From: Frankia sp. AgB32
Lineage (GTDB): Bacteria > Actinomycetota > Actinomycetes > Frankiales > Frankiaceae
Assembly: GCF_023243045.1 (NCBI RefSeq)
Contig: NZ_JALKFX010000084.1
Span: forward strand, 1-38,722
Length of the DNA stretch: 38,722 nucleotides
Direction of reading: 5' to 3'
The position numbers and the translations under genes are program-made. A model generated the notes under the pieces. That model was not told the DNA's origin. It worked only from the letters and a program-made list of their open reading frames with translations, and searched no databases. Below are positions 1 to 38,722 of this stretch, piece by piece (positions within the stretch are counted from its first letter, which is position 1; the number at the start of each line of letters is the position of its first letter).

Positions 1-1
1 G

Positions 2-145
2 CAGATCCTGGATCGGCTCGGTGGCCAGTGCCCGCAGGACGTGCGCGTGGACAGCCGCGGCCCGGTCGGGCGCCGGGGCGCCGCCGGCCGCCGCGGCCAG
101 CCGAGCGCCCGCTCCGCGGCCGCGCCAGGCCGGGTGGCGCGATGA
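2..145 (+). CDS. C-terminal tail of an upstream gene, probably DUF58 protein (partial)
   Basis: The frame is open from the left edge and ends at TGA 143-145, which overlaps the ATG of the transglutaminase gene (ATGA, 4-nt overlap). Only 47 residues are visible. They are rich in Arg, Ala, Gly and Pro and have no diagnostic motif. The DUF58 call rests on context only: membrane transglutaminases of this type usually follow a MoxR-DUF58 pair, and such a pair is present elsewhere in this window (33.0-35.3 kb). The start lies outside the window. Confidence 0.5.
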   Translation, partial: QILDRLGGQCPQDVRVDSRGPVGRRGAAGRRGQPSARSAAAPGRVAR

Positions 146-2703
146 GGGTCCGCCCGGTGCCGACCGCGGTGGCCGCGGTGGCGTGCCTGCTGTCCACCAG
201 TGCGCTGACCCGGCTGTTCGACGGGACGATGTGGTGGTTCGGGCCGGTGCTGATCGCGGCTGTCGTGGCCGTCGCGACGGCAGCCGTCGGCCGGCAGCTC
301 AGGCTGCCGCTCGGTGTCGGGCTCCTGCTCAACCTCGTCGGCCTCGTCGGCTGTCTGACGGTGCAGTGCGCGCGGGCCACCGCGGTGCTCGGGGTGCTGC
401 CGACCCCCGAGACCGCGAGCACGCTGCGCGCGCTCATCGCGGACGGCGGCTCGGACATCTCCCGCCTGGCCACGCCGGTGCCGCACCGACCCGGCCTGGT
501 GATCCTCACCGTCACCGGCGTCTACCTGACCGTCGTGGCCGTCGATCTGATCGTGGTCGCGCTGGAACGCCCGACGCTCGGGGGGCTGCCGCTGCTGGCC
601 CTGTACGCGGTGTCCGCCGCGATCCTGCCGGGCGGGGTCGGGCTCGTGCCGTTCGTGCTGGGGGCGGTCGGCTTCGTGACGCTGATGGTGCTCGACGGCC
701 GGATCGGCTTCGGCCGGTGGGGACGGTCGGTGCCCACCGCCCCCTGGCAGCTGGAGACCGGCCCGCCGGGTGGTCGGATCACCGTCTCCGCGCTCGGGGT
801 GGCGCTCGCCGCGCTGCTGGTCGCGGTCGCGGTGCCGGCGGGCCTGCCCTCGCTCGACGGCACGGGCCTGGTGTCCCGCAAGGGTGGCTACGGCGCCGGG
901 GACGGGCCGAGTTCGGCCAGCGTCGTGCAGCCGATCGTCTCGGTCAGCCAGCAGCTGCACGCCGACACCGAGGTCCCGTTGCTCAGCGTGCGCACGGACA
1001 CGCCGCGGTACCTGCGCCTGACGGCGCTGGAGAACTTCGACGGCCAGCTGTTCACCCTGCGGGCGCTCAACGCCACCCGGGACAACCGCGTCAGCCGCGG
1101 GCTGCCGAAGCCGGACATCGCGGGCGGCACCGTCGAGACGACCGCCACCATCACCGTGACCGATCGCTTCAAGGAGCTCTACCTCCCGGTTCCCGGCACC
1201 CCCACCAAGATCAAGGGGCTGGTCGGCGACTGGCGACTCGCCGCACCGACCAACACGATCTTCTCCACCCGCACCTCCACCGCGGGCGCGCACTACGAGG
1301 TCGACGCGGTCGCGCCGAATCCCACCCAGGCCGAGCTGGTGGCCTCCTCCGGTCCGGTACCGGCCGACCTGGCCGTCGACACCGCGCTGCCCTCGAACCT
1401 CGACCCCCGGCTGCGCCAGCTCCTGAACACCATCACCCGCAACGCCCACACCCCGTACGAGCGGGTGTACGCCATCCAGGAGTACCTGCGCGGGCCGCCG
1501 TTCGTCTACGACCTGGACGGCGCTCCGACGACGCAGGAGGGCGCGCTCTCCACGTTCCTGTTCGACAAGCACGTCGGGTACTGCGAGCAGTTCGCCTCGG
1601 CGATGACGGTCCTGGTCCGGCTGCTCGGAGTCCCGGCGCGGGTCGCGATCGGCTTCGTGCCCGGTGAGCGGCAGGCGGACGGCAGCTACCTGGTCACCAA
1701 CCGGCAGGCGCACGCCTGGCCGGAGGTGTGGTTCCCGTCGACCGGCTGGGTGAGCTTCGAGCCGACCCGACGGTCGGACGGGGCGACCGCGGCTCCGTCC
1801 TACGCCCCCGCCGGCGCCGCTGATCCCGACTCGCTGCCCGCGCCGGGATCGGACAGCGAGGCCACGCCCGCGCCGGCGCCGGGATCCGAGCCGGTGCCCG
1901 TGCCCACCACCGGTCCGACTCCCGGATCCGCCGCGTCCCAGGCGCCCACCACCAACGGCACCGACACCAGCGCCGCGCCCAGCCTACCCGGCTGGGCGAT
2001 CGTTCTGATCGTGGCCGCGGTCCTGGTCCTGGTGCTGCTGGCCGTGCCCGCGACGCTGCGGATACGGCGCCGCCGCGGCCGGTTGCGACCCGTCCGGGGC
2101 GGCGGGACCCCTGCCGACGGCCGGCAGTCCGCGGAGCAGGTGCACCTGGCCTGGACGGAACTGCTGGACGTCGCCGCCGATCTCGGGGTGACCATCCGGC
2201 CCAGCGACTCGCCGCGAGCCGGCGTGGCCCGGCTCGCCGCCTACCTCGACGCCGAGCCGGCGGACGGTCTGTCCGATGCCGTCCCGGACGACGCCGCGGC
2301 GACGACGTTCCCCGAAGCTCGCGCGGCCCTCGGCCGGCTGGCGGCCGCGGAGGAACGGGCCCGCTACGCCCCGCCGGAGCTGGTCGACGTGCCAGCGCCG
2401 ACCGAGGTGACCCGGGATGTGTCCGTCGTCGCTGGCGTCCTGTGGTCGGTGGCGCCGCGGAGCCGGCGGATCATCGGCCAGATCATGCCGCCGTCGGTGT
2501 GCCGCCGCGGCGGGGTCGACCAGCGCGACGCCGGGGCGGCTGCCGCCCGGTTCCGATGGGCCGCCCTCGGCCGGCGCCGTGACCGCGACGAGTCCGTCGG
2601 GGACGCGGACCCGAGCGATCGTGGAGCGCGGGACCAAGCCCAGGCCCAGGCAGCGCAGGACCGGGAACCGGTCGGTTCGGGCTCCCGGCCGACCGGCCGC
2701 TAG
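142..2703 (+). CDS. Membrane-anchored transglutaminase-like protein (TgpA/DUF3488 type)
   Basis: 853 residues. Six to seven hydrophobic segments fill roughly the first 240 residues (DUF3488/TgpA N-terminal region). An extracytoplasmic transglutaminase-like domain follows, with GYCEQFASAM (Cys481), QAHAWPEVWF (His524) and GWVSFEPT (Glu540 where many members have Asp). A Pro/Ser/Thr-rich linker (about 555-610), one more membrane helix (about 618-640) and a DUF4129-like cytoplasmic region come next. The last ~90 residues are Arg/Asp/Gln-rich and look non-conserved. The family is thought to cleave or crosslink peptide bonds at the cell surface; the substrate is unknown. The start is set by the ATGA overlap with the upstream gene; an in-frame start at 28 would add low-complexity residues overlapping that gene. 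It is probably co-transcribed with the upstream gene. Confidence 0.85.
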   Translation: MRVRPVPTAVAAVACLLSTSALTRLFDGTMWWFGPVLIAAVVAVATAAVGRQLRLPLGVGLLLNLVGLVGCLTVQCARATAVLGVLPTPETASTLRALIADGGSDISRLATPVPHRPGLVILTVTGVYLTVVAVDLIVVALERPTLGGLPLLALYAVSAAILPGGVGLVPFVLGAVGFVTLMVLDGRIGFGRWGRSVPTAPWQLETGPPGGRITVSALGVALAALLVAVAVPAGLPSLDGTGLVSRKGGYGAGDGPSSASVVQPIVSVSQQLHADTEVPLLSVRTDTPRYLRLTALENFDGQLFTLRALNATRDNRVSRGLPKPDIAGGTVETTATITVTDRFKELYLPVPGTPTKIKGLVGDWRLAAPTNTIFSTRTSTAGAHYEVDAVAPNPTQAELVASSGPVPADLAVDTALPSNLDPRLRQLLNTITRNAHTPYERVYAIQEYLRGPPFVYDLDGAPTTQEGALSTFLFDKHVGYCEQFASAMTVLVRLLGVPARVAIGFVPGERQADGSYLVTNRQAHAWPEVWFPSTGWVSFEPTRRSDGATAAPSYAPAGAADPDSLPAPGSDSEATPAPAPGSEPVPVPTTGPTPGSAASQAPTTNGTDTSAAPSLPGWAIVLIVAAVLVLVLLAVPATLRIRRRRGRLRPVRGGGTPADGRQSAEQVHLAWTELLDVAADLGVTIRPSDSPRAGVARLAAYLDAEPADGLSDAVPDDAAATTFPEARAALGRLAAAEERARYAPPELVDVPAPTEVTRDVSVVAGVLWSVAPRSRRIIGQIMPPSVCRRGGVDQRDAGAAAARFRWAALGRRRDRDESVGDADPSDRGARDQAQAQAAQDREPVGSGSRPTGR

Positions 2704-2942
2704 GCGGCCTCTCCCGGCGGTCGGTGGCGGACAGCGCGCTGGCTCGCAGCGAACGGCTCGCAGCGGACGGCGGCAGTGCGCTCGTGGCGACCGAAGCTCA
2801 CGGCAGGTCGACACGTCGCTCGCGGCTCGGCGCAGGCCGGAAGGGCCGCGGTGGTCTTTCTATACGACTTCGTGTCCGATGTGTCCGTACAGCGCGACCA
2901 TCAGGCCCCCGTCGCGGCCGGTCGGCCGCGAGCGGAGCGTGG

Positions 2943-3347
2943 TCAGGGGCGGTCTTCCCAGCGGCGCCGCCAGCGCTCCTCGACCCGTTCCATGAACGGC
3001 GCCTTCGTCCGGGGACGGGCTCTCCCCCGGCCGCGGCCACCTGGCCGGCCGGCCGTCTCCCGGCCACTGATCCGGCGCAGGTCCGCGGCTCCCCGCAACG
3101 CCGCGAACAGCATCATCAGGAAGCCGAGGATGCCCAGGATGACGGTGAGGGGCACCCGGTTGAGCACCACGCCGACAACCAGGACCGCGAGGCCGAGCAG
3201 GAAGACGACGGCGCTACGCCGCACCCGGCGCAGCAGGTAGGTACGAGGGTCCGTCGACCGCACGGCGCTGGCGAACTTCGGATCATCCTCGACGAGAGCG
3301 CGCTCGATCTGCTCCAGAAGGCGCTGCTCGTTCTCCGAGAGCGGCAT
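2943..3347 (-). CDS. DUF3040 domain membrane protein
   Basis: 134 residues. The N-terminus MPLSENEQRLLEQIERAL is the typical opening of DUF3040 proteins. It is followed by a double membrane segment (about residues 43-85) and a basic Arg/Gly-rich tail. Function is unknown; these small proteins are widespread in Actinomycetota. The ATG at 3347 is preferred over the in-frame GTG at 3362 because a GAGAGGAG ribosome-binding site lies just upstream of the ATG. The gene converges on the transglutaminase gene (239-nt gap, no convincing terminator) and lies downstream of dinB on the same strand. Confidence 0.8.
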   Translation of the reverse strand: MPLSENEQRLLEQIERALVEDDPKFASAVRSTDPRTYLLRRVRRSAVVFLLGLAVLVVGVVLNRVPLTVILGILGFLMMLFAALRGAADLRRISGRETAGRPGGRGRGRARPRTKAPFMERVEERWRRRWEDRP

Positions 3348-3367
3348 CGACGCTCCTCTCACGACCG

Positions 3368-3389
3368 CAGGCCCGCGAGGACGGGCCTG
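3368..3389. other. Perfect 8-bp inverted repeat between dinB and the DUF3040 gene
   Basis: CAGGCCCG, a 6-nt spacer and CGGGCCTG form a perfect stem-loop about 20 nt upstream of the DUF3040 start. No T-tract follows on either strand, so it is not a classical terminator. It could be a 5' leader hairpin, an L-shaped dinB terminator or a protein site. Confidence 0.35.
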
Positions 3390-3494
3390 GCAACCAAGAA
3401 TAGGCGTGCATGGGCGAGCGCGGTAGGCAACCCGTCATGCCGGGGTCAACCGCGCCATTCCCCTCACCTCTTCCGGTTCCCACGCCGCAGGCGT

Positions 3495-4769
3495 TCATGC
3501 CCTCGCAGCCCCGTTCCCACCCGCGCCGGGCGGCCCACCCGAGCCGCGCTGGCCACCCGAACCGCGCTGGCCGATCAGCGATGCCGGGCCGACCGCCGCA
3601 GCGCCGAAACGCGCCCGCGCACGGTCGGCGACCCGCTCCAGCTCCGTCCACCCCTCGGGCCGCTCGCCGAGCAGCAACTGCCGGGGACCGGCCTCGCCGA
3701 GGTTGCTGGCGCGCACACCCAACAGCCGCACCATCGTGTCCTCCGCGCCCGGCGGCGGCCCGCCACCCGACGCCCGGTGAACGCCCAGCAGGCCAAGGTC
3801 GGCGACCAGGCCGACGGATGTCGCGTAGATGGTCTGGGAGACATCGGTGGAATCGCGCAGTGTCCGGGACCGGGTGATGGTCCGAAAGTCGGCGAAGCGC
3901 ACCTTCACCGAGATCGTCCGGGCGGTCCGTCCGCGGTGACGCAGCTGCGCGGCCACCCGACCGGACAGCCGCAGCAGTTCCCGGGCCAGCACCGCCGGGT
4001 CGCCGACATCGGTGGGAAAAGTGCGCTCGGCACCGATGGTGACGTCCGTCCCGCCGGGGTCCACCTGCCGTTCGTCGATCCCCCAGGCCAGTCGATGCAG
4101 GTGAGCGCCGGCCGCGTCGCCGAGGGCGCGGCGCAACGTGTCGACGGGGGTACCCGCGATGTCCCCGATCGTGCGTAGCCCCAGGCGGGTCAGGACCGCC
4201 TCCGCCCGGGGGCCAACCCCCCACAGGGCCCCCGTCGGGAGTGGATGCAGGTAGGCGAGCACCTGGTCGGGGGGCACGACCGCCAGTCCGTCCGGCTTGC
4301 ACCGGGTTGACGCGATCTTCGCGACGAACATCGAGGGGGCGACGCCGACCGAGCAGGTGAGGTCCTGCTCGGCGGCGCCGCGGCGCCGGATCGCCGCCGC
4401 GATCCGCGGTGGCGATCCGAACAGGGCCCGAGCCCCGGCGACGTCGAGAAACGCCTCATCCACCGACAGCGGCGCCACCAGCGGGGTGAAGTCCCGGAAG
4501 ATCTTCATGATCTCCACCGAGGCCGCCCGGTACGCCGCGTGGTCCGGCGGGACGACGACCGCGGCCGGACACATCCGTCGGGCCCGGCCCATCGGCATCG
4601 CGCTGCGGACTCCGAAGGCCCGGGCCTCATAGGTCGCCGACAGCACGACTCCGCGCTCGCCGCCGGCCACGATCATCGGCCGGCCGCGCAGTTCCGGCCG
4701 CCGCCGCAGCTCCACCGAGGCGAAGAACGCGTCCATGTCGACATGCAGGATCGCGCTGTCAGCAGCCAT
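3495..4769 (-). CDS. dinB: DNA polymerase IV (Y-family)
   Basis: 424 residues. Translesion DNA polymerase. Catalytic motifs are intact: DMDAFFASVE (Asp11) and SVDEAFLD (Asp104-Glu105). The helix-hairpin-helix/thumb region (GVGPRAEAVLTRLGLRTIGD) and the little-finger domain follow. A QLLLGE segment near the C-terminus resembles a beta-clamp-binding motif. The tail is Gly/Arg-rich. ATG 4769 gives the usual N-terminus just before the first catalytic motif; an upstream TTG (4787) would add six atypical residues. It lies downstream of dnaE2 and a mini-ORF on the same strand. No LexA-type palindrome was found directly in front of it, so SOS control would have to come by read-through. Confidence 0.93.
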   Translation of the reverse strand: MAADSAILHVDMDAFFASVELRRRPELRGRPMIVAGGERGVVLSATYEARAFGVRSAMPMGRARRMCPAAVVVPPDHAAYRAASVEIMKIFRDFTPLVAPLSVDEAFLDVAGARALFGSPPRIAAAIRRRGAAEQDLTCSVGVAPSMFVAKIASTRCKPDGLAVVPPDQVLAYLHPLPTGALWGVGPRAEAVLTRLGLRTIGDIAGTPVDTLRRALGDAAGAHLHRLAWGIDERQVDPGGTDVTIGAERTFPTDVGDPAVLARELLRLSGRVAAQLRHRGRTARTISVKVRFADFRTITRSRTLRDSTDVSQTIYATSVGLVADLGLLGVHRASGGGPPPGAEDTMVRLLGVRASNLGEAGPRQLLLGERPEGWTELERVADRARARFGAAAVGPASLIGQRGSGGQRGSGGPPGAGGNGAARA

Positions 4770-4811
4770 CGACGCCCGCCCCGCCAAGCCCCGGCGGGCG
4801 CGGACCGCGGG

Positions 4812-4970
4812 TCAGCGGCCCACAACGAGACCGATGGCGACGCCGACTGCCAGCCCGCCCGCCGTCAGTCGCAGCACCCGCCGCAACCAGGCGTTGCGGC
4901 TGGCTGCGGCAAACGGCGCGGACCGCCGATAGATGCCGGGACGGCGGGTCCCGCCAGCACGGAGAAACAT
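4812..4970 (-). CDS. 52-residue membrane mini-protein between dnaE2 and dinB
   Basis: Not recognised. ATG 4970 is preceded by AGGTGATCATCG, giving an AGGTG ribosome-binding site at good spacing. The peptide is basic in its first half (MFLRAGGTRRPGIYRR start, more Arg later) and ends with one hydrophobic stretch, LTAGGLAVGVAIGLVVG, then Arg-stop. This looks like a single-pass or tail-anchored peptide with its positive end in the cytoplasm. It stops 42 nt before dinB and starts 90 nt after dnaE2 ends, so it fits into the same transcription unit. It could be a chance ORF in GC-rich DNA. The ribosome-binding site and the hydrophobic segment argue that it is real. Confidence 0.5.
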   Translation of the reverse strand: MFLRAGGTRRPGIYRRSAPFAAASRNAWLRRVLRLTAGGLAVGVAIGLVVGR

Positions 4971-5060
4971 CGATGATCACCTGCTTCGTCACCTACAGCA
5001 CCTCAAGAGATAACCGATAGTGAACGACCATCACGCTGCGTGCAACAGTGTGGGGCGGGA

Positions 5061-8000
5061 TCACCGGAAGTCCCGGGATCGTTGGTGAACGGCGACCGGC
5101 AGCGCCCACATCCGCTCGGCGATCACGTTGGTCACGTTGTCGGCCCGTTCGATGCGCCCCCGGATGACGAGAGCGGTCGCCGTTCGGGCCACCACCCGGT
5201 GGCGGGCCCAGAGCCCCGGCGAGCAGATCACGTTGACCAGGCCCGTCTCGTCCTCCAGGTTGACGAAGATGGTACCCCCGGCTGTCGCCGGGCGCTGGCG
5301 ATGGGTGACGATCCCGGCGACCAGCACGCGGCGTCCCGCGTCGGCGTCCGACAGCCCGGCAGCGGTCGTCACTCCCCGCGCACGGAGCCGTTCCCGCAGG
5401 AACCGGGTGGGATAGCCGTCGGGGGTGATCCCGGTCGCCCAGAGGTCGGCCACCGATTCCTCGACCTCGGTCATCCCCGGCAGGTGCGGGGCGACCGCGG
5501 TGACATCCGCGCCGAAGACCATCCCGCCGAGGCGGTCCGGCCGGGCCTGGGCGACCGCGCCCGCCGCCCACAGCGCCTCGCGCCGGGCCAGCCCGAAACA
5601 GCCGAACGCCCCGGCGGTGGCCAGTGCCTCGACCTGGTCGACGGACAGGCCGACCCGACGGACGAGGTCGGCCATGTCGGTGTAAGGACCCCCGGCCGTC
5701 CGCGCGTCGACGATGCGGTGGGCGAGCTCCTCCCCCACCCGCCGGACCCCGGCCAACCCGAGCCGGACCCGCGGGTGGGAAGCGGCGTCGGCACCGTCCT
5801 CGACCAGACTGGCCGGGGCCGCGGAGGCGTTGACGTCCGGGCGCAGCACCTCGACCCCGTGCCGGCGGGCGTCGGCGACGAGGCTCTGCGGTGAGTAGAA
5901 ACCCATCGGCTGCGCGTTCAGCAGCGCGGCGCAGAACACGGCCGGGTAGTAGAGCTTGATCCAGGAGCTGGCGTACACCAGGAACGCGAAGCTCACCGAG
6001 TGACTCTCGGGGAACCCGAAGTTCGCGAAGGCCGACAGCTTCGCGAACAGGTCGTCGGCCAGCTCGCCGGTGATGCCGCTGGCCGCCATCCCGGCGTGGA
6101 GCCGTTCCCGCAGCCGCTCGATACGTTCCGCGGACCGCTTGGAACCCATCGCCCGGCGCAGCTCGTCCGCCTCGGCCGCGGAGAACCCGGCGATGTCGAT
6201 CGCCATCTGCATGAGCTGTTCCTGGAACAGCGGGATGCCCAGGGTCTTCGCCAGTGACCGGCGCAGCAGCGGATGCGGGTAGGTCACCTCCTCCACCCCG
6301 TTGCGGCGGCGGATGTAGGGATGGACCGAACCGCCCTGGATCGGGCCGGGCCGGATCAGCGCCACCTCGATCACCAGGTCGTAGAAGCGCCGGGGCCGCA
6401 GCCGGGGCAGCGTCGCCATCTGCGCGCGGCTCTCCACCTGGAACACGCCGATCGAGTCGGCCGCGCAGAGCATGTCGTAGACGGCGGGGTCCTCCGGGGG
6501 GATCAGCGACAGGTCGAGATCGCGCCCGTGGTGCTCGCGGATGAGGTCGAACGCCTTGTTCAGCATCGCGAGCATGCCGAGACCGAGCAGGTCGAACTTC
6601 ACCAGGCCGGCGGCCGCGCAGTCGTCCTTGTCCCACTGGATCACCGTCCGCCCGGGCATGCGGGCCCACTCGACCGGAACCACCTCCCCGACCGGCCGGT
6701 CGCAGATCACCATGCCGCCGGAATGGATGCCCAGGTGCCGGGGGAACCCGAGCAGCTGCTCGGACAGCTGGGTCACCGCGGGCGGGATGTCGTGCTCCGC
6801 GCCGCTCGCGCCGGCCGGCCCGGCGCCCGGCAGCGACCACCGGTCGAGCTGACGGGACCAGGCGTCCTGCTGGCCCGGGGAGAAGCCCAGCGCCCTGGCG
6901 ATGTCCCGGACCGCCGACCGGGGCCGGTAGGTGATCACGTTGGCCACCTGGGCGGCCCGGTCCCGCCCGTAGCGCCGATAGACGTACTGGATCACTTCCT
7001 CGCGGCGCCCGGACTCGATGTCGAGGTCGATGTCGGGTGGCCCGTCCCGCTCCGGCGCGAGGAAGCGTTCGAACAGCAGGCCGAAGGAGACCGCGTCGAC
7101 CCCGGTGATGCCCAGGGCGTAGCAGACGGCGGAGTTCGCCGCCGAGCCCCGCCCCTGGCAGAGGATCCGGTGCCGGCGGCAGAACTCGACGATGTCGTGG
7201 ACGATGAGGAAGTAGCCGGGGAAGCCGAGCTGCTCGATCATCGTCAGCTCGTGGGTGAGCTGGTCGTAGGCACCGGCGACCCGTTCTCGCCCGGCCGGGC
7301 CATACCGGCGCGCCGCCCCCTGTATGGTGAGCAGCCGCAGCCAGCTCGCCTCGGTGTGCCCCGGCGGGACGGGGAAGTCGGGCAGCCTCGGCGCGACCAG
7401 GCGCAGGTCGAAGGCGCATTCGGCGCCGATCCGCGCGGCCTGCTCCACCGCGCCGGGGTAGCGGGTGAACCGGGAGGCCATCTCCGCCCCGGACCGCAGG
7501 TGGGCGGTGCCCGCGGCCGGTAGCCACCCGTCCATCTCCTCCAGGCTGCGCCGGGCCCGCACCGCGGCCATCGCCGCCGCGAGCCGGGCCGCGCCGGGCG
7601 CGGCGTAGTGGACGTTGCCGGTCGCCACCAGCGGCAGCCCGGCGGCGCGGGCCAGCTCGGCGAGAGCGTCGTTGCGGGCCGCGTCCAGCGGGTGAGAATG
7701 GTCGGTGATCTCCACCGCCACGTTGTCCCACCCGAACAGTTCCGCCAGGCCGGCCAGGGCCGCCCCGGCCGCCGCGGCGCCGCCGTCGGCGAGAGCTCGG
7801 GGAACCGTGCCCTTGCGGCATCCGGTGAGCACCTGCCAGTGCCCCCCGGCCGCCCGCGCGCAGGACTCCAGATCGGCCACCAGCCGGCCCTTCTCCCCGC
7901 CGGCCAGGTGGGCGTCGGACAGCAGCCGCGACAGCCGCCGGTAGCCCTCGGGATCACGGGCGAGAACGAGAAGATGTTCGCCGCCCGGGTCGGTCTCGCC

Positions 8001-8366
8001 CGCGCGGGCGCCCGGGGCGCCGAGGGAGATCTCCGCGCCGAACACCGTTCGCAGCCCCACCTCCCGGGCGGCCTCCGCGAACCGGACGACGCCGTAGAGC
8101 CCGTCGTGATCGGTGAGGGCGAGCGCCGACAGTCCCAGTCGCACCGCCTCTTCCACGAGGTCCTCCGGCTGGCTGGCGCCGTCCAGAAAACTGAACGCGG
8201 AATGGCAGTGCAGCTCCGCGTAGGGCGCCGTCCCGCCCTGCGCCGCGCGCAGCCCCGCCCGCGGGCGGTAGGGGGCCCGCCGGCGCGACCAGGCCGGGCT
8301 GTCCCCACCGTCGCCGACGGGAGCTGGTGAGCCCACCGGCCCGCGCGGCACCACCGGGTCAGTCAT
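5061..8366 (-). CDS. dnaE2: Error-prone DNA polymerase DnaE2 (ImuC)
   Basis: 1,101 residues. C-family polymerase that does damage-induced mutagenesis with ImuA' and ImuB. An N-terminal PHP domain begins near residue 50 (AELHCHSAFSFLDGA, then ALTDHDGLYG). The palm carries the catalytic PDIDLDIE motif with further conserved polymerase-III-alpha blocks such as FPESHSVSFAFLVY. A C-terminal OB-fold (NLEDETGLVNVICSP) ends the protein. ATG 8366 overlaps the end of imuB by 8 nt, indicating translational coupling; an upstream start at 8432 would run deep into imuB. It lies in the probable SOS operon controlled by the palindrome at 11196-11211. Confidence 0.95.
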   Translation of the reverse strand: MTDPVVPRGPVGSPAPVGDGGDSPAWSRRRAPYRPRAGLRAAQGGTAPYAELHCHSAFSFLDGASQPEDLVEEAVRLGLSALALTDHDGLYGVVRFAEAAREVGLRTVFGAEISLGAPGARAGETDPGGEHLLVLARDPEGYRRLSRLLSDAHLAGGEKGRLVADLESCARAAGGHWQVLTGCRKGTVPRALADGGAAAAGAALAGLAELFGWDNVAVEITDHSHPLDAARNDALAELARAAGLPLVATGNVHYAAPGAARLAAAMAAVRARRSLEEMDGWLPAAGTAHLRSGAEMASRFTRYPGAVEQAARIGAECAFDLRLVAPRLPDFPVPPGHTEASWLRLLTIQGAARRYGPAGRERVAGAYDQLTHELTMIEQLGFPGYFLIVHDIVEFCRRHRILCQGRGSAANSAVCYALGITGVDAVSFGLLFERFLAPERDGPPDIDLDIESGRREEVIQYVYRRYGRDRAAQVANVITYRPRSAVRDIARALGFSPGQQDAWSRQLDRWSLPGAGPAGASGAEHDIPPAVTQLSEQLLGFPRHLGIHSGGMVICDRPVGEVVPVEWARMPGRTVIQWDKDDCAAAGLVKFDLLGLGMLAMLNKAFDLIREHHGRDLDLSLIPPEDPAVYDMLCAADSIGVFQVESRAQMATLPRLRPRRFYDLVIEVALIRPGPIQGGSVHPYIRRRNGVEEVTYPHPLLRRSLAKTLGIPLFQEQLMQMAIDIAGFSAAEADELRRAMGSKRSAERIERLRERLHAGMAASGITGELADDLFAKLSAFANFGFPESHSVSFAFLVYASSWIKLYYPAVFCAALLNAQPMGFYSPQSLVADARRHGVEVLRPDVNASAAPASLVEDGADAASHPRVRLGLAGVRRVGEELAHRIVDARTAGGPYTDMADLVRRVGLSVDQVEALATAGAFGCFGLARREALWAAGAVAQARPDRLGGMVFGADVTAVAPHLPGMTEVEESVADLWATGITPDGYPTRFLRERLRARGVTTAAGLSDADAGRRVLVAGIVTHRQRPATAGGTIFVNLEDETGLVNVICSPGLWARHRVVARTATALVIRGRIERADNVTNVIAERMWALPVAVHQRSRDFR

Positions 8367-9927
8367 AGGACGCCTCCACCCACCAGCACCCGCTCGCGAC
8401 CGCGAGCAGATACGCCTGTCCCTCCTCGACACTGAGCTGGAAACGGGCCCGCCGCCGGGCGTCGGTCTCCCACCAGCGTTCGTCGACCGGCCACGGCCCC
8501 GTCCACCCGGTCACCGCCATCAGCGAGCCCGGACCGATCGCCAGCCGCGCGGGCGGCGCCGTGAGCGCGCACCGGGCGCTGACCCCCACCGGCTCGCCGT
8601 CGGCGTCGAGGACGCTGGCCGCCAACGGCGGCCGGTGCACGAGGGTCGGCGCCGGGGCCGGCAGTACTCCGGGCCATGGCTGGTCCAGACCGGTGCCCAC
8701 CCGGGGCTCACCCCACGGCACCAGCCGGATCCGGTCCGCGGGATCGCGCCCGCCGGCGGGCACCGCGGTGAGGACCGCGTCCGGGCCGAGCAGTCCCTGC
8801 ACCCGGGTGAGCGCTCGGGCGACCCGGCCGGCGGCCGCGCCCGGCTCCCCCCACAGCCCGAGCTGACGGCCGTCCGCGGGCAGCAGACCGACAGGTTCGA
8901 CGCGGAGCCGGACCAGGCCCGCCGTCGGCCGCGCCACCTCGATGCCGATCAACCAGCCATCGAGCTGCCAGCGCACTCGATCCGTGATGGCCGCAGCGGA
9001 CAGCGGGCCGTCGTGGCGCCAGGTCCGACCATGGCTCTCACCGCCGTCGGTGTCCGCCTCGATCCGGATCCCGGTGCAGGCCAGGCCGTGCGCGCGGAGC
9101 AGGTCGTGCGCCTGTTCGGCGAGGCGGCGCGCGGCGAAGGCGCCCTGCTCGGCCCGCTCCGCCGGTGGGTCGAACGCGGTGACGACGCCCAGGTCGACGG
9201 GCCGCTCCCGGGCCACCGCCAGCCGGGGATCCGCGCCGCGGGCGAGACGGTGCGCCCAGCCGCCAGCCGGGCCGAACCGAGCGGCGACGTCGGCAGCCGG
9301 CAACGCGGCGAAACTGCCGAGGGTGACCAGGCCCAGCCGACGCAGCAGATCGACGAGCGCGTCGTCGTCGAGCAGGTCGACGGGCAGCGGCGCCAGGAAG
9401 GCAGCGGTCCCCGCCGGGGGAACAACGATGTCGGTCCGGGCGGCGACGCCGGCCGCGAACGGCCCGTCGGCCACGCCGATCCCGCAGCGCGGCAGCGCCC
9501 GCGCCGACTCGGCGCCGGCCTGGCCGGCCAACCGGTCCGCCGCCGGCCAGGCCACCGCCAACGCGCGACGGACCTCGCCGACGGCCGCTTCCTCCCCGCC
9601 GAAGTACCGGGCCGCGCCGCGGATCGGCACGACGCACTCCCCCGGTCCACGCACCTCGACTCCGGGGATCACGGACTCGACCGCGACCACCAGGGGCTCG
9701 AAGACCCGGGCGGAGCGGCCGGGGTCGTCCGGCTCCAGAACGATCCCGGGACAGCGGGCCTGTGCCTCCCGGCGGCGCAGGCCGGGACCGATCCCGAGCG
9801 CGCGGGCGGCGGGGGTCGCGGCGACGACCCGGCCGGCGGCCAGCACCGCGGCGGGCAGCTCCGCCGCCGCACCGGCGGCGGCGACCGGCCAGTCCGGGTA
9901 GTGCACGGCGAGCATGCGGACCGACAT
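8359..9927 (-). CDS. imuB: ImuB, catalytically dead Y-family polymerase homologue
   Basis: 522 residues. Known role in the family: adaptor linking DnaE2 and ImuA' to the sliding clamp. It has the Y-family fold, but the metal-binding motifs are lost: VHYPDWPV replaces the DxD motif and GPGECVVPIRG replaces SxDE. A QLGLWGE segment in the C-terminal part matches the clamp-binding motif known from ImuB proteins. ATG 9927 lies two bases after the imuA' stop. An ORF extension upstream to 10863 is a frame artefact. The end overlaps dnaE2. Confidence 0.92.
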   Translation of the reverse strand: MSVRMLAVHYPDWPVAAAGAAAELPAAVLAAGRVVAATPAARALGIGPGLRRREAQARCPGIVLEPDDPGRSARVFEPLVVAVESVIPGVEVRGPGECVVPIRGAARYFGGEEAAVGEVRRALAVAWPAADRLAGQAGAESARALPRCGIGVADGPFAAGVAARTDIVVPPAGTAAFLAPLPVDLLDDDALVDLLRRLGLVTLGSFAALPAADVAARFGPAGGWAHRLARGADPRLAVARERPVDLGVVTAFDPPAERAEQGAFAARRLAEQAHDLLRAHGLACTGIRIEADTDGGESHGRTWRHDGPLSAAAITDRVRWQLDGWLIGIEVARPTAGLVRLRVEPVGLLPADGRQLGLWGEPGAAAGRVARALTRVQGLLGPDAVLTAVPAGGRDPADRIRLVPWGEPRVGTGLDQPWPGVLPAPAPTLVHRPPLAASVLDADGEPVGVSARCALTAPPARLAIGPGSLMAVTGWTGPWPVDERWWETDARRRARFQLSVEEGQAYLLAVASGCWWVEASYD

Positions 9928-9929
9928 CG

Positions 9930-10610
9930 TCAGGCCACCTCGATCGGACGGATCCGCGCCGCGCCGGCCTCGCCCAGGTCGGGAGCGGCCGAGGGGAGCG
10001 GCTCTCCCGTGCCGGACAGCCACGCGCGCCGCGGTCGCCGCGCCGCGCCGCGCCCGGACACCTCCACCAGCAGGTTGGCGGCTCGTACCTGACCGTGCCC
10101 GGCGCCGAGGCCCTCCCAGCGCCGTTCGACCGCGGTCACCCGCAGGTCGGCGGCCTCCCAGTCGCCCACGGCGACCAGGCCGGTTCCCCGTTCCCGCGCC
10201 CGCGCCGTGAGCCGCCGGCCGTCCGCCGGCCGGGACCGGGCCGGCGGGCACACGACCACGATGTCCATCGCGGCGAGCAACGCGGCCACGACCACCGGCC
10301 CGCGCGGGCCCGGCCCCGGGATCAGGGCGAGCCGCTCCAGCGCGATCCCCGTCGCGGCGGCGGCAAGCAGGCCGAGCTGGGCGAAGCCCACCACCGCGCA
10401 CCAGGCGCCTGCCTGGGAGGGTCCACTCAGCAGCGTCAGCAGCAGCGAGGCGGATCCGCTGACACCGACGGTCGTCCCTCGGCGCAGCCCCGCCTCCGGC
10501 AGGATCGCGGCGAGGGCGGAGACCACCGGCAGCAGGCGAACATCCCCCGCCCGCCGGGCCGGGCCCCGGGCAACCTCCTGCAGGGCGGCCAGCGCCACCG
10601 GACTCGCCAC
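9930..10610 (-). CDS. imuA': ImuA'-like RecA-fold protein
   Basis: 226 residues, GTG start, 6 nt after the preceding HEPN gene and 2 nt before imuB. The position in front of imuB-dnaE2 and the RecA-like layout identify it as ImuA', the third mutasome component. The region where RecA has its P-loop reads GVSGSASLLLTLL, with no GKT/S, so ATP binding looks lost or altered. A hydrophobic Walker-B-like strand (VAALLAAMDIVVVC) is present. The C-terminal part is Arg-rich. Sequence conservation in this family is low, so the call depends partly on context. Confidence 0.85.
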   Translation of the reverse strand: MASPVALAALQEVARGPARRAGDVRLLPVVSALAAILPEAGLRRGTTVGVSGSASLLLTLLSGPSQAGAWCAVVGFAQLGLLAAAATGIALERLALIPGPGPRGPVVVAALLAAMDIVVVCPPARSRPADGRRLTARARERGTGLVAVGDWEAADLRVTAVERRWEGLGAGHGQVRAANLLVEVSGRGAARRPRRAWLSGTGEPLPSAAPDLGEAGAARIRPIEVA

Positions 10611-10616
10611 GGCCCG

Positions 10617-11180
10617 CTAGCCCCGGCCCGGCGGGACGATCCCCGCCAGGCTGTCGGCGGCGACGGCGAGCACCTGCTGGGAGGGCAACCCCAGCGCGCC
10701 CTCGACGACACCGATGAACAGGCCGACCTGACGGATCAGATCGTCGGCCTCCCGCCGGCCCACCACGCTCAGGCCGGCCTCGGCGGCCGCCCGCCCGCCG
10801 GCGCCGGCCGCGAAGAAGTCCGCCCATTCGGCGAGCTCGGGCGCCACCCGCACGAGCAGGCACCAGGCGCTGACCGGCCGGCCCCGACGGCCGGGCCGGG
10901 GACGCGCCCGGTCCGCCAGCACGGCGGCGGCCGCCCGCAGCGCGGCGAGATGGGCGAGGGCGTACCGCTCCCCGGCGCGGGGGGCGTACTCGGCCTCACC
11001 GAGACCACGCCGGGCGGCGGCGAGCAGCTCGTCCCGGGAGCGGTGGGGCAGCCCCGCGGCGGGCAGCAGGGCCCGCCCCGGCGACCCGGCGGGGGCACCA
11101 GGCCCGGCGGACATGCCTTCCACCCGAGCGGCTCCGCCCCCGGAACCCATGCCGTTGACAGGTCGATCCACGACGGCCAC
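10617..11180 (-). CDS. SAV_6107-type HEPN domain protein, first gene of the SOS operon
   Basis: 187 residues, GTG start with a GGGAGG ribosome-binding site 5 nt upstream. The first ~45 residues are Gly/Pro-rich and probably disordered. The rest is almost all helix and includes RYALAHLAALRAAAAVL, holding an R-x4-H motif (Arg72, His77) of the kind that forms the active site in HEPN ribonucleases. The assignment to the SAV_6107 HEPN family comes from its characteristic core and its place before imuA'. The LexA-type box at 11196-11211 lies 16 nt upstream, so it should be the leader gene of the mutagenesis operon. Its role there is not established. Confidence 0.8.
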   Translation of the reverse strand: MAVVDRPVNGMGSGGGAARVEGMSAGPGAPAGSPGRALLPAAGLPHRSRDELLAAARRGLGEAEYAPRAGERYALAHLAALRAAAAVLADRARPRPGRRGRPVSAWCLLVRVAPELAEWADFFAAGAGGRAAAEAGLSVVGRREADDLIRQVGLFIGVVEGALGLPSQQVLAVAADSLAGIVPPGRG

Positions 11181-11195
11181 AACACCCTCCCGGCA

Positions 11196-11211
11196 TCGAA
11201 CACAGGTTCGA
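11196..11211 (-). promoter_or_regulatory. SOS box (LexA operator)
   Basis: TCGAACACAGGTTCGA is a perfect palindrome around a 4-nt centre and matches the actinobacterial/Gram-positive LexA consensus CGAAC-N4-GTTCG. It lies 16 nt upstream of the GTG of the HEPN gene, close enough to overlap its promoter. It is the only such palindrome I noticed in the window and should control HEPN-imuA'-imuB-dnaE2. Confidence 0.88.
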
Positions 11212-11259
11212 ACATCTCGGAAGGTAGCCCGCGCGCGGCCGGGCCGTCAAACGCCCCGC

Positions 11260-12204
11260 TCAGCGAACACCTGAGCGAAGCGCCGGCGGCCGGGAACACT
11301 CGAGCAGGCGGATGAACCAGCCCAGCACCAGCAGGCCCACCAGGTCGGGCACCCCGCCCGGCCGTGGGTCCGGGGCATCCCCCCGACAGGTATCCCCCGG
11401 ACCCGCGCCCAGCACCCGGTCCGCCCGGGTGGTCGGCGGCTCGGGCAGGTCCAGGCCGGCGATGACCAAGGCCGTCCCGTCCAGCGCGAACCGAATGATG
11501 TTGGCGCCGCCCGGCGCCACCAGGCCGCTGGCGAACACGGCGCGGGTCGGTTCGAGCCAGCGCAGCACCGTCCCGTCCGCCAGCCGGACCCGACCCCCGG
11601 CACGACCGGGGATGAAGGCCGCGACAGGCACCCGCCCCATCGGCTCGACGAGGCGCACCCCCCGGCCGTCGAGATCCGCCTCCAGCACGAACGGCCGCCG
11701 GGCCGCCATCAGCTCGACCCGCCCCCGGCGCGCCCAGTCGGCGAGCACCGCGTCCTCGTCGGTCTCGACCCACAGCTGTCGGATCGCGTTGCCCCGTCCC
11801 CCGGTCGCGTCCCGAAAGGCCAGCTCGTGTGGCAGTCCGCCGGCCCGCCGGGGCAGGCCGGCCGGCTCGGCCGACCGATCCCCCGACGGCCGCACACCCG
11901 GCTCAGCCGTCCTGACACCAGCCGCTGCAACACCGGCCGTTGCGGCCCCGGGCGCCCCGGCCGCCCCGGCCGCCCCGGCCGGCGAGATCTCGGCGAACAG
12001 CAGCCCCCCGGCCGTCGACGGCCCGGGCGCGGGCCCGTCCGCCGCGGCCGGACCGGCCGGCGGCCGAGACGCGTCCGCCGCCTCCCACACCGCCCCGGTT
12101 CCCAGGCCCGCCAGGACCGACGTCGTCGTCGGGCCGGTCCGCGTCGGCACGCGTCCCCGCGCCCCGGGCCGCCGCGGCAGGATCCTCGCCATCGCGATCG
12201 CCAT
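11260..12204 (-). CDS. Unrecognised protein with Ala/Pro-rich N-terminus and beta-rich core
   Basis: 314 residues. Not recognised. ATG 12204 is preceded by GGAGGTGG, about ten bases upstream. Residues 1-120 are Ala/Pro/Gly-rich and probably disordered. Residues ~130-270 are beta-rich (FVLEADLDGRGVRLVEPMG, then FALDGTALVIAGLDLPEP) and remind me of tubby-C/LURP-one-like barrels, but the resemblance is weak. A hydrophobic stretch near the C-terminus (PDLVGLLVLGWFIRLLEC) could be a membrane anchor. It is divergent from the SARP gene across a 344-nt gap. It lies 79 nt upstream of the HEPN gene on the same strand, but the SOS box between them suggests it is not part of that unit. Confidence 0.65.
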   Translation of the reverse strand: MAIAMARILPRRPGARGRVPTRTGPTTTSVLAGLGTGAVWEAADASRPPAGPAAADGPAPGPSTAGGLLFAEISPAGAAGAAGAPGAATAGVAAAGVRTAEPGVRPSGDRSAEPAGLPRRAGGLPHELAFRDATGGRGNAIRQLWVETDEDAVLADWARRGRVELMAARRPFVLEADLDGRGVRLVEPMGRVPVAAFIPGRAGGRVRLADGTVLRWLEPTRAVFASGLVAPGGANIIRFALDGTALVIAGLDLPEPPTTRADRVLGAGPGDTCRGDAPDPRPGGVPDLVGLLVLGWFIRLLECSRPPALRSGVR

Positions 12205-12548
12205 CTGTCCGCCACCTCCGTACCGCCACCGGCCGTCTGCCGGTCACCCGTCCCCGGGCTTTCGGTTCTCGTTGGTGTCCAGTGCACCGCGGCGGGATCA
12301 ACAACCAGTACCCACCGGTTCACCGCCGCCGTTGAACGACCGTTGAGAGTCCCGACGGAGGATCTGTCCGCGCCGGTGTCACCGAGAGCGCCGGCGCCGG
12401 GTGCTCCGGGTACGGACGCTGACGCGGAGACGACAGGCGCCCAGCCGGATCGGTGGTTGCCGACCCCTCCCCTCCGGGCGCACGCTGCGATAAACACTCA
12501 TCACCCGGGGTCGCGCCGGCAGTCGGAACCCGGCGACGAGAGGACCAG
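12205..12548. promoter_or_regulatory. Intergenic region between the divergent unknown and SARP genes
   Basis: 344 nt with no convincing gene. It should hold both divergent promoters. The only clear element is the phased CGTTGA repeat at 12330-12347; a GAGGAT hexamer 10 nt downstream of it could be a -10 element for the SARP gene. GAGAGGACC just before 12549 is the SARP ribosome-binding site. I saw no terminator or RNA structure. Confidence 0.5.
12330..12347 (+). promoter_or_regulatory. SARP-type operator in front of the SARP gene
   Basis: CGTTGAA-CGAC-CGTTGAG: two heptamers separated by 4 bp, an 11-bp period. This is the geometry of known SARP binding sites (heptameric direct repeats, one helical turn apart). 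Its position about 200 nt upstream of the SARP start suggests autoregulation. The same heptamer pair occurs at 18514-18531 and 18599-18616. The sequence is seen; the binding is inferred. Confidence 0.6.
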
Positions 12549-15500
12549 ATGCCCGCCCGCGACAGCCTGCAGTTCGCCATCCTCGGTCCGCTGGAGGTCA
12601 CCGCGGCGGGGCGGCAGATCGTGCTGCGCGGACCCCAGCGCAGGTGGCTGATGACGGTCCTGCTGCTCGAGGCCGGCCAGGTCGTGCCCGCGCACCGGCT
12701 GCTGGACGCGCTGTGGGGACAGGCCCCGCCGGACGGGGCGATGGCGACCCTGCGCACGCACGTCAGCGAGCTGCGCCGCCAGCTGGAGGACGGCCCCGAG
12801 CTGCGCGTGCTGCTGCGCAAGGGCCCCGGTTACCTCCTCGACATCCGCCCGGAGCAGATCGACGCCGAGCGGGCGCGGCGCCTGCTGGCGCAGGGCCGCC
12901 GGGCGGTGGACGACGGCGACGCGGTCAGCGCGATCGCCCCGCTGCAGGAGGCCCAGTCCCTGTGGCGCGGGCCGGCGCTGGCGGACGTGGCCGATCACCC
13001 GTTCGCGCACGCCTACCTGGAAGCGTTCAACGAGCTGCAGCTCGACGTGTTCAAGACGCGGATCGCCGCGGACCTGTGTCTCGGCCGGCACCGGGAGGTC
13101 ATCGGCGACCTGCGGCTGCGGGTGGCGCGTCATCCGCACGACGACGGGCTGTGCCGGCAGCTGGTCCTCGCCCTCTACCGCGACGGCCGGATCGACGATG
13201 CCGCCCGGGCGTGCCGCGACGGTCTGGCGGCCCGCCACGAGCTGGGGCTGGACTCCCCCCTGCTGCGGGAGTTGCAGGAGGACGTGCTGCGCGGGGCGCC
13301 CGGGCTGGACTGGGCCCCGCCCCGGTCGCTGGAGCGCCACCCGCCGGTCGCGCCCACCGGCGGGGGCGGTCAGCAGCTGCCCCCGGACGTGCCCGAGTAC
13401 ACCGGGCGGGACACCCTCCAGAAGCAGACACACGCCCTGCTCACCGACTCCGAGGCCCTGTCCGGAGGGACGGTGACCGCGGCCTTCGCCGGCAAGGCGG
13501 GCGCGGGCAAGACGGCCCTGGCCGTGCACATCGCGCACCGGGTTCGCGCGGGCTTCACCGACGCGCTGTACGTCGACCTGCGTGGCACCAGCGAGCCGCT
13601 GGAGCCGACGCGGGTGCTGGCCCGGTTCGTCCAGGCGCTCGGGGTGAGCCGGGCGGCGGTACCGACCGACCCGGACGACCTCACCGAGATGTACCGGGAC
13701 CTGGTGGCCACTCGTCGGGTCCTGATCATCCTGGACAACGCCGCGGGCGAGGCGCAGATCCGCCCGTTGATGCCGGCCAGCCCGGGCAGCGCTGTGATCA
13801 TCACCAGCCGGTCCCGGCTGCACGGGCTGGCGGTGACGCCGCGGATGGTCGACCTGCTCATCCCCAGCGACGCGGTGGAACTGCTGACCAAGGTGGTCGG
13901 CGAGCGCCGGGTGGCGGCGGAGCCGGCGGCGGCCCGCGACATCGTCGGGATGTGCGGTTACCTGCCGCTGGCGATCCAGATCGCCGGGCGCAAGCTGGCC
14001 GCGCACCCGCACTGGCGGTTGGAGCGCGTCGCCAGCCGGCTCACCGACGAGCGGGACCGGCTGTCCTTCCTGGAGGTCGGCGACCTGGAGATCCGGGCGA
14101 GTTTCACGCTGAGCTACGTCGGGCGGCCGCCTGACGAGCAACGCGCGTTCCGCCTGCTGTCGCTGCCCGCCGTCAACGACTTCGCGCCGTGGGCGGCGGC
14201 CGCGGTCCTCGACCTCGACCTCGACGAGGCCGAGGACGTCGTGGACCGGCTCGCCGAGGCCCAGTTGCTGGAGCGGCGCGGCGTCGACCCGGCCGGGGCC
14301 GAGCGTTACCGCTTCCACGACCTGTTGCGGGTCTTCGCCCGTGAGCGGGAGACCGGGGTCGGCACCGGCATCGGCACGCCGTCGGGTCGGCACGGGCCCG
14401 AAGGTGGCGCCGCCGGCGGCGTCGCGGAACTCCGGCACGCCCCGGACGCTGCGCTCCCGGCGCCGTCCCCCACGTTGTCCGACGAACACCGAGCGGCGCT
14501 GAGCCAGCTCCTGTACGCCTATCTGGTGATGCTGCGTAAGGCGGTCGACACCTTCAGCCCCGGACGGGTGCGGGCCGTGCCCGTCGGGCCGGGCGAGGAC
14601 GCCGCGTTCGAGACGACGGCCGCCCGTTTCACCGCCGGGGGTCCGGCCGCCATCGTTCACCGGCCGCTGGTCTGGTTCGCCGCGGAGCGGTCGAACCTGC
14701 TCGCGCTCATCGAGCAGGCCTACGCGGCCGGGCTGGACCAGCCGACCTGGCTGCTCGCCGCCGAGGCCGTCGATTTCTACGCGTTCGGGGCGCACTGGGC
14801 CGACTGGGCGCGGACCCACGAACTGGGCCTGGCGGCCGCCCGCCGGGCCGGTCACCGGGTCGCCGAGGCGGAGCTGCTCGCCAATCTCGGGGAGCGGGAG
14901 ATCCTGCTGACCTTCGAGGAGGCGTTCTGGCGGCTGGACGCGCCCGGCACGGACCCCGACGGCGAGCCCGCGGTGGCCGTCGACCGGGGCGCCCCCGGGC
15001 GCCTGGCGCTGGCCACGGAGCGGTTCGAGCGGGCCCGGGCGCTGCTCGCCGGGGGCGGGGAGGACCTGGCCGCGGCGCGTGCGGTGCGCGGGCTCGCGGA
15101 CGCCTGCCGGGGTCGGGGCGAGCAGGCCGAGGCGCTGGCGTCCTTCGAGGCGCGCCTCGCGACGATGCGCCGGGCGGGCGCCCGGCGCGCCGAGGCGGAG
15201 ACGCTGGTGGGTCTCGCGATGGCCTACGGCGATCGCGGGGAGCTCGCGGAGGGCATCGCCTGCCTGACGACGAGCCTGTCGATCGCCCGCGAGCTCGGCA
15301 ACCGCCCGCTGGAGGCGCTGGCCCAGCGCCGCCTCGGTGATCTCTATCGCCACCAGCACCGGCCGGAACAGGCGCTGACCGCGTACAACGAGAGCCTGCC
15401 GCTGCTGGCCGAGGTACCCGACCCGTTGTGGGAGCCGCGGGTGCTGGTCCGCCGCGGCGACATCCTGGCCCAGCTGGACGACCATCCCGCGGCCCGGCGG

Positions 15501-16436
15501 TCCTGGCAGCAGGGCGTCACCCTGCTGCGCCAGCGGCGCTCGCCGGAGCTGACCGCGGCCGAGCGGCGCCTCGCCGAGCCGGTCACCGCCGAGCCGACGC
15601 AGTTCACCGGTGGGCGGCTGCTCGGTGCCTTCGACCCGGCCTACTTCATCGGCCGGGTCGCCTCCGCCCGCCGCAGCGTGCGGCTGCTGAACACCTGGAC
15701 GGACCTGGCCTGCCCGCCGCACGACGACGCCTTCGCCGCCGCGGTCCGCGCGGCGCTCGACGCCGGCGCGATCGTCCAGATCCTGCTCCTGGACCCCGAC
15801 TCGCCGGCCGCGGCGGCCCGCTCGGCGGACCTGGCCCACCGGATCGACGTCGGCGCCGAGATCCGGGCGAACATGCGCACGCTGGACTCGTTGCGGGGAC
15901 GGCTCGACCCCGTCCTGCAGTCGCGGCTGGCCGTGCGGCTCTACGCGGAGCAACCGCTGACGACCTACCACCGCTGGGACACCGGCGCGCTGGTGTCGAG
16001 CTTCCCGGTCGGGGTGTCCTCCGCGGCCGTCACCCAGCACGAGGCGACGATCTCCTCGACGCTCGTCCAGTTCGTCGAGCAGCACTTCGACCGGCTGTGG
16101 GGCCCGCAGGGCAGCATCTCCCTGGACGACTACCTCCGGGTGCCGCTGCGCGTCAGCCCGACGGGCGCCGGCGAGACGGACGTCCGCTGCGAGTACGTGC
16201 TTCTCGACGGGGTGGTGTACCTCTCCTGCCCCGAGCTCACCGAGCTGCTGCGCCACGGCGGTCCGGACGCCCTGGTCACCTCGGTGGCCGACGGGCAGCA
16301 TCCACTGGCCGACGTCGGGCGGTGCCGGGTGGTGCCGCTGCGGGGTGACAACGGTGGCGGCGTGGCGGCGGTCTTCGCCCGAAAGTACGGCGGCGCCCGG
16401 GACGACCTGCTACGACTGGCATCGGCGCGGAGTTGA
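12549..16436 (+). CDS. Large SARP-family regulator: wHTH-BTAD-NB-ARC-TPR plus DUF5919-like C-terminus
   Basis: 1,295 residues. The OmpR-like winged helix (about 1-100) and BTAD domain (about 105-255) mark a SARP activator. The NB-ARC/STAND ATPase has Walker A GKAGAGKT (about 314-321), Walker B VLIILDN (about 390), TSRSRL (about 418) and GYLPLAIQIAG (about 467). TPR-like helical repeats run from about 815 to 1015. The last ~280 residues contain LLLDPDSPAAAAR, a YHRWDTGALVSSF segment and EQHFDRLWG, which resemble from memory the phospholipase-D-like DUF5919 module; no HKD motif is present. ATG 12549 follows GAGAGGACC and begins directly at the DNA-binding domain. The stop TGA (16434-16436) lies inside the right end of the inserted TnpB element. 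Its likely targets are the nearby phased-repeat sites. Confidence 0.88.
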   Translation: MPARDSLQFAILGPLEVTAAGRQIVLRGPQRRWLMTVLLLEAGQVVPAHRLLDALWGQAPPDGAMATLRTHVSELRRQLEDGPELRVLLRKGPGYLLDIRPEQIDAERARRLLAQGRRAVDDGDAVSAIAPLQEAQSLWRGPALADVADHPFAHAYLEAFNELQLDVFKTRIAADLCLGRHREVIGDLRLRVARHPHDDGLCRQLVLALYRDGRIDDAARACRDGLAARHELGLDSPLLRELQEDVLRGAPGLDWAPPRSLERHPPVAPTGGGGQQLPPDVPEYTGRDTLQKQTHALLTDSEALSGGTVTAAFAGKAGAGKTALAVHIAHRVRAGFTDALYVDLRGTSEPLEPTRVLARFVQALGVSRAAVPTDPDDLTEMYRDLVATRRVLIILDNAAGEAQIRPLMPASPGSAVIITSRSRLHGLAVTPRMVDLLIPSDAVELLTKVVGERRVAAEPAAARDIVGMCGYLPLAIQIAGRKLAAHPHWRLERVASRLTDERDRLSFLEVGDLEIRASFTLSYVGRPPDEQRAFRLLSLPAVNDFAPWAAAAVLDLDLDEAEDVVDRLAEAQLLERRGVDPAGAERYRFHDLLRVFARERETGVGTGIGTPSGRHGPEGGAAGGVAELRHAPDAALPAPSPTLSDEHRAALSQLLYAYLVMLRKAVDTFSPGRVRAVPVGPGEDAAFETTAARFTAGGPAAIVHRPLVWFAAERSNLLALIEQAYAAGLDQPTWLLAAEAVDFYAFGAHWADWARTHELGLAAARRAGHRVAEAELLANLGEREILLTFEEAFWRLDAPGTDPDGEPAVAVDRGAPGRLALATERFERARALLAGGGEDLAAARAVRGLADACRGRGEQAEALASFEARLATMRRAGARRAEAETLVGLAMAYGDRGELAEGIACLTTSLSIARELGNRPLEALAQRRLGDLYRHQHRPEQALTAYNESLPLLAEVPDPLWEPRVLVRRGDILAQLDDHPAARRSWQQGVTLLRQRRSPELTAAERRLAEPVTAEPTQFTGGRLLGAFDPAYFIGRVASARRSVRLLNTWTDLACPPHDDAFAAAVRAALDAGAIVQILLLDPDSPAAAARSADLAHRIDVGAEIRANMRTLDSLRGRLDPVLQSRLAVRLYAEQPLTTYHRWDTGALVSSFPVGVSSAAVTQHEATISSTLVQFVEQHFDRLWGPQGSISLDDYLRVPLRVSPTGAGETDVRCEYVLLDGVVYLSCPELTELLRHGGPDALVTSVADGQHPLADVGRCRVVPLRGDNGGGVAAVFARKYGGARDDLLRLASARS

Positions 16437-16560
16437 CATCCTCCCTCGCCTGAAGGCGAGGGATTCCAACTCCTACACACCCACCAAGGGGGGTGCGGAA
16501 GGTTGAGGTTCGCGGTTCACAGGCCGCCTGTTGGCGTCGCCTCCCCGCGCAGTCACCCAG
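16433..16560 (-). ncRNA. Putative omega/reRNA of the TnpB element
   Basis: In this family the RNA guide scaffold comes from the 3' end of tnpB and the element's right end, and the guide is copied from the flank beyond it. The right-end stem-loop at 16443-16462 is present. The flank that would serve as guide is the complement of 16413-16432 (CTCCGCGCCGATGCCAGTCG), in the 3' end of the SARP gene. The 5' end of the RNA is not visible and the start given here is nominal. Confidence 0.4.
16443..16462. repeat. Right-end stem-loop of the TnpB element
   Basis: CCCTCGCC-TGAA-GGCGAGGG, a perfect 8-bp stem. It lies between the element terminus and the tnpB stop codon. It could also terminate transcription from either side. 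Confidence 0.75.
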
Positions 16561-17678
16561 GTGGTCGCCCACTGATGTCCCAGGGCGATGTTGCGTGCCG
16601 CGTTCATGTCGGCGTTCGCCTGCTGCCCACAGGTCCGGCAGCGGAAGACGGCTTGGTTCTCCCGCGCCTCCGGGTCCCGGGTTCCGCAGATGTTACAGGT
16701 CAGCGACGTCCACGCGGGGTTGATTCTCTCGACGCGGCCGGGGGCTTTCTGTTCCAGGCGTTGGACGAGGAGTCCCCAGGCGTTCGCGAGGACACCCCGG
16801 TTCAGTCCGGCTTTCTGCCGGACGTTCCTGCCCGGCTCTTCGACCGTGCCCCGCGCCGAACGGGTCAGGTTCCGGATGTTCAGATCTTCGATGCGGATCA
16901 CGTCGTACCGCCGGGCGAGATCGGTACTGGTCTTCTCGGCCCAGTCCTTCCGCCGGTCAACTTCCCGGGCTTTCACCCGGGCGATCCGGGCCTTGACCCG
17001 GGCCCCGCGGACACTGCCGCGTTGCACGCGAGCGAGCCGGCGTTGAAGCCGTCGCAGCCGTGCGACCTCAGTAGGTCGCAGCCCAGGACAGGACAGCTGC
17101 TCCCCACTGCTCAGGGCCGCGGACACGGTCACACCACGATCGACGCCGACCACCCGCCCCGTCCCGGGCGCCGGGATCGGCGCGGGCACGGCGGCGAACG
17201 CCACATGCCAGCGGCCCGCCCGATCCCGGGTGACCCGATACGACTTCGCGTCGGGAACGGCACGGGACCGGCGGAACCGCACCCAGCCAACCTTCGGCAC
17301 ACGCACCTCGGACCAGCGACGGTTGACCTGCCGCACATCCCCGGCCTTCACCGCGACGATCCGGAAACCCTCAGAGCGGCCACGCTTCCGAAAGCACGGT
17401 TTCCGATGGGAACCCCGGAAAAAATTGGCCATGGCAGTGGAGAAATCCCGCAGCGCCTGCTGCTGCACAATAATACTACCCGCCGCGAGCCAGCCGAAAG
17501 CCCGGCGCGCTTCGGTCAACTGCCGGTTCTGCTCTGCATAACCCGGCGCCGGCCCACGGCGAGGATTCCACCATGACTGCTGCTCCACCGCCAGGTTCCA
17601 CACATAGCGCGCATTCCTGCAGTGGTTTTCCATCACGACCGCCTGACTGGCGGTCGGATAAAGCCGGTAGCGGGACAT
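16473..17678 (-). CDS. tnpB: TnpB RNA-guided nuclease of an IS605-type element
   Basis: 401 residues, normal full length. It begins MSRYRLYPTASQ and has the N-terminal helix-rich domain. The RuvC nuclease residues appear intact: GVDRG (first Asp), RIEDLN (Glu) and NADMNAARNIA (last Asp). A zinc ribbon lies between the last two, with CNICG and CRTCG. The family uses a transposon-encoded RNA to cut DNA beside a short motif, promoting retention of the element. No frameshift or internal stop is seen, so this copy is probably functional. It is convergent with the SARP gene and divergent from the CrtA-like gene. Confidence 0.92.
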   Translation of the reverse strand: MSRYRLYPTASQAVVMENHCRNARYVWNLAVEQQSWWNPRRGPAPGYAEQNRQLTEARRAFGWLAAGSIIVQQQALRDFSTAMANFFRGSHRKPCFRKRGRSEGFRIVAVKAGDVRQVNRRWSEVRVPKVGWVRFRRSRAVPDAKSYRVTRDRAGRWHVAFAAVPAPIPAPGTGRVVGVDRGVTVSAALSSGEQLSCPGLRPTEVARLRRLQRRLARVQRGSVRGARVKARIARVKAREVDRRKDWAEKTSTDLARRYDVIRIEDLNIRNLTRSARGTVEEPGRNVRQKAGLNRGVLANAWGLLVQRLEQKAPGRVERINPAWTSLTCNICGTRDPEARENQAVFRCRTCGQQANADMNAARNIALGHQWATTWVTARGGDANRRPVNREPQPSAPPLVGV

Positions 17679-17735
17679 CGCATGATTCTACCGAAAGGAT
17701 CCACCTATGCGTTCCAGCGTCGAGCGCTGTTTCCT

Positions 17736-17755
17736 CCCCGGCCTGAAGGCCGGGG
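17736..17755. repeat. Left-end stem-loop of the TnpB element
   Basis: CCCCGGCC-TGAA-GGCCGGGG, a perfect 8-bp stem with the same loop and orientation as the right-end one (16443-16462). It lies 19 bp inside the proposed left boundary and 20 nt before the CrtA-like start codon, so it could affect translation or promoter access of that gene. Confidence 0.65.
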
Positions 17756-17774
17756 CATCCACGGCACAAACCCG

Positions 17775-18530
17775 GTGAACGCAGCGAGTTCCCCGGTCCC
17801 GCTGGTGACCGTCGACTTCTGGCGGGTCCCCCGCCGCCGGGTCGGTCATGCCCTGGCGAGGATGGCGACCGACCGCGCGGCGCTGCGCGGGGTGTCCGGG
17901 CTGACCTTCGCCAGGATGCTGGGTACCGGCTCGGCCAGCAGCCTGGGCCTGCGCGGCGCCGATCCGTGCCAGTGGGCGATGCTCGGCGTCTGGCAGACCC
18001 CGTCGGCGGCCCGTTCGTTCGAGCGCTCCGCGCAGGTGCGGGCCTGGTCGGCGCTGGCCGAGGAACGCTGGCGCATCGATCTGCATCCGCTGTCCTCCCG
18101 GGGGCGGTGGTCCCAGCGGGAACCGTTCGGCGATCCGGCGGCGGCGAACCAGCCGGGTCCCGCGGGAGCCAAGATCGCGGTGATCACCCGGGCGCGGATC
18201 GCCGCCCGGCACTCCCTGACCTTCCGGCGGGCGGTCCCGCCGGTGGTCGCGGACCTCGCCGAGTCGGACGGCCTGCTGTTCGCCGCCGGGATCGGGGAGG
18301 CCCCGTTCGGCCTGAAGGGAACGTTCAGCCTGTGGCGGGACACCGCCGCGCTGCGCCGGTTCGCCTACGGCCGGCCGGCGCACAGCGAGGTCGTCCGGCG
18401 CACCCCGGAGGTGGGGTGGTACAGCGAGGAGCTGTTCGCCCGGTTCGCGGTGCTCGCCTCCCGGGGCACCCTCGGCGGACGCGACCCGCTGCTGGCGCTG
18501 GCGCCCGACCCCACGTTGACGGCGCGTTGA
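17775..18530 (+). CDS. CrtA-like (spheroidene monooxygenase family) carotenoid oxygenase
   Basis: 251 residues, close to the usual CrtA length. Family-like segments are VTVDFWRVPRRRVGHALARM, then GLTFARMLGTG, WAMLGVWQT and a C-terminal FSLWRDTAALRRFAYG. Known CrtA enzymes put keto groups on acyclic carotenoids, which suits the neighbouring cruF/crtD-like genes. The chosen GTG (17775) lies immediately beyond the proposed end of the TnpB element and would have overlapped the SARP stop as GTGA before the insertion; GTG 17805 is an alternative. No ribosome-binding site is visible in the present allele because the upstream DNA now belongs to the element. The gene may therefore be poorly expressed. 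Confidence 0.72.
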   Translation: MNAASSPVPLVTVDFWRVPRRRVGHALARMATDRAALRGVSGLTFARMLGTGSASSLGLRGADPCQWAMLGVWQTPSAARSFERSAQVRAWSALAEERWRIDLHPLSSRGRWSQREPFGDPAAANQPGPAGAKIAVITRARIAARHSLTFRRAVPPVVADLAESDGLLFAAGIGEAPFGLKGTFSLWRDTAALRRFAYGRPAHSEVVRRTPEVGWYSEELFARFAVLASRGTLGGRDPLLALAPDPTLTAR

Positions 18531-18531
18531 C
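18514..18531 (+). promoter_or_regulatory. SARP-type operator overlapping the end of the CrtA-like gene
   Basis: CGTTGAC-GGCG-CGTTGAC: identical heptamers with a 4-bp spacer, 11-bp period. The second heptamer includes the CrtA-like stop codon. It is the cleanest of the three matching sites and lies about 250 nt upstream of the fusion gene start. Confidence 0.6.
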
Positions 18532-18598
18532 GATCACCGGCCGGTCCGCCCGCGGGCTGGCCGCGGGCTGGCCGGTGCCGCCGGGTCGCCGCGGGGCT

Positions 18599-18616
18599 TC
18601 TTGACCGCTCGTTGAC
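18599..18616 (+). promoter_or_regulatory. SARP-type operator upstream of the dehydrogenase-oxidase fusion gene
   Basis: TCTTGAC-CGCT-CGTTGAC: same 7+4+7 geometry as the sites at 12330 and 18514, and 85 bp downstream of the latter. It is the nearest site to the fusion gene, whose preferred ATG is at 18784. No clear -10 hexamer is seen at the expected distance. Confidence 0.55.
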
Positions 18617-18783
18617 GACCGGCAGGCACGGTGGACGCGTCCGGCCGCACCGCCGATCGCCCGGGCCTACGCCGGCCCGGCCGCCCGCCGCACCACGTGA
18701 CCCGACGTGCGCCACCGTGGCAGACCCCCGACGTGCGCGCCGGTGCGGGCGCGCCCCCCGACGAACGGGATGAAGTCCACCGC

Positions 18784-21363
18784 ATGCCGACATTCCATGA
18801 TCAGATGGTCCGCGCCGAGGTGGCCGGACCGCGACCCGACCGGCCGCCGCGGCCGAACGGGGCCGGCGACGGACCTCCCACCCGGCGCCGGGTGCTGATC
18901 GCCACCCCGGTCAGCGCCCGGCTGGCCGCGATGGCCGCCGGCCCGGCGACGGTGCGCCCGGAGCTCGCCGCCCGCCCGGACCTGCTCGCCGACGCGCTGG
19001 CCGGGCTGCGCCCGCACACGCTGGTCGTCGGCGCGAACGCGGTGCCCGCCGACGCCCTCGCCCGCTGGGTCGCGGCGGTGCGCGCCACCGGTGACGACCG
19101 CGCCCTGGTGCTGGTCCGCCGGGGCACCTCGCTGGCCGCCGTCGACCTGGCCGCCGCCGCCCACTTCGGCATCACGGTGCGCAACACCCCGGAGGTCAAC
19201 GCGCGCCACGTCGCCCAGTTCATGATCGATCGGCTGTTCGCGGCGGCGCCGGGCGACGGGTCGCACGGATCGCCGGGAGTGCTGGGGCTGCTCGGCGCCG
19301 GCGACATCAACAGCAGGGTGGCGCGGGCCGCCAGCACCCGCGGCTGGCGGCTGGTCGTCTGCTCCCCTTCGCTCGTCACCGACCCGGCGGCGCTGCCCGC
19401 CTGGACCCGGCGCCACCACCTGACCGCCGAGAACGTCCGTGTCGCGGCCACCGCGGCGGAGGTCCTCGGCGCCGCCGCCGCGCTCGCCCTCGCCGTTCCG
19501 CTCGTCCACACCGGTCCGTGGGCGAGCGCCGGCCTGATCGACGCGGACCTTCTGGAGCGGTTCCAGGGCGGTCGGATCATCAGTGTCAGCGAGCCCGAGG
19601 TGTTCACCCCCCGCGCCCTGCTCCACGCCTACGACCGGGCCGGACTCACCATCGCGCTGGACAACGCCCCCCGGCTGCTCGCCCCCGTGCGGGACCTGCT
19701 CGCCGGGCGGATCACCCGCGACGGCGGCCAGCCGCGCCGCGGCTTCACCCTGTGCTCCGCGGCGATGCGCACCCCCGCCTGCGACGACGACCTCGACCAG
19801 GCCGTGCTCACCGTGGTCGGCCGCACCGACCTCGACGAGATCGCCGGCACCGACCTGCTGGCCCCGCCCGCCCCGCTGCGGGCCCCGGCGGCTCTGGCGG
19901 TCCCAGCCCCCCCGGCGGTCCCAGCCACCCCGGCGGCCGACGACGGCGCCGTGGTGATCGTCGGCGGCGGCATCGTCGGCCTCGTCACGGCCCTGCTGCT
20001 GCGGCTGCGCGGCGGGCGCCGGATCCTGGTCGTCGACGCGGCCCCGGCGGACCGCACGGACCCCGACCGGCAGGGCACCACGTTCGGTGGCGCCAACGCG
20101 CGCCACCTGTCGGCGACCGAGGCCCTGCCGCCGGCGGTCGCGCAGCGGGCCGACGTTCTCACCCGCCCGCCGGCCCTGGGTGGCTGGCGACTGCGCGCCG
20201 CCAGCTCCCTCGACCCGGCCGAGACCGCCTGGGCGCGGGCGTTCGCGCGCCGCGCCGACCAGCCGGGCCTGCACGCCGGCGCCCAGGAGCTGGCGATCGC
20301 CCTGAACCGCCTTGGACTGCGCGGCTGGACACAGCTGTTCGAGGACGGCGACGCGCAGAGCTGGCTGGGTGGACTGCGCCGCGACGCCCGGCTCGCACGG
20401 GTCTACCTGGACGACGCGGACCTCGCCACGGGCGAACGGCTGCAACAGGCCACCGGGGACGGCGCCACCCGACTGGAACCGGGCGCGCTCGCCCGCGGCT
20501 GGCCCGGTCTGGGCCACGCCGTGCCACTGCCGGGTGGCGTCCGGGAGATCGCCGGCGCCGTCGAGGTCGACGGCTACGCCGTCAACATCCACGACCTGGC
20601 CACCGCGCTGACCAGCCGCCTCGCCGAACTCGGCGTCGAGGTGCGCCCGGACACCCGGGTGGACCGCCTGGAACCGGCCCCCGCCGACGACCAGCGGGAC
20701 GACGGCCTCGACGCCTCCCCACCCGGCGTCCTGCTGCGCCTCGACGGTGGCGGGGTGCTCGGCGCCGACCGGGTCGTCGTGACCGCCGGCGGCCGTGACC
20801 TGGACCGGCTGCTCGGCGCCTACTGGCCGGGGGCCGGCGCGGTCGCGCACCTGCTCGGGCTGTCGTTGACCCTGCCCAACCCGGGGCTGACGCGGCCGGT
20901 GAAGATCCACGCCGGCGACCCGCTCGGCGTCATGAACGTCACGCTGTCCCCGGACGGGTCCCTCGTCCACGTCAGCGCGGGCTTCGGCTACCGCGGCCGC
21001 GCCGGCCGGGCGGCCGCCCGGGCCGGCGCCGACGAGCTGCGGGCCGTCGCCGAGCGGGCCGTCGCCGGGCTGTTCCCGACGCTGTGCCGCGCCGCCGGCA
21101 GCCTCGAGGTGCGCGACGTCCGGTTCTGTGAACGGCCGGCGACTCCGGACGGGCTGCCGCTGGTCACCGCCGTGCCCGCGCACGCGGGCCGGGTGGTGGT
21201 GGCCGCGGGGACGAACGCCGGCGGCGCGGTCCAGGCCCCGGCGGTGGCACTGCTGGTCGCGGACCTGCTCGAGGGCGCGCCCCGGTGCGCCGGGCTGGCC
21301 CTGGCCGGCGACCGCGTCGGCCTGCCGGCCATACCGGAAAAAATTCCCTCCGCGTCGGTCTGA
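18784..21363 (+). CDS. Fusion protein: 2-hydroxyacid-dehydrogenase-like domain plus FAD-dependent oxidoreductase
   Basis: 859 residues. The N-terminal part (about 30-340) resembles NAD-dependent D-2-hydroxyacid dehydrogenases, with the Rossmann motif GVLGLLGAGDINSRVARAA near residue 165. The usual catalytic His position reads LDNAP, so activity is doubtful. After an Ala/Pro linker (about 365-388) an FAD domain starts with VVIVGGGIVGLVTALLL and ends with a DadA-type segment, ATPDGLPLV then VVVAAGTNAGGAVQAPAVAL, pointing to an amino-acid or amine oxidase/dehydrogenase. The substrate is unknown. ATG 18784 is chosen because the extension from GTG 18631 is low-complexity; neither has a strong ribosome-binding site. 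Two phased-repeat sites upstream suggest SARP control. Confidence 0.75.
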   Translation: MPTFHDQMVRAEVAGPRPDRPPRPNGAGDGPPTRRRVLIATPVSARLAAMAAGPATVRPELAARPDLLADALAGLRPHTLVVGANAVPADALARWVAAVRATGDDRALVLVRRGTSLAAVDLAAAAHFGITVRNTPEVNARHVAQFMIDRLFAAAPGDGSHGSPGVLGLLGAGDINSRVARAASTRGWRLVVCSPSLVTDPAALPAWTRRHHLTAENVRVAATAAEVLGAAAALALAVPLVHTGPWASAGLIDADLLERFQGGRIISVSEPEVFTPRALLHAYDRAGLTIALDNAPRLLAPVRDLLAGRITRDGGQPRRGFTLCSAAMRTPACDDDLDQAVLTVVGRTDLDEIAGTDLLAPPAPLRAPAALAVPAPPAVPATPAADDGAVVIVGGGIVGLVTALLLRLRGGRRILVVDAAPADRTDPDRQGTTFGGANARHLSATEALPPAVAQRADVLTRPPALGGWRLRAASSLDPAETAWARAFARRADQPGLHAGAQELAIALNRLGLRGWTQLFEDGDAQSWLGGLRRDARLARVYLDDADLATGERLQQATGDGATRLEPGALARGWPGLGHAVPLPGGVREIAGAVEVDGYAVNIHDLATALTSRLAELGVEVRPDTRVDRLEPAPADDQRDDGLDASPPGVLLRLDGGGVLGADRVVVTAGGRDLDRLLGAYWPGAGAVAHLLGLSLTLPNPGLTRPVKIHAGDPLGVMNVTLSPDGSLVHVSAGFGYRGRAGRAAARAGADELRAVAERAVAGLFPTLCRAAGSLEVRDVRFCERPATPDGLPLVTAVPAHAGRVVVAAGTNAGGAVQAPAVALLVADLLEGAPRCAGLALAGDRVGLPAIPEKIPSASV

Positions 21364-21518
21364 CGACGTTACGTGGCAGGCATTCCCGTCGCCCGGCGCA
21401 CTCGGCGACCGGCGCGTTATCGTCAGGCGATGTGAGGGTGCGACCCGGCCTCCTGGCCCGCCGGACCCGTCGGCGGAACCAGCTCGGGCTGCCGGGGCAC
21501 GGACAGGAGGCGACGCCG

Positions 21519-22196
21519 GTGACCGACATGGACGTCAGCGTGGTCCCGTGGTCGGCGCGTCGCATGCGTACCCGGCTCGACGACGTCATCGGGATCTACA
21601 AGGCCGCGTTCCTCGACTTCCACGAGGCCGACCCCGTCCGGGCCGCCCGGGACCGGGCGCTGCACGCCCGCCGCCACTTCGACCGACCGGACCTGCGTGC
21701 GGTCGCCGCCGTCACGCCCGACGACACGCTCGTCGGCATCACCTACGCGCTACCCGGCAAACCCGGCCAATGGTGGCATGACGTGGTCCACGACGCGCTG
21801 ACGGCGGTGTCGCCCGCGACGGCGGGGCACTGGCTCGACGACTGTCTGGAGGTCGTCGAACTGCACGTGCTGCCCGCCTGGCAGGGCCGTTCGATCGGCC
21901 GGCGGCTGCTGCGGGAGCTGCTGCTCGACGTCCCGCAGCACACGGCGGCGCTGTCCGCGTTGGAGCCGCCCGGCAGCCGCGCGCGTCGGCTGTACGCGAG
22001 CGAGGGGTTCGTGCCGTTGCTGTCGGACTTCCAGTTTCCCGGCACGTTCACCCCGTACGCGGTGCTCGGCAAGGAACTGCCCGCGGCCTCGGCTGTGTCC
22101 CCGGACGGTGACCACTCGGACGGTGACCACTCGGACGGTGAGCGCGCGGACGGTGAGCGCGCGGACGGCTCCGGCCGGCCCGAGCCCGTGCGGTGA
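21519..22196 (+). CDS. GNAT-family acetyltransferase with a repetitive C-terminal tail
   Basis: 225 residues. The GNAT core has VVELHVLPAWQGRSIGRRLL (acetyl-CoA-binding Q/R-x-x-G-x-G/A-like loop) and SRARRLYASEGFVPL. GTG 21519 has AGGAGG eight bases upstream; longer frames lack this. After the domain a tail of about 35 residues contains four 5-residue repeats (DGDHS, DGERA). The substrate is unknown. The stop overlaps the start of the cruF-like gene, so the two are translationally coupled. That places an acyl/acetyltransferase in the carotenoid run, possibly acting on another metabolite. Confidence 0.82.
   Translation: MTDMDVSVVPWSARRMRTRLDDVIGIYKAAFLDFHEADPVRAARDRALHARRHFDRPDLRAVAAVTPDDTLVGITYALPGKPGQWWHDVVHDALTAVSPATAGHWLDDCLEVVELHVLPAWQGRSIGRRLLRELLLDVPQHTAALSALEPPGSRARRLYASEGFVPLLSDFQFPGTFTPYAVLGKELPAASAVSPDGDHSDGDHSDGERADGERADGSGRPEPVR
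22104..22163 (+). repeat. Four 15-bp in-frame tandem repeats
   Basis: Two copies of GACGGTGACCACTCG followed by two of GACGGTGAGCGCGCG, inside the GNAT gene. They encode DGDHS-DGDHS-DGERA-DGERA. Confidence 0.9.
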
Positions 22197-23029
22197 TGTC
22201 CGAGCGCCCGGTGCCGCACGCGCTCCGGGCGGCCCGGCCCCGCGGCCGGGACAGGTCCGGTGAAATCCGCCGTCATCGGCTGTCGGCCGCCGGGTGGCTG
22301 CTGGCGATCGGCGTGGTGGCCACGCAGATCCCCTACCCGCTGGTCGACGGCACGGCGCGCGTCGCCCTGACCGCCGCGACGGTCGTGCTGTTCTTCCTGG
22401 CCTCGACGACGCACGCGGCGGCGACCCGGGGACCGGCGTGGGCCGCCGGCTTCGTCGTCGTGGCCGTCGGCGGCGGACTCGCCGTGGAGACACTCGGTGT
22501 GCACACCGGTGTGCCGTTCGGGCGTTACGTCTACGGGAGCTCGCTCGGGCCCCGGTTGTTCGGCGTGTCCATCGTCGTGCCGCTGGCCTGGGCGATGATG
22601 GCCTATCCCGCCTATGTCCTGGTCCGCCGACATCAGCGGGCCCCGGACCGGGCCGCGGTGCTCGGCGGTCTGGTGCTGGCCACCTGGGACCTGTTCCTCG
22701 ATCCGCAGATGGTCGCCGCCGGGCACTGGCGCTGGAACGCCACCGGGCCGGCGCTCAACGGCATCCCGGTGACGAACTTCCTCGGCTGGCTGCTGGTCGG
22801 GACGTTACTGACCGGCGTCCTGCTGGCCCTGCCCGACCCGGGCCGGGCGGAGCCGCGCGACGAGCGGATCCCGCTCACCCTGCTGGCCTGGACCTATCTG
22901 TCGTCGGTGCTGGCCAACGCCGTGTTCTTCGTCCGTCCCGGTGTGGCCGCGCTCGGCGGCGCCGCGATGGGGGCGGTGCTGCTGGCGGGCCTGCGGCCGT
23001 GGCGCAGTGACCAGCGGGCCGACCGGTGA
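22196..23029 (+). CDS. cruF: CruF-like carotenoid 1',2'-hydratase (DUF422 membrane protein)
   Basis: 277 residues, about seven membrane helices. Family hallmarks are GVPFGRYVYGSSLGPRLFGV, TWDLFLDPQMVA, HWRW and GIPVTNFLGWLLVG; the conserved Asp and Glu/His residues lie in the membrane. CruF/carotenoid-biosynthesis proteins hydrate the terminal double bond of acyclic or monocyclic carotenoid ends to give a 1'-hydroxyl. The ATG at 22196 overlaps the GNAT stop by one base; GTG 22193 is an alternative one codon earlier. The gene overlaps the next one by GTGA, the same cruF-glycosyltransferase pairing known for CruF/CruG in cyanobacteria. Confidence 0.85.
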   Translation: MSERPVPHALRAARPRGRDRSGEIRRHRLSAAGWLLAIGVVATQIPYPLVDGTARVALTAATVVLFFLASTTHAAATRGPAWAAGFVVVAVGGGLAVETLGVHTGVPFGRYVYGSSLGPRLFGVSIVVPLAWAMMAYPAYVLVRRHQRAPDRAAVLGGLVLATWDLFLDPQMVAAGHWRWNATGPALNGIPVTNFLGWLLVGTLLTGVLLALPDPGRAEPRDERIPLTLLAWTYLSSVLANAVFFVRPGVAALGGAAMGAVLLAGLRPWRSDQRADR

Positions 23030-24204
23030 CGGAAACGCTGGGACGGGGCTGGTCGGCGGCGGTGCGCGCGGCCGCGGTGGGCTCGGCCGGGATCGCCGTG
23101 CACACGGCGGTCAACGCCCGGCTGCTGCGGATCGCGCCGCCGGCCCGGACGGTGCCCGAGCGGGTGTCCGTGATCCTGCCGGTGCGCGACGAGGCCGCCC
23201 ATCTCGACGGCTGCCTGGGCGCCCTGCTCGCCTCCGCGCACGTACCCGACCTGGAGATCATCGTCTGGGACGACGAGTCCACCGACGGCACCGGCCGGAT
23301 GCTGGCCGGCTGGGCGCGCCGCGACCGCCGCGTCCTCGCCCGGCGCGGCGGGGCGCCCCCGGCCGGCTGGCTCGGGAAGCCGCACGCCTGCGCCCGCGCG
23401 GCGGCCGCCGCGAGCGGCACGGTGCTGGTCTTCGTCGACGCCGACGTGCGGGTCGCCCCGGACGGGCTGGCCCGCGCCGTGCTGCTGCTGCGCGAGTCCA
23501 GGCTCGACCTGGTCTCGCCGTATCCGCGCCAGGTCGCCGACGGGCTTGCCGAGCGGCTCGTCCAGCCACTGCTGACCTGGTCGTGGCTGGCGCTGCTGCC
23601 GCTGCGAGCGGCGGAGCGCTCCCCGCGGCCGTCGCTGGCCGCGGCCGGCGGGCAGTTCCTGTGCGTGGACGCGGCGGCCTACCGCCGGGCCGGCGGGCAC
23701 GAGGCCGTCCGCGACCAGGTCATCGAGGACATCGCCCTGCTCCGGGCGATCAAACGGTCCGGCGGGCGGGGGGTGGTCGTCGACGGCACCGACCTGGCCG
23801 CCAACCGGATGTACGACGGCTGGGCGGCGCTGCGCGACGGCTATGCCAAGTCGCTCGCGGCGGCCGGTGGCCACCCGGTGGCCAGCGCCGCGCAGGTGGG
23901 GCTGCTGGGCTGGCTGTTCGTCCTGCCCGCCGGCGCCGCCCGGCGCCGCCGGGGCCGGGGGCGGGCGGGCGACCGGGCCGCGGGAGTCGCGGGCCTGCTC
24001 GCCGGGGTGGCCGGGCGGGTCGTCGCCGCCCGCCGCACGGGCGGGCGGAGCTGGCCGGACCCGGCCGCCCATCCGGTCTCGGTCGCCCTCGTCGGCTACC
24101 TCACCGCCCTGTCGTGGTGGCGGCGCCGGCACGGCGGCGCGTCCTGGAAGGGCCGGGCGCTGCCCTCCGACCCGCCGCGCCGCGGGCCGCGCGGCGGATC
24201 GTAG
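23026..24204 (+). CDS. cruG: GT2 carotenoid glycosyltransferase, CruG-like
   Basis: 392 residues, GTG start in a 4-nt overlap with cruF. GT-A fold motifs are VSVILPVRDEA, WDDESTDGTG, FVDADV (the DxD metal site) and DQVIEDIALLRAIKR. An N-terminal hydrophobic patch and C-terminal hydrophobic segments suggest membrane association. Likely role: transfer of a sugar to the hydroxyl made by CruF. The C-terminal ~80 residues are Arg-rich, with a variable GRGRAGDRAAG linker. The symbol is by position and family; CrtQ-type enzymes are close relatives. The CrtD-like gene follows after 10 nt. Confidence 0.8.
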   Translation: MTETLGRGWSAAVRAAAVGSAGIAVHTAVNARLLRIAPPARTVPERVSVILPVRDEAAHLDGCLGALLASAHVPDLEIIVWDDESTDGTGRMLAGWARRDRRVLARRGGAPPAGWLGKPHACARAAAAASGTVLVFVDADVRVAPDGLARAVLLLRESRLDLVSPYPRQVADGLAERLVQPLLTWSWLALLPLRAAERSPRPSLAAAGGQFLCVDAAAYRRAGGHEAVRDQVIEDIALLRAIKRSGGRGVVVDGTDLAANRMYDGWAALRDGYAKSLAAAGGHPVASAAQVGLLGWLFVLPAGAARRRRGRGRAGDRAAGVAGLLAGVAGRVVAARRTGGRSWPDPAAHPVSVALVGYLTALSWWRRRHGGASWKGRALPSDPPRRGPRGGS

Positions 24205-24214
24205 AGTCCTCGTC

Positions 24215-25741
24215 GTGACCCGCGTGGTGGTGATCGGCGCCGGGGTGGGTGGCCTGGCCGCGGCGGCCCGTCTCGCCGCGGCCGGGCACGATGTCACCGT
24301 CTGCGAACAGGCGTCGGCGGTCGGCGGGAAACTCGGCTGGTACGAGCGGGACGGTTTCGGCTTCGACACCGGACCGTCCCTGCTGACCATGCCGGGCGTG
24401 TTCGAGGAGCTGTTCGCCGCCACCGGCGGCCCGCTGCGCGACGTGCTGGAGCTGCGCCGGCTCGACCCGATCGCCTCCTACCGGTTCGCCGACGGCACCA
24501 GGCTCGCCGCGCACGCCGACGACGATGCCTTCGCCGCCGAGCTCGACGCCCGCCTCGGTGGCGGCGCCGGCGGTGACTGGCGTCGGGGGGCCGCCCGCGC
24601 GGCCCGGGTCTTCGCCGCGGCCGACGGGCCGTTCCTGTCGCGACCGGTGCGGGTGGGTGGCCTCGCCCGGCTCGCGTCGGCCCGGCCCGCGGATCTCGCC
24701 ACGGTCGCCCCCGGGCGCACCCTGCGCGGGCTCGGCCGCGGCCTGCTGCGTGACCCGCGGCTACGCCAGCTGTTTGACCGGTATGCGACGTACTCCGGTT
24801 CCGACCCGCGGCGCGCGCCGGCCGCGCTGGTGTCGGTCGTCCACGCCGAACGGCACTTCGGCGGCTGGTACGTCCCCGGCGGGCTGCGTCGTCTCGGCGC
24901 GGCCCTCGCCGACCGCGCCGAGCAGCGCGGCGCCCGGTTCCTGCTCGACACCCGGGTGCTGACGGTGACCCGCACTCCCGGCGGCCGGGTGGACGGCGTA
25001 CGCCTCGTCGACGGCCGGCTGCTGCCCGCCGACGTCGTGGTCGCGAACGTCGACGCGGCCGCGCTCTACGGCCGGCTCGTCGCGGATCGTGCCGGCCGCC
25101 GCCGGGTACGCCGCGCCACGCCGTCGATGTCCGGGTTCGTGCTGCTGCTGGCGTTGTCGGGCCGCACCCCGGGGCTGGGGCACCACACGGTGACGTTCCC
25201 GGCGAACTACGACGACGAGTTCGACGCGGTCTTCGCCGGCCGCCTCGCCGTCGACCCGGCGATCTACCTCAGCTCCCCCGCCGACCCGGCCTGCGCGCCG
25301 CCGGGCGCCGAGGCGGTGTTCGTCCTGGTCAACGCCCCGCCGCACGTACCGCTCGGGAAGGCTGGGGCCCCCGGGAAGGCTGGGACGCTCGGGAAGGCCG
25401 GGACGCTCGGTCAGGGCCTGGACTGGGACCGGCCGGGCCTGGCCGACGGGTATGCGCGCCAGGTGCTCGACCTGTTGGCGGCCCGCGGATTCGACCTGCG
25501 GCCGCGACTGCGCTGGTACGAGACGATCACGCCGGCCGACCTGGAACGGCGCACCGGCGCGGTCGGCGGGTCGATCTACGGCTCGTCGTCGAACGGCGTG
25601 CGGGCGGCGTTCCTGCGCCCGCCGAACGCCGCCGCCGTGCCCGGGCTGTTCCACGTCGGCGGTTCGGCTCATCCCGGCGGCGGCCTGCCGCTGGTCGTCC
25701 GGTCGGCGCAGATCGTCGCCGGGCTCGTCGGGCCGGCCTGA
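24215..25741 (+). CDS. crtD: CrtI-family FAD desaturase, probably CrtD-like (C-3,4 desaturation)
   Basis: 508 residues, GTG start 10 nt after cruG. N-terminal dinucleotide motif VVVIGAGVGGLAAAARLAAA, then FDTGPSLLTMP and the C-terminal GLFHVGGSAHPGGGLPLVV, all typical of phytoene-desaturase-family enzymes. A second, more canonical CrtI lies at 31415. This one ends the cruF-cruG run, so CrtD (3,4-desaturation of 1-hydroxy carotenoids) fits best, but sequence alone cannot separate CrtD from CrtI or CrtN. An 18-bp tandem repeat inserts LGKAGA-PGKAGT-LGKAGT in a surface loop at about residues 380-397. No terminator is obvious after the stop. Confidence 0.78.
   Translation: MTRVVVIGAGVGGLAAAARLAAAGHDVTVCEQASAVGGKLGWYERDGFGFDTGPSLLTMPGVFEELFAATGGPLRDVLELRRLDPIASYRFADGTRLAAHADDDAFAAELDARLGGGAGGDWRRGAARAARVFAAADGPFLSRPVRVGGLARLASARPADLATVAPGRTLRGLGRGLLRDPRLRQLFDRYATYSGSDPRRAPAALVSVVHAERHFGGWYVPGGLRRLGAALADRAEQRGARFLLDTRVLTVTRTPGGRVDGVRLVDGRLLPADVVVANVDAAALYGRLVADRAGRRRVRRATPSMSGFVLLLALSGRTPGLGHHTVTFPANYDDEFDAVFAGRLAVDPAIYLSSPADPACAPPGAEAVFVLVNAPPHVPLGKAGAPGKAGTLGKAGTLGQGLDWDRPGLADGYARQVLDLLAARGFDLRPRLRWYETITPADLERRTGAVGGSIYGSSSNGVRAAFLRPPNAAAVPGLFHVGGSAHPGGGLPLVVRSAQIVAGLVGPA
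25352..25405 (+). repeat. Three 18-bp in-frame tandem repeats in the crtD-like gene
   Basis: The unit is CTCGGGAAGGCTGGGGCC with small changes, plus a partial fourth copy. It encodes (L/P)GKAG(A/T). Confidence 0.88.
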
Positions 25742-25786
25742 GGGGGCCCGACGAGCCCGTGCGAGTGCCGCGGCGGGGCTGGTGCC

Positions 25787-26386
25787 CTACTGGCCGACCC
25801 GCACCAGGGCGACGGTGGTGACGCCGCTGACGTAGCGACCGCCCTTGGTGTCGTCGGGGGCGGTCAGCCGGGGCCCGGTGGTCGCGAGCGACGCGCCGTC
25901 CTCGGTCACGGCGAGCAGGCTCTCCGAGCCCGCGAAGCCCGGGTCGATCTCGCCCCAGGACACGACGGACTCGTAGCCGTCGCTGGCGTGCACGACGGCG
26001 GCGTAGCGCAGCGCGTCGTTCTTCACGTCGGCGCGGAACGACGGCGTGGCCGCCTGCAGCACGTCGTAGAGCAGCGGGCCGGTGTAGGTGTGGGTCTGCT
26101 GGCCCGCCGAGCTGGCGAAGGTGACGGTCTGGGTGTGCTGCGGGTACTTGGTGGCGAGGTCGGCGACGGTCAGGCGGAGCGGATGGGCGATCCGGCCGAG
26201 CAGGAGGACCCGCCCGGGCTGGCCGAGCGTGGTCTTGCCCGCCGCCTCGACGGCGGGGGTCGGGGTCGGGGTCGCCGCCTGCGCCCGCCAGGTGGGCAGC
26301 AGGCTCAGGATGACGGCCGCGGTCAGAGCGAGGACGATCGCGACCACGCGCGACGGGGACAGTTTGCGGGCGATGTTCGACAGCAT
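25787..26386 (-). CDS. Secreted molybdopterin-oxidoreductase-like protein lacking cysteine
   Basis: 199 residues. ATG 26386 has an AAGGA site upstream and starts directly at a signal peptide (basic MLSNIARKLSPSR, hydrophobic core, AQA cleavage region). A Thr/Pro linker follows. The rest resembles the small oxidoreductase molybdopterin-binding fold: LTVADLATKYPQHTQTVTF, then YTGPLLYDVLQAA, HASDGYESVVSWGEIDP, GPRLTAPDD and VSGVTTVAL. The protein contains no cysteine, so the usual molybdenum-ligating Cys is absent. It may bind another ligand or only scaffold. It is transcribed toward the crtD-like gene, from which it is separated by 45 nt. Confidence 0.72.
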   Translation of the reverse strand: MLSNIARKLSPSRVVAIVLALTAAVILSLLPTWRAQAATPTPTPAVEAAGKTTLGQPGRVLLLGRIAHPLRLTVADLATKYPQHTQTVTFASSAGQQTHTYTGPLLYDVLQAATPSFRADVKNDALRYAAVVHASDGYESVVSWGEIDPGFAGSESLLAVTEDGASLATTGPRLTAPDDTKGGRYVSGVTTVALVRVGQ

Positions 26387-26666
26387 TTTCCCGAATCCTT
26401 CGTGGAGGGCAGGGACCGCCGGATACGGATCGCGCCATCGCGACCGTTGGGCGACCGAGATTACGGCCGAATCGTAGCAATACCTCCGCACCTTCGGGCT
26501 GGTACTAGTTTTTCATCCGCTTCTACGGAACAGAAGAAGTTTTCCTGGCCGTAGCGATCAGAAAATACTCAGTACACAAATAGATGCCTCGCCCGGCGAA
26601 AGCGGCCGAACACTGTGCACGGCAGTGCGCGGCGACGCGGTGGCGCCCGGCGAGCCAGTCGGCGGA

Positions 26667-27386
26667 TCAGTCGGCGGATCGGTCGGACCCGGCCAGCGCC
26701 GCGCGCACGGTAACCATGAGCTGGCCGAGACCGATCGCGGCGACGGCGAGCGTCGCCGCCGCGGTGGCGCTGACGACGCCGCCGGCCCACCCGGGCACGA
26801 CCCCCGCGCCCGCCAGCCCGAACCCCGCGACGATCAGCCGGGTGGGCCGTTCGCCCACCGTCACCACGCCGATCTCGGCAAACCCGGCGCAACCCGCCCG
26901 CGCCCGGGTGTACTCCAGCAGACCGAGCGCGACACCGGCCGAGACGACCAGCCCGGCGGAGGCACCGAGACACCACAGCGCCAGCAGGCACAACGCGTCG
27001 CCGCAGCGGTCCGCCACCGAGTCCAGCACGTAGCCCCAGGCGCTGACGCGGTCGGTGAGGACCGCCACCGCGCCGTCGACGCTGTCGGCCAGCCCGCCGA
27101 GCGCCAGCGCCGCCACGCCGAGCAGCGGCCAGCGCCCGCCCGCGGCGGCCGCCGGCACGGCGAGCGCCGTGAGCGCCACACCGGCCGCGGTGATCGCCGA
27201 GGGCGGCACCCGCAGCGCGGCGAAGGGGCTCGCGAGCCGGTGGATCAGCACCAGCCAGGCGCGCACCAGCCACAGCCCGCTCGCCGGGTCGTAGCCGCCG
27301 TGCAGCTGCGCCCAGCGGGCCAGATAGGTCTCGCGGTTCGGCACCGGGCTACGCACACCGCCCATGGTGCCGGGACGTAGAGTCAC
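26667..27386 (-). CDS. CDP-alcohol phosphatidyltransferase family membrane protein
   Basis: 239 residues, GTG 27386 with GGAG six bases upstream; ATG 27365 is a weaker alternative. About five to six membrane helices. The family signature D-x2-DG-x2-A(R)-x8-G-x3-D-x3-D is present as DSVDGAVAV, then G, D and D at the exact spacing, but Val replaces the conserved Arg. The enzymes join CDP-linked alcohols to a second alcohol in phospholipid synthesis. The Arg-to-Val change makes substrate and activity uncertain. The 280-nt gap downstream (26387-26666) holds the AT-richer presumed promoter of the secreted protein gene and nothing else that I recognise. Confidence 0.8.
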   Translation of the reverse strand: MTLRPGTMGGVRSPVPNRETYLARWAQLHGGYDPASGLWLVRAWLVLIHRLASPFAALRVPPSAITAAGVALTALAVPAAAAGGRWPLLGVAALALGGLADSVDGAVAVLTDRVSAWGYVLDSVADRCGDALCLLALWCLGASAGLVVSAGVALGLLEYTRARAGCAGFAEIGVVTVGERPTRLIVAGFGLAGAGVVPGWAGGVVSATAAATLAVAAIGLGQLMVTVRAALAGSDRSAD

Positions 27387-27460
27387 CTGGTACTCCGACC
27401 ACGGGATTCGCCACCGTCCGGGCGGGCAGGCCGAGGCGCGGGTCCGATGACAGGAGTGAT

Positions 27461-27811
27461 GTGAACGAGCAGCCAGCCGGCGTGGTGGAGACCTTCGCCG
27501 ACCTCGACGCCGAGACGATCTTCGCGCCGCACCGCGACCAGGTGATCCTCGCGGTCCGGATCACCCCGGTCTTCAACACCCTTGACCTCGGCCTGGTCGC
27601 CGCGGTGGTCGACGCGGCGAACCAGGCGGGCTTCGCGCTGGTGCGCGAGCAGTCGTTCCGCGACGAATGGCTGCTCTGCGTCTTCGACGCCTACGACGAT
27701 CACGACGCGCCGGGTCCGGGCCTCGGCCGCGACCGAGACCTGGACGACCGGGACCTGGACGACCGGGACCTGGACGGCCGAGACCTGGACGACCGGGACC
27801 TGGACGACTGA
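27461..27811 (+). CDS. Small protein of unknown function with RDLDD repeat tail
   Basis: 116 residues, GTG start with AGGAG four bases upstream. Not recognised. Residues 1-80 look like a compact alpha/beta domain (FAPHRDQVILAVRITPVF, then FRDEWLLCVFDAYDD). The tail is five perfect-phase RDLDD/RDLDG units. It is divergent from the CDP-alcohol transferase gene (74-nt gap) and is followed directly by a degraded tnpB. Confidence 0.6.
   Translation: MNEQPAGVVETFADLDAETIFAPHRDQVILAVRITPVFNTLDLGLVAAVVDAANQAGFALVREQSFRDEWLLCVFDAYDDHDAPGPGLGRDRDLDDRDLDDRDLDGRDLDDRDLDD
27734..27808 (+). repeat. Five 15-bp in-frame tandem repeats
   Basis: The unit is CGGGACCTGGACGAC with single-base variants, encoding the Asp-rich RDLDD tail, and it ends exactly at the stop codon. 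Confidence 0.92.
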
Positions 27812-27856
27812 GAGACCGTACGACCGGTGCGGTCCGCCGCCGGCGCTACCGTGTTG

Positions 27857-28476
27857 CGGGCCAGCGCGGTGTTGCAGCAGGCTTTGGCGGATCTGACGGT
27901 GGCCTACCGCAACTTCCTCGCCTCGATCACCGGCAGGCATAGGGGCCGCAGGCTGGCGCCGCCTCGGTTCCGGTCCCGTAAGGACAATCGTCAGGCGATC
28001 CGGTTCACGAAGAACTCCCGGTTCACGGTCCTCGGCAACGGCCGCCCCTGCGGCTGCCGAAGATCGGGGATCTGCGGGTCCGTTGGTCGCGGAGCCTGCC
28101 CTCCGCACCTTCCTCGGTCACTGTGATCAAGGATGCGGCCGGGCGGTACCTCGTCTCGTTCGTCGCGGAGACCCGGCAGGACGAGACGTTGCCGCCGGTC
28201 GACTCCGAGAGCGGCATCGATCTGGGCCTGATCCACTTCGCGGTCCTGTCCGACGACACGAAGGTCACCGCGCCGAGGTTCCTGCGCCGCGCGGCCCGCA
28301 AGCTCAGGCGGTTGCAGCAGGCCCTGTCCCGTAAGGCCAAGGGCAGTAACCGGCGCAGGAAGGCCGTCGTGAAAGTCGCCAGGGCTCACGTCCGGGTGGC
28401 CGATACCCGTCTGGACTGGCAGCACAGGCTCTCCACGACCGTCATTCGCGACAACCAGGCGGTTCGCCGTTCTTGA
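27857..28476 (+). pseudogene. Degraded IS605-type tnpB remnant
   Basis: Two frames together cover the N-terminal half of a TnpB: LQQALADLTVAYRNFLASIT and PPRFRSRKDNRQAIRFTKNS in one frame, then, after a frameshift near 28045, LPKIGDLRVRWSRSL and VIKDAAGRYLVSFV in the next. The first RuvC aspartate (GIDLGLIHFAVLSDD) survives. The coding sequence breaks off after STTVIRDNQAV: the catalytic Glu, the zinc ribbon and the last Asp are deleted, and only the right-end terminus follows. The N-terminal ~80 residues are also missing. It belongs to a different tnpB subgroup from the intact copy, judging by sequence. It cannot encode an active nuclease. Confidence 0.85.
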
Positions 28477-28483
28477 GAGCGGC

Positions 28484-28494
28484 GAGGATGTCAA
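28484..28494 (+). mobile_element. Right-end terminus of the degraded IS605-type element
   Basis: GAGGATGTCAA matches base for base the terminal 11 bases of the intact element's right end (minus strand, ending at 16433). The TCA here is the complement of the metF stop codon. Confidence 0.75.
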
Positions 28495-29387
28495 CGCACC
28501 GCCTGGAAGATCTCCCGGGTCGCGCTGGACCGGTTCAGGGTGATGAAGTGCAGCCCGGGAGCGCCGCCGTCGAGCAGCGTGCGGGATAGTTCGGTCGCCA
28601 CCTCGAGGCCGATCGCCCGCACGGCGGCGGGGTCGTCGGCGACGGCCTGGAGCCGGTCGGCCAGCGCCGGCGGGAAGGCGGCGCCGGAGAGCTGGGCCAT
28701 CCGGACGATCTGCGCGACGTTCGTCACCGGCATGATGCCGGGGATGATCGGCTTGTCGCAGCCCAGGGCCCGGACCCGGTCGACGAGGCGGAAGTAGTCG
28801 TCGGCGCCGAAGAAGAACTGGGTGATGGCGTAGTCGGCACCCGCGTCGAACTTGGCGACCAGGTGGCGGGCGTCGGAGTCGAGGTCCGCGGAGCGGGGGT
28901 GCTTGTCCGGGAAGGCCGCGACCCCGACGCAGAAGTCCCCGACCGAGCGGACGAGGCGCACCAGGTCCGCGGCGTACTCCAGGCCCTGCTCATGGGCCGT
29001 CCAGACGCCCTGCGGGTCGCCGGGGGGATCGCCGCGCAGCGCGAGGACGTTGCGCACGCCGGCGCCGGCGTAGTTGCCGATCACCTGGCGCAGTTCGGCG
29101 ACGGAGTGGTTCACCGCGGTGAGGTGCGCGATCGGGGTGAGCGTCGTCTCCGTGGCGATCCGCTCGGTGACCCGGATCGTGCCCTCCCGGTTGGAGCCGC
29201 CCGCGCCGTAGGTCACCGAGACGAACGAGGGGCGCAGCGCCTCGATCTGCCGCAGGGCGGTCCACAGCTGACGCTCGCCGTCGGGCGTCCTGGGCGGGAA
29301 GAACTCGAAGGAGAACGACGGGTGCCCCGAAGCGAGGAACTCCGCCATGGTCGTCGGTTTCGCGCTCACACTCGGTACCGCCGTCAT
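28491..29387 (-). CDS. metF: 5,10-methylenetetrahydrofolate reductase
   Basis: 298 residues, usual length. FAD-dependent TIM-barrel enzyme reducing methylene-THF to methyl-THF for methionine synthesis. Motifs are [44 protein letters not shown] and [10 protein letters not shown], ending with [16 protein letters not shown]. The stop TGA is embedded in the TTGAC end of an IS605-type remnant, so the last codon or two may have been changed by the insertion, but the protein is full length. ATG 29387 is used; an internal Met 14 residues on is possible. Its closeness to a polyprenyl synthase gene is a recurrent actinobacterial arrangement. Confidence 0.95.
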
Positions 29388-29558
29388 GCGACGAGACTAG
29401 CCGGAACAGGACCACACTCACGGACGGGCCTTGGCCGCGACGCCGCCCGCGCCGGCCCCGCGGCGCCCGGCCGCGGCCGGGTCCGGCCGAATCCGCACGT
29501 ACGGCCAGCTCCACCGGATCAGCCGGCCCGGCGGGCACGGCCGGGCCGCCCGGATCGG

Positions 29559-30266
29559 TCAGATCGGCAGCGGGCCGAGCGGCGCGGCATGGCCGACCCG
29601 CACCCGGCCGGACGTCGTGCGGGCGACCACCCGGCGCGCGGCACCCGGCACCGGGGTGAGCCCCAGGTCGACCCCACGCGGATCGCCCGCCTCGACCTGC
29701 ACGCCGTACTCCCCGTCGGGCACCATCACCGTCACCAGGCCGGAGTCGCTGCGGGCGTGCACGGAGCCGGGCGCCTGGTCGAAGTGCAGGTTGACGTCGC
29801 CGCCGCGGCTGCGGGCGGCGACCGGGCCGGGGCCGAGCTCCCGGCCGGCGATCGTGCCGTCCAGGGTGACCAGAGCCAGCTCTCCCCGCACGCCCCACAG
29901 GGTGATCTCGCCGGTCTGGACCTCGGCGCGTACCCGGGTGCCGGGCGGCACCGTCAGTCTGACGCGCATGTCGCTGCGCCGGCCGTCGATCCGCAGCCGC
30001 GAGCCCGCGGTGGTCGCGACGGGGGCGGCGCGGCCGGGACGGCGCCGAACGGTGAGCTCGACCCGCACGTCCGCGCGGTCGCGCTGCGCCACCTCGATCC
30101 GACCCGCGGCCGCCATGACCTCGACGGCGTCGATACCGTCAACGGTGTGGACGAGTTCGGCGGGCGGCAGCCGCAACAGGGACAGTCCGCCCAGCGCGGC
30201 GGCCAGCAGCAGCACGGCGACCAGCACGATCACCGTGTCGAACGCGGACAGGTCGAAGCCAGGCAC
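29559..30266 (-). CDS. DUF4097-type membrane-anchored beta-repeat protein
   Basis: 235 residues, GTG start. One N-terminal membrane helix (FDTVIVLVAVLLLAAALGG) is followed by a right-handed beta-repeat region with alternating short strands (IDAVEVMAAAGRIEV, then VQTGEITLWGVRGELALVTL, ARSRGGDVNLHF, ARTTSGRVRVG), typical of the DUF4097/DUF2807 putative adhesin group. The function is unknown. It is divergent from crtE with only 23 bp between start codons, so each gene's promoter must overlap the other's coding region or one start is mis-set. Confidence 0.75.
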   Translation of the reverse strand: MPGFDLSAFDTVIVLVAVLLLAAALGGLSLLRLPPAELVHTVDGIDAVEVMAAAGRIEVAQRDRADVRVELTVRRRPGRAAPVATTAGSRLRIDGRRSDMRVRLTVPPGTRVRAEVQTGEITLWGVRGELALVTLDGTIAGRELGPGPVAARSRGGDVNLHFDQAPGSVHARSDSGLVTVMVPDGEYGVQVEAGDPRGVDLGLTPVPGAARRVVARTTSGRVRVGHAAPLGPLPI

Positions 30267-30289
30267 ACCGCACGGTACCCCGGCCGCCG

Positions 30290-31351
30290 ATGACCGATCC
30301 GCGCCCGCGGGTGTCCGCCGTGCTGCGCCGGTTCGCCGCGGCCCGCGGCGACGCGCTGCGCGGCATCGACGCCGACCTCGCCCCGTTCGTCCGGGTCGCC
30401 GAGGACGTGCTGCTCGGCGACGGCAAGCGGGTCCGGCCGGCGTTCTGCTACTGGGGCTGGCGCGGCGCCGGCGGCCCGGACTGTGACGAGATCGTGCGGG
30501 CAGCGGCCTCCCTGGAGGTGCTACACGCCTGCGCGCTCGTGCACGACGACGTCATGGACGGCTCGGAGCTGCGCCGCGGCCAGCCCAGCGCGCACCGCCG
30601 CCTCGCCGCGCTGCACCGCGACGAAGCCCTGCCCGGCGATCCGGAGGGGTTCGGCCGCTCGGCCGCGATCCTGCTCGGGGACCTGTTCCTGACCTGGGCC
30701 GACGATCTGCTCATGGCCAGCGGACTGGCGCCCGGGGCGCTCGCGCGGGCCTGGCCGACGTACGCGCGGATGCGCGGGGAGCTTGTCGCCGGCCAGTACC
30801 TCGATCTCACCGGCGCGCCGGTCGACGACACCGGCCGGGCGCGGGCGGACGGCGGGCGGGTGGCGCGGATCGCCCAGTACAAGACCGCCGGCTACACCGT
30901 GATCCGCCCGCTGCAGCTCGGTGCGGTGCTCGCCGGCCCGCGACCGGGCCTGCTGGCCGCCTACGCCGAGTTCGGCCGCCCGCTGGGCGCGGCGTTTCAG
31001 CTCCGCGACGACGTCCTGGACCTGTTCGGCGACCCGGCCGTCACCGGCAAGCCCGTCGGCAGCGACCTGCGGGCCGGGCGGCCGAACGCGCTGCTGTCCC
31101 TGGCTCTTCACCACGCCGACCCGGCGACCGCGACCCGGCTGCGGGCCCTGGTCGGCTTACCGTCCCCGCCCGGCGCCGTGGAGCGGGCCCGTGAGCTGAT
31201 CACAGCCTGCGGCGCGCTGGCCGCGGCCGAGGAGCGGATCGCCGCCGACACCGCCGCGGCGCTGGCCGCGCTGGCGGCCAGCGATCTCGACGAGATCACC
31301 CGCGACGCGCTCACCGGGCTCGCGATCGCCGCCACGGCGCGGGCACATTGA
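30290..31351 (+). CDS. crtE: Geranylgeranyl diphosphate synthase
   Basis: 353 residues. Trans-polyprenyl synthase condensing IPP with allylic diphosphates to give GGPP. First Asp-rich motif LVHDDVMDGS, second FQLRDDVLDLFGD, plus GKRVRPAF near the N-terminus and QYKTAGYT. Chain length cannot be read with certainty; the carotenoid context favours C20. No ribosome-binding site is visible before ATG 30290, so the message may be leaderless or start slightly downstream. It is followed after 63 nt by crtI. An idsA-type label would also be acceptable because the gene next to metF is conserved outside carotenoid clusters. Confidence 0.9.
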   Translation: MTDPRPRVSAVLRRFAAARGDALRGIDADLAPFVRVAEDVLLGDGKRVRPAFCYWGWRGAGGPDCDEIVRAAASLEVLHACALVHDDVMDGSELRRGQPSAHRRLAALHRDEALPGDPEGFGRSAAILLGDLFLTWADDLLMASGLAPGALARAWPTYARMRGELVAGQYLDLTGAPVDDTGRARADGGRVARIAQYKTAGYTVIRPLQLGAVLAGPRPGLLAAYAEFGRPLGAAFQLRDDVLDLFGDPAVTGKPVGSDLRAGRPNALLSLALHHADPATATRLRALVGLPSPPGAVERARELITACGALAAAEERIAADTAAALAALAASDLDEITRDALTGLAIAATARAH

Positions 31352-31414
31352 CGATCCGGCCGACAGCAGGCACATCGAGAGCAGCAGGGCCGACAGCAGA
31401 GGGATGGACAGCTG

Positions 31415-32926
31415 ATGCGAACGGTGCAGGGCCCGACCGACCATGTCGTGATCGTCGGAGCCGGTTTCGCGGGGCTGTCGGCCGCGCTGCGCCTCGCCGG
31501 CGCGGGCCGGCGGGTGACCGTGCTCGAACGGGAGCCGGTGCCGGGCGGCCGGGCCGGTCTGCTGTCCGTCGGGGGTTACCGGTTCGACACCGGTCCGACG
31601 GTGCTCACCATGCCGGAGCTGGTCGCCGACGCGCTGGACTGCGTCGGCGAGGACCTCGACCGGTGGCTGACCCTCGCCCGGCTCGACCCGATGTACCGGG
31701 CGTTCTTCGCCGACGGCTCGTCACTGGACGTGCGCGCCGACCCGGCGGACACGGCGGCGGAGATCCGGGCGCTGTGCGGGCCGGCGGAGGCCGCGGGATT
31801 CGAGCGGTACGTCGCGCTGGTGACGGCGATGTTCCGCGCGCAGCTGACGCACTTCATCGACGCGCAGGTCGACTCACCCGTCGCGCTGCTGCGCCCGCAG
31901 CTCGCCCGGCTCGCCGCGCTCGGCGGTTTCCGCCGGCTCGCCCCGGTGGTCAACCGGTACCTACGCGACCCGCGCACCCGCCGGATGTTCTCCTTCCAGG
32001 CGATGTACGCCGGGCTCGCCCCGCACGACGCGCTGGCCCTCTACGCGGTGATCTCGTACATGGACTGTGTCGCCGGGGTGTACCACCCGACCGGCGGGCT
32101 GCACGCGGTCGCCCAGGCGATGGCCGGCGCGGCGGCCAAGCACGGCGTGACGCTGCGCTACGACACGACGGTGACCAGGGTGGAGGTCCACGGGGGTCGC
32201 GCGGTGGCGGTGCACACCGCGGCCGGTGAGCGGGTCGCCGCCGACGCCGTGGTGCTCAACCCGGATCTGCCGATCGCCTACGCCGAGCTGCTGCCGCCGA
32301 CGGAGACGCCCGCCCGGGTGCACCGGCTGCGGTACTCGCCGTCCTGCTTCCTGCTGCTCGCCGGCGCCCGGGTGGACTACCCGGACGCGGCGCACCACAC
32401 CATCCACTTCGGCGGGGCGTGGCGGCGGACCTTCCGGGAGATCATCGACCGCGGCGAGCTGATGAGCGACCCGTCCTTCCTGGTCAGCACGCCGTCCCGG
32501 AGCGAGCCGGCGCTGGCGCCGGCCGGCGCCCACTCCTACTACGTGCTGTTCCCGACGCCGAACCTCACCGCCCGGCTGGACTGGTCGGTGCTGCGCGAGC
32601 GCTACCGCGACGAGGTCGTCGCCACCTGCGAACGGCGCGGCTACCCCGGTTTCGGCGCCGCCATCGAGGTCGAACGGGTCACCACCCCGGCGGACTGGCG
32701 GGCGCGCGGGATGGCGGCCGGCGCGCCGTTCGCCGCCGCGCACACGCTTCGCCAGACCGGTCCGTTCCGGCCGGCGAACCTGGCGCCGGGGCTGGCGAAC
32801 GTGGTGTTCGCCGGCAGCGGCACCCGCCCCGGCGTCGGCGTCCCGATGGTGTTGATCTCCGGTCGGCTGGCCGCCGAACGCATCCTCGGACCCGATCGGC
32901 GTTACCGCTCGCGCGCACTGCGCTGA
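31415..32926 (+). CDS. crtI: Phytoene desaturase
   Basis: 503 residues. FAD-dependent desaturase turning phytoene into lycopene or a related polyene. N-terminal VVIVGAGFAGLSAALRLAGA and PGGRAGLLSVGGYRFDTGPT, internal FSFQAMYAGLAPHDALALY and YHPTGGLHAVAQAM, and C-terminal VVFAGSGTRPGVGVPMVLIS are canonical. ATG 31415 gives an N-terminus of normal length, with a GAGGGA site about eleven bases upstream. It follows crtE on the same strand and precedes a MoxR gene after 126 nt; crtB, normally adjacent, is 3.4 kb away. Confidence 0.93.
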   Translation: MRTVQGPTDHVVIVGAGFAGLSAALRLAGAGRRVTVLEREPVPGGRAGLLSVGGYRFDTGPTVLTMPELVADALDCVGEDLDRWLTLARLDPMYRAFFADGSSLDVRADPADTAAEIRALCGPAEAAGFERYVALVTAMFRAQLTHFIDAQVDSPVALLRPQLARLAALGGFRRLAPVVNRYLRDPRTRRMFSFQAMYAGLAPHDALALYAVISYMDCVAGVYHPTGGLHAVAQAMAGAAAKHGVTLRYDTTVTRVEVHGGRAVAVHTAAGERVAADAVVLNPDLPIAYAELLPPTETPARVHRLRYSPSCFLLLAGARVDYPDAAHHTIHFGGAWRRTFREIIDRGELMSDPSFLVSTPSRSEPALAPAGAHSYYVLFPTPNLTARLDWSVLRERYRDEVVATCERRGYPGFGAAIEVERVTTPADWRARGMAAGAPFAAAHTLRQTGPFRPANLAPGLANVVFAGSGTRPGVGVPMVLISGRLAAERILGPDRRYRSRALR

Positions 32927-33052
32927 CCAGACACCCGAATTCGCCGCCAGAACACCGAAAGTTCCTGAACAGCGGCTTAGAAGTGCCTTCGGACCGAGCC
33001 GTGCCTAGTCCTTTGGTCCCCGGTTTCGCGATGCGGCTGGGAGAATACCGGC

Positions 33053-34159
33053 ATGGACGAAGGGCGCAGCCCGGCCGGCCTCGCCGTACCGGACACCACC
33101 TCGGACGCGGCGTTGCTCGAACGCGCCCTGTTCGAGATCAAAAAGGTGATCGTCGGCCAGGACCGGATGGTCGAACGCATGCTCGTCGCGCTGCTCGCCC
33201 GCGGGCACTGCCTGCTGGAGGGCGTGCCGGGGGTGGCGAAGACGCTGGCGGTGCAGACACTGGCCACGGTGGTGGGCGGGTCGTTCGTCCGGATCCAGTT
33301 CACCAACGACCTGGTGCCCTCGGACATCGTCGGGGCGCGCATCTACCGGGCCACCCAGGAGGCGTTCGACGTCGAGCTCGGGCCGGTGTTCGCGAACTTC
33401 GTGCTAGCCGACGAGATCAACCGGGCGCCGGCGAAGGTCCAGTCGGCGCTGCTGGAGGTCATGTCGGAGAAGCAGGTGTCCCTCGGCGGGGCCACCCACA
33501 AGCTGCCCCGGCCGTTCCTGGTGCTCGCCACCCAGAACCCGATCGAGTCCGAGGGCGTCTACCCGCTGCCCGAGGCGCAGCGCGACCGCTTCCTGATGAA
33601 GGTCACCGTCCCCTACCCCAGCCCCGCCGAGGAGCTGGAGATCGTCCGGCGGATGGGCGTCTCACCGCCGACGCCGGAGCGGGTCCTCGGCCCCACGGTG
33701 CTGGAACGCCTCCAGGGCCGGGCCGACGAGGTGTTCGTGCACCATGCGATCATCGAGTACGCCGTGCGCCTCGTGCTCGCCACCCGCGCCCCGGCCGAGG
33801 CGGGCCTGCCGGAACTGACCGGTCACCTCGCCTACGGCGCCTCGCCGCGCGCCTCGCTCGGCCTCGTCGCCGCCGCCCGCGCGCTGGGCCTGCTGCGAGG
33901 ACGCGACTACGTCGTGCCCGAGGACGTCGCCGACGTCGCCCTGGACGTGCTGCCGCACCGGCTGGTGCTGAGCTACGAGGCGCTCGCCGAGGGGCTGACC
34001 GCGGACGCGATCGCCGCGCGGATCCTCGGCGCCGTGCAGCCACCCCAGGTCGCGCCGCGCCAGCAGAGCCCCTACGCCACCGGCCCGCACACCACCGGCT
34101 GGGGAACGAACCCGAACTCGGGCTTCCCGGAGTACCTCGACCGCGGACCGATCTCTTGA
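33053..34159 (+). CDS. MoxR-family AAA+ ATPase
   Basis: 368 residues. Chaperone-like ATPase, usually acting with DUF58 and VWA proteins. Walker A LLEGVPGVAKT, Walker B FVLADEINRAP, sensor region FLVLATQNPIESEG and EAQRDRFLMKV are all intact. The C-terminal lid is complete, with a Gln/Thr/Gly-rich tail. GGGAG lies ten bases upstream of ATG 33053. It opens a MoxR-DUF58-VWA cassette wedged between crtI and crtB. The 126-nt gap before it, including a GAATAC hexamer near the start, probably holds its own promoter. Confidence 0.93.
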   Translation: MDEGRSPAGLAVPDTTSDAALLERALFEIKKVIVGQDRMVERMLVALLARGHCLLEGVPGVAKTLAVQTLATVVGGSFVRIQFTNDLVPSDIVGARIYRATQEAFDVELGPVFANFVLADEINRAPAKVQSALLEVMSEKQVSLGGATHKLPRPFLVLATQNPIESEGVYPLPEAQRDRFLMKVTVPYPSPAEELEIVRRMGVSPPTPERVLGPTVLERLQGRADEVFVHHAIIEYAVRLVLATRAPAEAGLPELTGHLAYGASPRASLGLVAAARALGLLRGRDYVVPEDVADVALDVLPHRLVLSYEALAEGLTADAIAARILGAVQPPQVAPRQQSPYATGPHTTGWGTNPNSGFPEYLDRGPIS

Positions 34160-34199
34160 CCTCTCTGTCGACCTCGGGCTTCATGACGACGGAGGCCGC

Positions 34200-35282
34200 A
34201 TGACCACCGGGGCGGCGCCGCCCGCGGCGAGCGGGCCGCCGGGCACCGATCCGTCGGTGCAGCGCACGCTGCGCCGCCTGGAGCTCACCGTCCTGCGCCG
34301 CCTCGACGGCCTGCTGCTCGGCGACCACCTCGGGCTGCTGCCCGGCCACGGCAGCGAGAAGGCGGAGAGCCGCGAGTACACCGTCGGCGACGACGTGCGC
34401 CGGATGGACTGGGCGGTGACGGCCCGCACGACCGTCCCGCACGTCCACGACCTCATCGCCGACCGCGAACTGGAGACCTGGGCTCTGGTCGACCTCACCG
34501 CGAGCACCGAGTTCGGCACCGGAAACATGCGGAAACGCGACCTGGCGATCGCCGCCACCGCCGCCGTCGGCTTCCTCACCGCCCGCACCGGCAACCGGAT
34601 GGGCGCGCTCGCCCTGACCCCGGCGGGCCTGCGCACCATCCCCGCCCGGCCCGGCCGCGACGGCCTGCGGGCGCTGCTGCGGGTCCTGCTCACCGCCCCC
34701 CGCGGCGCGCACGACCGGCCGCGGCGCCGGCCCGACCCGGGCGCGGCCACCGACCTCGCCGCCGCCGTGCAGGGCCTGCTGCGCCCGCCGCGCCGCCGCG
34801 GCCTCGCGGTGGTCATCTCCGACTTCCAGTCCACCGACTTCGGCTGGGAACGCCCGCTGCGGGTCCTCTCGGCCCGCCACCAGGTGCTCGCCGTGGAAAT
34901 TCTCGACCCGCTGGAGCTCACCCTGCCCTCGGTCGGCCTGTTGCCCGTCGTCGACGCCGAGACGGGCGCGCTGCTCGAGGTGCCCACGTCGTCGCGCAGG
35001 TTCCGGGACCGGTACGCGGCCGCCGCCGCCACCCATCGCCGCGAGGTCGCCGCCGCGCTGCGCCGGGCCGGCGCCGACCACCTGGTCCTGCGCACCGACT
35101 CCGACTGGCTGGTCGACATCGTCCGCTTCGCGTCGGCGAACCGGCGCGGGCGCAGCGCCGGCCGCCGGCCGCCGGCCGGCGCGCACCCCGGCGGCGGCAC
35201 AGCGCGGGCGGGCAGCGCCCCAGCGACCGAGATGGCCGTCGGCTCCGCGGCGGCGCGGTCGGGACGGGCGTGGTCGCGGTGA
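34200..35282 (+). CDS. DUF58 domain protein
   Basis: 360 residues, ATG 34200 with GGAGG six bases upstream. The DUF58 signature ESREYTVGDDVRRMDWAVTA and a vWA-like fold (LETWALVDLTASTEFGTG) are present. The last ~40 residues are Arg/Gly/Ala-rich. DUF58 proteins work with MoxR ATPases in poorly understood surface or assembly functions. It overlaps the VWA gene by at least GTGA. Confidence 0.9.
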   Translation: MTTGAAPPAASGPPGTDPSVQRTLRRLELTVLRRLDGLLLGDHLGLLPGHGSEKAESREYTVGDDVRRMDWAVTARTTVPHVHDLIADRELETWALVDLTASTEFGTGNMRKRDLAIAATAAVGFLTARTGNRMGALALTPAGLRTIPARPGRDGLRALLRVLLTAPRGAHDRPRRRPDPGAATDLAAAVQGLLRPPRRRGLAVVISDFQSTDFGWERPLRVLSARHQVLAVEILDPLELTLPSVGLLPVVDAETGALLEVPTSSRRFRDRYAAAAATHRREVAAALRRAGADHLVLRTDSDWLVDIVRFASANRRGRSAGRRPPAGAHPGGGTARAGSAPATEMAVGSAAARSGRAWSR

Positions 35283-36238
35283 GCTTTCTCGCCGGCCACT
35301 GGCTGTGGCTGTACCTGCTCGTCGCCGCACTGCTCGCCGCGTATGTCGTGATGTCCGCGCGGCGGCGCGTCTACGCGGCGCGGCTGTCGTCCACCGCGGT
35401 GCTCGCCTCGGTGCTGCCGCGCCGGCCGCAGTGGTGGCGCCGGCACGTGCCGGCGGCCCTGCTGCTGCTGACCCTCGCCGGGCTGGTGTTCTCGCTGGCC
35501 CGCCCGGCCCGCGCCGAGCGGGTCCCCCGGGAACGGGCGACGATCATTCTGGCCGTCGACGTGTCGAACTCGATGGCGGCGACCGACATCGCCCCCAACC
35601 GGCTGGAGGCCGCCAAGCAGGGCGCCCAGGCGTTCGTCGACCAGCTGCCGCCGCGGATCAACCTGGGGCTGGTGTCCTTCGCCGGCAGCGCCACGGTGCT
35701 GGTGCCCGCGTCGACGGACCGCGAGTCGGTGCGCGCCGGCATCCGCGGCCTGCAGCTCGGCCCGGCCACCGCGATCGGCGAGGGCGTCTTCGCGTCCCTG
35801 CAGGCGATCACCACGGCCGGCAAGCGGTTCTCCGAGGCGGGGCAGAGCCCCCCGCCCGCGGCGATCGTCCTGCTCTCCGACGGTGAGACCACCCGCGGAC
35901 GGCCCAACGCGCAGGCCGTCGAGGCAGCCAAGAAGGCGCACGTCCCCGTGGACACCATCGCCTACGGCACCGCGGGCGGGACGCTCGACGTCGGCGGGCA
36001 GGAGGTACCGGTGCCCGTCAACGAGGAGGCGCTGCGCGACATCGCCGACCAGACCGACGGCTCCTACCACCGGGCCGCGAGCGGCGACGAGCTGCGCTCG
36101 GTCTACAAGGGCCTGGGCAGCTCCATCGGCTACCGCACGGAGTACCGGGAGGTCACCACCTGGTTCCTCGGCCTGTCCCTGGCACTGGGCTTCGCTGCGG
36201 CGGCCAGTTCGCTGGCCCTGAGCTCCCGACTGCCCTGA
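35279..36238 (+). CDS. Membrane VWA-domain protein (BatA-like)
   Basis: 319 residues. Two N-terminal membrane helices (GHWLWLYLLVAALLAAYVVM and AALLLLTLAGLVFSLA) flank a short basic segment. A von Willebrand A domain follows with the MIDAS motif DVSNSM and a late LLSDGET. A C-terminal helix (FLGLSLALGFAAAASSLAL) closes the protein. GTG 35279 overlaps the DUF58 stop as GTGA; GTG 35270 is an equally possible start three codons earlier. It is the third member of the MoxR-DUF58-VWA cassette. crtB follows after 72 nt. Confidence 0.9.
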   Translation: MSFLAGHWLWLYLLVAALLAAYVVMSARRRVYAARLSSTAVLASVLPRRPQWWRRHVPAALLLLTLAGLVFSLARPARAERVPRERATIILAVDVSNSMAATDIAPNRLEAAKQGAQAFVDQLPPRINLGLVSFAGSATVLVPASTDRESVRAGIRGLQLGPATAIGEGVFASLQAITTAGKRFSEAGQSPPPAAIVLLSDGETTRGRPNAQAVEAAKKAHVPVDTIAYGTAGGTLDVGGQEVPVPVNEEALRDIADQTDGSYHRAASGDELRSVYKGLGSSIGYRTEYREVTTWFLGLSLALGFAAAASSLALSSRLP

Positions 36239-36310
36239 GCTCCCGACTGCCTGTGCCGGCGACCGACCCGCGCGCGGTCGCGTTCGGACCGCCGGCTACG
36301 CTGCGGCGAC

Positions 36311-37306
36311 GTGAGGGAGCTTGACGCCGCCGGGATCACCGATGCGCGGCTGCGCGCGTCCTACGCCCGGGCCCGGGCCCTGCACGCGGCGCACGGTCGC
36401 ACCTATTTTCTGGCGACGCTGCTGCTGCCGGCGTGGAAACGGCCGTACGTGCACGCGCTCTACGGCTTCGCCCGCCACGCCGACGACATCGTCGACGACC
36501 TCGACTCGGAGCTCTCCGCCGCCGAGCGGGCCGAGGCGCTGCGCGGCTGGGGCGACCGGTTCCTCACCGCCCTGCGCGACGGGGTGTCCGCCGACACCGG
36601 CGACGCCGAGCTCACCGGCGCGGTCGGGACCCCGGCGGACGGGGTCTCGGTGCTGCCGGCGACGGTCGACACGATCCGCCGCTTCGCGCTCGACCCGGAC
36701 CACTTCCGGGCGTTCCTCACCTCGATGACGATGGACCTCACCGTCACCGGCTACCCGACGTGGGAGGACCTGCTCGTCTACATGCACGGCTCGGCGGCGG
36801 TGATCGGCCTGCAGATGGTGCCGGTGCTCGAACCGGTCGACGACAGCGCCCTGGCCTACGCGCGCGACCTCGGCCTCGCCTTCCAGCTCGCGAACTTCAT
36901 CCGGGACGTCGGCGAGGACCTGCGCCGCGGCCGGGTGTACCTGCCGGCGACGTCACTGGACCTGTTCGGCGTCAGCCGGGAACACCTGGCCGCCGGCGTG
37001 GTCGACGGGCCGGTCCGCCGGCTGCTGGCGTTCGAGATCAGCCGCGCCCGCGAGCTGTTCCGCGCCGCCGAGCCCGGCATCCGGCTGCTGCACCCCACCT
37101 CACGGGACTGCATGCGCACGGCGTTCGTGCTCTACCGGGCCATCCTCGACGAGGTGGAACGGGCCGACTACCGGGTGCTGGAGCGCCGGGTGTCGGTGTC
37201 CACCCCGCGGCGCCTCGCGGTGGCCGGCCCGGCGCTGGTCCGGGCCACCCGCGAGCACCGCCGCCATCGCGGTGGCGCTCAGATCAGCGCCCGGCCACCC
37301 AGGTAG
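36311..37306 (+). CDS. crtB: Phytoene synthase
   Basis: 331 residues, GTG start. Head-to-head condensation of two GGPP to phytoene. First Asp-rich motif ARHADDIVDDLD, second ANFIRDVGEDLRRGRVYLP; HGSAAVIGLQM and the squalene/phytoene-synthase core are complete. It is separated from crtE and crtI by the MoxR cassette but shares their direction. The last nine codons overlap the end of serS on the other strand (28 nt, tail to tail), so this Arg-rich C-terminus (RRHRGGAQISARPPR) is probably a lineage-specific extension. Confidence 0.93.
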   Translation: MRELDAAGITDARLRASYARARALHAAHGRTYFLATLLLPAWKRPYVHALYGFARHADDIVDDLDSELSAAERAEALRGWGDRFLTALRDGVSADTGDAELTGAVGTPADGVSVLPATVDTIRRFALDPDHFRAFLTSMTMDLTVTGYPTWEDLLVYMHGSAAVIGLQMVPVLEPVDDSALAYARDLGLAFQLANFIRDVGEDLRRGRVYLPATSLDLFGVSREHLAAGVVDGPVRRLLAFEISRARELFRAAEPGIRLLHPTSRDCMRTAFVLYRAILDEVERADYRVLERRVSVSTPRRLAVAGPALVRATREHRRHRGGAQISARPPR

Positions 37307-38541
37307 GGCCGCAGCACCTCGGGCACCCGCACCTGCGCGTCGGCGGTCTGGAAGTTCTCCAGCAGCGCCGCGAGCAGCCGCGGGGTGGCCACCGCGGTGT
37401 TGTTCAGGGTGTGCGCGAAGCGGATGGTGCCGTCGGCCTCGCGGTAGCGCAGGTTCGCCCGCCGCGCCTGCCAGTCGTGCAGCGTCGAGCAGCTGTGCGT
37501 CTCCCGGTAGCGCTCCAGCGACGGGAACCAGGTGTTGATGTCGTTCATCCGGAACTTGCCGACGCCCATGTCACCCGTGGCGCACTCGACCACCTCGTAG
37601 GCCAGCCCGAGGTCGGTCAGGATGCGCTCGGCGGTCGCGAGCAGCTCGGCGTGCCAGCGGGCCGACTCCTCGGGGTCGGCGGCGCAGAGCACGAACTGCT
37701 CGACCTTCTCGAACTGGTGCACTCGCAGCAGGCCGCGCACGTCTCGGCTGGCGCTGCCGATCTCCCGGCGGAAACACGGCGAGATGCCGGCGTAGCGGAC
37801 CGGCAGCCGGTCGGCGTCGAGGATCTCCCCGGCGTGCAGACCGACCAGGGCGACCTCGGCGGTGCCGGCCAGGTACAGGTCGTCGGCGGGGATCGCGTAG
37901 ATCTCCTCCCGCGCCTTCGGCAGCATCCCCGTGCCGACCAGCGGCTCCTCACGGACCAGCGCGGGCACCGCGACCGGGGTGAACTCCTTCGACCGCAGCA
38001 GGTCGAGCGCGTAGGAGTGCACCGCGCGCTCCAGCATGACCAGGTCACCGACCAGGGCGTAGGCCCGCTCCCCGGCGACCTTGCGGGCCCGGGCGAACTC
38101 GGCCCAGCCGCGCCGTTCGGCGAGCTCGGTGTGGTCCAGCGGGGTGAAGTCGAACTCCGGGCGGGTGCCGACCGTGCGCAGCACGACGTTCGCCGCCTCG
38201 TCCGGCCCCACCGGCGCGCCGGACCAGGGAATGTTCGGCGTCTGAAGCATGAGCTCGGCGAAGCGGGCGCCGGTCTGCGCCAACTGCTCGCGGCTGGCCT
38301 TCAGCTGGCGGTCGGACTCCTCCTGCTCGACCCGCAGCTCAGCGCGCCGGGCCTCGTCCGCCTTCGCGAACTGCTTGGCGAAACTGCGCCGCCGCCCCTG
38401 GGCCTCGTCGACCTCGAACTGCAGCTTGCGCGTGTCCTGTTCGAGCTGCAGGAGTTCGTCGACATCCAGGTCAATGCCCTTTGCCGCGACCGCGTCCTTC
38501 ACGGCCTGCGGGTTCTCCCGGATGAACCGCTTGTCGAGCAT
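37279..38541 (-). CDS. serS: Seryl-tRNA synthetase
   Basis: 420 residues, usual length. Class II synthetase charging tRNA-Ser. An N-terminal coiled-coil arm (about 30-105, ELLQLEQDTRKLQFEVDEAQ) is followed by the catalytic domain with motif 2 ISPCFRREIGSASRDVRGLL and a motif 3 region NTAVATPRLLAALLENFQ. ATG 38541 gives the family N-terminus MLDKRFIRENPQAV; the longer frame from 38622 would only translate tandem repeats. It is convergent with crtB and a housekeeping gene at the edge of the cluster. Confidence 0.96.
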   Translation of the reverse strand: MLDKRFIRENPQAVKDAVAAKGIDLDVDELLQLEQDTRKLQFEVDEAQGRRRSFAKQFAKADEARRAELRVEQEESDRQLKASREQLAQTGARFAELMLQTPNIPWSGAPVGPDEAANVVLRTVGTRPEFDFTPLDHTELAERRGWAEFARARKVAGERAYALVGDLVMLERAVHSYALDLLRSKEFTPVAVPALVREEPLVGTGMLPKAREEIYAIPADDLYLAGTAEVALVGLHAGEILDADRLPVRYAGISPCFRREIGSASRDVRGLLRVHQFEKVEQFVLCAADPEESARWHAELLATAERILTDLGLAYEVVECATGDMGVGKFRMNDINTWFPSLERYRETHSCSTLHDWQARRANLRYREADGTIRFAHTLNNTAVATPRLLAALLENFQTADAQVRVPEVLRPYLGGRALI

Positions 38542-38569
38542 GAATCGCGTCAGCGCCCCTGGTTGGTTC

Positions 38570-38614
38570 CGTGTCCTGGAAACGCGTGTCCTGGAAACGC
38601 GTGTCCTGTAATCC
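38570..38614. repeat. Three 15-bp tandem repeats upstream of serS
   Basis: Two exact copies of CGTGTCCTGGAAACG and one degenerate copy (CGTGTCCTGTAATCC), 29-73 bp upstream of the serS start. They probably lie in the serS promoter or leader. Confidence 0.88.
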
Positions 38615-38673
38615 TCCCGCAACGCTACCAGCCGTCGCCGGCGGCGCCGGCGCCCCCCCGGGCAGCCCCCCCG

Positions 38674-38691
38674 CCCGCCGGGCCCGGCGGG
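38674..38691. other. 18-bp perfect GC palindrome at the window edge
   Basis: CCCGCCGGGCCCGGCGGG, set in a longer run of C and G tracts. It could be the stem of a terminator for a gene beyond the right edge. The flanks are too low in complexity for a firm call. Confidence 0.3.
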
Positions 38692-38722
38692 GGGCGGCGC
38701 CCAGGTGGCGCCCCGCCAGAAC

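Follow-up and report, generated by a model that had tools for sequence, protein, structure and literature searches.

The closest described counterpart of the system considered here is AfsR, acting at the afs box of afsS in Streptomyces coelicolor: a large SARP that has nucleotide-binding and TPR parts and recognizes two 11-nt direct repeats. In the structural description (PMC10936776), the afs box extends from −40 to −19 with one 11-nt repeat per protomer, and sigma region 4 rests on two protomers, not on a −35 element. By our own arithmetic, the downstream heptamer ends at −23, 10 nt before the −12 to −7 hexamer. PMC10972967 gives the AfsR heptamer core as CGTT(T/C)A and ascribes three heptamers to the sites of DnrI, ActII-ORF4, and PimR, those of PimR having spacers of 4 nt. 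PHO boxes, the targets of PhoP, are likewise built from 11-nt direct repeat units with a conserved core of seven bases (GTTCACC).

In a window of 38,722 nt from Frankia sp. AgB32 (the whole stretch of DNA that was analysed), direct repeats of a CGTTGA-containing heptamer were found on either side of genes for a large SARP and a CrtA-like protein. Judged from sequence and its conservation, these repeats are most probably the sites at which the neighbouring SARP activates a divergently oriented gene and a run of genes denoted fusion-GNAT-cruF-cruG-crtD. They fall into two regions, P1 between the divergent and the SARP gene, and P2 between the crtA-like and the fusion gene:

11260..12204, minus strand: divergent gene, function unassigned, predicted target of P1-minus
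12281..12325, minus strand: P1-minus; CGGTGAA (12325-12319), TGGGTAC (12314-12308), TGTTGAT (12303-12297), 10 nt, then TGCACT (12286-12281) as putative −10 hexamer
12330..12347, plus strand: P1-plus; CGTTGAA-CGAC-CGTTGAG, opposite in orientation to P1-minus and in the same 11-bp register
12457..12486, plus strand: TTGCCG-N18-CACGCT, probable promoter of the SARP gene, independent of the SARP
12549..16436, plus strand: SARP gene; OmpR-type wHTH, BTAD, NB-ARC, TPR, and C-terminal PLD-like domain
16473..17678, minus strand: TnpB-type gene belonging to an IS200/IS605-like element inserted between SARP and crtA, outside the regulon
17775..18530, plus strand: crtA-like gene (spheroidene monooxygenase family; NF045923, E 1.1e-42, 145.9 bits, below the cut-off of 300)
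18514..18531, plus strand: P2-A; CGTTGAC-GGCG-CGTTGAC, over the crtA-like stop codon
18599..18632, plus strand: P2-B; TCTTGAC-CGCT-CGTTGAC, 10 nt, then CACGGT (18627-18632) as putative −10 hexamer; predicted promoter of the fusion run
18784..21363, plus strand: fusion gene; 2-hydroxyacid-dehydrogenase-like part (weak, below cut-off) and FAD-dependent oxidoreductase (DAO, above cut-off)
21285..22196, plus strand: GNAT-family gene, start uncertain (PF13508, 27.8 bits, cut-off 27)
22193..23029, plus strand: cruF, bisanhydrobacterioruberin hydratase family (TIGR03460, 178.7 bits, cut-off 154.7)
23026..24204, plus strand: cruG-like family 2 glycosyltransferase (Pfam PF00535; NCBIfam equivalog cut-offs not reached)
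24215..25741, plus strand: crtI-family desaturase, crtD-like (TIGR02734, 295.2 bits, cut-off 238.1, on 24245-25741; GTG start read at 24215)

An imuB-dnaE2-like block and the divergent gene, both on the minus strand, precede the SARP, crtA-like, fusion, GNAT, cruF, cruG, and crtD-like genes on the plus strand. The TnpB-type element between SARP and crtA is present in this genome alone among the loci read; the closest relative has 24 bp between its SARP and crtA matches. Each of the 12 further Frankia genomes searched contains an orthologue of the crtA-like gene (80–95% identical), and the divergent gene adjoins the SARP gene in every locus long enough to show it. For the product of the latter, searches of Pfam and NCBIfam returned no match, nor did Foldseek with its structure model (pLDDT 72) at E up to 0.001, which leaves a tubby/LURP-like fold, considered for this protein, unsupported. 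From the fusion gene to crtD the run is tightly packed in the window, and this suggests that the five genes form a single operon there. The last gene is not always a member, because it lies ∼4 kb past cruG in L127 and L131, two of the 10 downstream stretches read.

The initial annotation had listed three pairs of the form CGTTGA-N5-CGTTGA. All three are present, at 12330 and 18514 without mismatch and at 18599 with two, and the window contains no further match at up to two mismatches; the accompanying statement that they lie outside coding regions fails for the pair at 18514, whose final TGA terminates the crtA-like reading frame. The number of sites has to be raised to four, as the minus-strand array at 12281-12325 had been overlooked. 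By itself, the pair count in the window is not significant (at up to two mismatches, 1.59 are expected, and at least three occurred in 23 of 100 shuffles). The genome (6.68 Mb in 274 contigs) holds three exact copies, two of them in the window; the third, on contig C210, is palindromic, has a TetR-like gene on one side and a divergent gene on the other (names assigned by eye), and was set aside. A spacing of 5 is not enriched genome-wide, being that of 3 among the 48 exact CGTTGA pairs with spacings from 0 to 25. As this spacing class is unremarkable in the genome, the genome-wide frequency check proposed at the outset is uninformative, and the case rests on place and conservation. With regard to place, 18 of the 31 exact copies in 13 Frankia genomes are at the SARP/fusion locus and 13 elsewhere. 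Six of these 13 represent one recurrent form, CGTTGAG(C/A)TTGCGTTGA, which occurs in 6 of the 13 genomes and whose L101, L125, and L122 sequences, as judged by eye for these three, resemble one coding stretch; the remaining seven, including that on C210, are each single.

Conservation was assessed in 16 orthologous SARP upstream regions (P1) and 18 crtA/fusion regions (P2), drawn from 13 Frankia genomes and five others that represent three further genera in the family; G007 and G012 are missing from the P1 rows, their SARP upstream regions being unreadable at contig ends. Pairs on the plus strand in 11-bp phase were scored out of 12, with a threshold of at least 10. Such a pair was present in 16/16 SARP upstream regions and in 17/18 crtA/fusion regions, compared with 0.23 (P1) and 0.33 (P2) regions expected from first-order Markov shuffles (1,000 per region), although the orthologues are related and the counts are, thus, not independent events. 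The exception is L064, where the P2 pair scores only 9 (shuffle P 0.085) and the P2-B row was placed by hand. At the other phases between 7 and 21, the threshold was reached in 0–9 of 16 P1 regions (most at phase 13, 9/16) and 0–13 of 18 P2 regions (most at phases 19 and 20, 13/18 and 8/18, respectively). The mean score at phase 11 was 11.25 (P1) and 11.44 (P2), and elsewhere not above 9.38 and 9.67, respectively. Across the four genera, spacers and flanks have diverged while the pairs were kept. Given the observed over the expected numbers, the repeats are real and not a product of chance.

The four arrays differ in their relation to a potential −10 element. P1-minus reads leftward into the divergent gene. 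Its 3′ heptamer contains TTGA in 16/16 regions, its distal heptamer, 22 bp further up, contains TGA in 16/16, and a weaker heptamer is located between them. Of the hexamer 10 nt downstream, the first and the last T are invariant (16/16; TGCACT in 12, TCCACT, TCTGCT, TCAACT, and TCCAAT in one each). P2-B is organized similarly, with TTGA in the 3′ heptamer of 18/18 and in the 5′ heptamer of 16/18 regions, followed by a hexamer with A2 and T6 in 18/18 and the form CACNNT in 16/18 (CACGGT 10, CACCGT 4, CACAGT, CACGCT, GAAGGT, and GAATGT one each). P1-plus has TTGA in both heptamers in 16/16 regions, and no conserved −10 hexamer at SARP spacing was found in these 16. P2-A, situated at or shortly past the crtA stop codon, has TTGA in both heptamers in 13/13 Frankia genomes and no conserved −10 at 10 nt; in the five genomes of other genera, no second pair scoring at least 10 was found. 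The distance between P2-A and P2-B (61–65, 73, or 85 bp) is suggestive of helical phasing. At P1, the centres of the five heptamers in the window (12300, 12311, 12322, 12333, and 12344) are all 11 bp apart. Between P1-plus and the leftward heptamer, the offset amounts to 27 bp in 13 genomes and to 28 bp in three, in which the register is off by one; the P1-minus rows were set at the better of these two offsets, and the same sites were found without that choice.

The arrays have the format of SARP sites, in which directly repeated heptamers are separated by 4 nt. The suggestion that such repeats lie beside the SARP gene holds; the 7+4+7 arrangement is conserved in front of the orthologues and concentrated at the SARP/fusion locus. 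Overlap with the −35 region at a fixed distance from the −10 element applies to P1-minus and P2-B, and not to P1-plus and P2-A. In P1-minus and P2-B, the distance from the downstream repeat to the −10 hexamer equals that of AfsR at afsS, and the hexamers themselves (TGCACT, CACGGT) deviate from TANNNT. The pairs at 12330 and 18514 are without a promoter-proximal −10 and accessory at best. P1-minus also resembles the three-heptamer sites of DnrI, ActII-ORF4, and PimR in having three repeats, and PimR in its 4-nt spacers; it differs in that at P1 a pair of opposite orientation continues the register. The heptamer sequences of these three SARPs differ from the Frankia CGTTGA. Compared with AfsR, the difference is at heptamer position 5, G instead of C/T, and the proposal that the locus has its own heptamer is borne out in this respect (PMC10972967).

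A weight matrix from which the window and its closest relative (L058) had been withheld ranked the same sites on top: in the window, P2-B scored 29.4, P1-minus 27.0, P2-A 14.6, P1-plus 11.9, and the next match 7.8. P2-B was also the top match (27.8–36.7) in each of seven further Frankia downstream stretches (16–20 kb), the best outside P2 scoring between 6.0 and 10.6. A strict P2-B pattern (at most one mismatch) was matched in 15 of 18 SARP-containing genomes and in none of the 17 family genomes lacking the SARP. In G014, G019, and G022, the SARP is present and the strict pattern absent, the sites being degenerate or having GAAGGT/GAATGT. The P1-minus pattern (at most two mismatches) matched P1 in 12 of 18 SARP genomes (it misses G002, G014, G016, and G020, and G007 and G012 are unreadable at P1), but carries little weight because scattered matches occur in many genomes.

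The idea of an autoregulated switch finds no support in this comparison. P1-plus is without a conserved −10, the array linked to a −10 points away from the SARP gene, and that gene has a separate promoter-like block. The block, TTGC(C/G)(G/A)-N17/18-CAC(G/T)CT, is present in 13/16 SARP upstream regions (11/11 Frankia read, L064, and L066) and missing from L065, L067, and L068. Counted from the start of P1-plus, it lies a variable 95–199 bp downstream and is probably the SARP gene's own promoter. Thus, promoter geometry does not support autoregulation of the SARP, which may possibly occur via other routes.

Of 35 family genomes, 18 carry the SARP, and exactly these 18 carry the fusion gene (16 of 27 when only those at least 90% complete are considered); for the crtA-like gene, a match was found in 31 of the 35. 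The loci of three of the 17 SARP-lacking family genomes, L069, L070, and L071, served as controls. They contain crtA, GNAT, cruF, cruG, and crtD; SARP, fusion, and divergent gene are absent from the stretch read, and no plus-strand pair scoring at least 10 was found. The matrix search detected no site before the GGPPS, crtI, or crtB genes. A switch for the carotenoid locus is, in its initial form, not supported, as only the fusion-GNAT-cruF-cruG-crtD run has a site ahead of it. The regulon likely comprises the divergent gene and fusion-GNAT-cruF-cruG, with crtD in most genomes. The original notion of a SARP regulon appears right in kind, but mistaken as to the gene served upstream and as to the share of carotenoid synthesis covered.

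The SARP protein matched Pfam Trans_reg_C, BTAD, NB-ARC, and TPR_12, all above cut-off, with the wHTH (PF00486, 41.3 bits) followed by the BTAD (PF03704, 95.9 bits), as characteristic of the family. Over the wHTH-BTAD part, it resembles solved AfsR chains (E 1.2e-31 for 8hvr to 3.4e-30) and EmbR (2fez, E 3.1e-28). It is not an AfsR orthologue by the equivalog model (NF053617, 474.2 bits, cut-off 1430), and further differs from AfsR in its added C-terminal PLD-like domain and in its predicted target, a carotenoid-tailoring run. The closest named records are from Frankia sp. AgKG'84/4 (92% identical over residues 252–1293) and AiPa1 (71% in the best segment). Of 12 AfsR contact residues, Q48, W74, P79, R87, T88, S91, and R94 are identical in 16/16 orthologues; K95 is replaced by Arg, S46 by Gly, and S80 by Asp or Glu, Q81 is variable, and R92, which makes a base-specific contact in AfsR, is Glu in 16/16. 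Because R92, S46, S80, and Q81 are changed, the specificity of AfsR cannot be transferred to the Frankia SARP. We hypothesize that the exchange of R92 for Glu and the change at heptamer position 5 belong together. The model of the C-terminal domain (pLDDT 78) is PLD-like. At E up to 0.001, Foldseek gave 72 matches, among them phospholipases D and archaeal TrmBL2; TM-scores (query length) were about 0.26–0.38 for the 50 of 72 matches listed. No HxK motif was found in the invariant columns of this domain, which, for this reason, probably acts as a sensor and not as an enzyme.

Mechanistically, adjacent SARP protomers would occupy heptamers spaced by one helical turn at P1-minus and P2-B, replace the −35 contact, and recruit housekeeping RNA polymerase to the poor −10 hexamer (TGCACT or CACGGT) 10 nt downstream, in the mode of AfsR at afsS. 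P1-minus would thereby switch on the divergent gene, 11260-12204, and P2-B the fusion-GNAT-cruF-cruG-crtD run. The pairs at 12330 and 18514, lacking a −10, could load or hold the activator beside these two promoters, and the pair at 12330 may also affect the SARP gene.

Other origins of the pairs have to be weighed against activation by the neighbouring SARP. That another SARP paralogue binds them is very unlikely: SARP-like sequences are numerous (up to 49 first-look candidates in G000, an upper bound and mostly unscored), but the pairs are co-located and co-absent with the neighbouring SARP. Binding by PhoP or another OmpR-type response regulator would equally account for the 7+4 format, and PhoP and AfsR share sites at afsS (PMC6988585 and PMC10972967). 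According to PMC6988585, G at box position 5 favours PhoP and T favours AfsR, which, taken literally, suits the G-containing Frankia sites. However, these sites track the SARP, concentrate at one locus, and have the core GTTGA, not GTTCACC-type repeats. Directly before pstS of the same genome (PstS: TIGR00975, 273.2 bits, cut-off 205), a PHO-like pair, GTTCATC-TTTC-GTTCACT, reads GTTCA, with C where the Frankia sites have G; among the 94 matches obtained when up to two mismatches were allowed, it is the sole one for which the gene was looked up. As this pair deviates from GTTGA, a role of PhoP is highly unlikely.

Even less probable is an origin of the pairs in sigma-70 promoters, whose −35 boxes the TTGAC cores would be. 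Such a reading suits the SARP-lacking loci L069 and L070, each of which has one minus-strand pair (scores 11 and 10) that, by eye, reads as TTGACG-N17-TATCTT/TATATT beside an SOS box and was rejected as a SARP site. At P1-minus and P2-B, inspection of the rows revealed no TTGACN with a −10 ∼17 nt away; the hexamer always follows the heptamer after 10 nt, too short a distance for a −35/−10 pair, and conservation extends to both heptamers. Finally, most rows belong to one genus and the spacing class is not enriched genome-wide, as would befit chance or leftovers of recent common descent; this explanation is virtually negligible, being contradicted by retention across four genera amid diverging spacers and flanks, and by 16 and 17 observed regions where less than one was expected for each set. 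Activation by the neighbouring SARP is, hence, the preferred reading.

On present sequence evidence, the predicted system is well supported as a new and well-conserved member of the SARP class. Whether it goes further, constituting a branch with a changed recognition code (Glu for the AfsR Arg, G at heptamer position 5), a degenerate PLD/TrmB-like sensor, and a back-to-back array of five heptamers in 11-bp register, which together couple a cue, perhaps a lipid or sugar, to the divergent gene and glycosylated carotenoids, is a tentative conjecture that we consider rather doubtful as a whole. Among the matches listed in the open-access literature, titles and abstract beginnings link no SARP to carotenoids in Frankia. 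A SARP outside Streptomyces would gain a predicted set of operators and targets tested by evolution, which concerns carotenoid tailoring and not an antibiotic. An uncharacterised divergent gene is tied to the predicted regulon, and with both heptamer position 5 and AfsR residue 92 altered, the locus offers a natural test case for SARP recognition.

In 13 Frankia, the heptamer direct-repeat pairs P2-A (18514) and P2-B (18599), which lie at the stop codon of the crtA-like gene and ahead of the fusion gene, respectively (18514-18632), are spaced 61-65, 73 or 85 bp apart. These distances amount to 5.8-6.2, 6.95 and 8.1 turns of the helix, respectively, and thus to nearly integral numbers of turns. 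Additional repeat-like sequence was observed around the crtA stop in two stretches from other genomes of the family, L059 and L063. In L059 it closely resembles the heptamer pair, and in L063 it is a longer insertion ahead of P2-A; the P2-A pair was kept in both.

The region further upstream and another stretch of this genome, L232, contained the following features:

11196-11211: exact TCGAAC-N4-GTTCGA, between the divergent gene and an imuB-dnaE2-like block
15501-16436: predicted PLD-like domain at the SARP C-terminus
16437-17774: IS200/IS605-like TnpB element, between SARP and crtA
L232:1501-1518: PHO-box-like pair GTTCATCTTTCGTTCACT, immediately 5′ of a pstS gene

SARP and crtA are near each other in relatives and are split by the TnpB element in the window; among the loci read, the element occupies this gap in this genome only. 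The HxK motif was absent from the invariant columns of the PLD-like domain. The palindrome at 11196-11211 is an SOS box of the actinobacterial type, and the SARP-lacking control loci L069 and L070 also carry one, adjoining a TTGAC-N17 promoter directed at the imuB-dnaE2-like block.

Further along the carotenoid locus, the following genes were found:

33053-36238: MoxR, DUF58 and VWA genes, between crtI and crtB

In two Frankia genomes (L127 and L131), the gap between cruG and the crtD-like gene holds ∼4 kb of other sequence. MoxR, DUF58 and VWA genes also lie 3′ of crtI in the five relatives whose stretches were long enough to cover the region (L128, L129, L130, L132 and L133).
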